Source of the DNA: Bacteroidota bacterium
GTDB taxonomy: Bacteria > Bacteroidota > Ignavibacteria > SZUA-365
Reading direction: 5' to 3'
Assembly: GCA_014860565.1 (NCBI GenBank)
Contig: JACZJN010000024.1
Span: 1 to 42,037, forward strand
Length of the DNA stretch: 42,037 bases
Shown: positions 1-42,037 of the stretch, one piece after another
How positions within the stretch are numbered: position 1 is the first letter of the stretch
Layout: every line of letters starts with the position of its first letter
Program-made: the position numbers and the translations under genes
The notes under the pieces: generated by a model
Told to the model about the DNA's origin: nothing
The model's database searches: none
The model's input: the letters and a program-made list of their open reading frames with translations, nothing else

Positions 1-141
1 GCCGAACTCGTCAACCAGGTCATGCCGGCCGGACACTACACGGTGTCCTTCGACGCATCCGGACTCACCAGCGGCACATACATCTATCGTATGACCGCGG
101 GCGACTTCGTGCAGACGCAGCGCATGACCCTGTCGAAATAA
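1..141 (+). CDS. C-terminal end of a T9SS type A sorting-domain protein (partial)
   Basis: The first 46 codons of the window are open from base 1 and end in TAA; the start lies outside. The residues match the last part of a type IX secretion sorting domain: a GHYTVSFDASGL strand, a turn of the SGTYIYRM type, and a QTQRMTLSK end. The same ending occurs in the complete subtilase gene at 4801-8775. By family knowledge, this domain directs an exported protein through the outer membrane by T9SS and is then removed. The function of the missing N-terminal part cannot be known from here. A strong hairpin follows 40 bp after the stop. Confidence 0.85.
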   Translation, partial: AELVNQVMPAGHYTVSFDASGLTSGTYIYRMTAGDFVQTQRMTLSK

Positions 142-181
142 ACATCGCATCGCGCTTCGGCGCGGAGTGATCGAAACGCAG

Positions 182-213
182 CAAGGGCGTCCCGCATTCG
201 CGGGACGCCCTTG
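182..213. terminator. Strong intrinsic terminator hairpin between convergent genes
   Basis: A perfect 14-bp GC-rich stem (182-195 with 200-213) closes a 4-nt loop. It follows the stop at 141 and is followed by a short T-rich stretch (TTGTTCGTTG). It lies between two convergent genes, so it may serve both, although the U-tract is only modest. Confidence 0.75.
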
Positions 214-254
214 TTCGTTGAAGCGGTTATTGAAGCGGTTGAAGTGCGGGAGAG

Positions 255-2147
255 CTATCGATGCAGATCCAGACGCATGACCCCACCGCCAAATCCGACG
301 ATAAACGCTCGGTCGGAAGACGGTGATGCAATATCCGCGGAGTTGAAGAATTCCAACGGCAGAGGCAGTGGCTGCCAGCGTTCCCCGCCATCTTCCGTGA
401 GCCATACTTCTCCCCCAGACGCGAGGAGCCATCCCCGACGGTCGTCTGAAAAATGCATGGAAAGAGGCGGCGGGGCTCCATTGAGCACGTTCGGCATCCA
501 GTTCTCTCCGCCGTCTGAGCTGATCAGTATCATTGTCTGATCAGATTTTGTTCGAGCGAGAAGACAAATCCTGTCACCTCCTAACAGTGCGATATCCCGA
601 AGACGGGTTTCCTTCCCGAAACTCATCGAATGCCAGGAAGTCCCTCCGTCGCTTGTTTTCAGAAATACGCCTTCGCGTTCTCCAAGGCAATACCCGATTG
701 ATTCCGATCGAAAGCACACCGTTGTCAAATCACCGTGAATGATTTGGGAATGCTGTTTCCACGAATTGCCGCCGTCGCTCGTTTCGAATAGCGTTCCTCG
801 CTCGGCGGTAATCCAGCCACGTGAAGGGGAAATGAAATACACGTCGCTGAGATATCCGTAGCCCCCGACGGGGAGTTCCTTCTTCATCCATTTCGCACCA
901 CCATCTGTGGTATATCGCAGCAATCCACCACCTCCGACGATCCACCCTTCCCTTTCATCAATGAAATACACCGCGTGGTACACCGTATCCTGCAGTTCGT
1001 GAACCCGCTCCCAGTGAACTCCACCATCGTGGGTCCGAAACACTCCTTCCCCGACTGCCCACCCCCCGTCAGCCGATGGGAATGCCACCGAATAGAATTT
1101 CTCCCCGGCAACATCGTTGCGCCCGTGCCAGGTGCTCCCTCCGTCGGAGGTCGTTACGATCAGACCATCCTGTCCTACGGCCAGTCCGGAAGCTTGATCA
1201 GCGAAGCCGATTGCGTTTAGCGGGTACGAATTCGTCCCCGGCATCCGTTTCCAATGGAAGCCACCGTCCGAAGTACGAAAAACGCCCATGTGCGTTGATC
1301 CCATCAACGGAGCCGTGATAAATCCGCTGAGAGAATCGACGAGAAAAGGAGCCGTGGCGCCGAATACTGTATCCGCGGCGGCAATCCACGTTTGACCACC
1401 GTCCCTGGTGAAATGCGTTGACCGTTCGCCGCAGGCGATGCCGTGGAGAGAATCGCAGAAATGGATTCCGAGGGTCGCTCTATCCTCTGATATTGCCCAA
1501 TGCTCTGTCCAGGAAATGCCGGTGTCCGTTGTCCGGGCAATCCGCCCGCGGGAGCCGCCAATCCAGCCATGGCGCGCATCGGCGAAACACATGCACATCG
1601 CGGAATAGGTCTCGTACGACACTTGCCAATGCTGTCCCCCATCGGCGCTGTACCAGAACTCTCGTTCAGTGAGTAGCATCAATGACGTTGGGGACAGTGC
1701 CCGGATCGATTTCACGCAGAGCTCCCTATGACTGGAGCTGGTGGGGACCGGAAGCGCACTCCAGTTCTTGCCGCCGTCCGTAGTGTGAAGCATCGCACGG
1801 CATCCGGCGACCCATCCATACGCGCTGTCCGTGAAGGTGACACTGCAGAGCGATTCATCCGTCACCCGCGCCAGCGCGCTCCAATTCTCCCCGCCGTCCG
1901 TCGTGTGCAGTATCGTTCCCGCATCGCCCACGGCCCAGCCATGGCGGCTATCTACGAAGCAGAGGTCGCGGAGCGTGTTCCCCTGCGGGAAGGGACGCAG
2001 CCAGGTGGCGGTCACGCTGCCGTCGGCGGACGTGAGTGAAATGCCCTGGGCGGGAGAAGCGGGCGACATCAGAACAAGGGGAACGGCAAAGGCGGCCGCG
2101 CAGAGGAAGAGACGAAGCAGGGACGAGGATGAGTGTACGGGATTCAT
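255..2147 (-). CDS. Secreted Ycf48-like / BNR-repeat beta-propeller protein
   Basis: 630 residues if started at the ATG at 2147. The open frame runs further upstream to 2567, but that part is low-complexity, overlaps the next gene and precedes a good signal peptide (about residues 1-35, with a hydrophobic stretch and SPA-QG-like cleavage). The mature protein is built from about thirteen copies of a blade motif of the form GWxVGxxGxxxxTxDGGxxW. This pattern is known from the photosystem II assembly factor Ycf48 and from sialidase-type BNR repeats. In non-photosynthetic FCB bacteria such proteins are exported and of unknown role. No T9SS sorting domain is visible at the C-terminus (it ends GGGVMRLDLHR), unlike the decayed relative at 3321-4570. 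Photosynthesis is not implied. Confidence 0.8.
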   Translation of the reverse strand: MNPVHSSSSLLRLFLCAAAFAVPLVLMSPASPAQGISLTSADGSVTATWLRPFPQGNTLRDLCFVDSRHGWAVGDAGTILHTTDGGENWSALARVTDESLCSVTFTDSAYGWVAGCRAMLHTTDGGKNWSALPVPTSSSHRELCVKSIRALSPTSLMLLTEREFWYSADGGQHWQVSYETYSAMCMCFADARHGWIGGSRGRIARTTDTGISWTEHWAISEDRATLGIHFCDSLHGIACGERSTHFTRDGGQTWIAAADTVFGATAPFLVDSLSGFITAPLMGSTHMGVFRTSDGGFHWKRMPGTNSYPLNAIGFADQASGLAVGQDGLIVTTSDGGSTWHGRNDVAGEKFYSVAFPSADGGWAVGEGVFRTHDGGVHWERVHELQDTVYHAVYFIDEREGWIVGGGGLLRYTTDGGAKWMKKELPVGGYGYLSDVYFISPSRGWITAERGTLFETSDGGNSWKQHSQIIHGDLTTVCFRSESIGYCLGEREGVFLKTSDGGTSWHSMSFGKETRLRDIALLGGDRICLLARTKSDQTMILISSDGGENWMPNVLNGAPPPLSMHFSDDRRGWLLASGGEVWLTEDGGERWQPLPLPLEFFNSADIASPSSDRAFIVGFGGGVMRLDLHR

Positions 2148-2340
2148 GCTGGTATTGGCTGGGGTCGTATCGAGAGTATCGGATTGACGCATCCGATGCA
2201 GATGCTGTCCAAAATAGGGTATTGGAAGGGGAGAAGAAAGCGGGCGGTGCGTTCGGGTGCATGCCGTTGCGGGCCTCCTCAGCCGCCCGGGAAGGAGGAG
2301 AAAAGGACAGGCTGCGAAAGCCGAGCACGCGCGGAAAGAA

Positions 2341-2369
2341 GAATCCCCGCGCGGAAGGGCCGGGGATTC
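2341..2369 (-). terminator. Probable terminator of the 2441-3103 gene
   Basis: Nine-base perfect arms (2341-2349 and 2361-2369, GAATCCCCG and its complement) surround an 11-nt loop. On the minus strand it lies about 70 bp past the stop of the outer-membrane-like gene and is followed by TTCTTTCC. It is one of the few recognisable elements in the 293-bp gap 2148-2440; nothing else was seen there. Confidence 0.5.
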
Positions 2370-2440
2370 GTTTCTTGATAGTACCGATGGTGATGAATGG
2401 GACGCATAGCTGGAAGGCGATGCGTTTCGGTGCGGTCTGA

Positions 2441-3103
2441 TCAGAAAGCGCCGAATTTCAACGCGAGCTGACCTGATGGACCAGAAAGATCCTTGTTTTC
2501 GATGCCGCGGAGTTCGTCGATACCGGTGACGACCCGATAGCTGGCTCCTGCGGAGATGCGGAACCATTCGGTCACGTTGAGTTCGACATTCACCGTGGGC
2601 TCCACGACGAACAGGGCTTCGGTACGTCCGTAATGATGGGGATCAGTATCACTGCCGCGCATGTCATCATACCAGTTATTCAGCCAATCATCGCGATACG
2701 TGATGCCGCCACCGCCGATGAGGGCATTCACATTGATATGGACAAGCTTGCTTGGGGCGATAATGTATTCGAGCATGACACCGCCGTAACCGAATTCCAG
2801 GTACAGCGGTTCGTCGTAGGGACTGTACGCCGCTTCTGCTTCGCTGCTCGCACGCACATTGGTAACGAGCCCATAGCCGCCGCCGCCGAGCATGAACTGG
2901 TGATTGATCAGCCAGCCGCCGTACCCGCCGACCATGAGCGCCATCTCGCCGCGGATCGGTGTCATCTTCGCCACCGCCGCTCCGAACCCGCCGTGCTCGA
3001 TCGGAGATGCGAACAGCGTCTCCTGTTCCTGTGCCGATGCGGAAAGGGAGAAAAGGGTAATCGTGAGAAGGCCGAGAGCAATACGCATGATCCTGCGTTT
3101 CAT
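2441..3103 (-). CDS. Small exported, glycine-rich outer-membrane-like protein of unknown function
   Basis: 220 residues from the ATG at 3103. This start is preceded by CTTGGAG about 8 nt upstream and begins a clear signal peptide (MKRRIMRIALGLLTITLF, cleavage near SASA-QEQ). The frame is open up to 3196, but the upstream residues are not signal-like. The mature part has alternating polar and aromatic strands with glycine-rich turns (MVGGYGGW, MLGGGGYG, ALIGGGG) and ends in a hydrophobic strand with terminal Phe (LALKFGAF). That is typical of outer-membrane beta-barrels in Gram-negative bacteria. I recognise no specific family. It is divergent from the pseudogene at 3321, so the 217-bp gap between them should hold both promoters; I could not identify these. 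Confidence 0.75.
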   Translation of the reverse strand: MKRRIMRIALGLLTITLFSLSASAQEQETLFASPIEHGGFGAAVAKMTPIRGEMALMVGGYGGWLINHQFMLGGGGYGLVTNVRASSEAEAAYSPYDEPLYLEFGYGGVMLEYIIAPSKLVHINVNALIGGGGITYRDDWLNNWYDDMRGSDTDPHHYGRTEALFVVEPTVNVELNVTEWFRISAGASYRVVTGIDELRGIENKDLSGPSGQLALKFGAF

Positions 3104-3320
3104 GAAAAAACTCCAAGAGATGTGAAAATCGTCTGTTTCGCGCTGAAGTGGAGGAGGGGGTCGTTTGTTATCCCTGCGCCCCATCGGCAGACACATGAAG
3201 GATCATACGGAGGTCTTTTGTTGTTGTTACACCCTTCGCGTGAGGGAATTTATCGGTCGCTCATGTGTCTTTCCGAAGACGCAATTGGTTTCATGCCGGC
3301 AAAGTGATCGCGAAGCCCAA

Positions 3321-4570
3321 ATGAGAAACACATTCATCTTTCTGATTGTCTGTCTGATGCCGAACATGGCATCGGGACAGCTGCCGTGGAAATCCCTCGG
3401 TCAGAAAAACAACGACTATGTCCTGCATGACATCGCCTGCCTGAACAACGGCAGCTACCTGGCAGTGGGGGAGCGGACTGGACCGCAGGTTTTCGCGCAT
3501 CCGTGGATTCCCTTTTCGATGTCTCACGCACTCCCGGCGGTGGGTTGCTGGTCGTCGGTGAAAAGGGCTGTGTGCTACGGAGCACGGATGAGGGCTTGAC
3601 CTGGAACGCGATCCATGCATTGTGGCTGACGAATTATACGTGCATCGCCGTGAGTCCCGACAGTTCCAGAATCGCCATGGCCTGCAACGCCAGGGTGCTC
3701 TGGCATTCGAGTGATGCGGGGCAATCATGGCGAAACGAGCCATGGCGACATGAGGACGGAATTCGCGATATCTTCTTTGCCGATCATCGGCGTCTGTACG
3801 TGCTCGGTCAACACCGATTCCATCAGATCGATTTCCACAACCACTGCGATGTCGGACTGCGGGCCAGGGTATATAACGGCGTCGGCATCAAGGTCGGTGT
3901 TTCCATCAAGCTCCTCTCCGCCAACGGCAGTTCGGAGTTTTCCTCAAACATTCGTACCTCGTTTCCGCCGAGCAGGGCGTCGGATCCTTCCGTGATTGGA
4001 GATACCTCTCCGCCAAACCGAACACCGGCGGCCTGACCTGGGCGACGCTGCATTCCGCCACCGATGTGCTGACCGCAATCGCCTTCTCGCGTGACGGACG
4101 CAATGGCATCGTCTCCATGCGACGGGGAGGGGTGCTCCTGACAAACGATTGGGGCGAGCATTGGTTCGAGCATCGCGCGGCAAGCAAGGCGAACTTCCAG
4201 GCTGTCGCGGTCCGCGACAACAACATGGCCGCTGTCGGGTCCGGAGGCGCGGTCTTTGTCTCGCGCTGTTACGGAGAAACGTGGGAGGAGTATGCCCTGC
4301 CGACAAGCGCGACATTGACGGGAGTCACCTTTGCCGGGGCGCGGACGATGATTGTCTGCGGCCAAGACGGAGTCGTTTTTTCTACATATGAACGAAGCAA
4401 GGATTGGCTTCGGGAAGCCCTCTCCTGCGACGGCGACGCTCTTCGAGGGAGAACTGGCGGCAGGGGAGCATCACCTGGATGTTGGCGTACCCCGCGTAGA
4501 ACGCGGCATGTACTTCATTCGCGCAGCCATCTCACGCGGAGCACTGGGAACGCGCGTGGTCTTGCGGTAA
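3321..4570 (+). pseudogene. Decayed Ycf48-like T9SS cargo gene (several frameshifts)
   Basis: A protein can be followed across this stretch only by changing frame. It begins at the ATG at 3321 with a signal peptide (MRNTFIFLIVCLMPNMASGQ) and continues to about 3470. At the GGGGG run near 3466-3471 the sensible frame shifts and continues as LLVVGEKGCVLRSTDEGLTW-type propeller blades to roughly 3840-3900. It then shifts again (LTNDWGEHWFEH, VGSGGAVFVSRCYGETW) to about 4380, where a TTTTTT run precedes a third shift. The last frame carries a T9SS sorting-domain end (AAGEHHLDVGVPRVERGMYF up to the TAA at 4570), but the part before it seems shortened. Neighbouring genes are intact, so real decay is more likely than sequencing error. 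It resembles the gene at 255-2147 in repeat type. Confidence 0.75.
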
Positions 4571-4598
4571 AAGGGCAGAGATTCCTATCCCCCCTTGG

Positions 4599-4641
4599 AA
4601 GTCATTCAAAAGAAAAAGATGTTTTTTCTTTTGAATGACTT
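4599..4641. terminator. Long AT-rich inverted repeat, possible terminator of the pseudogene
   Basis: Perfect 19-bp arms (4599-4617 and 4623-4641) flank a 5-nt loop. The loop-side half is AAAAGAAAAA against its complement, so the T-tract lies inside the stem instead of after it. It sits 29 bp after the pseudogene's stop. It could be a terminator for either strand, or an unrelated palindrome. No other element was recognised up to the subtilase ribosome binding site at about 4790. Confidence 0.45.
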
Positions 4642-4800
4642 GTCGTATTATTCGGCAGTCACGATTCTAAAGATCAGCTGCACCGTTGGGCCTGGCGGAT
4701 CGCTAGAGGCGATTCAGGATCAACGAAACTCTTCACGCCGAACACAACCTTCGGAGTGCCCTAAGGATGCAGTATCGATTCACAACAAAAAGGAGCGAGA

Positions 4801-7800
4801 ATGATTCGCCGAAAATATATACATCTTCTGACAATGGCCATATTGCTGCAGGTTGCTCCGGGACTGCTGGCGCAGGACGGCAGTGCGCCGGTTTCGGACT
4901 TGCAGCGCTTCAGTCCCAAGCGGCTCACGTTCAGCAACGCCGCGGGACGGAGTCAGTATCGTCTTTCGACAAAGTACATTTTGATTCAATTCGGAGAAGA
5001 TGTACCGATGGATCAGCAGCGTGCGATCCTCGAGATGGATGCGGCTTTTGCCACTTTCAGCGAGACGGCGTTTCTTCCGGCTCCCCGCGTGGTACAGGGT
5101 GAATTGCGCAAAGGGATTTCCGAGCAGGAAGTCGTTGAGTTGCTGAATCGCCTCGTCGCGATGCCGGAAGTGCGCTATGCGAATCCGTTCCTCGAATTCA
5201 GCGATGGGACGCTCATGGGAATTCAGGATCGATTCCATGTCAAGCTTCGCAGCCTGGCGGATCTGTCCGTTCTCAAGGAAATGGCGCGCGAGCAAGGTGC
5301 CGCCATCGTCGAAAATTATTCGTTTGACCCGATGGTCTATGTGCTCAGCGCGGATAAAAACGCAGCAGGCAACGCGTTCGAACTCGCACGCCTTTTTGAG
5401 GAAAGCCGCCGTTTCGCGTATGCGGAGCCCGACTTTTTACGTCTGCTCGCGCCGATGAATACCAATGACCCATATCTTTCCTATCAGTGGTCGCTGAACA
5501 ACACCGGTTCCGCTATCCAGTACAACGGTACATCCGGTGCGGACATGGAAGTATTCAACGCGTGGGGTATTTCAACCGGTTCTTCCGCCGTCAAGGTTGC
5601 CATCATAGACGAAGGCACCGATCTCACGCACCCGGATCTCGTGGGGAACATGCTCCCAGGATTTGACGCGACGGGGCTCGGAAGTGGCGGAGGCCCCCAA
5701 AACAACGACGCGCATGGCACCGCGTGTGCCGGCATCGTCGCCGCCGTCGGCAATAACAACCTCGGTGTCGCGGGTATTGCCTACAATTCCAAGATCGTCC
5801 CTGTGCGTATTGCCTACAAAAACAGCTCTGGGAACTGGGTGACGACGGATGCGTGGATTGCCACCGCCATCGATTGGGCGTGGAATCAGGGTGGAGCCGA
5901 TGTCCTGAGTAATTCATGGGGAGGCGGCGGGACGTCCGCTCTTATCAATGGTGCCATCGATAACGCGATCACCCTCGGACGCGGCGGTCGCGGAGCTTCT
6001 GTCATCTTCGCCGCGGGCAACTCGAACAACGCGCTTATATATCCCGCCAACTACAACCAGACGATCGCCGTCGCCGCCATGAGCATGTGCGATACACGCA
6101 AGTCACCCAGCTCATGTGATGGCGAAACGTGGTGGGGTAGTTGTTACGGAACGGGACTCGACGTCGGCGCTCCGGGCGTGAAAATCTACACCACGGATAT
6201 CAGCGGCGCGGCCGGATACAATGCCACCGATTATACCCCGACGTTCAACGGAACCTCCAGCGCCTGCCCGAATACGGCGGGTGTCATGGCACTGATCTAT
6301 TCGGTGAACCCGCTTCTGACGCACGCGCAGGCTCGTGTGATTCTCGAAACGACGACCGAAAAAGTCGGAGGCTATACATACAATGCGAATGTGGCGGGAC
6401 AGCCCAACGGCACATGGTCGACGGATCTTGGCTACGGACGCGTGAACGCCTACAATGCCGTGCTTGCCGCGCAGGCAGCGACCTGCGTGACGGACACGGT
6501 GCATCCGACGATTGCCGCCCCCGCGAACATCGTTCTTCCCAATGCTCTTGGGCAGTGCGCACGCCCCGCCTCACTGGTCAGTCTCGGAACACCGACTGCG
6601 GCGGACAACTGTCCCAATACGCTCATGGTGACAAACAATGCTCCGGCGGTGTACCCGCTCGGCATGACGACGGTGATCTGGACAGTGACCGACGGCGCGA
6701 ACAACGTGGCCAGTGCCGCACAGACCGTCACCATCGTCGATGTTACTCCTCCGACGATCACCGCCCCGGTGAATATTGTCCAGGCCTCATCTCCGGGACA
6801 GTGCTCGATCAGCGCCACGCTGGTTACCCTGGGTGTTCCCGTGGTGACGGATGATTGTCCCACCAATCTCACAATCAGCAACGATGCTCCCGCGGTCTAT
6901 CCGATGGGTACAACGACCGTAACCTGGACGGCCATCGACGGTTCGAATAACTCCGCCAAGACGAAGCAGCTGGTTACGATCATCGACACCACAACCCCGA
7001 CGATCACCGCCCCGCTCGGCTTCAGCGTGCCGAGCACGCCGGGGATGTGCTCGGTGAGTGCCGCGCTGATCAATCTCGGGACGCCGGTTGCGTCCGATAA
7101 CTGTCTCGGGAATCTCAAGATCAGCAACAACGCTCCGGCAGTTTTTCCCCTCGGTGCGACGACGGTTATCTGGACGGTCATCGACGGCGCGAACAAACAG
7201 GCTTCCGCGGCACAGATCATCACGGTTATTGATAACCAGCCGCCGACGATCACCGCTCCGCCAAACCTGGTTCTGCCCACGGCTCCCGGACTGTGCTCGG
7301 TGAATGCGGGGTCGATTTCACTCGGGAATCCGATCGTCGTGGACAACTGCCCGACCAATCTTTCGTTCTACAACAACGCCCCTCCGGTCTTTCCTCGCGG
7401 CACGACAGTGGTGACGTGGACCGCCGTCGACGGAGCAAACCATATGGCGACGGCAACGCAGACGGTTACCGTCGAGGATCGTCAGCCGCCGACGATCACG
7501 GCATGCGCTCCCGCACTTTCAGTGGAGGGCGATGCGCAGAATAACGCAGCTCTTCCGGACCTGAGATCTCAAATAAGCGCGTATGATAACTGTACCGGAT
7601 CCGCATCTCTCTTTATCACCCAGAGTCCTTCTCCAAATAAAATCGTGGGACCCGGCGTTACCCCGGTGACCTTCACCGTGGATGACCTGAACGGCAATGT
7701 CACCCAGTGCACGTCAACCTTCACCGTTGTTCCGCGTGTCGAGATCGATCCGGAAGTCTCCTTCGTTGTTGTTTCCGGTGCGTGCAAGGCTCCCGCGCCC

Positions 7801-8775
7801 GTTTCTCACAGTATCACCATTGAAAACAGCGGTGGGCATTTCAACGGCGGCATGCTGATGTGGACCGCAAGCACAACGGCCGGTGAGATTACGCTCGTCA
7901 CCAGCAGCGGCTACGAAGGCGACGATCTCATTTTCACGGTAGACCCGCGGTACCTTCCGAGCGGGACCGTCACACGGACCATCACACTCACCGCAAAAAA
8001 CAGCGCGACAAACGTGCCGGCCATCAACTCTCCCTTCACGATGACCATCAGCATACAGATTGAACCGAGCGGTGCTGTCTCACTGACAAAGACGGTCGGA
8101 ACGAACTGGACCGTGTTCACTAACAGCTACGGACAGAAAATCGCGGAAGTGAAGAGCAATGCGGGCACGATCAGCAACTTCACGGTGAATATGTATCCGT
8201 GCACAGTCCCGCAGGGACTCGCGCGCATCCGCTACATTCGCCGCTATTTCACGATGTCGAGCAGTTCGCCCAATCCGAACGTGGACATTCGCCTGTTCTA
8301 CACCAACACTGAATCGCAGGGGCTCATCACGAGGCCTTCGGCACTCACTGTCTGGCAGAAACCCTTGAATGTGTGGATGAATCTCGGTGGCACGTCCAAC
8401 GTGTACGAGAACTTCGTGCAGCACGATGGGTTGACCAGTCTCGCGGGACCGTTTGCCATGGCCCATAACTGGTTCCCGAAGAACGGCATCGAAGAAGAGG
8501 TGGCAGTTCCTGCATCCATCACACTCTCGCAGAATTATCCCAATCCTTTCAATCCTTCAACCGTCATTCGCTATTCGCTTCCTGAAGCCGCGCCGGTACG
8601 ACTCGTCGTCCATGATTTCTACGGACGCGAAATCGCGGTGCTCGCCGAAGGTATGCGGAACGCGGGAACGCACGAGGTTGTATTTGACGCCGCCAACCTC
8701 CCGAGCGGCAGCTACATCTACACGCTGGAATCGAACAGCGTTCGTGTCCACCGCACGATGGTGTTGATGAAATAA
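4801..8775 (+). CDS. Secreted subtilisin-like serine protease with HYR modules and T9SS sorting domain
   Basis: 1324 residues, ATG preceded by AAAAAGGAGCGAGA (a good ribosome binding site). In order: signal peptide (about 1-25, cleaved near LLAQ-DG); a prodomain-like stretch to about 215; an S8 peptidase domain to about 555 with the catalytic triad Asp270 (VAIIDEGTDL), His305 (NDAHGTACAG), Ser486 (FNGTSSACP) and the oxyanion Asn407 (AAGNSNN). Then come four HYR-type beta-sandwich modules of exactly 82 residues (569-896), each with a Gly-x-Cys and an Asp-x-Cys position, and a divergent fifth to about 980. A further beta-rich region follows, with a T9SS type A sorting domain in the last 80 residues (NYPNPFNPSTVIRYSL, ending HRTMVLMK). 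By family knowledge it is an extracellular or surface protease; the HYR modules are likely spacers or adhesive. The substrate is unknown. Confidence 0.93.
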   Translation: MIRRKYIHLLTMAILLQVAPGLLAQDGSAPVSDLQRFSPKRLTFSNAAGRSQYRLSTKYILIQFGEDVPMDQQRAILEMDAAFATFSETAFLPAPRVVQGELRKGISEQEVVELLNRLVAMPEVRYANPFLEFSDGTLMGIQDRFHVKLRSLADLSVLKEMAREQGAAIVENYSFDPMVYVLSADKNAAGNAFELARLFEESRRFAYAEPDFLRLLAPMNTNDPYLSYQWSLNNTGSAIQYNGTSGADMEVFNAWGISTGSSAVKVAIIDEGTDLTHPDLVGNMLPGFDATGLGSGGGPQNNDAHGTACAGIVAAVGNNNLGVAGIAYNSKIVPVRIAYKNSSGNWVTTDAWIATAIDWAWNQGGADVLSNSWGGGGTSALINGAIDNAITLGRGGRGASVIFAAGNSNNALIYPANYNQTIAVAAMSMCDTRKSPSSCDGETWWGSCYGTGLDVGAPGVKIYTTDISGAAGYNATDYTPTFNGTSSACPNTAGVMALIYSVNPLLTHAQARVILETTTEKVGGYTYNANVAGQPNGTWSTDLGYGRVNAYNAVLAAQAATCVTDTVHPTIAAPANIVLPNALGQCARPASLVSLGTPTAADNCPNTLMVTNNAPAVYPLGMTTVIWTVTDGANNVASAAQTVTIVDVTPPTITAPVNIVQASSPGQCSISATLVTLGVPVVTDDCPTNLTISNDAPAVYPMGTTTVTWTAIDGSNNSAKTKQLVTIIDTTTPTITAPLGFSVPSTPGMCSVSAALINLGTPVASDNCLGNLKISNNAPAVFPLGATTVIWTVIDGANKQASAAQIITVIDNQPPTITAPPNLVLPTAPGLCSVNAGSISLGNPIVVDNCPTNLSFYNNAPPVFPRGTTVVTWTAVDGANHMATATQTVTVEDRQPPTITACAPALSVEGDAQNNAALPDLRSQISAYDNCTGSASLFITQSPSPNKIVGPGVTPVTFTVDDLNGNVTQCTSTFTVVPRVEIDPEVSFVVVSGACKAPAPVSHSITIENSGGHFNGGMLMWTASTTAGEITLVTSSGYEGDDLIFTVDPRYLPSGTVTRTITLTAKNSATNVPAINSPFTMTISIQIEPSGAVSLTKTVGTNWTVFTNSYGQKIAEVKSNAGTISNFTVNMYPCTVPQGLARIRYIRRYFTMSSSSPNPNVDIRLFYTNTESQGLITRPSALTVWQKPLNVWMNLGGTSNVYENFVQHDGLTSLAGPFAMAHNWFPKNGIEEEVAVPASITLSQNYPNPFNPSTVIRYSLPEAAPVRLVVHDFYGREIAVLAEGMRNAGTHEVVFDAANLPSGSYIYTLESNSVRVHRTMVLMK
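6505..7488 (+). repeat. Four exact-period 246-bp coding repeats (HYR modules)
   Basis: The codons CCGACGAT recur at 6505, 6751, 6997, 7243 and 7489, always 246 bp apart, inside the subtilase gene. Each unit encodes one 82-residue HYR module with the shared core NNAPAVxPxGxTTVxWTxxDG. The fifth module, after 7489, is divergent. The strict period suggests duplication, or homogenisation by recombination. Confidence 0.85.
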
Positions 8776-8798
8776 AGACCGGAAACACCGCAAAAATG

Positions 8799-8828
8799 AA
8801 AAACGCCCCGCAAATGTGGGGCGTTTTT
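8799..8828. terminator. Bidirectional intrinsic terminator between convergent genes
   Basis: The stem AAAAACGCCCC (8799-8809) pairs with GGGGCGTTTTT (8818-8828), with two more pairs possible inside. T-runs follow the GC core on both strands (GTTTTTCTT on plus, GTTTTTCATTTTT on minus). It lies between the subtilase stop (8775) and the stop of the minus-strand VIT protein (8934), so it can end transcripts from both sides. Confidence 0.85.
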
Positions 8829-8933
8829 CTTCCCCCCATCCCCCTGCCCGTAAAACGTTGCGTTCGCCGCGGGAGCGGAATGGAATTCTGACCACTGAAG
8901 GCGGAGCAGGGTTTAACTCTCGATGGTCACGCG

Positions 8934-11690
8934 TCAGTCCCGCAACACCACGAGTCGGACGATCATCCGCGTGCGTGGCCCCGCCACCTCCTGCGCGGTG
9001 AGGCAGATGAAGTACTCCCCGGCCACGAGACGGCGGCCCGTGTCGTCTGTACCGTCCCAGCTGTAGGCTTTCGTTTCCGAAACCTGCTCGTCCCAGGTGA
9101 TGATGCGGACCCGGCGGCCCTGCATGTCGAACACCGCGACGCGAACAACGCAGGGCTTGGGCGCGCTGACGGCGATGGTGGTACTGCCGGAGAAGGGATT
9201 CGGATAGGCCGACATCGTGAGGGAATCAAGCGTCGGCGATCCGGGAAGGGGAGGCGCGTCCTGCGTGCCCGGATCGTCCTTGTACAGGATGGTGTCGGCG
9301 TCGAGCACGAGGAAGGCCGTGTAGTCACAGAGGAGGCGGTACTTCACCGCGAGATCCACGATGGCGGCGGTATCGTCCGGAGTCGTGCGGAAGAGCGTGT
9401 TCAGGTTCTCGTTGGCCAGCATGGCGGGGATGATCCGGTCCATCCGCGTGGTGTCGAAGGGCACGTCCATCGATACATGGACGGACCGTACCTCGGCGCT
9501 CCCCTGGATTCGTGCGTGAACGTCGAAGGTCAGGGTGTTCGCGGTCGTGGCAGCGCCGATGAAGAAGCGCGGTTTGTTTCCATCTCCCGGCACGGGGTTC
9601 ACTTCCATCACCTGCCGCGGCTGTCCGGCCCCTGAATCAACGGTCACGGCAACCGACAGCGAGTCCATGGTTGGGAGGGCATAGCGGTTCGTTGACGTGA
9701 TGATGGATATCCACGGATCGGTGTCCAGCTTGTAATGCGATCCGTGAAACGCGTCCGCCACTGTTTTCAGCAGATAACCGCAGCCGAGGTACTCGACCAG
9801 ATCGTCAATAAGGGAGGGAGGGCTGTACATCGATCCGTCGAGCAGGTTGACCGTGTGAATCCGTGGCGTCGCTCCCGCGTAGCGAGCGGCATAGGCCGCC
9901 GTCCATGCCTGCGCGTCCGTCTTTTCGAACAGGGAGTCCGTATTGCTCAGCACAATCGTCTGGTCGAAGCCTTCCTGTTCGAACGTCACCCGGACACTGT
10001 CGAGGAGAGCGGTGAGAAGCTGCTCGCGCGTGAACGCGTTCAGCCCGAGCAGCGGGACGTTGATGGCGGTCTTCTGCGCAGCGTCGTCCCGGAATTCCCA
10101 CAGGGCGCTGACCACCAGCAGGCCGTTGGCGATTCTCTTGGAGATGACGTACGGCCTCCCCTGGTCGTCGGAGACCTCGACTTTCACGGAGGGATCCGGC
10201 CGGTAGGTCAGGTAATTGAAGTTGTAGTGCAGGAAGGTCTCCGGGAAGAATCTCCCGATGTTGCCCTGCCTGTTGCTGTGCAGGGTGAGATTCGCTTCCT
10301 TGATCCTCGTTACTGACAATTCGGGAATGTAGTGACTGCCGATCCGTTCCTTTCCGACCCGGTTGTAATCGAAGTAGGTGAGAAATCTTCCGCCCTGGAC
10401 GAAAAAGCTGTCGAGTCGCGAAATGATCTCCTCGAAATGATCGGCCGTGTTGCCGGCGGCCTCCGAACCCTGTTCATACGCCGCGATGACACCCGCGGAG
10501 CGGAAGTCCTGCAGAGCGGAGGGCAGATCGCGGTATTCACCATGCGTCGCGTAGTCGTCCAGGCCGGGGAACTGCCAGCAAGTGACGGCGAGCTTATCGC
10601 AGTACAGGACATGCGGAAGAACTTCCGCAGCAATCTCCCGGCCCCAGTCGCTGGTCGCGAACGATGCAACCAGGGCATTGATGCTGTCTGCCCGTCCCGG
10701 CATCCACCCCGGCTGCACGGGAAGCACCATGTGCGCGCCGGCGACCAGGAGCCGGATGCTGTCCTGGGGTCTCGCGGCGGAGCGCAGGAGTTGCTTCAAC
10801 GGTGGAAGCAGGGTCGTGTAGTTCTTGCCATGGGCACCGCTCAGGTCGAGACCCACGAGAAGGCGCCTGGCGGTGGAATCGACGGTCAGGTGAAAGAGCG
10901 CTCCGGGGTCGAAACCGAACTGGAAATATGTCCCGTCGTTGGGCGGTCTCGAGGTGGTGAAGTAGTACCCGCCCGGGAATTGCATGGTGAACCCGAGGGT
11001 GAGTCCCGTCAGTTCCGATATATCGACGAGATCCATGGCTTTATACGAACTGCCCGCGGAATCCTTCCAGTCCCCGAACGGCTGCATGGGGAGTTCCGCG
11101 ATGGTCGGTTCGCCCCACACCTTCTCCGCCACCTTGAACAGAATGTGCAGCGGCTTCATTTCGGCGTTGTTATTCAGGAGCATCTTGAGCGGCAGTTCCG
11201 CCGCCGCGGTGTTCCCCACCCAGAGCGTCGGCGTGATGAACACGAGCTTGAGCTTCCGCGTCGAGCCCGACGTGAGCGGGTACACATGTAGTTCGAAGGT
11301 GGTGCCCGCTTTCGCGAGGAAAGCCGGGTCGCGATGGCTCTGGACGATGCTGTCGTAGACGGCGCGTGCGGACCAAGTGCTCAGGATCCTGCCGCGCACG
11401 CAGATGTTGTTGATCCACAGCCAGAGATCATTCACGACGGCGTTGGCCGGTAGGCGGAACCGGTGGTCGACTTCCACCTCCGGCGAATCGCCGAATTGCC
11501 TATGGTCGCCGTAGGTCAGGATGAGCGTTTGCTCAACGTAGGCGCCGTGCGGTTCGACGATGAGCGTCGCGTCGTCGATGTACCCTGGTTTCGTTCCGTA
11601 ATCGCTGGTCCGTGTGCTGAGCTGCGCCCGCAGCGTCGTCGCGAGAAGCAGCAGCAATGCAGATGTCAATAACGGACGCAGTGCCTTCAT
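8934..11690 (-). CDS. Secreted VIT-domain / VWA-like protein with FlgD-like T9SS C-terminus
   Basis: 918 residues from the ATG at 11690. GGAGG lies just upstream (11696-11700), which favours this ATG over the in-frame GTG at 11696. Signal peptide MKALRPLLTSALLLLLATTL, cleaved near RAQ-LS. Residues about 30-190 form a VIT (vault/inter-alpha-trypsin) domain, seen in VDHRFRLPANAVVNDLWLWI, ARAVYDSIV and RDPAFLAKAG. A VWA-like region follows (LLVGLDLSGAHGKNYTTLL), but its metal site reads DLSGA instead of DxSxS, so metal binding is doubtful. The end (last 95 residues) has YPNPFSGSTTI and a FlgD-like YSWDGTDDTGRRLVAGEYF strand turn, as in T9SS sorting domains. By family knowledge VIT-VWA proteins are extracellular or surface proteins involved in binding. 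The role here is unknown. Confidence 0.85.
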   Translation of the reverse strand: MKALRPLLTSALLLLLATTLRAQLSTRTSDYGTKPGYIDDATLIVEPHGAYVEQTLILTYGDHRQFGDSPEVEVDHRFRLPANAVVNDLWLWINNICVRGRILSTWSARAVYDSIVQSHRDPAFLAKAGTTFELHVYPLTSGSTRKLKLVFITPTLWVGNTAAAELPLKMLLNNNAEMKPLHILFKVAEKVWGEPTIAELPMQPFGDWKDSAGSSYKAMDLVDISELTGLTLGFTMQFPGGYYFTTSRPPNDGTYFQFGFDPGALFHLTVDSTARRLLVGLDLSGAHGKNYTTLLPPLKQLLRSAARPQDSIRLLVAGAHMVLPVQPGWMPGRADSINALVASFATSDWGREIAAEVLPHVLYCDKLAVTCWQFPGLDDYATHGEYRDLPSALQDFRSAGVIAAYEQGSEAAGNTADHFEEIISRLDSFFVQGGRFLTYFDYNRVGKERIGSHYIPELSVTRIKEANLTLHSNRQGNIGRFFPETFLHYNFNYLTYRPDPSVKVEVSDDQGRPYVISKRIANGLLVVSALWEFRDDAAQKTAINVPLLGLNAFTREQLLTALLDSVRVTFEQEGFDQTIVLSNTDSLFEKTDAQAWTAAYAARYAGATPRIHTVNLLDGSMYSPPSLIDDLVEYLGCGYLLKTVADAFHGSHYKLDTDPWISIITSTNRYALPTMDSLSVAVTVDSGAGQPRQVMEVNPVPGDGNKPRFFIGAATTANTLTFDVHARIQGSAEVRSVHVSMDVPFDTTRMDRIIPAMLANENLNTLFRTTPDDTAAIVDLAVKYRLLCDYTAFLVLDADTILYKDDPGTQDAPPLPGSPTLDSLTMSAYPNPFSGSTTIAVSAPKPCVVRVAVFDMQGRRVRIITWDEQVSETKAYSWDGTDDTGRRLVAGEYFICLTAQEVAGPRTRMIVRLVVLRD

Positions 11691-11829
11691 CTTCACCTCC
11701 GAAATGTATGAACGATTTCCTCCGCTGCTCTCCGGGGAATCGGGGGCGCGTCTTCGTCCATAGCTGCCACGTCTCCCGGACGCAGACAGGACACATGAAG
11801 CGCGAGGAAATTCCCATTTTGCACTTCGC

Positions 11830-11871
11830 CATCAAAAGAAAATCGGCAAATCTCTTTCGAAATCTGCCGAT
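11830..11871 (-). terminator. Terminator downstream of tRNA-Glu
   Basis: On the minus strand ATCGGCA pairs with TGCCGAT (11842-11848 with 11865-11871). The stem extends inward with wobble pairs to a GAAA loop and is followed by TTTTCTTTTGAT. It lies 10 bp beyond the 3' end of tRNA-Glu, in the correct direction. The remaining 133 bp up to the VIT gene start hold nothing I recognise. Confidence 0.75.
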
Positions 11872-11880
11872 CATCTTGTT

Positions 11881-11956
11881 TGGTACACCCAACGGGATTC
11901 GAACCCGTGTTTTCACCGTGAAAGGGTGACGACCTAGGCCTCTAGTCGATGGGTGC
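11881..11956 (-). tRNA. tRNA-Glu (anticodon UUC)
   Basis: The minus strand folds into a complete 76-nt cloverleaf. The acceptor stem is GCACCCA with TGGGTGT (the first pair is G-U). The D-arm has GG in its loop (AGAGGCCTA), and the anticodon stem TCACC/GGTGA closes the loop CTTTCAC with anticodon TTC. The variable loop has four bases, and the T-arm is ACGGG-TTCGAAT-CCCGT. Discriminator A and CCA are encoded (11881-11883). UUC reads the Glu codons GAA/GAG. A terminator follows immediately. Confidence 0.97.
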
Positions 11957-12013
11957 CTAGTCTACAAATATAACATCCGGATACTTCTTTGTCAAGAATC
12001 CGCGTCCCCAGTG

Positions 12014-12733
12014 TCAGCGCACCCGTCCGAGCATGCTCTGCATGCGCAGGCGCCATACCATGGTCACGGCTTCGCGTACGATCTTCTTGGACATTTTCGA
12101 AATGCCGACACGTCGGTCCATGAAGATGATCGGGATTTCATGCAGACGGAATCCTTTTTTCCAGGCCTTGAAACTCATTTCGATCTGGAAGGAATAGCCG
12201 TTGCTGCGTACACGATCCAGGTCGATGGCCTTGAGAACCTCGACGCGGAAACATTTGAAGCCGCCCGTGGCGTCGCGGACAGGAAGTCCGGTCACGATGC
12301 GCGTGTACTGGTTGGCGAAGTAGCTGAGCAGCAGGCGCTTCATCGGCCAGTTGATCACGTTCACGCCCTGGATGTACCGGGAACCGAGCACGAGATCATA
12401 CTCCTCAATGGACTCGAGGAAACGGGGAAGAACGTCGGGCGAATGCGAGTGATCCGCGTCCATCTCGAACACATAATCGTATCCCTCCGCGATCGCATAT
12501 TTGAAGCCCGCGAGATATGCCGTCCCCAAACCCATTTTCTTCGCACGCTCGAGGATATGTATGCGCGGGTTTTCCGCCATCATGCGCTTCACCTCTGCGG
12601 CGGTGCCGTCAGGGGAATTGTCGTCGACGACCAGAACTTCCAGACGTTCGTCCTGCCGGAGAATCTCCGGGATGATGGTCTGGACATTCTCCAGTTCGTT
12701 GTAAGTCGGTATGATGACGAGGGCGTGTTTCAT
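12014..12733 (-). CDS. Polyprenol monophosphomannose synthase-like glycosyltransferase (GT2)
   Basis: 239 residues from the ATG at 12733. The open frame extends upstream to 13009 only because the heptanucleotide repeat has no stops. The order of motifs is that of dolichol/polyprenol-phosphate mannose synthases: VIIPTYNELENV at the N-terminus, VVDDNSPDGT (nucleotide binding), EMDADHSHSP (DxD-type metal site), LVLGSRYIQG, and the acceptor region DATGGFKCFR with GYSFQIEM. There is no C-terminal membrane segment, so it is the short, soluble or peripheral type. By family knowledge it moves a sugar from a nucleotide donor (GDP-mannose in characterised members) to a polyprenyl phosphate at the inner membrane. 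Donor specificity is inferred, not shown. It is divergent from the PLD gene at 12973. Confidence 0.9.
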   Translation of the reverse strand: MKHALVIIPTYNELENVQTIIPEILRQDERLEVLVVDDNSPDGTAAEVKRMMAENPRIHILERAKKMGLGTAYLAGFKYAIAEGYDYVFEMDADHSHSPDVLPRFLESIEEYDLVLGSRYIQGVNVINWPMKRLLLSYFANQYTRIVTGLPVRDATGGFKCFRVEVLKAIDLDRVRSNGYSFQIEMSFKAWKKGFRLHEIPIIFMDRRVGISKMSKKIVREAVTMVWRLRMQSMLGRVR

Positions 12734-12810
12734 TCGCTCGGTGTGCTCACGATCCTGCAGTGAGGAAGACAGATTTTGGAATATGCGGAGATTTCGGCAT
12801 TTGTCAAAGT

Positions 12811-12922
12811 CCTGCCTCCTGCATCCTGCCTCCTGCATCCTGCCTCCTGCCTCCTGCATCCTGCATCCTGCCTCCTGCCTCCTGCATCCTGCCTCCTGCC
12901 TCCTGCCTCCTGCCTCCTGCAT
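12811..12922. repeat. Heptanucleotide tandem repeat, 16 units
   Basis: Sixteen contiguous 7-bp units, each CCTGCCT (ten) or CCTGCAT (six), fill 112 bp of the gap between two divergent genes (starts at 12733 and 12973). Because 7 is not a multiple of 3, all frames stay open and give false repeated peptides. Copy number is likely to vary by slippage, and it may alter promoter spacing. Confidence 0.97.
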
Positions 12923-12972
12923 CCCGCAATTTCTTATATTGTCTTTTTCCCCAAATCCGGAAAGGCAGAGGC

Positions 12973-15900
12973 ATGAGGTATTCCGTTTCGATCGCGATCG
13001 TTCTCGCATGTTTCATCAGCGTAACCACCATGCACGCGCAGGTGGCGGGACATGTCGTCATCAGTGAATTCGCGACGCGTGGCGCAGCAGGAAATGCGGT
13101 AGGCGAGTTCGTCGAAATCTATAATCCGACAAACAGTCCCGTGAATATTTCCGGATGGAAACTGGAATACCGTTCGGCATCGGGCTCATCTTACAACGGA
13201 CTGGTTACCGTGTCCGAGGGGACGATGATGCCGCCGAAGTCCTACTTCCTTTTCGCAGGTCCCACCTGGTCTGGAACTCCGTCCGCGGATGCGGCGTGGG
13301 GCGCATCGGGAATGGCCGATAATGGCGGTCTCCGCATCACGACGGCCTCCGGCGCCGAGGTGGATCGCGTGGGCTTCGGAACGGGCAATGACCCGGAAGG
13401 CAGTCCGGCACCGAATCACGGCGACGCGGCCAATGACAATAGCGTCGAACGCAAGGCCTCCGCTTCTTCAACCGCCGCTTCACTCGGCGTGGGTGGTGCG
13501 GAAGAACTGGCGGGAAACGGCTGGGATTCGGACAACAACGCGGCGGACTTTGTCGTGCAGACCGGGGGACGCAATCCGCAAAGTTCGAAGAGCGGGACCG
13601 AGCCGCTGAGCGCGGATGGGTCCGGTACCGCCACGATCTCCGTGGGAACGCTGAAAGCCGGCGACGGCTTTGACATGCCGATCACGTTCACGCCCGACAA
13701 GGACTATCAAATCTCGGCGATGAAAATTGTTCTCCCCGCCGTGTTCGCATGGTCGTCATCCGTCGATGACGCGGAGATCGATGGGAGTCTGCAAGCAGAA
13801 CTTTCCACCAATGGCGACACGCTCATTCTCGAACGACTGATATTCGCCGAGGACGCCGCCACCATCACCGTGCGCAATCTCACCGCGCCGGGAAGCACCG
13901 GCAACTATGTTATAACGATTCTCACGAGTGGGAGCGGGACCTATCTGCCTATTCAGAACCCTCCTGCCGTGTTCGTGCGCGGCGGACCCATCCCTATCGC
14001 CGAAGCGCGGGAAAACAATGCAAGCGGCGTCGCGCTCAAACTGGGACAACTGGTAACCGTCAATGGCATCGTCACCGTGGCCAAGCAGTTCGGCGCCCCG
14101 GCATACATACAAGATCACACCGGCGGTATCGCCGTGTATGATTTCGCGTTCACCGACTCGGTCAGCATCGGCGACGAAGTGACGGTGACCGGCACCATCA
14201 CGCAGTTCAACGGGTTGACGGAAATGGAAAACGTGACCCTCGATGCGAAGCCCTCCACCGGGAACGAGGTCGTTCCCGTCGTCGTCACGATCAGCGACGT
14301 GCTCGGCGACGGACTCGCGGGCAAGGAAGCCTATGAAAGCATGCTCCTGCGCATCAACGGCGTCACGGTGAACACCACGGCGTGGACCGTTACCGGGTCG
14401 GGCACAAACTACAAACTCTCCGACGGCACGAACGAACTCGATGTGCGCGTCGACAACGACGTGCCGTATGCCGGCGCTCCCGCACCGGGCGGCAGCTTCG
14501 ACATTGTCGGCGTGCTGAGCCAGTATAAAAACGCTTCTCCCTATACCGGCGGCTATCAGCTCATGCCGCGCATCTCATCCGATGTCATCGCGACGGGACC
14601 GCGCATTCTCACCACTCCCGAAGAGTGCGAAATCCTTTCCGACCGTATCGATCTCTGCTGGAACACCGCCATCGCAGCCGCGGCGTACGTGCGTTACGGA
14701 ATCACCGACGGCTTCGAACTCGGTGTGGCGGCGGGCACCAGCGCCGGGACCGAGCAGAGCGTTTCCATTACGGGATTACAGCCCGGGACCATCTACCGCG
14801 TCCAGGCATTCTCCGTGGCGGGCGGCGATACGAGCTTTGCGCAATCGATGTACGTGTGCACATCCTCCGCGACTTCCACCGGTACGATGAACGTGTATTT
14901 CAACCGTTCTGTCGACAACAGCCTCTACCCACCGCTGCCCGCGCAGGGCAACGTCGCGCTGGAAAACAAGCTCATGAACCGCATCGACGCTGCGCAGCAT
15001 TCCATCGATCTCTGTTTCTACAGTTTGAGCGGTGCCGTGGGCGACAACATCGCCGACCGCCTGCTCGCCGCGAAGACGCGCGGGGTGAAGATTCGCGCCA
15101 TTTTCGAAACGGACAATGCCAACACGAATGCCATCCGCACGGTGCGCAACAACGTTCCCGCTATCGTCGACAATTTCGATCGCATCAACGCCGGCGTGGG
15201 ACTGATGCACAACAAATTCGTCGTCATCGACGGACGTGACCGCTCGAGCGACACCGACGACTGGGTCATCATGGGGTCGTGGAATCCCACGGATCCCGGG
15301 ACGAATAACGACGCGCAGAACGTGGTGGAGATCCAGGACCAGGCGCTGGCCGTGACGTACACGCGCGAGTTCGAGGAAATGTGGGGCAGCGGCGATGAAA
15401 CGGCGAACAGCAACGTCTCCCGTTTCGGCGCGCGCAAGCTGGACAATACGCCGCATCGCTTCATCATCGGTGGTGTGAATGTCGAATCCTGGTTCAGTCC
15501 CAGCGATCAGACCACCAACGCCATCGTGCAGGCTGCGCGCGGCGCGCGACAGTCCATTTATTTCGCCACGCTCACGTTCACACGCGACGATCTCGGCCGC
15601 ACGATGGTCGACCAGCACAACGCCGGCGTGACCGTCCGCGGTATCATGGACAACAACAGTGATCAGGGCAATGAATATGACTTCCTGCACTCGGGTGGCG
15701 TGGATGTGCTCCTGAAAAAAGGATTCTCCGGTCTTCTGCATCACAAGTACATGATCGTCGACGCGGAAGATACTGCGCCCGATGCCGCCCCCGTCGTGGT
15801 GACCGGATCGCACAACTGGTCCAACTCCGCGGAATTTTCCAACAATGAAAACACGCTCGTCATCCACAGCCGCGACGTCGCCCTGCAATATCTGCAGGAG

Positions 15901-16239
15901 TGGTACAAGCGCTATGTCGAGTCCGGCGGCACCGGTGTGATCGTACTCGGGGTGGACGAGCAGCCCGCCGTGGCGGACTTCTCGCTCGACATCTATCCTT
16001 CGCCCCTGCGCGCGGGCGCGGCGCTCACACTGCGGATCGATGCGGCACGCACCGGCGCGATCAACGTTGCCGTGCATGACATGCTCGGACGTACCGTGCA
16101 GCGTTACGTGACCGATGCGTCGGCCACCGGGAGGCAGCTGTTGATGCTGCCGACGGGTGGTCTCCGCGCCGGGAGCTACATCGTTTCGGCCAGCGACAGC
16201 CGCGGCGGCGTCTCCGCGCAGCGCCTGATCGTCTGGTAG
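12973..16239 (+). CDS. Secreted lamin-tail / OB-fold / phospholipase D-like protein with T9SS-type end
   Basis: 1088 residues from the ATG at 12973. The frame is open further upstream only through the heptanucleotide repeat, and a signal peptide starts here (MRYSVSIAIVLACFISVTTM, cleaved near HAQ-VA). Residues about 25-150 look like a lamin-tail domain (VVISEFATRG, GEFVEIYNPT, ISGWKLEY). Around 350-450 is an OB-fold-like region (LGQLVTVNGIVTVAK). A fibronectin III-like stretch follows, then from about 640 a phospholipase D domain with both HKD motifs: His746-x-Lys748-x4-Asp753 and His923-x-Lys925-x4-Asp930, each followed by a G-S-x-N turn. The end (YPSPLRAGAALTLRI ... LRAGSYIVSAS) is a T9SS-like sorting domain. 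By family knowledge such enzymes cut phosphodiesters in lipids or DNA. Lamin-tail and OB folds are frequent in secreted nucleases, so a nuclease is at least as likely as a lipase. Confidence 0.88.
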   Translation: MRYSVSIAIVLACFISVTTMHAQVAGHVVISEFATRGAAGNAVGEFVEIYNPTNSPVNISGWKLEYRSASGSSYNGLVTVSEGTMMPPKSYFLFAGPTWSGTPSADAAWGASGMADNGGLRITTASGAEVDRVGFGTGNDPEGSPAPNHGDAANDNSVERKASASSTAASLGVGGAEELAGNGWDSDNNAADFVVQTGGRNPQSSKSGTEPLSADGSGTATISVGTLKAGDGFDMPITFTPDKDYQISAMKIVLPAVFAWSSSVDDAEIDGSLQAELSTNGDTLILERLIFAEDAATITVRNLTAPGSTGNYVITILTSGSGTYLPIQNPPAVFVRGGPIPIAEARENNASGVALKLGQLVTVNGIVTVAKQFGAPAYIQDHTGGIAVYDFAFTDSVSIGDEVTVTGTITQFNGLTEMENVTLDAKPSTGNEVVPVVVTISDVLGDGLAGKEAYESMLLRINGVTVNTTAWTVTGSGTNYKLSDGTNELDVRVDNDVPYAGAPAPGGSFDIVGVLSQYKNASPYTGGYQLMPRISSDVIATGPRILTTPEECEILSDRIDLCWNTAIAAAAYVRYGITDGFELGVAAGTSAGTEQSVSITGLQPGTIYRVQAFSVAGGDTSFAQSMYVCTSSATSTGTMNVYFNRSVDNSLYPPLPAQGNVALENKLMNRIDAAQHSIDLCFYSLSGAVGDNIADRLLAAKTRGVKIRAIFETDNANTNAIRTVRNNVPAIVDNFDRINAGVGLMHNKFVVIDGRDRSSDTDDWVIMGSWNPTDPGTNNDAQNVVEIQDQALAVTYTREFEEMWGSGDETANSNVSRFGARKLDNTPHRFIIGGVNVESWFSPSDQTTNAIVQAARGARQSIYFATLTFTRDDLGRTMVDQHNAGVTVRGIMDNNSDQGNEYDFLHSGGVDVLLKKGFSGLLHHKYMIVDAEDTAPDAAPVVVTGSHNWSNSAEFSNNENTLVIHSRDVALQYLQEWYKRYVESGGTGVIVLGVDEQPAVADFSLDIYPSPLRAGAALTLRIDAARTGAINVAVHDMLGRTVQRYVTDASATGRQLLMLPTGGLRAGSYIVSASDSRGGVSAQRLIVW

Positions 16240-16255
16240 CTCGCGCACTCTTCCT

Positions 16256-16278
16256 CCCCTCTCCTTCCAGGAGAGGGG
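16256..16278. repeat. CCCCTCTCCT palindrome, REP-like
   Basis: Perfect 10-bp arms (CCCCTCTCCT and AGGAGAGGGG) around a 3-nt loop, followed by CCGGGGGTGAGG. From general experience this sequence type is widely scattered in bacterial genomes and yields the false peptide LTPGPSPGRRGEE. It lies 17 bp after the PLD gene stop and might also act in termination, but has no T-tract. The rest of the 186-bp gap shows only the ribosome binding site of the next gene. Confidence 0.7.
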
Positions 16279-16425
16279 CCGGGGGTGAGGTCGTCAGGAG
16301 AGTTGTCATGGTCCGTCCCCTGTTTCTCTGAAGGCTCATCCTCCCGGGCCGGGAACCTCATCTGAATCCAGGCGTACTACTGGGTCGGATCGCCTTTGTT
16401 TTCCTTACATTTCTGGAGACCTGTC

Positions 16426-19400
16426 ATGCTGCTGAGCATTCGTCTCTCATTGCTGCTGCTCATCACGGCCCCGGTGTTCTTTCTCGCGTCGGAACTGATG
16501 GATGGCTATACCACCAATGCAATCTGGAGTTCGTTCATGAAAGGGGATTATGAAGAACAATGGAAGGCCGTAGACAAGGCCCTCGATGAAGGACTGCCAA
16601 AAACCGCGCTGGAGATGGTCGAAAAAATCTACGACCGTGCGAAGCGCGAGAACAACCAGCCTCATATCGTCAAAGCCATCGCATACCGCGTCGCATTGCT
16701 CGCGGTGACCGATGAAGAGGATGAGGTCGTCCTCATCGGAGACATGCAAAAGGAAATCGCAACAGCCGGGCAACCGGTCAAGGCGGTGCTCACGTCGATG
16801 CTGGCGGATCTCTACTGGAACTATTACCAGATGAACCGCTGGCGCATTCATGACCGCACGGAAGTCGCCGATGCGCCCGATGCGGATTATCGGACGTGGA
16901 ATCCCGGTCAGTTTTTCGATACCACCAAAGCGCTCTATATAGAATCCCTCGTGCCCTTCGCACTGCTGCAGCAGACGCCCGTGGAGAGTTTCGAGGCGAT
17001 TCTGATCAGACAGAGCGAGAGCGGGAAGTATCGGCCGACACTCTATGACATTCTCGCCCACCGCGCGCTGGATTTCTTCCGCAATGACGAAGCGGACCTG
17101 CCTGCTCCGCAGCAGGACTTCGAACTCGAAGGCGTGGAGGCGCTCGCACCCGCGGCCGATTTTACGGCGCACGCATTCACTTCGCCCAATCCGCGGAACA
17201 CGAAATACCAGGCCCTGCTGATTTACCAGCAGCTGCTGCGCTTCCACATGCAGCGGGGCGATACGGATGCACTGGTGGATCTCGATCTGCAGCGCCTGGC
17301 CTTCGGCATGCAGGAAACCACGCACGAAGACAAGGACACGACATACTTCCAGGCCGTCGATGCACTGTACAAGGCACACGCAGCTGCGCCGATCTCCACG
17401 CTCGCGGGTGCGGCGATCGCGCGCTACCATTACGACCATGGCGATTACGTCACCGCATTGGCCGTGTGCGATCGCGAAATCGCACGTTTCACCGAGTCAC
17501 GCGGTGCGGTGGATTGCCGTGCACTTCGCTCCAACATCCTCGCGAAAGAAATGTCGCTGGCCGTGGAGCAGACGACGCGTCCCGAGGCGCCTTTCCTGAT
17601 GAGCGCCGGATATCGCAACGTCGACCGCGTGTATTTCCGCATCGTGAAACTCAACGCGGATGAGGACGATGAAAGCATCCTTCAGACCACGCGCGACATC
17701 AGTCAGCGTGATCGGCTCAGCGGTATTCTCCGCCGCGGCAGTCTGAAGCAGTGGTCGCAGGAACTGCCGAAGCAGACAGACTACAAGTCGCATCTGGTCG
17801 ATCTCCGCGGACCGGAACTGCCGGCGGGCGTGTACATGATATTCATGTCGCCGCGCGAGGACTTCTCCTTCGACGACAACGCCATCGCCTACACCTGGCT
17901 GCGCGTGACGCGGCTGAGTCTCGAAAACATCGACACACCCTCGGGCGGGCAGCGCTTCTGGGTCACCGATGCGGTGGAGGGCGCGCCGCTCAAGAGCGTG
18001 CAGGTGCGCATGTTCAGCCGCCGCTGGAATTCCTCCAGCTACGGCTATGAACGCGTTGACATGGGCAGCACGCGTACCGATGCCGACGGACTTTTCGTGA
18101 TCGAACCCGGCCGTTTCCGCGACGGTGTTTCCTTCCGTCTTTCGGTGGGACGCGATACGCTCACCGTGCTCAACAGCTACAACGCCTACGAACGCGGTCG
18201 CGAGAAGACGCAGCGGCGCACGCGGTTCTTCACCGACAGGGCGATCTATCGTCCGGGACAGACGCTGTACCTCAAGGGAATCATCACCGAGGGGAATCGC
18301 GAAAAAGCCGATTACGCCGTGGTGAAAAACACCAAAACGACCGTCACGTTTCTCGATGCGAATCATCAGAAAGTGCATGAGGTCGAACTGCGCTCGAACG
18401 AGTATGGATCCTTCAACACGACGTTCACCGTTCCCTCGGGTGTGCTCACGGGCATGATGTACATCCGCAATGAAACGGGTTCGATCAATGTGCGCGTCGA
18501 GGAATACAAGCGGCCGAAGTTCGAAGTCGCCTTCAAACCGGTGGAAGGAGAATATCGTCTCAACACCGCGGTGAAAGTGACGGGCGAGGCAAAGGCCTAC
18601 GCCGGATCCAACGTCGATGGTGCAGCGGTGAACTGGCGTGTCCTGCGGCGCGTGCGCTACCCGTACTGGTTCTGGTGGTGGCGTCCCTATCCCCAGGGCA
18701 GTGCGCGGGAAATCGCGCATGGCACGACGACGACCGACGGCGACGGTGTATTCTCTCTCGATTTCACCGCGCTGCCCGACAAGTCGGTGGATCCGAAAAC
18801 ACTGCCCGTGTTCACTTACGAGATATCCGCGGATGTCGTCGACATCAACGGCGAAACGCACAGTGCCTCCACTGCAGTGAGTGCTGGGTACACATCGGTT
18901 GATCTGTCACTCGGCATTGCGGAGACGATCGACGCGACGAAGGAACAGGAATTGCGCGTGTATGCGCGGAACCTGGGCGGACAGCCGATCGCCGCCTCGG
19001 GTACGCTGCGCATCGAACTGCTGAAAACCCCAGATCGGGTGCTTCGCGCGCGCATGCTGCCGGCCCCTGACAGCTGGACCATGACGAAGGATGAATTCAC
19101 CCGCGCCTTTCCACAGGACGTGTACAAGGATGAGAACATCCCCGACACCTGGGATGTGCGGAAGACGGTCTCCGACCGGAGATTCAGTACCGGCGCTGAC
19201 GGGACGGATTCGCTCATCCTGCGCGACCTCGCGCCCGGCAGCTACCGCATCACGCTCGCCGCGAAAGATCCCGGAGGACAGGATCTGCTTATCCGGAAAA
19301 CAGTGACGGTGTATCGTCCTGAAGACGACGTGCCGTCCATGATGCCCGAATTCTATGTCGGCACGAAAATCTCGGCCGAGCCGGGCGAAGAGGCGCGATT

Positions 19401-22400
19401 CCTCTACGGCAGCGCATACGAAGGCGTGTACATGATGGCGCGCGTCGAGGATCGCACGCATGCTCTGAAGGAAGGTTGGCGGAAGGGTTACGCGGGACAG
19501 CGGCTCTTCAAATACCCGGTCGGGGAAAATGATCGCGGCGGTTTTTCCGCGCAGATCTTTTTCGTCAAGCATTATCGCCTGTACCAGCAAACCGTATTCA
19601 TTTCCGTGCCATGGTCGAACAAGCAGTTGCAGGTGGAAACCGCAACGTTCCGGGATAAACTGACACCCGGTGCGCAGGAAGAATGGCGCATCACGGTCAA
19701 GGGTCCCCAGCGTGACCGCATCGCCGCCGAAATGCTCGCCTCGATGTACGACGCCTCGCTGGACGCGATCTTCCGCCAGGACTGGTCGCGATTCTCCTGG
19801 CCGTCGTATGGCGCCTATTCACGCTTCGGAAACTACGGTTTCGGAGGCAACAGTGCCCGGCTCTACGTGGAAGAATGGAATCACATCCTCTCCGGCTACT
19901 CGCAATATTACGACCGATTGAACCTCTTCCTCCTCGAGCGCTACGGCAGGTACTACGGCAGAGGAAGGTACATGGCGAAATCCGAAGCCATGCGCGACGG
20001 GGAAGGCGGTGTGGTGATGGATATGGCTATTTCATCGGAGATGAGTCTCGCTCCACCTGCTCCTGCCGCGATGGAAGCCGACGATGCCCTTGGCCGCAAT
20101 GAGCTGCGGGCAAAAAATGCGCAGGTCGGAGGTCTTGACGAAAAAGAGGAAACCGCGGCGACGGGCGACGGATCTTCCGACGGACTCGACGCCGTCAAGG
20201 CGCGCACGAATTTCAACGAGACGGCATTCTTCTATCCCGACCTGATGACGGACGAAGAGGGCAACGTCGTCCTGCGCTTCACCGCTCCCGAGGCGTTGAC
20301 GCGCTGGAAACTGCGGGTGTACGCTCACACGCCGGATTTGAAGTCGGGCTATCTCGAGAAGACGACGGTGACGCAGAAGGAACTGATGGTCATGCCCAAC
20401 ATGCCGCGCTTCCTGCGCAACGGCGACGATGTCGCGCTGATGACCAAGATCAGCAACCTCTCCGACACCGTGCTGAACGGATCGGTCACGCTGAAGATTT
20501 TCGACGCCGTCACGATGCAGCCGATTGATGCGCGCTTCGGCCTCACCGATGCCGTGCGTTCGTTTACCGCCGAGAAAGGCCGCAGCACCACGGCGCGCTG
20601 GGATATTCACATTCCCGACGACGCTTCCGCCATCGTCTATCGCATCGTCGCGAAGGCGGGTGATTTCTCCGACGGCGAGGAAATGGCGCTGCCCGTGCTG
20701 CCGAACCGCATGCTCGTGACCGAGACACTGCCGCTGAATATCCGCGGTGGGGAAACGAAGACCTTCACGTTCGAGAAGCTGCTGCGCTCGGGTTCGTCGT
20801 CCACACTCCGTCAGCATCAGCTGACGCTGGAGATGACCTCGCAGCCGGCGTGGTACGCCGTGCAGGCGCTGCCGTACCTGATCGAGTATCCCTACGAATG
20901 CTCCGAGCAGGTGTTCAACCGCTATTACGCCAACAGCATCGCGGGACATATCGCGCAGAGCAATCCGAAGATCCAGCGCGTGTTCGAGCAGTGGAAGAAC
21001 AGCGACGCGCTGCTTTCGAACCTGCAGAAGAACCAGGACCTGAAGATGCTTCTGCTAGAAGAGACACCGTGGGTGCTGCAGGGGAAGGACGAAAGCGAGC
21101 GCAAGAAGCGCATCGCCCTGCTCTTCGACCTCAACACCATGGGGAACAACCTCGAGTCCGCCATGCGCAAGCTCGAGAAGGCGCAGTCGGGTAACGGCGG
21201 ATGGCCGTGGTTCCCGGGCATGCCCGAAAACCGTTATATCACGCAGTACATCGTCGCCGGCTTCGGCCATCTCGCCGCACTGGGCGTGACGGTGAAGGAC
21301 GAACGCGTCAACCGCATGATCCGCCGCGCGGTGGAATTCATGGACGCGCGCATGAACGAGGATTATCTCGATCTGAAAGCACGCGAGCGCAGCTTCGATC
21401 CGAAGAAGGATTATCTCGACTATCTCGCCGTGCAGTATCTTTATGCGCGCAGCTATTTCCTTACGCAGGAAATTCCCGACCGCTGCGACGAGGCGGTGAA
21501 CTTCTGGCGCGAGCAGTCCCGCAAGTGGTGGGCGCGCCGCGGCCACATGACGCAGGGACAAATCGCGCTCGCTCTGCACCGTATGGGCGAGAAAGACGTA
21601 CCGCAGGCCGTCGTGCGTTCGCTCAAGGAGCGCTCGCTGCAGAACGACGAGATGGGCATGTACTGGAAATATGATCGCGGCTGGTACTGGTACCAGGCAC
21701 CGATCGAAACACAGTCACTCATGGTGGAAGTGTTCGACGAAGTCGCGGGCGATACGAAGTCCGTCGAGGAACTCAAGATCTGGCTGCTCAAACAGAAGCA
21801 GGTACAGGATTGGGGTTCCACCGTCTCCACCGCGGAGGCCTGCTACGCCTTGCTGCGCCGTGGCAGCGACCTGCTCGCTTCCGACAAGCTGGTCGAAGTC
21901 ACCATGGGCGGCAAGAAGATCGATCCTGTCGCCATGGGTGCGAAGGTCGAGGCCGGCACCGGGTATTATCGTGTGGACTGGCGGGGCTCGGACATTCGTC
22001 CCGAACAGGGCACCGTCGTCGTGAAGAAGGAAGACCAGGGCATCGCCTGGGGTGCCGTGTACTGGCAGTATTTCGAGCAGCTCGATAAGATCACGCCCGC
22101 CAAGACGCCGCTGCAGATCGAGAAGACCCTGTACCTGCAGCGCAACACCGACAAGGGGCTGGTGCTCGAGCCCATCACCGAAAAGAACAAGCTCCATGTG
22201 GGCGACATGGTCAAGGTGCGCGTGACCATCCGCGTCGACCGCGACATGGAATACGTGCATCTCAAGGACATGCGCGGCGCCGGACTCGACCTGATCAACC
22301 AACTCTCCGGTTATCACTGGAAGGGCGGTCTCGGCTACTACGAAGCGCCGAAAGACGCCTCGGTCAACTTCTTCTTCCACTGGCTGCCGAAAGGCGTGCA

Positions 22401-22527
22401 CGTCTTCGAATATCCCCTGCGCGTCTCACACGCCGGCCGATTCTCCAACGGCATCTCCGCCATCCAATGCATGTACGCCCCCGAATTCGCCGCCCACACC
22501 GCCGGCATCATCGTCACGGTGGAATAA
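16426..22527 (+). CDS. Alpha-2-macroglobulin family protein with CxEQ thioester motif
   Basis: 2033 residues from the ATG at 16426, with GGAG 8 nt upstream; the frame is open back to a TTG at 16396. The N-terminus has one hydrophobic segment (SLLLLITAPVFFLASEL) and no lipobox Cys, so it is exported or anchored by that segment. Residues about 40-400 are helical and poor in known motifs. An MG2-type domain begins near 604 (DRAIYRPGQTLYLKG). The alpha-2-macroglobulin domain is near 1255-1330 (FNETAFFYPDLMTDEEGNVV, then LRFTAPEALTRWKLRVY). The thioester motif YECSEQ has Cys1492 and Gln1495, and a helical thioester domain and C-terminal receptor-like strands follow. By family knowledge such proteins trap proteases in the periplasm or at the surface. 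In Enterobacteria a partner is PBP1C; none is seen here. It stands alone, so transcription is probably monocistronic. Confidence 0.93.
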   Translation: MLLSIRLSLLLLITAPVFFLASELMDGYTTNAIWSSFMKGDYEEQWKAVDKALDEGLPKTALEMVEKIYDRAKRENNQPHIVKAIAYRVALLAVTDEEDEVVLIGDMQKEIATAGQPVKAVLTSMLADLYWNYYQMNRWRIHDRTEVADAPDADYRTWNPGQFFDTTKALYIESLVPFALLQQTPVESFEAILIRQSESGKYRPTLYDILAHRALDFFRNDEADLPAPQQDFELEGVEALAPAADFTAHAFTSPNPRNTKYQALLIYQQLLRFHMQRGDTDALVDLDLQRLAFGMQETTHEDKDTTYFQAVDALYKAHAAAPISTLAGAAIARYHYDHGDYVTALAVCDREIARFTESRGAVDCRALRSNILAKEMSLAVEQTTRPEAPFLMSAGYRNVDRVYFRIVKLNADEDDESILQTTRDISQRDRLSGILRRGSLKQWSQELPKQTDYKSHLVDLRGPELPAGVYMIFMSPREDFSFDDNAIAYTWLRVTRLSLENIDTPSGGQRFWVTDAVEGAPLKSVQVRMFSRRWNSSSYGYERVDMGSTRTDADGLFVIEPGRFRDGVSFRLSVGRDTLTVLNSYNAYERGREKTQRRTRFFTDRAIYRPGQTLYLKGIITEGNREKADYAVVKNTKTTVTFLDANHQKVHEVELRSNEYGSFNTTFTVPSGVLTGMMYIRNETGSINVRVEEYKRPKFEVAFKPVEGEYRLNTAVKVTGEAKAYAGSNVDGAAVNWRVLRRVRYPYWFWWWRPYPQGSAREIAHGTTTTDGDGVFSLDFTALPDKSVDPKTLPVFTYEISADVVDINGETHSASTAVSAGYTSVDLSLGIAETIDATKEQELRVYARNLGGQPIAASGTLRIELLKTPDRVLRARMLPAPDSWTMTKDEFTRAFPQDVYKDENIPDTWDVRKTVSDRRFSTGADGTDSLILRDLAPGSYRITLAAKDPGGQDLLIRKTVTVYRPEDDVPSMMPEFYVGTKISAEPGEEARFLYGSAYEGVYMMARVEDRTHALKEGWRKGYAGQRLFKYPVGENDRGGFSAQIFFVKHYRLYQQTVFISVPWSNKQLQVETATFRDKLTPGAQEEWRITVKGPQRDRIAAEMLASMYDASLDAIFRQDWSRFSWPSYGAYSRFGNYGFGGNSARLYVEEWNHILSGYSQYYDRLNLFLLERYGRYYGRGRYMAKSEAMRDGEGGVVMDMAISSEMSLAPPAPAAMEADDALGRNELRAKNAQVGGLDEKEETAATGDGSSDGLDAVKARTNFNETAFFYPDLMTDEEGNVVLRFTAPEALTRWKLRVYAHTPDLKSGYLEKTTVTQKELMVMPNMPRFLRNGDDVALMTKISNLSDTVLNGSVTLKIFDAVTMQPIDARFGLTDAVRSFTAEKGRSTTARWDIHIPDDASAIVYRIVAKAGDFSDGEEMALPVLPNRMLVTETLPLNIRGGETKTFTFEKLLRSGSSSTLRQHQLTLEMTSQPAWYAVQALPYLIEYPYECSEQVFNRYYANSIAGHIAQSNPKIQRVFEQWKNSDALLSNLQKNQDLKMLLLEETPWVLQGKDESERKKRIALLFDLNTMGNNLESAMRKLEKAQSGNGGWPWFPGMPENRYITQYIVAGFGHLAALGVTVKDERVNRMIRRAVEFMDARMNEDYLDLKARERSFDPKKDYLDYLAVQYLYARSYFLTQEIPDRCDEAVNFWREQSRKWWARRGHMTQGQIALALHRMGEKDVPQAVVRSLKERSLQNDEMGMYWKYDRGWYWYQAPIETQSLMVEVFDEVAGDTKSVEELKIWLLKQKQVQDWGSTVSTAEACYALLRRGSDLLASDKLVEVTMGGKKIDPVAMGAKVEAGTGYYRVDWRGSDIRPEQGTVVVKKEDQGIAWGAVYWQYFEQLDKITPAKTPLQIEKTLYLQRNTDKGLVLEPITEKNKLHVGDMVKVRVTIRVDRDMEYVHLKDMRGAGLDLINQLSGYHWKGGLGYYEAPKDASVNFFFHWLPKGVHVFEYPLRVSHAGRFSNGISAIQCMYAPEFAAHTAGIIVTVE

Positions 22528-22540
22528 CGCGACACATATT

Positions 22541-22615
22541 GTAGGGCGGATTCACGAATCCGCCCCGGGAAGCCGGGCACAACGAACGCAGGGCGGATTC
22601 ACGAATCCGCCCTGC
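22541..22615. repeat. Two copies of the GGGCGGATTC palindrome
   Basis: Copy 1 (22543-22566) has arms GGGCGGATTC and GAATCCGCCC around AC. Copy 2 has 13-bp arms (22588-22600 and 22603-22615), again with AC as loop. They lie between the convergent alpha-2-macroglobulin and desaturase-like genes and may end transcription. The same family recurs at 24608, 24662 and 36461. Confidence 0.9.
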
Positions 22616-22650
22616 GCATCATATGATGTCCATGGTTGGGTTCCCCCCAT

Positions 22651-23439
22651 TCATGGGTTCGGTTGATATTCATCGGGCATCAGGGGCCGGAATGCGAACA
22701 AATGTTGTCGGATGTAGTTCGTGGGGAAATCGATTTCTCGAATTCCATACCCAGTCGGTTTTTTCCCAACGGGCAGATGTGCGGTGTCGAACAGCCAGTC
22801 CCAGAGCGCGAATTTGGTCGCGAAATTATTCGAGCCGTCCGCGACGACATCGGAATGATGCCATCGATGCATCTCCGGTCCGTTGATCACGTACTGGAGC
22901 ACTCCACTGTGCACGTCGATGTTCGAGTGAATCCACATTCCCCACACCGCGGAAATCATTCCTTTGAGTAACGCGACTTCTGGTGCGGCGCCGAGAAGCA
23001 CGATGGGAGCGAACTCCACGGTTTGATTGATGAGAATTTCCAATGCGTGTGAACGCGAGCCTGACAGCCAGTCCACATCCGTCGTCGAGTGATGGGCTTC
23101 GTGCAGGCGCCAGAGCCGCAGGGAACGGTGCTGGAGACGGTGAAACCAGTAGATGTACAGATCATGCGTCACGACGAAGAAGAGGACCTGCGTCCACAGA
23201 GGCCAGTCGGAAATCAGGTGAAACCGTGACAACCCCGTACTACTATCCATCCAGACGATGAGGTAGTTGATAGCAACGCCGAGCAAGTAACTCTGCACGA
23301 TCGAGTAAAGGATCAGGTCGTTCCAGAATCCTGCGCGGAAGAACATTTGACCCGGGGAATACGGAAAGCGTCGCTCGAGCAGAACGATGCAGGTCGCAGC
23401 GGTGAGAACAATGAGGGGAGAAAGGAGTGCGAGTGACAT
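22651..23439 (-). CDS. Sterol desaturase / fatty acid hydroxylase family membrane protein
   Basis: 262 residues from the ATG at 23439. The open frame upstream (to 23793) runs into the neuB-like gene and is not protein-like. Several membrane segments are visible (LALLSPLIVLTAATCIVLLE; the QVLFFVVTHDLYIYWF region). The three histidine clusters of the family are present: HDLYIYWFHRLQH, HEAHH and HRWHH, which hold the di-iron centre. By family knowledge such proteins hydroxylate or desaturate lipids in the membrane. The substrate is unknown, and sterols are not implied. It is last in the minus-strand cluster, 97 bp after the neuB-like gene with a hairpin in between, so it may be only partly co-transcribed. 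Confidence 0.9.
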   Translation of the reverse strand: MSLALLSPLIVLTAATCIVLLERRFPYSPGQMFFRAGFWNDLILYSIVQSYLLGVAINYLIVWMDSSTGLSRFHLISDWPLWTQVLFFVVTHDLYIYWFHRLQHRSLRLWRLHEAHHSTTDVDWLSGSRSHALEILINQTVEFAPIVLLGAAPEVALLKGMISAVWGMWIHSNIDVHSGVLQYVINGPEMHRWHHSDVVADGSNNFATKFALWDWLFDTAHLPVGKKPTGYGIREIDFPTNYIRQHLFAFRPLMPDEYQPNP

Positions 23440-23464
23440 AAGACTGCAGTGGTTGGTGAATACG

Positions 23465-23502
23465 CATGTCCGGATCCAACCATGCGGTTGAATCCGGACA
23501 TG
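23465..23502. repeat. Imperfect 17-bp inverted repeat between neuB-like and desaturase-like genes
   Basis: Arms CATGTCCGGATCCAACC (23465-23481) and GGTTGAATCCGGACATG (23486-23502) pair with one mismatch around a 4-nt loop. There is no T-tract after it on the minus strand, so termination is uncertain. It may be an mRNA-stabilising stem or a scattered palindrome of a different family. Confidence 0.6.
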
Positions 23503-23536
23503 TGGCTTGCTAGGAGGAGGCTTGCCTTTTGGACTA

Positions 23537-24433
23537 TCAAGCCGCGATAGTGTCTTGCGAAACGCGGCGAAGCTTTTTCCGCGGCCCCAGCTCACTTTCG
23601 TAGACGCGTTTGATGCCGTCTCCGAGAGATTTTTCAATATCGCGGATGTTGGCCACAAGGCGGTAAAGACCGCCGATTTCCACCGATGCCGCATGATCGG
23701 AACCCCACATGGCACGGTCGAGTGTGATGTGCCGCTCGATGAACGTGGCGCCCATGGCAACCGAAGCCCAGGTCGGCGCGAGTCCGGTTTCATGCCCCGA
23801 ATACCCGACCGGCATATGCGGATACATCTGCTTCAACGTGTGGAGCATGCGCAGATTCAGCTCCGGAAGCGTGCAGGGATATGCCGACGTCGAATGCGCG
23901 ATGAGCAGATTATCCGTCCCGATGACCTCGATGGCAGTGTTGATTTCCTGCATCGTTGACATGCCGGTACTGATCATGAGCGGTTTCCCGGTTGCTTTCA
24001 TATGCTTGAGCAGTGCGTGATCGGTGAGCGAGGCCGAGGGCGCCTTGTACACGGGAGGATTGTACTTCTCCACCAGGTCGACAGATGGTTCGTCCCAGCA
24101 GGAAGCGAACCAGTGAATCCGTTTTTCCCTGCAGTAGCGATCGATTTCGGCATACTCGTCATCCCCGAATTCGATCAAGTGGCGGTAGTCGATGTATTTC
24201 ATGCGTCCCCACAGCGTGTCACGTTCCACATCCCACTGGTCGCGAGGGACGCACAATTCCGGTGTGCGTTTCTGGAACTTGACAGCATCGCATCCGGCCA
24301 GCGCAGCTCCGTCGATAAGCTTCTTTGCAAGGTCCAGAGAGCCATTGTGATTGATCCCTATTTCGGCGATGACATAGACGGGCTGACCATCCCCAACCAG
24401 TTTTTCTCCGATGCGACACGTTGCGTTGCTCAT
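23537..24433 (-). CDS. NeuB-like N-acetylneuraminate/ulosonate synthase lacking the SAF domain
   Basis: 298 residues from the ATG at 24433, with AAAGGA 6 nt upstream. It covers the whole TIM barrel of the NeuB family: VIAEIGINHNGSLDLAKKLI, DAVKFQKR, FASCWDEPSVD, YKAPSASLTD, MISTGMSTMQEI, LIAHSTSAYPC, VGYSGHETG and FIERHITLDRAMWGSDH. It stops soon after (RRVSQDTIAA). Typical NeuB proteins are about 345 residues with a C-terminal SAF/antifreeze-like domain, which is missing. By family knowledge NeuB condenses phosphoenolpyruvate with an aldose (for example ManNAc) to make a nonulosonic acid. The true acceptor here is unknown. It lies 285 bp after the KdsC-like gene, behind two palindromes, and may have its own promoter. 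Confidence 0.9.
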   Translation of the reverse strand: MSNATCRIGEKLVGDGQPVYVIAEIGINHNGSLDLAKKLIDGAALAGCDAVKFQKRTPELCVPRDQWDVERDTLWGRMKYIDYRHLIEFGDDEYAEIDRYCREKRIHWFASCWDEPSVDLVEKYNPPVYKAPSASLTDHALLKHMKATGKPLMISTGMSTMQEINTAIEVIGTDNLLIAHSTSAYPCTLPELNLRMLHTLKQMYPHMPVGYSGHETGLAPTWASVAMGATFIERHITLDRAMWGSDHAASVEIGGLYRLVANIRDIEKSLGDGIKRVYESELGPRKKLRRVSQDTIAA

Positions 24434-24607
24434 GCTGTATCCTTTGATTGATGTCCGTTGTGGATTCAACTGCAAGCTACAGGGAGAACGTTACGTCCGT
24501 TTGAGCGCACCGTTACAAGTTGTTGAGGAAACCGTTGGCGATCGATATGTCCCGTGTTACGAAACCGTTTGCATTTCCGCGAATCCGATATCTCGCCCGC
24601 ATATCTC

Positions 24608-24631
24608 AGGGCGGATTCATGAATCCGCCTC
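24608..24631. repeat. GGGCGGATTC palindrome, slightly degenerate copy
   Basis: Arm GGGCGGATTC at 24609-24618, loop AT, then GAATCCGCC; the last pair is lost (CCTC in place of CCCT). It is the first of two copies in the 285-bp gap between the KdsC-like stop and the neuB-like start. The remaining gap sequence shows the neuB-like ribosome binding site and nothing else I can name. Confidence 0.85.
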
Positions 24632-24661
24632 GGAATGAAACTGAATTCAGATAGTACGAAC

Positions 24662-24689
24662 GCAGGGCGGATTCATGAATCCGCCCTGC
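24662..24689. repeat. GGGCGGATTC palindrome, full copy
   Basis: Perfect 13-bp arms (24662-24674 and 24677-24689) around the loop AT. It lies 29 bp downstream of the KdsC-like stop (minus strand) and could terminate or stabilise the upstream transcript. Confidence 0.9.
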
Positions 24690-24718
24690 AATGGGGATAA
24701 TGAAATTTCGGGGGAAAT

Positions 24719-25294
24719 TTACATCGTGTTATTCAATCGCAACGTGATCAACGCCTCTGCGAAATCCCGGAACGCGCCGTTGCCACCGCGCCAGGCACAG
24801 ATGTAATGCGCCATGGCGCGTACCTGCGGCATCGCGTCGGCAGGGACAGCCGTCAGGCCATGCTCGCCGACGACATCCATGATTCCGAGATCGTTGACAT
24901 CATCGCCTATATATGCGATTTCATCGTTCGAATATCCGGTTTCCTGCCTGATGCGGACAAGCGCGGTGGACTTGTCCTTCACGCCGAGATACAGATGCTT
25001 CAACTTGAGTTTCTCGGCACGGCGCTTGAGGTTGAGCGATTTTTCCCCGGTGATGATGCCGGTTTCCACGCCCAGGACGCGCAGTCTCTCCATGCCCATG
25101 CCATCGCGGATGCTGTAGCGCTTGACGGCCTCGCCCTCAGGACCGTAATACACTCCGGTATCGGTGAGGACACCGTCGTTGTCCGTGAGCAGAAGCCGGA
25201 TCCTGCGCGCGCGGCGTTGGAATTTTTCCGGTGACAGGTGTTGTATGCTCCCGAGTACCTCGGGCAGGATCGATTGGACAGGAAGAATACTCAT
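24719..25294 (-). CDS. KdsC-like HAD-family sugar-phosphate phosphatase
   Basis: 191 residues, ATG at 25294, no clear ribosome binding site. The motifs of the C0-type HAD phosphatases are present: LLLTDNDGVLTDTGVYY (nucleophile Asp; usually DVDG, here DNDG), IITGEKS (motif II Thr), a Lys in LGVKDKSTAL (motif III) and YIGDDVNDLGIMD (motif IV acids). Length and lack of a cap domain fit KdsC, which removes the phosphate from Kdo-8-phosphate. The related phosphatase domains of sialic acid pathways act on nonulosonate-9-phosphates. Its place next to a NeuB-like synthase suggests that it dephosphorylates that product; this is inference. About 30 residues precede the usual KdsC start. Confidence 0.9.
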   Translation of the reverse strand: MSILPVQSILPEVLGSIQHLSPEKFQRRARRIRLLLTDNDGVLTDTGVYYGPEGEAVKRYSIRDGMGMERLRVLGVETGIITGEKSLNLKRRAEKLKLKHLYLGVKDKSTALVRIRQETGYSNDEIAYIGDDVNDLGIMDVVGEHGLTAVPADAMPQVRAMAHYICAWRGGNGAFRDFAEALITLRLNNTM

Positions 25295-25347
25295 ACGCTG
25301 AAATTAAAGAAAAAACTGCTCAGTACCCTCGTGTTCGCGTGTTTTTC

Positions 25348-26169
25348 TTACCAGGCCGTCCATCCACCGTCGACGACGAGGTTCGTCCCTGTCATGTAAC
25401 GCGAGGCATCGCTCGCGAGGAACACGATCGCGCCATGATAGTCGTTCGGCTCCGACATCCGCCCGAGTGGTGTGCGCTTCGCATAGTTAGCGACAAAGTC
25501 CTCGTCCTGTCCGTTGCGGACACCCCCGGGCGAAAGCGCGTTCACACGCACACCCGCATCGCCCCAGTACGCTGCGAGGAAGCGCGTAAAAGAAATCACG
25601 GCCCCTTTCGCGGTCGGATAGACTGCGGATTTATAAAACATCTGTTTTCCGTCGGGTCGACGGTACAGCGACTGATCCGGAGCGACGATGCCGTATGTCG
25701 ATGCGATGTTAATGATGCTGCCGCTCTTGCGCCTTGCCATGTGTGTCCCGACAATCTGGCTGCAGAGAAACATTCCGGTGACATTGACGTCGAGACACTT
25801 ACGCCAGAGTTCGAGTGGATAATTCTCGAAACGGGACGCTTCAAGTGCCGAAACCGGATCCTCCACCATGTCGTTGATGGCTGCGTTGTTGACCAGCACG
25901 TCGACCTGGCCGAATACGTCAATGCTTCGCTCCAGTAGTGTCTGTACCGATGCAGGGTCGGTGATGTCCGCTCCGACACCGAGCGCGGAGCGACCGGACG
26001 CGCGCTGCAGCGACGCGGCGAATGCCTCGGCGGCCTCATGATTGAGATCGGTGACGATGACATGCGCGCCTGCGCTGGCGAGGGCGTTGCAATGCTCACG
26101 TCCGATGAGTCCGAGCGCGCCGGTAACGATGGCCACCTTGTGATCGATGGAAAACACGGGGAGAGACAT
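25348..26169 (-). CDS. Short-chain dehydrogenase/reductase (SDR)
   Basis: 273 residues from the ATG at 26169, only 4 bp after the stop of the EEP gene, so translation may be coupled. The frame continues upstream to 26568 but there overlaps that gene. Classical SDR features: cofactor loop TGALGLIG near residue 17, acidic end of beta-2 (VTDLNH, suggesting NAD preference), DVLVNNAAIN, a conserved INIASTYG serine strand, catalytic Tyr184 and Lys188 (YPTAK), then LSPGGV and the C-terminal TGTNLVVDGGWTAW. By family knowledge it oxidises or reduces an alcohol/ketone. In this cluster the substrate is probably a sugar or sugar-phosphate intermediate. Confidence 0.92.
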   Translation of the reverse strand: MSLPVFSIDHKVAIVTGALGLIGREHCNALASAGAHVIVTDLNHEAAEAFAASLQRASGRSALGVGADITDPASVQTLLERSIDVFGQVDVLVNNAAINDMVEDPVSALEASRFENYPLELWRKCLDVNVTGMFLCSQIVGTHMARRKSGSIINIASTYGIVAPDQSLYRRPDGKQMFYKSAVYPTAKGAVISFTRFLAAYWGDAGVRVNALSPGGVRNGQDEDFVANYAKRTPLGRMSEPNDYHGAIVFLASDASRYMTGTNLVVDGGWTAW

Positions 26170-26173
26170 GCGG

Positions 26174-27127
26174 TCAGTTGTTGCGGGTTTTGAGTTCGAG
26201 ATCTGCATATACCGGGTAATGGTCTGAAAGGGTGAAATCATGAAGCACGCCGTAGTCATGTAGATGCCAGTGTCGGCTGAACATGATGTAGTCGAGCGTG
26301 CGGTTTGGAGCGCCCGTGGGATAGGTCCAGAATTGCAGCGAATCGTCGTGCCGAACGGTTCGCAGTCCTGCATCTTCGAGAATGCGCAGCGTACTGTCGT
26401 TGCGATAATTGTAGCGGTCGATGTCCCCTTCTCCGTAATTCCCGATACGGCACCCCCCCGGCACAGTGTTGAGGTCGCCCATGAAGACGATGGGCACATC
26501 GCCAAGCAGGCGCAATACTTCGGCGATGCTGCGCGCCTGCCGCATGCGCGCAGCGGGACTGTATGCATGAAGGTGCGTATTGCCGATCCAAACGATGCTG
26601 TCTTTCAGCAGAAAGGGGGCGATCGTGAAACCGCAGGAAGCGAGGAAAAACACCTTCCCAGGCATGAGCTCGCTGTACCCCTGGTCGGAGAGTTTCGGCA
26701 GCTGGCTCAGCATCAGGTTCTGGTAGCGGAAGCCGGCAAACCCGACTCCGTGTTCGATGAGCGCATCGAAACCGCTGAGGACGCGGTAATGATCGCGCTG
26801 CCGATACTTCGCGTGGATTTTTTCACCGATACCGAGAATGCCGTTGAAGACTTCCTGCAGGGCCACGATGTCATATCGCCGGCTGTGCTTGTTGAGCCAG
26901 TCGGATATGAAATACGCGTACGCGCGCGTCTCGTGCAGCAGCTCGATGCGCTGACCTTCCATCTCTTCCGCCTTGTCGAGGAGAAGGCCGAGCTTGGGTC
27001 CCTGTCCCCGATGCGTATTGATACTCAGGCACCGAAGCCGGTATTCGCGGAGCAGGGGATGTGAGCGGTCGGTGTGGAGGAGCGATGTCCTCTTGTGCTG
27101 CGCTTCGTTCGCTATCCGTGCGATCAT
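26174..27127 (-). CDS. Endonuclease/exonuclease/phosphatase (EEP) family protein
   Basis: 317 residues from the ATG at 27127, GGAG 9 nt upstream. Family signatures in order: LSINTHRG (strand with Asn), IVALQEVFNG (metal-binding Glu), WIGNTHLHAYSP (His), IVFMGDLNTVPGG (Asp and Asn), LDYIMFSRHW (Asp) and TLSDHYPVYADLEL (catalytic Asp-His). No signal peptide is visible, so it acts in the cytoplasm. EEP proteins cut phosphodiester or phosphomonoester bonds in DNA, RNA, inositol phosphates or sphingomyelin, and the sequence alone does not select among these. Its presence inside a sugar cluster is odd: 90 bp after the aminotransferase, 4 bp before the SDR. Confidence 0.88.
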   Translation of the reverse strand: MIARIANEAQHKRTSLLHTDRSHPLLREYRLRCLSINTHRGQGPKLGLLLDKAEEMEGQRIELLHETRAYAYFISDWLNKHSRRYDIVALQEVFNGILGIGEKIHAKYRQRDHYRVLSGFDALIEHGVGFAGFRYQNLMLSQLPKLSDQGYSELMPGKVFFLASCGFTIAPFLLKDSIVWIGNTHLHAYSPAARMRQARSIAEVLRLLGDVPIVFMGDLNTVPGGCRIGNYGEGDIDRYNYRNDSTLRILEDAGLRTVRHDDSLQFWTYPTGAPNRTLDYIMFSRHWHLHDYGVLHDFTLSDHYPVYADLELKTRNN

Positions 27128-27217
27128 GCCTGGTACTCCGAAATGAGGTGCATCACTACTGTACTATGCAACTGTCTGCTTCTGGCTGCTATGAAATGGA
27201 ACTGCTTCGCCGCTGAG

Positions 27218-28558
27218 CTATGCAGCCTTCTGCTTCGCCTTTGTATGAAAATGCCCGGTCTTGCGGAACACGGGTTCGACGGGCTCTCCGCGCAGTGCGG
27301 TCTCTATCGTGCCTGCATCCACTGCGGTCTTGAGCATCGGGAGAACCTCCCGGTACACCGCGAGCGTGTGTTCGATGTCGGTGTCGCTGTGGCTGAAGCT
27401 CATGTTGTGGAAGCCGGACCAGAGAATGCCCCGGCGTATCAGTTCCTGCTGCACGAATGATTTCATGAGCAGGGGATTGCCCGCGGAGATATCGAAGGTC
27501 ACGATGCTGCGGCAATCGTAGCCCTTGCACTGCACGTAAGGCATATCAAACTCCGCCGCGAGCATGTTGACACCATCTTTCAGCCGTCGGCCCTGTGCGA
27601 AGAGGTAGTCATGGACACGCTCTTCGCGCATTTCCTCTATCGTGGCTTTTGCCGCTGCGAGGGACAGTGCCTCGCCGCCGAAGGTAGTGAAGAAGAAGAC
27701 GTCCTTCTCACAAAGCGACATGACATCCGCACGTCCGGTCAAGACCGAGAGCGGCATGCCGTTGGCGATGGCCTTTGAAAAACAGGCCATATCGGCTTTT
27801 ACGCCGAAGTATTCCTGCGCGCCGCCAAGGGCGAGACGGAATCCGGTCCACATTTCATCGAAAATCAGCAGAGTACCGTTGCGTTCGCATGCGGCCTTGA
27901 GTTCCTGGAGGAAGTTGTTTTCCGGTGCATCGAACACCACCGGCTCGAGTATCACACAGGCGGTGTCATCATCGAGGGCATCGATCACCGAAGCGATATC
28001 GTTATAGTTGAGCGTGTACGTCAGGTCACGCACGGCTTGGGGGATGCCGCGGTTGCGGTCGGTGGTGGAAATATACCAGTCGTGCCAGCCGTGATAGCCG
28101 CAGCACAGGACGGTACTGCGTCCGGTGAATGCGCGGGCGAGCCGAACGGCGGCAGACGTGACGTCGTTGCCGGATTTCGAATAGCGGACCATCTCGGCAT
28201 TGGGAATGACCTCGCGGAGGAGTTCCGCCACCTCGACTTCGAGAGGATGTACGAGCGAAAAGGTGATGCCGTCGTCGAGCTGTGCGCGAATGGCGTCATC
28301 GACGCGCGGATACCCGTAGCCCAGCGAAATCGGCCCGATTCCCATGTTGTAATCGATGTATTGGTTCCCATCCACATCCCACAGATGTGCGCCCTTCGCG
28401 CGGGCGGCGAATTTCGGCGCAACGCCGCGCACATATTGTCCGGCGCCTTTCGCGAGCGTCTGGGTCTGTGAAGGAATCAGTCCGACGGCCCGCGCGTAGA
28501 GCGCATCGGATTGTGTGATGTCGGGATCACTGCTGTTGAATGCGATGGTATTGGACAT
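27218..28558 (-). CDS. Class III PLP aminotransferase, glutamate-1-semialdehyde aminomutase-like
   Basis: 446 residues from the ATG at 28558; a GTG at 28567 overlaps the previous stop (GTGA) and is an alternative start. The fold is that of fold-type I class III transaminases: AHLWDVDGNQYIDYNMGIGP, SGNDVTSAAVRLARAFTGR, CGYHGWHDW, ILEPV, LLIFDEMWTGFR and the PLP-lysine loop MACFSKAIANGMPLS with Lys262. The IDYNMGIGP and GYHGWHDW segments resemble glutamate-1-semialdehyde aminomutases, but here the gene is flanked by transketolase and sugar genes and by no haem genes. By inference it aminates (or moves an amino group on) a sugar aldehyde or ketone. It follows the transketolase C gene with overlap or a 5-bp gap. 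Confidence 0.9.
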   Translation of the reverse strand: MSNTIAFNSSDPDITQSDALYARAVGLIPSQTQTLAKGAGQYVRGVAPKFAARAKGAHLWDVDGNQYIDYNMGIGPISLGYGYPRVDDAIRAQLDDGITFSLVHPLEVEVAELLREVIPNAEMVRYSKSGNDVTSAAVRLARAFTGRSTVLCCGYHGWHDWYISTTDRNRGIPQAVRDLTYTLNYNDIASVIDALDDDTACVILEPVVFDAPENNFLQELKAACERNGTLLIFDEMWTGFRLALGGAQEYFGVKADMACFSKAIANGMPLSVLTGRADVMSLCEKDVFFFTTFGGEALSLAAAKATIEEMREERVHDYLFAQGRRLKDGVNMLAAEFDMPYVQCKGYDCRSIVTFDISAGNPLLMKSFVQQELIRRGILWSGFHNMSFSHSDTDIEHTLAVYREVLPMLKTAVDAGTIETALRGEPVEPVFRKTGHFHTKAKQKAA

Positions 28559-28563
28559 GGTGC

Positions 28564-29523
28564 TCACAGATAGGTTTTAAAGTGGGATTCGGAAAGGACC
28601 TGCAAATCGTGCCGATAACCGCGACGCTCGAGTTCCGTCAGGATGCGTGCCGCGATATCCTGTCCCGTGCATTCTTCATGCTCGAGGACACGCGGGAGCG
28701 TCGCGGGTCGGAACCAGCGTTCCTCCAGTGCGATCGGGAGCAGGGGACACATGATCTGCTTCTCCAGGCAAAGCTCGGCGAGGATCGACACAAGTCCGCC
28801 GGTCTTGAAATGATCCTCGACGGTCACAAGCATCGCGCATTCATTCACCGCGCGAATGACGGCTGCCTCGTCTAGCGGTTTGAGTGTGCGGAGATTCACA
28901 ACGCGGCAGCGAATGCCTTCCGCGTTCAGCAGCTGTGCGGCCGTCCACGCCTCGCGGAAAAGAAATCCGTAGGTGAGAATGGCGACGTCCTTTCCGTCTC
29001 CATGTTCTTCCGCCTTGCCAATGGCGAAGGGCTCGTGGTGCTCGGTCACCGCGGGCAGGCTGTTGAAGCGGATGTACCACGGACGAGGTGAGGCGATGAT
29101 TGCCGTGATTCCCGAAATCATTTCGTCATTGTCCGCCGGGGCAAACACTTGCATGCCGGGAATGCCGCGCATCAGGGAGATGTCTTCCAGCGCCTGGTGT
29201 GTAGGACCGTTGCCGTCGGAAAGGAAGCCGGGAACCGCCCCGACCAGCTTGACAGGCAAGGAGGGAATGCCGACGTCGGTACGGATGAATTCGAATGCGC
29301 GCAAGGTCAGAAAGGTCGCGAGTGCATGTACGATCGGAATTCGTCCGCGAAGGGCGAGTCCGGCGGCCGCACCGATCATCGTCATCTCACTGATGCCGAC
29401 ATCGATGAGGCGTTCGCCGAGATGCTGCGGGAGATTGCGAATGGCTGCCCGGTTTTCCGCGGTCATCACCAGCACGCGATCGTCATCGGTGGTGATCTGT
29501 CGCAGGAGTTCTTCGTATGTCAT
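28564..29523 (-). CDS. Transketolase C-terminal subunit (split transketolase)
   Basis: 319 residues, ATG at 29523. It carries the pyrimidine-binding and C-terminal domains of transketolase / DXS-type enzymes: RLIDVGISEMTMIGAAAGLA (with the activating Glu), LRAFEFIRTDVG, GPTHQALEDISLMRGIPGMQ, VFAPADNDEM and, in the last third, VVNLRTLKPLDEAAV and TVEDH. It lacks the TPP/diphosphate domain, which is encoded by the gene before it (29559-30437, 35 bp gap). The two should form one heteromeric enzyme that transfers two-carbon ketol units between sugars. Such split pairs are known in archaea and in some bacterial surface-polysaccharide clusters. The donor and acceptor here are unknown. Confidence 0.93.
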   Translation of the reverse strand: MTYEELLRQITTDDDRVLVMTAENRAAIRNLPQHLGERLIDVGISEMTMIGAAAGLALRGRIPIVHALATFLTLRAFEFIRTDVGIPSLPVKLVGAVPGFLSDGNGPTHQALEDISLMRGIPGMQVFAPADNDEMISGITAIIASPRPWYIRFNSLPAVTEHHEPFAIGKAEEHGDGKDVAILTYGFLFREAWTAAQLLNAEGIRCRVVNLRTLKPLDEAAVIRAVNECAMLVTVEDHFKTGGLVSILAELCLEKQIMCPLLPIALEERWFRPATLPRVLEHEECTGQDIAARILTELERRGYRHDLQVLSESHFKTYL

Positions 29524-29558
29524 GATACCTGTGTACCTGGAGTGTGGTGGGAGAAACG

Positions 29559-30437
29559 TTAACGGACGAAGAGTGTTTCCGATGTGAGTGCGGCATCACC
29601 GATGCCATGCAATTCGTCGAGGAGCATCGCGACTTCTTCGGATGAAAAATTGACGAACCAGCGATCCGCCCGCTCCTCGATGCTCGGCAGTCCCTTCCCG
29701 CGCACGGTGTCGGCGATCACGACACTCGGCTTCCCTTTTTCGAAGGGCAGCGAGGAAAAGACTTCTGCCATTTGATCGAACGAATGTCCGTCGATGCGGC
29801 GAGGCGACCAACCGAACGCGGTGAATTTATCTTCGAGCGGTTCGAGCGGTATCAATGACTCGGTACGCGTGTTGGCCTGGAAGCTGTTGCGGTCGACGAT
29901 CGCCACGAGGTTGTCGAGGTGATGCGCCTGAGCGACCAGGCAACTTTCCCATATGGAACCTTCATTGAGCTCCCCGTCACCGAGCAGGACGAACACGCGG
30001 TTCGCATTCTTGCGCATCCGGATGTCCAGGGCGACGCCGACGCCGACCGAGAGCAAGTGTCCCAGGGAACCTGAATGGAACTCGACGCCGGGAATGCTGC
30101 GGTTGGGATGCCAGTACAGATTGTCGGTCGCTTTCAGGTGATTGGCGAGCCGCGCACGGTCGAAGTACCCGAGTTCCGCGAGCGTGCCGTACAAGGCCGG
30201 AACATCGTGGCCCTTTGAGAGAAGGAAATAATCGCGTGCGGGATCGTCGACCCGTTCGGGTGAGATGTCGAGAACGTGGCTGTAGAGATACGTGATCAGG
30301 TCGGCGCATGAAAGCGATGCGCCGATGAAACAACCGCCATCGGTGGACAGGCGGATGATGTGTTCGCGTACCCGCAGGGCGAGCGTTTCGAGTTGGTCTC
30401 GTTCTATTGCTTGCATGGGATATCCCTGTTGTGTCAT
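29559..30437 (-). CDS. Transketolase N-terminal subunit (TPP-binding)
   Basis: 292 residues from the ATG at 30437, whose bases overlap the stop of the SpsF-like gene as ATGA, which suggests translational coupling. An internal ATG at 30416 with AGGGA upstream is an alternative start. It shows the N-terminal transketolase domain: CFIGASLSCADLITYLY, YFLLSKGHDVPALYG, GVEFHSGSLGHLLSVGVG, the TPP/metal motif LLGDGELNEGSIWES, IVDRNSFQ and VIADTVRGKGLP. The domain stops before the pyrimidine-binding part, which is the next gene. Together they form a cytoplasmic ketol transferase, probably making a sugar for the surface glycan; no pentose-phosphate genes are adjacent. Confidence 0.93.
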   Translation of the reverse strand: MTQQGYPMQAIERDQLETLALRVREHIIRLSTDGGCFIGASLSCADLITYLYSHVLDISPERVDDPARDYFLLSKGHDVPALYGTLAELGYFDRARLANHLKATDNLYWHPNRSIPGVEFHSGSLGHLLSVGVGVALDIRMRKNANRVFVLLGDGELNEGSIWESCLVAQAHHLDNLVAIVDRNSFQANTRTESLIPLEPLEDKFTAFGWSPRRIDGHSFDQMAEVFSSLPFEKGKPSVVIADTVRGKGLPSIEERADRWFVNFSSEEVAMLLDELHGIGDAALTSETLFVR

Positions 30438-31270
30438 GGGAATACAGTTGTGTGCGGTGAAGATTGGGTGCTACCGGGACGCGTCATGTCCGCGGTAATG
30501 GTCAACAGTTCGTGCAGATGATGGCGGTACCAATTCACGCCGGCGTGCCGGGCATTGATTGCCGCGATGGCGGGCTCGCGCTCCAGGAGTCCCAGGATGT
30601 CGTCGCATGTGAAATGCGCTCCGTGCAACGGGTACAGACGGGTGTATACCGTCCGGATGAACTGGTAATCCTCGGCGTAATCGATGGTCCAACGATGCGT
30701 CATGGAGAGATTCCGGTCGCTGTCCCAGGCGATGTTGCCGATGCGGAAGCGGTCGGGCCGTTCCCAGAGGTAGGGGGTTGTATGCTCACGCTCCATTGCG
30801 AGACGCGCATGTTTCCATGCATCGTGCAAAGCCTGTATCGAGACGACCTCGACGTCGTTTCCGTCGGGCCAGCTGGGCGGATGAAGATTGCTTACGTAAT
30901 CGTACTGATCCTGATGCGTGATATACCACGCGAGCACCCGATCAACGATCGCAGGATCTATCAGGGGACAATCCGACGGAATCTTGACGACGACATCGGC
31001 GTCGTAAAGCAGTGCCGTCCGGTAATGCCGGTCGAGCAGATCGAAGGGATCGCCGCTGTAGCACAATATGCCTTCACGGTTGCAGAGGAGACGGATGTCG
31101 ATGTCCTCGGGTTCCGTCGTGGTCGCGACGACGATTGTCGCGGGAGTGCGGACAAGACGCAGGCGTTCGATCATCCGCACAAGAAGCGGCTTCCCCATGA
31201 GAGGGAGAAGGACCTTTCCCGGAAGACGACTGCTGCCGCAGCGCGCTTGGACGATAATGACGATATTCAT
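30434..31270 (-). CDS. SpsF-like cytidylyltransferase family protein
   Basis: 278 residues from the ATG at 31270, 3 bp after the previous stop, with an AGAGGA ribosome binding site. The N-terminal nucleotidyltransferase signature is clear: VIIVQARCGSSRLPGKVLLP, then KPLLVRMIERL, a GDPFDLLDRHYRTA segment, VVKIPSDCPLIDPAIVD (metal Asp) and MTHRWTIDYAEDY. This is the pattern of SpsF (spore coat polysaccharide) proteins, relatives of CMP-Kdo and CMP-sialic acid synthetases. By family knowledge it transfers CMP from CTP to a sugar acid. In this cluster it is the only visible activating enzyme, so it is the probable partner of the NeuB-like product. Its stop overlaps the transketolase N start. Confidence 0.88.
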   Translation of the reverse strand: MNIVIIVQARCGSSRLPGKVLLPLMGKPLLVRMIERLRLVRTPATIVVATTTEPEDIDIRLLCNREGILCYSGDPFDLLDRHYRTALLYDADVVVKIPSDCPLIDPAIVDRVLAWYITHQDQYDYVSNLHPPSWPDGNDVEVVSIQALHDAWKHARLAMEREHTTPYLWERPDRFRIGNIAWDSDRNLSMTHRWTIDYAEDYQFIRTVYTRLYPLHGAHFTCDDILGLLEREPAIAAINARHAGVNWYRHHLHELLTITADMTRPGSTQSSPHTTVFP

Positions 31271-31273
31271 GGA

Positions 31274-32329
31274 TTATATCCTCTCCGCGAAGAGCAGGCG
31301 TGAAACACGCTGCCAGGTTTCAGGCGTAAAGCGCGAACGGCGCACAGGACGTGTCCGCAAGCGGGTACGTGGTGCATTTCCACGTTCGAGAAAATCCCGG
31401 CACATATCGGCGATGCGCTTCGCGGAAGTTCCCCCGTTCTGAATCGGCACCTGCGCGCGCAGCTCGTCCATGTCGAATTCCGAGTGCACTTCCTTTCCGA
31501 GCGCCAGTCCGACGTACACGACGGAGGAAAACCGCGTGATGAGCACGGCGCAGTTTGCGACCATGTGGTTGGTGTTTCCCTCGGTGTAGACAAGGGCTCC
31601 CGGGGCCTCGTCCTTGATCTCTTCTGCCGCACGCGCGTGATTCTCATTCGGATGCAGTTTGAAAATCAGGGTTCTTCCGGCGGCGATATCCACACATTGA
31701 CGGATGAATTTCCTGCGGTTCTCGTAGCGGAATGTTTCACGCGTATCGCTGGTGGCGACCAGAACGTAATCGCGATGGGGGAAATCATTCTCGAGATACT
31801 GCGCACAATTGTCGAAGTTCGGAATGCCTGTGACGACGAGTTTTTCGGGTCGCACCCCTTTGTCGATAAAGAGGTCCCGGTATCCGTTGCTTGCGACGCA
31901 GAAATAGTCATAGCGATCGCTCAGCCCCGTGACGGACGTGCTTGCAAAGTAACGAGGGAGGCGGAGATGCTTGACGAGATGATAGGCAAAGCCTTCCGGA
32001 TCGGTCATGCCTTCCTGCACGAGCACCAGCTTGCGGCTGCGGATGTTACGAGGGACGATCAGATCCTGGCAGGTCAGCACGAGATCGTATTCATGCGCGA
32101 TGCCATGGTCGTCGATGTTGAGATTGTGCTGCCGCATGTATGCAAGCGCGCGGGTCCGCATCTTATTCCCGAGAATGGTGAATTCGAGAAACCCGTGCCG
32201 GCTCAGCCAACGGATCAGATAGTCGCCGTAATAGGGCGTGAAATGGTTTTCATACTCGGGCAAATGCGAGGCGATCTGATGCATCTGCGTCGTTTGATTG
32301 AGTGTACCGCATATATACAGAATGTTCAT
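31274..32329 (-). CDS. Glycosyltransferase-like protein of the surface-sugar cluster (GT-B type suspected)
   Basis: 351 residues from the ATG at 32329, which overlaps the stop of the flippase-like gene as ATGA. The frame is open further upstream, but that is the neighbour's reverse frame. The N-terminus (MNILYICGTLNQTTQMHQIA) and a C-terminal half with VLVATSDTRETFR, TLIFKLHPNENHARAAEEI, a VYTEGNTNHMVANCAVLI strand-helix and FSSVVYVGLALGKEVHSEFD fit a GT-B fold as in capsule, polysialyl- or CDP-glycerol-type transferases. The KLHPNE segment is typical of that superfamily. There is no membrane segment. I cannot assign donor or acceptor; by position it probably uses the CMP-activated product of the cluster. 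The C-terminal 40 residues are very Arg-rich. Confidence 0.65.
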   Translation of the reverse strand: MNILYICGTLNQTTQMHQIASHLPEYENHFTPYYGDYLIRWLSRHGFLEFTILGNKMRTRALAYMRQHNLNIDDHGIAHEYDLVLTCQDLIVPRNIRSRKLVLVQEGMTDPEGFAYHLVKHLRLPRYFASTSVTGLSDRYDYFCVASNGYRDLFIDKGVRPEKLVVTGIPNFDNCAQYLENDFPHRDYVLVATSDTRETFRYENRRKFIRQCVDIAAGRTLIFKLHPNENHARAAEEIKDEAPGALVYTEGNTNHMVANCAVLITRFSSVVYVGLALGKEVHSEFDMDELRAQVPIQNGGTSAKRIADMCRDFLERGNAPRTRLRTRPVRRSRFTPETWQRVSRLLFAERI

Positions 32330-33390
32330 GCCGGTCTGGATTTCTGAAGAGGAATGTGAAAGGGATTGATGCCGAGGTATCCGAACAGCCCCAGACCGAT
32401 GCCCGCCCATGCGAGTTCCTTTCCCCTGCGGATGACGATGAATGCCGCGGAGAGTGCCAGCGCTTCGGGCCCGATCAGTGCCGAGAGCAGTGCGGCGAAG
32501 CTGATTTCCTGCGCTCCGAGTCCCGACGGAATGAAGAAAAACAGCAGCTTCACAAGGGCGGCGATGGACTCGATGATGACCGCTTGCACGATCGTGACAT
32601 TGGCTCCGAGCAGCGTCAGAATGAGCCAGGTTTCCATCGCCATGACGCACCAGCTCAGCATGAAATATCCGAGGGAATGCAGCAGCCGGGACTTCCGTTT
32701 GAGACGAAACGCGTTCAGATACCCGTCGATCTCCGTAAGGACGATGCGTCCTCGCCGGATGAATTGTTTCACCGCATCGAGGGGAATGTGTTCGAGAATG
32801 CTCGCAAGTTGGGTGAGGCGTCCACCGCTGTACGGAAGAAACAACGCTCCCGTGAAAAGCGCCGCCGCGGCCGCCGCACCGATTCCCGCGGCAGGGGTGG
32901 CGAAGACACCTGTTTGTTTCAATGGTCCCGAATAACTGATCGCCGCCAATGCGAGACCCGCCAGAAGGAACAGCATCTGGGTGATGGCGATATTGATCTT
33001 CGCAACGATGGTTACAGCAAGGGCATCGCTCCAGCGCATGCGAAGGCGTTTCTGGAGCAGGAACGGACGCAGGGTCTCGGCGAAAGCCACGCCGGCAGGA
33101 AATGTGTTCATCACTGCGTCGGTGGCGAGACGGATGGCGCTGATCTCACGCATGGGAATATCCCGTGGAACAGGCATGGTATGACGCCAGCCGCGTGCGT
33201 CGAGCATGGTCACGAACGCATATGGGAGGAATGGAATTACAGCCAGCGGTCCCATGCGTCGCAGGAGTGAAAGCGCTTCGTGTATATCGAGCGCATGAAA
33301 CTGCGACCAGAGCAGAAATGCGATCGCACTTATGACACTGACTTTTACCGCAAGGGTCAGGGAGCGCGTTATCGGGCGCGGAGGATTCAT
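32326..33390 (-). CDS. Flippase-like / lysylphosphatidylglycerol synthase TM-region family protein (UPF0104)
   Basis: 354 residues, ATG at 33390, no clear ribosome binding site. It has about eight hydrophobic segments (for example VISAIAFLLWSQFHALDIH, a VVAFPLPY-like stretch near 50, MLFLLAGLALAAI, FMLSWCVMAMETWLILTLL, LVKLLFFFIPSGLGAQE). The loop FIPSGLGAQEISFAALLSAL near the C-terminus is the hallmark of the UPF0104 / AglD / LPG-synthase membrane family. By family knowledge these proteins handle lipid-linked or lipid substrates; a sugar-lipid transport or transfer role is inferred from the neighbours. It is translationally coupled to the next gene and 67 bp after the IMPase-like gene. Confidence 0.85.
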   Translation of the reverse strand: MNPPRPITRSLTLAVKVSVISAIAFLLWSQFHALDIHEALSLLRRMGPLAVIPFLPYAFVTMLDARGWRHTMPVPRDIPMREISAIRLATDAVMNTFPAGVAFAETLRPFLLQKRLRMRWSDALAVTIVAKINIAITQMLFLLAGLALAAISYSGPLKQTGVFATPAAGIGAAAAAALFTGALFLPYSGGRLTQLASILEHIPLDAVKQFIRRGRIVLTEIDGYLNAFRLKRKSRLLHSLGYFMLSWCVMAMETWLILTLLGANVTIVQAVIIESIAALVKLLFFFIPSGLGAQEISFAALLSALIGPEALALSAAFIVIRRGKELAWAGIGLGLFGYLGINPFHIPLQKSRPA

Positions 33391-33457
33391 GAAGCTAAAC
33401 TAGAGCCCCACTGTTCTTCCTGCGTTAAGATGCGATGAGTTCGATGTGGGGGAATCG

Positions 33458-34354
33458 TTACGACACGCTAACACAGCGAGTATGAACCCCTTCATTTCCC
33501 TGCTCAACCTCCTTCGCGAGCGCCGCGATGACGGCTGCGTGCAGGTGAGGCGCGGCTGCGACAAGGCTGTTCGCCGTGAGCGGATCGCCTCCCTCGTAGC
33601 TGCTGACGATGCCTCCCGCTCCCCGGATGATCGGGATGAGTGCAAGCATGTCCCATGACTTCAGGATCGGATCCACCATGATATCCGCGTTCCCCGAGGC
33701 CAGGAGTGCATACCCGTAGCAGTCGCCCCAGCTGCGGTACAACCGGACACGCGACGCGAGGGCATCGAACGCCGCACCATTTTTGTGCCGCCATACGTCG
33801 ACGTGGTCCGTGACCAGGAGGGTCGCGTCAGAGAGCACGATGTTGTCGCGCATGCGCGTGACCGCGCCATTGACGGTGGTGACGTTTCCGTCCCCGAAAT
33901 ATCGAAGCCCGAGTGCGGGGAAATTGGCGCAGCCGAAAACAGGATCGCCGTTCTTGCAGAGCGCGATCAGCGTACCGAAGAGAGGAACACCGCTGACGAA
34001 GGATTTTGTGCCGTCGATGGGATCAAGCACCCATCGATATTCCGCCTCGGGCAGATGTTCGCCACATTCTTCTCCAAGCACGCCATGGGAGGGGTGGCGA
34101 CGCATGATGATCTGGCGCATGACTTCCTCCGCCCCCCTGTCCGCTATGGTGACAGGGGAATTATCGGACTTGTGCTCGACGTCCACGCCGGTCTGGAAAT
34201 ACTCCAGGATCAGGTCTCCGCTCACATCCGCCAGGAGATGAACCGTTTCAGTGAAGGAGAGCGTGGAATCTGCGACGGTGGCTGTATCGGGGGAAAACAA
34301 AACAGTTGCTCCGGCTATCTCATGATACGAACAACCGCAAGGTGTGGCCCGCAT
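33458..34354 (-). CDS. Inositol monophosphatase / histidinol phosphatase family (IMPase-like)
   Basis: 298 residues if started at the ATG at 34354. A TTG at 34300 with GGAG 8 nt upstream (280 residues) is an attractive alternative, because the first 18-30 residues look unlike the family. The core is clear: SDNSPVTIADRGAEEVMR, HGVLGEECGE (metal Glu), WVLDPIDGTKSFVSGVPLFG (metal Asp residues and the Thr) and LKSWDMLALIPIIRGAGG (the WD metal site). These residues bind Mg2+ and remove a phosphate from inositol, histidinol or sugar phosphates. HisN-type histidinol phosphatases have this length. Here no his genes are adjacent, so a sugar-phosphate substrate is possible. It is the first gene in the minus-strand cluster. 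Confidence 0.88.
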   Translation of the reverse strand: MRATPCGCSYHEIAGATVLFSPDTATVADSTLSFTETVHLLADVSGDLILEYFQTGVDVEHKSDNSPVTIADRGAEEVMRQIIMRRHPSHGVLGEECGEHLPEAEYRWVLDPIDGTKSFVSGVPLFGTLIALCKNGDPVFGCANFPALGLRYFGDGNVTTVNGAVTRMRDNIVLSDATLLVTDHVDVWRHKNGAAFDALASRVRLYRSWGDCYGYALLASGNADIMVDPILKSWDMLALIPIIRGAGGIVSSYEGGDPLTANSLVAAAPHLHAAVIAALAKEVEQGNEGVHTRCVSVS

Positions 34355-34390
34355 GTGAGAGTACGGTTAGCGTATGGTATGGACGAGAAG

Positions 34391-34442
34391 AAAAAAAACA
34401 CGAAAGCGTTTTAACACAACGTGTCTTTGTGTCTTCGTGTTT
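34391..34442 (-). terminator. Terminator of the GIDE operon within a CACGAA-type repeat
   Basis: On the minus strand AAACACGAA (34434-34442) pairs with TTCGTGTTT (34396-34404) and is followed by a run of T (TTTTTTTTCTTC). An inner ACACAA/TTGTGT pairing is possible. It starts 8 bp after the stop of the GIDE gene. The sequence belongs to a CACGAA-rich repeat type seen again at 35246. Confidence 0.6.
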
Positions 34443-34449
34443 GAGAGTC

Positions 34450-35238
34450 CTACAATCCGAAAAGTATCAATACGATGCCGCCGACGGCACAGGCAACGGC
34501 ACCGTAGAGCATGAGATTGATGCTGCGCTCACTGCTGTGCGTGAGTTCTTCCTCGGATTTGATGGAGAGAATGAATGGCTTCCCCTTTTCCGAAGGCCGT
34601 TTCATGAGGGGAGTGCCGCTGCTGTCGTCGACTTCGCCGAGCACGTAGAGCTGCTGTCCGGGTGCGATGATGCTTTCGCGATAATGATACCCGAGCACGC
34701 GTCGGGCGCCTCCGAGCACACCGCCGAGATTCAGCGTGAAGCTACCGATGTTGATCGATCCGCCCGCCCCGCCATAGGGCTCGTACTTGTCCAGCACCGA
34801 CCGTGCATCGATTTTGGCGCCGGTCGAATCCATGTCGATGCGTCCCGTGCCGTCGTCGATCTGGAAGCGCGTCGCCTGCGTGTTACTCGCGACGACACTG
34901 CTGCCCGTGCGCGTGCGCTGCTGCGTGTTGCCCTGCGAATCGCGTTCGGTGTATCGTTCTTCATAGCGTTCTTCCACGCTCATGCTGTAATACACGCAGG
35001 GCTCGCCCGACAACTCGGCTTTCAGAGGCGTCTCGCAATGCGCCGCACCCTTGAGCTCGATCTGCTGCTTGAATCCTCCCGGACCGACTTCGGCTGCGAT
35101 GGACTGCTGCATCTCAAGCACATCCGCGCAGGAACTGGTTTTCACATAACGGATCTCGAGCAGTTTGTCCTGGGTCCGTTTCCGCAGGAAGAGAAGAAGA
35201 CCGGCCAGAGCGATGAGAATGACGCCGATGTAGATCAT
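34450..35238 (-). CDS. GIDE-domain membrane protein (bacterial relative of the MUL1/MULAN domain)
   Basis: 262 residues from the ATG at 35238, AAGGAG 7 nt upstream. One membrane segment is at the N-terminus (MIYIGVILIALAGLLLFL) and one at the C-terminus (LYGAVACAVGGIVLILFGL). Between them lies a domain of the GIDE type (PF12483): IELKGAAHCETPLKAELSGE, PCVYYSMSVEERYEERYTER, ATRFQIDDGTGRIDMDS, LGYHYRESIIAPGQQLYVLG and EVDDSSGTP. In animals this domain precedes the RING finger of MUL1; here there is no RING, as is usual for bacterial homologues, whose function is unknown. It is the last gene of a three-gene operon (36407 to 34450). Confidence 0.85.
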   Translation of the reverse strand: MIYIGVILIALAGLLLFLRKRTQDKLLEIRYVKTSSCADVLEMQQSIAAEVGPGGFKQQIELKGAAHCETPLKAELSGEPCVYYSMSVEERYEERYTERDSQGNTQQRTRTGSSVVASNTQATRFQIDDGTGRIDMDSTGAKIDARSVLDKYEPYGGAGGSINIGSFTLNLGGVLGGARRVLGYHYRESIIAPGQQLYVLGEVDDSSGTPLMKRPSEKGKPFILSIKSEEELTHSSERSINLMLYGAVACAVGGIVLILFGL

Positions 35239-35245
35239 ATCAAAC

Positions 35246-35292
35246 TCCTTCGTGCTTCTTTTTCGCGCCTTCGCGCTTTCGTGGTTTTTTCT
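35246..35292. repeat. CACGAA-rich repeat supplying the GIDE ribosome binding site
   Basis: On the minus strand the gap between the 203-residue gene and the GIDE gene reads as successive CACGAAAG, CGCGAAGG, CGCGAAAAAG and CACGAAGG units. The final unit contains the AAGGAG ribosome binding site of the GIDE gene. Related units sit at 34391-34442. Confidence 0.6.
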
Positions 35293-35904
35293 TCAGTTTT
35301 CCACCACCAGCGATTCCACCCAGAACACCTCACACGCCCCGTCGCCGGTATCGTTGCGTGTGGTGGAACTCTTCCAGCGCCAGCCGTCGGATTTTGTCAC
35401 CTTGACCAGGGACCCCTGCATGTGCACGACGCTGCCTTTGCAGACCGTGTCCAAGATCTCGCGCACCTCGTCGCTTGCGGGGAGGATGTGGACGTTCGCG
35501 CTGTGCTTCTCGATCTCCCGCCGCGGGATGGGCAGTGCTTCCTGTGGTTGCCATTTGTACCAGCGATGTCCCTGGGAGATATCCAGCATGCGATACACGA
35601 AGGAATCGGACATGCGTCCCCAGCCGAGCGCAAGGTCCACCGGGGAAAGGTCGGCGGCTTCACCGCGGTAATAATTCTCACGTGAAAGAACGACCGCGCT
35701 GATGCGGTAGTCGGCCAGTGCCGTGATCATGAAATCGCCGTGCAGCCACGGGCTCGTCCGCGCGGTCTTCGTCTGAACGGGGTCCTCGGGACAAAGCGCG
35801 CCGAACTCCCGTTCGATGACCGGTTCGGGCCAGAGATACCAGACGGAAAAAACGAGTGTAAATGCCAGGGCGCTCCAAAGCGCAATGCGGGTCCCCGTCG
35901 CCAT
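35293..35904 (-). CDS. Conserved uncharacterised membrane-anchored protein
   Basis: 203 residues; its ATG shares one base with the stop of the preceding lipoprotein gene (TAATG), so translation is coupled. The N-terminus has one membrane segment (IALWSALAFTLVFSVWYLW). The rest holds strongly patterned blocks: ALADYRISAVVLSRENYYRG, LSPVDLALGWGRMSD, LDISQGHRWYKW, PRREIEKHSANVHILPAS and GWRWKSSTTRNDTGDGACEV. I recall similar blocks in hypothetical proteins of other phyla, so it is a conserved family, but no function is known to me. The invariant-looking Ser-Ala-Asn and Cys-Glu positions could be active-site or metal residues; this is speculation. It is followed by the GIDE gene 54 bp later. Confidence 0.8.
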   Translation of the reverse strand: MATGTRIALWSALAFTLVFSVWYLWPEPVIEREFGALCPEDPVQTKTARTSPWLHGDFMITALADYRISAVVLSRENYYRGEAADLSPVDLALGWGRMSDSFVYRMLDISQGHRWYKWQPQEALPIPRREIEKHSANVHILPASDEVREILDTVCKGSVVHMQGSLVKVTKSDGWRWKSSTTRNDTGDGACEVFWVESLVVEN

Positions 35905-36407
35905 TAACCCTCCGTCTTTTTACGCTTGGCGGCTTTCCCTTCTTCGAGGTAGGTGTCGAGCTTGTCCGCCTCCTCCTGCGTCTGCGCCACATCCGGCACG
36001 CGTACGACGAGCAGTTCGTTTTCCACCGGCGGACCCGGATCCACCACGTTGAAGATGCAGCGGATGCTGCCGTCGACGACCAGCGCCGCCTGCCGTCCCT
36101 TGCTGCGAGCAAAGCGCCGCCACCGAGAATCATCCGCTCCCAGGAGCGTCACGTGCAGATCGAACTGTTCGTCGCTCATCCGCTTCACTTGCAGACGACT
36201 CACGGATTTGCCCGATACGATCGGATCGCCGAGCCGGTACTCATCTCCATCCATCGTACTGAACTTCGCCGCGAGCGGGTCGTCGGTCTTGATCTCCCGG
36301 ATCTCCATGAAATCCGAAAACACGGGGCGTGGCGGCGTCGATGAACAGGATACCAGAATCAATGCAAGGACGAACAGAAACGGTGCGGTGCGCATGTTGT
36401 CTCTCAT
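35904..36407 (-). CDS. Lipoprotein with a SecDF head-like domain
   Basis: 167 residues from the ATG at 36407; the ATG at 36395 (163 residues) is an equal alternative. The open frame to 36527 is made of the 18-bp repeat (false NQGGFV peptide) and is not coding. A lipobox is clear: FLFVLALILVSCSS, with Cys21 (or Cys17) as the lipidated residue, so it is anchored in a membrane facing the periplasm. The mature part has EYRLGDPIVSGKSVSRLQVK, FDLHVTLLGADDSRWRRFAR and AALVVDGSIRCIFNVVDPGP, which resemble the P1 head subdomain of SecD; this is a weak, by-eye match. The end is charged and Lys-rich. First gene of the GIDE operon. Confidence 0.75.
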   Translation of the reverse strand: MRDNMRTAPFLFVLALILVSCSSTPPRPVFSDFMEIREIKTDDPLAAKFSTMDGDEYRLGDPIVSGKSVSRLQVKRMSDEQFDLHVTLLGADDSRWRRFARSKGRQAALVVDGSIRCIFNVVDPGPPVENELLVVRVPDVAQTQEEADKLDTYLEEGKAAKRKKTEG

Positions 36408-36460
36408 TGAGGATAGACGGATGCTGAAATGTAATACCGGCAAGTGGAAAAAGGAAAAGT

Positions 36461-36538
36461 AGGGCGGATTCACGAATCCGCCCTGATTCACGAATCCGCC
36501 CTGATTCACGAATCCGCCCTGATTCACGAATCCGCCCT
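36461..36538. repeat. GGGCGGATTC palindrome expanded into an 18-bp tandem array
   Basis: A full palindrome copy (36461-36484) is followed by three more direct copies of its right part, the 18-bp unit GATTCACGAATCCGCCCT (36485-36502, 36503-36520, 36521-36538). It lies 20 bp after the gcvP stop on the minus strand, so it may terminate or protect the gcvP mRNA. Two further bases (AC) end it. Confidence 0.95.
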
Positions 36539-36558
36539 ACCGTTGAAGTGAGATCCCG

Positions 36559-39441
36559 TTACGCGTTATCCGCGTAGGCTTCGATCGGCGGACACGAGCA
36601 CATGATGTTGCGGTCGCCGTAGGAGTCGTCGATGCGTCCGACGGGTGTCCAGATCTTCTGCTCGCGCAGGTACGGCAGCGGATACACGGCGCGCGCGCGG
36701 GTGTACGGATGTTCCCACACTTCGTTCAGCGCTTCGCCGGCGGTGTGCGGCGCGTTCCTGATCGGATTGTCGTTCGCATCGAGCGCGCCGTCGATGATCT
36801 CCTGGATTTCCTTTCGGATCTCCAGCAGCGCGGCGGCGAAGCGGTCAAGCTCCGCCTTGCTTTCGCTTTCCGTCGGTTCGATCATAAGCGTGCCGGCGAC
36901 CGGGAAGGCCACCGTCGGCGCGTGGAAGCCGTAATCCATCAGGCGCTTGGCCACGTCGATCGCCTCGATGTGGGCGTCCTTGAACGGACGCAGATCGAGG
37001 ATGAACTCGTGCGCCACGCGGCCGTTGGCTCCCGTATACAGGATCTTGTAGTCCTTTTCCAGCAATGTCTTGAGATAGTTGGCGTTGAGGATCGCGAACT
37101 TCGTGGACATGGTGAGTCCCGAACCGCCGAGCATTTTCATGTACCCGTAGGAAATCGGAAGAATGCTCGCGCTGCCCCACGGCGCTGCCGACACGGCACG
37201 GATGCCCTGGTCGCCGCTCGTCGGAACGACGGGATGCGAGGGAAGGAAGGGCGCGAGATGCGCGGCCACGGAGATGGGACCGACGCCCGGACCACCACCT
37301 CCATGTGGAATCGCGAATGTCTTGTGCAGATTGAGGTGACAGACGTCGGCGCCGATCTGGCCCGGACTCGTCAGTCCGAGCTGCGCGTTCAGGTTCGCGC
37401 CGTCCATGTACACCTGCCCGCCGTTGTCATGCACGATGCGGCAGATTTCCCTGATCGAGGCCTCGAACACACCGTGCGTCGACGGATAGGTGACCATGAG
37501 TGAAGAGAGGGTGTCCTTGTGCTGTGCCGCTTTCGCGCGCAGGTCCTCGACGTCGATGTTGCCGCGTTCGTCGCAGGCGACGATCACGACGTTCATGCCG
37601 GCCATGACTGCGCTGGCGGGATTCGTACCGTGCGCGGAGGAAGGAATCAGCACGACGTTGCGTTGCGACTGACCGTTGGCGATCTGATAGGCGCGAATGA
37701 CCATCAGTCCGGTGTACTCACCCTGGGCGCCGGAATTCGGCTGCAGGGAGGTCGCGGCAAAGCCGGTCACTTCGCTGAGCATGGCCTCGAGCTCGTTGAT
37801 CATTTCGCGATAACCGACGACCTGGTCGGCAGGGACGAATGGATGAATGGACGAGAACGCGGGCCAGGTGATCGGCAGCAGCTCGGTGGCGGCGTTGAGC
37901 TTCATCGTGCAGGAACCGAGCGGAATCATCGAATGCACCAGCGAGATGTCGCGGTTTTCCAGCTTCTTGATGTACCGCATCATCTCCGTCTCGGAGTGGT
38001 TCATGTTGAACACCGGATGCGTCAGGAAGTCGCTCGTGCGTGCGAGTCCGTCAGTATATGCAGTGAGAGGATCCTCGAACAGCGTATCGGTGGTCTCGAA
38101 GTCCTTGCCCGCGGCTGCCGCGAACACGGAGAGGATGTCGGCGACGTCTTTCTCTGTCACGGTCTCGTCGAGCGCGATCCCTACGTGCTCCGCGTCGTAG
38201 TAGCAGAAATTGATGCCGACTTTTTCGGCTTCGACGCGTACGGCGGCGGCATCGGCTTTCACCTTCAGCGTGTCGAAATACTGTGCGTTGAGCTGGGTGA
38301 AGCCGAGCGCGGCGAGTCCGCGGTCCACCGCCACCGCGGCGCGGTGAATGCTGGCGCCGATCGAACGGAGTCCGTCGGGACCATGGTACACGGCGTACAT
38401 GCCGGCCATCACGGCGAGCAGCGCCTGCGCGGTACAGATATTCGACGTCGCTTTCTCGCGGCGGATATGCTGTTCGCGCGTCTGCAGCGTCATGCGGTAG
38501 GCCTTGTTGCCGTGGCGGTCGACCGAAACGCCGATGATGCGGCCCGGCATCTGCCTGATGTAGGCCTGCTTCGTGGAGAAATATCCGGCGTGAGGACCGC
38601 CGTATCCCATCGGAACGCCGAAGCGCTGCGAATTCCCGACAACCATGTCGGCTCCGAGTTCGCCCGGGGGAGTCAGCTGTGTCAGTGCCATCAGATCCGC
38701 GGCGAAGACCACCTGCATTTCGATGGCATGTGCCGCGGCGACGAATCCGCGATAGTCTTCGATGCTGCCGTTCGCATCCGGGTACTGCACGATGGCGCCG
38801 AAATATGAATCGTCGAGCGCGGCCGTGCGGTAGTCGCCGATCATGATTTCAAATCCCAGCGGTTCGGCGCGCGTCAGCAGCACGTCGATGGTCTGCGGAA
38901 AGCAGGTGTCGGAAACGAAGAATTTGTTGCTGTGTTTCCGTTTGGCGCTGCGCTGCACGAGGCTGTGCGCCATGATCATGGCTTCACCCGCGGCGGTGCC
39001 TTCGTCCAGCAGCGAGGCGTTGGCAATTTCCATGCCCGTCATGTCGCTGATGACCGTCTGGAAATTGAGAATGGCTTCGAGACGGCCCTGCGAGATCTCG
39101 GCCTGGTACGGCGTATACGATGTGTACCAGCCGGGATTTTCGAGAATGTTGCGGCGGATCACGCTGGGGGTGCGGGTGCCATGGTAGCCGAGCCCGATAT
39201 AGGAGCGGTAGACCTTGTTTTTGGCTACCATCGCTTCCAGCATGCGAAGATAGCTGTGCTCACCGAGGCCTTCCGGAATATCGAGCGCGTCCAAGCGCCG
39301 GATGTCCTGCGGTACGATCTGATCGATGAGTGCGTCGACGGATTCCACGCCCAGCGCGCGGAGCATTTCCTGCTCTTCGGCGAGACTGGGACCGATGTGG
39401 CGGTTTTCAAACGGCGATTCGTAAAGGTGTGTGCGTTTCAT
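36559..39441 (-). CDS. gcvP: Glycine dehydrogenase (decarboxylating), P-protein of the glycine cleavage system
   Basis: 960 residues, ATG at 39441; E. coli GcvP is 957 residues, so this is the full-length fused type and not the split GcvPA/GcvPB form. Both halves are visible: FENRHIGPSLAEEQEMLRAL at the start, and the PLP site in the second half, HLNLHKTFAIPHGGGGPGVG, with Lys707. By family knowledge P-protein decarboxylates glycine by PLP and passes the aminomethyl group to the lipoyl arm of GcvH in the cytoplasm. No other gcv gene is nearby. It lies 101 bp after rnc with its own leader; no glycine riboswitch was recognised there. Confidence 0.98.
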   Translation of the reverse strand: MKRTHLYESPFENRHIGPSLAEEQEMLRALGVESVDALIDQIVPQDIRRLDALDIPEGLGEHSYLRMLEAMVAKNKVYRSYIGLGYHGTRTPSVIRRNILENPGWYTSYTPYQAEISQGRLEAILNFQTVISDMTGMEIANASLLDEGTAAGEAMIMAHSLVQRSAKRKHSNKFFVSDTCFPQTIDVLLTRAEPLGFEIMIGDYRTAALDDSYFGAIVQYPDANGSIEDYRGFVAAAHAIEMQVVFAADLMALTQLTPPGELGADMVVGNSQRFGVPMGYGGPHAGYFSTKQAYIRQMPGRIIGVSVDRHGNKAYRMTLQTREQHIRREKATSNICTAQALLAVMAGMYAVYHGPDGLRSIGASIHRAAVAVDRGLAALGFTQLNAQYFDTLKVKADAAAVRVEAEKVGINFCYYDAEHVGIALDETVTEKDVADILSVFAAAAGKDFETTDTLFEDPLTAYTDGLARTSDFLTHPVFNMNHSETEMMRYIKKLENRDISLVHSMIPLGSCTMKLNAATELLPITWPAFSSIHPFVPADQVVGYREMINELEAMLSEVTGFAATSLQPNSGAQGEYTGLMVIRAYQIANGQSQRNVVLIPSSAHGTNPASAVMAGMNVVIVACDERGNIDVEDLRAKAAQHKDTLSSLMVTYPSTHGVFEASIREICRIVHDNGGQVYMDGANLNAQLGLTSPGQIGADVCHLNLHKTFAIPHGGGGPGVGPISVAAHLAPFLPSHPVVPTSGDQGIRAVSAAPWGSASILPISYGYMKMLGGSGLTMSTKFAILNANYLKTLLEKDYKILYTGANGRVAHEFILDLRPFKDAHIEAIDVAKRLMDYGFHAPTVAFPVAGTLMIEPTESESKAELDRFAAALLEIRKEIQEIIDGALDANDNPIRNAPHTAGEALNEVWEHPYTRARAVYPLPYLREQKIWTPVGRIDDSYGDRNIMCSCPPIEAYADNA

Positions 39442-39542
39442 GTGATTGCCGAATTGGGTGGTGAGTTCGTAAGTCGAAATCGGTGCGTGCTCTTCCGGTT
39501 GTCCTCCTTGAACGTCCGGCCGCGGCCGGGAGATCGGGAGGC

Positions 39543-40373
39543 TTAAAGGGAGGAAAGGGAGGAGCTGCTTTCCTGCGACAGTAAATATGTCAGCGCGCGC
39601 GCGGCGGCATTCTGTTCCGCCGCCTTTTTATTTCCGCCAGTTCCCTCGCCGACAGGAATGCCGCCGACCTGCACTTCCACGGTGAAGACAGGATTATGGT
39701 CGGGACCGGACTCATCGATGGTGACGTAGCGCGGGGTGCCCATGCCGCGGCCCTGTGAGTATTCGAGCAGTCGGCTTTTATAATTGTCGTCATGCGCCAT
39801 GCGCGTTCCTGCGAACACGTCAAGCAGGTGGCGGGTGATGAAGGAGCGGGCCGCGTTGTAGCCGCCGTCAAGGTAGATGGCCGCAACGAATGCCTCGGCC
39901 GCGTCGACGAGTATCGACGCGCTGCCGTCGGTGATGGACTGATGCGCGCTGGGACTCATGAGCAGAAAATCCCCGAGCTGCAGCCGACGAGCGCACTCCG
40001 CGAGCGCGAAGCGGCTGACGAGACGGGAACGCATTTTGGAAAGCTGGCCTTCTTCCGCGTCGGGGAAGGCGTGATACAGATATTCCCCGACAACCTGGTT
40101 CAGGACGGAGTCTCCGAGAAACTCCATGCGTTCGTTGGACTGGAACAGGCCGGGGGGACATAATTGCAGATACGAGCGGTGGATCACCGCCTGAAGGAAA
40201 TATTCCCTATTGCGCACAGGATACCCTGTGCGCCGGGAAAACTCGGCACTATCGAATGTAGCATAAGCGGAGAGGGTGAGCCGCTCCTCCTCCTGGCGTG
40301 CAGGAGGAGGAACAACAACGTTTTTATCTGAGGTGCTACGTGCGGATACGATTGATCGAAGAAATCGGAACAT
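39543..40373 (-). CDS. rnc: Ribonuclease III
   Basis: 276 residues, ATG at 40373, 17 bp after the fabF stop. The endonuclease domain (about residues 45-185) holds the signature NERMEFLGDSVLN and the second acidic site DAAEAFVAAIYLDGG. The last 75 residues are a double-stranded RNA-binding domain (YKSRLLEYSQGRG, ending VGEGTGGNKKAAEQNAAARA). By family knowledge it cuts double-stranded RNA, including rRNA precursors. The N-terminal 40 residues are an extension relative to the roughly 226-residue E. coli enzyme, and the C-terminus is Ser-rich. The acpP-fabF-rnc order is common in Bacteroidota and other phyla and supports the call. Confidence 0.97.
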   Translation of the reverse strand: MFRFLRSIVSARSTSDKNVVVPPPARQEEERLTLSAYATFDSAEFSRRTGYPVRNREYFLQAVIHRSYLQLCPPGLFQSNERMEFLGDSVLNQVVGEYLYHAFPDAEEGQLSKMRSRLVSRFALAECARRLQLGDFLLMSPSAHQSITDGSASILVDAAEAFVAAIYLDGGYNAARSFITRHLLDVFAGTRMAHDDNYKSRLLEYSQGRGMGTPRYVTIDESGPDHNPVFTVEVQVGGIPVGEGTGGNKKAAEQNAAARALTYLLSQESSSSLSSL

Positions 40374-40390
40374 TTGTATGGTCGTTCACA

Positions 40391-41641
40391 TCAGGCGTCT
40401 GTGTACTTCCGGAACAGCAGCGTCACATTGTGGCCACCGAAGCCGAAAGAATTGGACAGGACGACATCGACCGGATGGTCGATCGCCGTATTGGGAACGT
40501 AATCGAGATCACACTCGGGGTCGGGTGTGGTGTAATTGATCGTCGGGTGCACCTTGCCGGTGTGAATCATCAGAGAAGAGACAATCGCTTCCACAGCTCC
40601 CGCCGCACCGAGAAGGTGGCCGGTCATGGATTTGGTGGAATTGATTTTCAGCTTCGATGCGTGTTCGCCGAACAGGGTCTTGATCGCGGATGTCTCGTTG
40701 CGGTCGTTGTAATACGTGGACGTGCCATGGGCGTTGATGACGCTGACGTCTTCCGGCTGCAGACCGGCGTTCTTTATCGCCGTGCGCATCGAACGCACCG
40801 CGCCTTCGCCGCCAGGGGCGGGTTCGGTTATATGGTATGCATCGGCGGTGAAGCCCATGCCCGATAATTCCGCATAAATCTTCGCACCTCGGCGCAGGGC
40901 ATGGCCCAGTTCTTCGAGCACGAGCACCGCACCGCCGTCGCCCATGACGAATCCGTCACGGTCCTTGTCAAACGGCCGGCTGGCGCCCGACGGATTCTCA
41001 TTGTTTGTCGAAAGCGCGCGTGCGGCATTGAAACCGCCCACACCCATCGGACAAATGGCGGATTCCGCGCCACCGGTGATCATGACATCGGCATCGCCGC
41101 GTTCGATCAGCATCAATGCATCGCCGATTGCATGCGCCGATGTGGCGCAGGCGGAGGTGGTGGCATAGTTGGGGCCCTTGAAGCCGTGCACGATCGAGAC
41201 ATGGCCGGCGGCAATGTCGGAAATCAGCATCGGAACGAAAAACGGGCTGATGCGCCGCGGAGACTTCTCCTCGATCAGCACGTTCTGCTGATCCCAGTTC
41301 GTCCACATACCGCCGATGCCGGAGCCGATGATGACGCCGACGCGCTCATAATCCACCTTCTCGGGAGTCAGGCCGCTGTCCTCGACTGCCATGTTCGCTG
41401 CTGCGACGGCATAGTGCGTGAACTTGTCCATGCGCTTGACAGCCTTCCGGTCAATGAAGTTTTCCGCATCGAATCCCTTGACCTCGCATGCGAACTTCGT
41501 TTTGAACTCGGTGGTGTCGAACGCAGTGATCGGACCGGCGCCGCTCACCCCGGCGAGTGCGTTGTTCCAGAATTCCTGCACGTTCAATCCGATGGGATTG
41601 ACCGTACCCATACCTGTGACAACAACTCGTCGTCTATTCAT
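40391..41641 (-). CDS. fabF: 3-oxoacyl-[acyl-carrier-protein] synthase II
   Basis: 416 residues, ATG at 41641, preceded by GGAGG 7 nt upstream. Thiolase-fold condensing enzyme with the catalytic triad Cys165 (TTSACATSAHAIGD), His305 (NAHGTSTYYND) and His342 (KSMTGHLLGAAG), and the C-terminal SNSFGFGGHN loop. Length and motif positions match FabF (E. coli Cys163, His303, His340). By family knowledge it elongates acyl-ACP with malonyl-ACP in fatty acid synthesis in the cytoplasm. It is transcribed after acpP (78 bp gap with a hairpin) and before rnc. Confidence 0.98.
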   Translation of the reverse strand: MNRRRVVVTGMGTVNPIGLNVQEFWNNALAGVSGAGPITAFDTTEFKTKFACEVKGFDAENFIDRKAVKRMDKFTHYAVAAANMAVEDSGLTPEKVDYERVGVIIGSGIGGMWTNWDQQNVLIEEKSPRRISPFFVPMLISDIAAGHVSIVHGFKGPNYATTSACATSAHAIGDALMLIERGDADVMITGGAESAICPMGVGGFNAARALSTNNENPSGASRPFDKDRDGFVMGDGGAVLVLEELGHALRRGAKIYAELSGMGFTADAYHITEPAPGGEGAVRSMRTAIKNAGLQPEDVSVINAHGTSTYYNDRNETSAIKTLFGEHASKLKINSTKSMTGHLLGAAGAVEAIVSSLMIHTGKVHPTINYTTPDPECDLDYVPNTAIDHPVDVVLSNSFGFGGHNVTLLFRKYTDA

Positions 41642-41661
41642 GGATGACCTCCAAAATGGAT

Positions 41662-41683
41662 TCCCGTCCCCGAAAGGACGGGA
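41662..41683 (-). promoter_or_regulatory. Small hairpin between acpP and fabF
   Basis: Arms TCCCGTCC (41662-41669) and GGACGGGA (41676-41683) with a 6-nt loop lie in the leader of fabF, 21 bp from its start. On the minus strand no long T-run follows. It may trim read-through so that acpP is expressed above fabF, a common arrangement; this is inference. Confidence 0.4.
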
Positions 41684-41719
41684 TAATGAAAAATCATTGG
41701 ATTTCGAACCGTTACGAAA

Positions 41720-41962
41720 TCAGCTGGCCAGATTCTCGGAAATGTACTTGATCGCGTCGCCGACGGTCGTGATCTTTTCGGCGTCTTCATCAGCGATGGT
41801 CAGGTCGAATTCTTTCTCGAATTCCATGACCAGCTCAACGGTGTCGAGGGAATCGGCGCCGAGGTCGTTGGTGAAGGAAGCGGCTTCGTTGATCTGGCTC
41901 TCTTCCACACCAAGCTTGTTGACGATGATCTGCTTGACTTTCTGGCTGACATCTACGGACAT
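41720..41962 (-). CDS. acpP: Acyl carrier protein
   Basis: 80 residues, ATG at 41962, with GGAGGA upstream as ribosome binding site. It is the usual four-helix ACP with the phosphopantetheine attachment Ser38 in [18 protein letters not shown], and acidic throughout. By family knowledge it carries growing acyl chains for FabF, encoded just downstream, and other enzymes. The 75 bp from its start to the window end hold only the ribosome binding site and AT-rich sequence; the promoter was not identified. Confidence 0.98.
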
Positions 41963-42037
41963 GTGATCCTCCAGTAATATTGGATGTGTTGTGAAAATGA
42001 ATCGTTATGGTTCTGTTCTATTTGATTACATGATCAT

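Follow-up and report, generated by a model that had tools for sequence, protein, structure and literature searches.

Gene content of the cluster

The window, a 42,037-nt stretch from an Ignavibacteria genome of the phylum Bacteroidota, carries a cluster in which a NeuB-like synthase, a KdsC-like phosphatase and an SpsF-like CMP-sugar synthetase are accompanied by a split transketolase (TK-N and TK-C), a class-III aminotransferase (AT), an SDR dehydrogenase and a candidate glycosyltransferase (GT) (Table 1). All nine gene types named in a first-pass annotation were confirmed in place on the minus strand by their coordinates and by Pfam and NCBIfam scans, but two genes had been overlooked, an Exo_endo_phos family protein and a fatty-acid hydroxylase. 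The gene starts of the SDR, GT, NeuB and fatty-acid hydroxylase were fixed by comparison of relatives. Overlaps of 4 nt occur between flippase and GT, SpsF and TK-N, and TK-C and AT, while gaps of 3 nt and 35 nt separate GT from SpsF and TK-N from TK-C. The IMPase is probably a non-core member.

Table 1. Genes of the cluster, listed by decreasing position in the window
Gene product	Position	Strand	Basis of assignment
IMPase/HisN-like phosphatase	33458..34354	-	NCBIfam HisN-type histidinol-phosphatase TIGR02067, 276.4 bits (cut-off 275.15)
UPF0104/LPG_synthase_TM flippase-like protein	32326..33390	-	PF03706, 94 bits
GT-B-fold glycosyltransferase candidate (GT)	31274..32329	-	AF2 model pLDDT 87; no Pfam match
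SpsF-like CMP-sugar synthetase	30434..31270	-	PF02348, 3.2e-25; nearest PDB 6oew
Split transketolase N-terminal subunit (TK-N)	29559..30437	-	PF00456; nearest PDB 6yak; ThDP motif conserved; Phe in place of the GHxG His
Split transketolase C-terminal subunit (TK-C)	28564..29523	-	PF02779, PF02780; nearest PDB 6yaj
Class-III PLP aminotransferase (AT; GSAM-like, PRK06209 type)	27218..28567	-	PF00202; NF004856, 393.7 bits (cut-off 486)
Exo_endo_phos family protein, accessory	26174..27127	-	PF03372
SDR dehydrogenase	25348..26169	-	Pfam and NCBIfam scans
KdsC-like HAD phosphatase	24719..25294	-	TIGR01670, 126.6 bits (cut-off 106.95)
NeuB-like PEP-condensing synthase (298 aa; no SAF domain)	23537..24433	-	PF03102, 2.9e-73
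FA_hydroxylase (sterol desaturase superfamily)	22651..23439	-	Nearest NCBIfam ornithine-lipid hydroxylase OlsE, under its cut-off

NeuB scored 240.6 bits against bacterial sialic acid synthase TIGR03569 (cut-off 399.65), with the match stopping at profile position 277 of 329 and the SAF domain missing, and 186.7 bits against pseudaminic synthase PseI, TIGR03586 (cut-off 340.25). The cluster resembles the Neu5Ac, pseudaminic and legionaminic acid pathways in its NeuB-family synthase and CMP activation, and differs in its NeuB without a SAF domain, its extra phosphatase, class-III AT and split transketolase, and in its acceptor genes: in line with the earlier claim, a Pfam scan of the window genes, small ORFs aside, showed no canonical NeuC-, Pse- or Leg-type gene (PseB and LegB included). 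The best NCBIfam match of the phosphatase by E-value was KDN-9-P phosphatase NF058599, at 139.1 bits and under the cut-off of 180. The Bacteroides KDN pathway likewise pairs a KdsC-type phosphatase with a NeuB-type synthase; it is not known to include an AT, SDR or transketolase. The window genome has one NeuB match and three CTP_transf_3 matches, namely a KdsB, the window SpsF and a GlmU-like protein. Assignment of SpsF as the Kdo enzyme of this genome was rejected, as the separate KdsB scored 233.4 bits and SpsF only 37.5 bits against TIGR00466 (KdsB; cut-off 155.2).

The GT was compared by fold with the CMP-ulosonate transferases (GT38/GT52/GT80 and KpsC type); of these, polysialyltransferase 5wc6 was retrieved at Z 14.0, below TagF (15.3) and the sugar-nucleotide 2-epimerases (Z up to 18.4) that top the lists at 10-17% identity. 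Besides two chance-level matches (E above 1), the profile search returned TagF-like Cps3D (0.00016) only, and in three different arrangements the gene is adjacent or close to one for a CMP synthetase. The profile match and this neighbourhood disfavour a NeuC-type epimerase.

Conservation of the gene set and its Chlorobi variant

Eighty loci related to the window NeuB were compared, comprising 22 from Chlorobi (green sulfur bacteria), 17 that were incomplete and 41 others that were usable. The order GT-SpsF-AT-SDR-NeuB was kept in 35 of these 41, with a split transketolase in 28 and none in 7, so that chance clustering was rejected; the range covers Bacteroidota, Ignavibacteria, Myxococcota, Chloroflexota and one methanotroph plasmid. 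The cluster is therefore real, with the co-occurrence and gene order across phyla that the first-pass annotation had proposed to look for, and its claim of one dedicated CMP-ulosonate pathway is supported. The IMPase, flippase and exo-endo-phosphatase were inconstant neighbours across the 80 loci. At E<=1e-8 the window flippase was matched in four loci, likely an undercount because the family is divergent, and it adjoins GT in some relatives only; the exo-endo-phosphatase was matched in three at the same threshold, its gene lying ahead of that for the SDR in L002-L004 as well as in genomes G033 and G115. The fatty-acid hydroxylase was present in 38 of 58 non-Chlorobi loci, usually behind NeuB.

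Within the phylum, 118 genomes were compared: 50 carry both NeuB and GT, neither of which occurs elsewhere, AT and SDR share an identical set of 24 that falls wholly within those 50, and the transketolase occurs in 22 of the 24 and nowhere outside them. The P values for this co-occurrence take no account of kinship, and a single family, the Chlorobiaceae, supplies 26 of the 50 genomes. Co-occurrence nevertheless persisted where linkage was lost, as in G107, in which GT, NeuB, TK/AT and SDR lie on four contigs.

In the 26 Chlorobiaceae genomes with NeuB and GT, no AT, SDR or transketolase was found at the cut-offs used. A DegT aminotransferase was instead present in 25 of them, always within the 50 genomes carrying NeuB and GT and never together with AT, and its nearest solved relative was KdnA, 5k8b (1.6e-75, next match 1.2e-46), the 8-amino-Kdo transaminase. 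The gene adjoins GT and an iron alcohol dehydrogenase (FeADH) in all three loci read (L139, L140 and L141), where the operon runs flippase-GT-CMP transferase-FeADH-DegT; the matches of FeADH include KdnB, 5k8c (1.1e-14), with other alcohol dehydrogenases matching better. The window genome gave no match to the Chlorobi DegT at E<=1e-90. The CMP synthetase of Chlorobi is of a different type from the window SpsF, and the two aminated sugars may therefore differ.

In Shewanella, KdnA and KdnB work on the ulosonate once it is complete, KdnB being described as the Kdo 8-oxidase in the background literature consulted (PMC11762602, PMC5125639, PMC5036845). The Shewanella 8-amino-Kdo route, in which the ulosonate is formed first and alcohol oxidation and transamination follow, is comparable, the DegT of Chlorobiaceae being nearest KdnA, whereas the operon has NeuB rather than KdsA, SpsF rather than KdsB, the SDR and class-III AT in place of KdnB and KdnA, and an added split transketolase. 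Given Chlorobiaceae genomes with NeuB and GT, without AT, SDR or transketolase, and with a KdnA-like DegT, the AT is tentatively read as aminating the ulosonate after NeuB rather than the acceptor, and the pattern suggests that two non-homologous amination modules have been swapped around a common NeuB and GT. Oxidation followed by transamination of the ulosonate is suggested by the gene content of Chlorobiaceae only; amination after NeuB is favoured both by that gene content and by the relatives lacking a transketolase.

The split transketolase

In the TK-N tree, from which three long-branch rows were excluded, the operon TK-N formed a clade of its own (100/100) that was sister to, and not inside, the clade of split transketolases from Streptomyces LysW (amino-group carrier) clusters, with support of 97/89 for the joint branch; with the three rows kept, the joint branch had an SH-aLRT of 88 and held one long row. 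L158, which was placed with the LysW transketolases, has homologues of LysW, LysX, ArgC, ArgB and DegT in its context. These Streptomyces clusters, presumably of the vazabitide/azinomycin type, also have a split transketolase adjoining an aminotransferase. They differ in that the latter is a DegT rather than a class-III AT, and no PEP-condensation or CMP gene was annotated in the stretches seen. In the LysW clusters the transketolase lengthens an aldehyde by two carbons, and transamination follows; by analogy the operon enzyme may act likewise.

The ThDP/Mg motif and catalytic Glu are kept in the operon proteins, all 31 TK-N rows having the GDGE Asp and all 33 TK-C rows the Glu. At the GHxG His, presumably part of the usual transketolase sugar channel, 30 of the 31 rows from operons have Phe and one has a gap; all 26 other transketolases have His. 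That the LysW transketolases keep the residue which those of the operon have lost counts against the preferred reading. Among 20 printed rows, all five from operons have Trp at the 'H261eq' position; of the other 15, 10 have His and five are incomplete. At the position of E. coli Asp469, Asn occurs in 33 of 33 operon rows; other transketolases also vary there (Asp in 2 of 16, and Tyr in 3 of 3 from LysW clusters), so the operon Asn does not break with an otherwise invariant position.

Of the 24 genomes searched, 10 that have SpsF, AT, SDR, KdsC and NeuB at the locus (9 of the 10 also with GT) gave no TK-N ortholog, and neither did G019 (L006). A related full-length transketolase (35-40% identity) was present in 7 of these 10, and six TK-bearing genomes also have a full-length transketolase (27-31% identity; 15 genomes picked from the 80 loci). 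The transketolase and AT searches covered 24, 14 and 15 genomes picked from the 80 loci, and their absences are soft because many are incomplete metagenome genomes. Five changes of state were counted for the transketolase on the NeuB tree, which was built quickly and has many poorly supported branches; its starred branches force at least two changes. The AT showed no fixed difference between loci with and without the transketolase, which fits a transketolase that leaves the AT substrate unaltered and so counts against the preferred reading. A scan of viral contigs for TK-C found nothing.

Proposed pathway and alternatives

The likeliest product of the gene set is an acidic amino sugar, so far uncharacterised, that is destined for the cell surface and perhaps carried by a lipid; the way in which a reshaped transketolase is paired with an aminotransferase here has no known counterpart among such pathways. 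In the reading tentatively preferred, the operon would make a CMP-activated 3-deoxy-ulosonate that is aminated late and transferred, perhaps to a lipid. Judging by the enzyme families, NeuB would condense PEP with a phosphorylated aldose, KdsC would remove the phosphate, and the SDR would oxidise a hydroxyl of the free ulosonate, most likely that at the chain end, giving an aldehyde. Where present, the split transketolase would add a two-carbon ketol unit to this aldehyde, the least certain step, after which the class-III AT would aminate the resulting carbonyl, SpsF would form the CMP-sugar and the GT-B enzyme would transfer it. A lipid end point is suggested, and the UPF0104 flippase and fatty-acid hydroxylase, where present, could conceivably act on the lipid part.

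Amination may alternatively come early, with the transketolase, AT and SDR building an unusual amino-aldose phosphate that NeuB condenses with PEP, KdsC dephosphorylates and SpsF activates. This is consistent with the single block often formed by SDR, KdsC and NeuB, and with KdsC itself, which implies a phosphorylated acceptor, as established for Kdo and KDN. The grouping, in some genomes (L145 and L146), of SDR with KdsC-NeuB and of AT with GT-SpsF-TK counts against late amination. In addition, NeuB column 182, beside the acceptor-site motif, tracks the module and with it the SDR, being Asn in 22 of 22 Chlorobi rows and Thr in 45 of 45 rows with AT (the AT set omits L007, a distant match, and the GT check omits L141, whose coordinates were wrong); an altered NeuB acceptor is therefore conceivable, again counting against the preferred reading. 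However, the Chlorobi NeuB is 69-73% identical to that of the window, and up to 78% identical to those of genomes with AT and transketolase (G107, G033 and G115), and occurs without AT, SDR or transketolase, with a KdnA-like DegT by GT; TK-N was not found in the 10 relatives, and in Shewanella the substrate of the KdnA and KdnB pair is an already completed ulosonate. Early amination is accordingly rather unlikely, and although the first-pass observation of the gene set holds, its proposal that transketolase and amination make the NeuB acceptor is the less supported, weaker option.

The product could instead be an ordinary ulosonic acid, amino-free or already known, with the transketolase only supplying pentose or heptose phosphates and AT and SDR serving another step. 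The 10 relatives without TK-N, 7 of them with a related full-length enzyme, fit this explanation, but it is improbable given that AT and SDR coincide in 24 of the 118 genomes and are accompanied there, without exception, by NeuB and GT, that the operon transketolases have Phe for the otherwise constant His, and that six genomes have a full-length transketolase besides the split one. L071 also counts against the preferred reading: it has the SDR, with a GFO/IDH dehydrogenase by GT, and no AT ortholog was found in its genome (one of 14 searched), so the SDR may act independently of the AT. That two unrelated pathways share the locus by coincidence is very improbable: the genes are scattered in some genomes (G107 and G033), but they co-occur even when unlinked, overlap by 4 nt in the window, and include an SpsF-TKN frame that is fused in L067 and L073.

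Returning to late amination, the operons with a transketolase might yield a chain-extended amino-ulosonic acid, in which the SDR would provide a terminal aldehyde, the transketolase a C2 ketol and the AT an amine at the new ketone, so that the chain would end in -CH(OH)-CH(NH2)-CH2OH. This specific structure is doubtful. From a nine-carbon start it would by arithmetic be an undeculosonic acid, C11H21NO10 (327.12), as against C9H17NO8 (267.10) in the relatives without transketolase, a difference of 60.02 Da. The sugar may be attached to a lipid, and a relative of it may be present in the Chlorobium aminoglycosphingolipid of 1991. Neuraminic acid was reportedly named in the Chlorobium lipid by Jensen in 1991. 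No paper on this gene set, or on the sugar genes of that lipid, was found among the open-licence titles and abstract openings listed, a scope in which absence is weak evidence, and the final sugar may, as first suggested, be new. If true, the proposed pathway would extend the ulosonic acids by a branch not yet characterised, could bring a carbon-extending transketolase into sugar biosynthesis, and may open the Chlorobium aminoglycosphingolipid to genetic study.

Gene cluster and its conservation

A scan of open reading frames against Pfam and NCBIfam, with some starts adjusted against relatives, yielded a cluster of 12 genes, transcribed in the order IMPase/HisN, flippase-like protein (PF03706), GT-B-fold glycosyltransferase candidate (GT), SpsF-like CMP-sugar synthetase (SpsF), split transketolase subunits TK-N and TK-C, class-III aminotransferase (AT), exo-endo-phosphatase, dehydrogenase (SDR), HAD phosphatase (KdsC), PEP-condensing synthase (NeuB) and fatty-acid hydroxylase. 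Every gene type named in the first-pass annotation was present, but the exo-endo-phosphatase and fatty-acid hydroxylase had been overlooked. The genome (4.75 Mb, 97.8% complete) contains one NeuB match, a KdsB separate from the operon SpsF, and six Transket_pyr matches including the operon transketolase. Elsewhere in the window, a family-2 glycosyltransferase approximately 10 kb from the cluster overlaps a plus-strand open reading frame. A palindromic repeat, GGCGGATTCRTGAATCCGCC, which is a REP-like element, occurs in five copies in the window against 0 expected in shuffled sequence.

Coordinates of features in the window and in related loci
Feature	Sequence	Position	Strand
Twelve-gene cluster	Window	34354-22651	minus
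20-nt repeat GGCGGATTCRTGAATCCGCC	Window	22545-22564, 22592-22611, 24610-24629, 24666-24685, 36463-36482	
Family-2 glycosyltransferase	Window	12014-13009	minus
SpsF and TK-N in a single fused open frame	L067	4028-5806	
SpsF and TK-N in a single fused open frame	L073	4700-6379	
~372-aa protein after NeuB	L066 (Chloroflexota)	10869-11984	
~372-aa protein after NeuB	L070 (Chloroflexota)	10085	
~372-aa protein after NeuB	L019 (Chloroflexota)	10964	
~372-aa protein after NeuB	L007	1521	

The cluster is real and conserved. At least 80 NeuB-related loci, at 64-89% identity to the window NeuB, were found in the genome collection; 80 were listed, and after removal of 22 Chlorobi loci and 17 with <6.9 kb upstream of NeuB, 41 remained for the order count. 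Among these listed matches, the order GT-SpsF-AT-SDR-NeuB occurred with transketolase in 28/41 and without it in 7/41, with a changed order in one and an incomplete gene set in five. The ordered operon occurs, among others, in Chitinophagaceae, Hymenobacter, Saprospiraceae, Ignavibacteria, Myxococcota and Chloroflexota. On a plasmid of the methanotroph Methylomagnum ishizawai (NZ_AP019784.1) there are genes for GT, SpsF, TK-N, TK-C, AT, SDR, NeuB and a KdsC-like protein, with identities of 52-70%. The gene set was not found described in the open-licence papers searched. Second NeuB copies were seen in two genomes (G063 contig C3 and G075 contig C176), with no further operon gene found in the 19.9-kb stretch (L147) around the former. 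The four loci with a ~372-aa protein after NeuB, which has a GNAT domain in L066, are missing the fatty-acid hydroxylase.

Across 118 genomes of the phylum, NeuB and GT occurred in the identical 50, AT and SDR in an identical 24 within those 50, and TK-N in 22, all within the 24. Genus-level counts (n=67) were 22 for NeuB and GT, 20 for AT and SDR, and 18 for TK-N; because the genomes are related, P values for co-occurrence overstate the case. The best control for co-occurrence independent of linkage is genome G107, in which GT, NeuB, TK/AT and SDR are spread over four contigs and all are retained.

Transketolase, alternative modules and timing of amination

In the operon transketolase the ThDP motif is retained, as is the catalytic Glu, and the closest solved protein is the Carboxydothermus split transketolase. 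A tree of 54 TK-N sequences placed all 31 from the operon in one clade (support 100/100) adjoining four Streptomyces split transketolases of LysW-type clusters (joint branch 97/89), with 19 others apart. In LysW-type clusters, the transketolase extends a semialdehyde by a C2 ketol unit, giving a ketone that is then aminated by an aminotransferase. The GHxG His position is Phe in 30/31 operon TK-Ns (one gap), whereas it is His in 26/26 other transketolases. A search for TK-N orthologs found none in 10 genomes with loci that retain SpsF, AT, SDR, KdsC and NeuB; these genomes occupy two or more separate positions on the NeuB tree. The transketolase thus appears to alter or lengthen the product and not to be required for it, unless another transketolase substitutes. 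By analogy, the product of transketolase-bearing operons could be a chain-extended amino-ulosonic acid, maybe lipid-linked, in which a C2 ketol added by transketolase would be aminated by AT, although this is unlikely. No fixed difference was found between AT of loci with and without transketolase, which is neutral toward, or slightly against, such an extension. A ulosonate-type cluster on Solidesulfovibrio carbinolicus plasmid pDCAR1 (L159) also has a split transketolase, which falls outside the operon clade in the transketolase tree, together with NeuB, PseF, a second CMP transferase, FabG and methyltransferases.

The 26 genomes with NeuB and GT lacking AT all belong to a single family, called Chlorobiaceae because the NeuB of one member is 94% identical to that of Chlorobaculum sp. 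24CR and is followed by HtpG. KdsC-NeuB is separate from GT in the Chlorobi loci read; GT lies in a second operon of flippase, GT, CMP transferase, iron alcohol dehydrogenase and DegT aminotransferase (3/3 stretches fetched; L139, L140, L141). This DegT occurred in 25/118 genomes, all Chlorobiaceae and none with AT; in G142, which has NeuB and GT, neither was found at the cut-offs used. Its closest solved relative is KdnA (5k8b, 1.6e-75; next match 1.2e-46). For the iron dehydrogenase, KdnB (5k8c, 1.1e-14) is one among many matches, the best being 1,3-propanediol dehydrogenase (1.1e-30); KdnB is described as catalysing the first step of 8-amino-Kdo formation (PMC5125639). A third variant (L071) combines SDR-KdsC-NeuB with GT-GFO/IDH-CMP transferase-flippase, and no AT ortholog was found for it. 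Two haloarchaeal plasmids (L153, L154) encode class-III aminotransferases that share 46-47% identity with the window AT, near a DegT aminotransferase and oxidoreductases, with no NeuB annotated within the stretches seen.

Since the same NeuB and GT families are found with either amination module (AT/SDR or DegT), amination is probably late, i.e. after NeuB. The first-pass annotation had transketolase and amination building the NeuB acceptor, which would place amination before condensation. In a NeuB alignment of 22 Chlorobi and 45 AT-associated rows, 124 columns were conserved to 90% or more within each set, and three of these differ between the sets. Speaking against late amination, column 182 follows the amination module, being Thr in AT-associated rows and Asn in Chlorobi; column 67 does so less strictly. 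Column 182 aligns with the Thr preceding Asn184 of meningococcal NeuB, beside the acceptor-site motif. In favour of late amination, Chlorobi NeuB shares up to 78% identity with the NeuB of three genomes that have both AT and transketolase (G107, G033, G115). Early amination is rather unlikely.

Lipid link and predicted product

The GT model (pLDDT 87) has a GT-B fold matching sugar-nucleotide 2-epimerases (Z up to 18.4), TagF (15.3) and polysialyltransferase (14.0), and this predicted fold is by itself insufficient to identify a CMP-sugar transferase. Among the matches listed, the fatty-acid hydroxylase occurred in 38/58 non-Chlorobi loci, some incomplete at their ends, and 0/22 Chlorobi loci; its closest curated model is OlsE (117.3 bits, below the cut-off of 475). 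The next genes in Methylomagnum encode LplT (552 bits, above cut-off), then OlsB-like and OlsA-like acyltransferases, both below cut-off. With the window protein as query, a flippase match occurred in 4/80 listed loci, a figure probably too low because the family is divergent, and in 7/8 fetched stretches containing GT; for the L071 flippase the best E-value was to a model of a glucosaminyl-PG flippase, with a score below cut-off. Both the overall reading and the chain-extension reading lose some weight from the scarcity of flippase matches among the 80 listed loci and from the weakened case for a lipid end point. Jensen reportedly called the sugar of the Chlorobium aminoglycosphingolipid neuraminic acid, of which a 9-amino-KDN would be an isomer. 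That lipid is reported from Chlorobium limicola (Jensen 1991, as cited in PMC11762602).

The operon most likely encodes a new form of CMP-ulosonate biosynthesis in which amination comes late and to which most members add a transketolase step whose place in the pathway is uncertain. The whole reading, in which a CMP-activated, late-aminated 3-deoxy-ulosonate would be made and transferred, perhaps to lipid, is tentative and falls a little short of probable.
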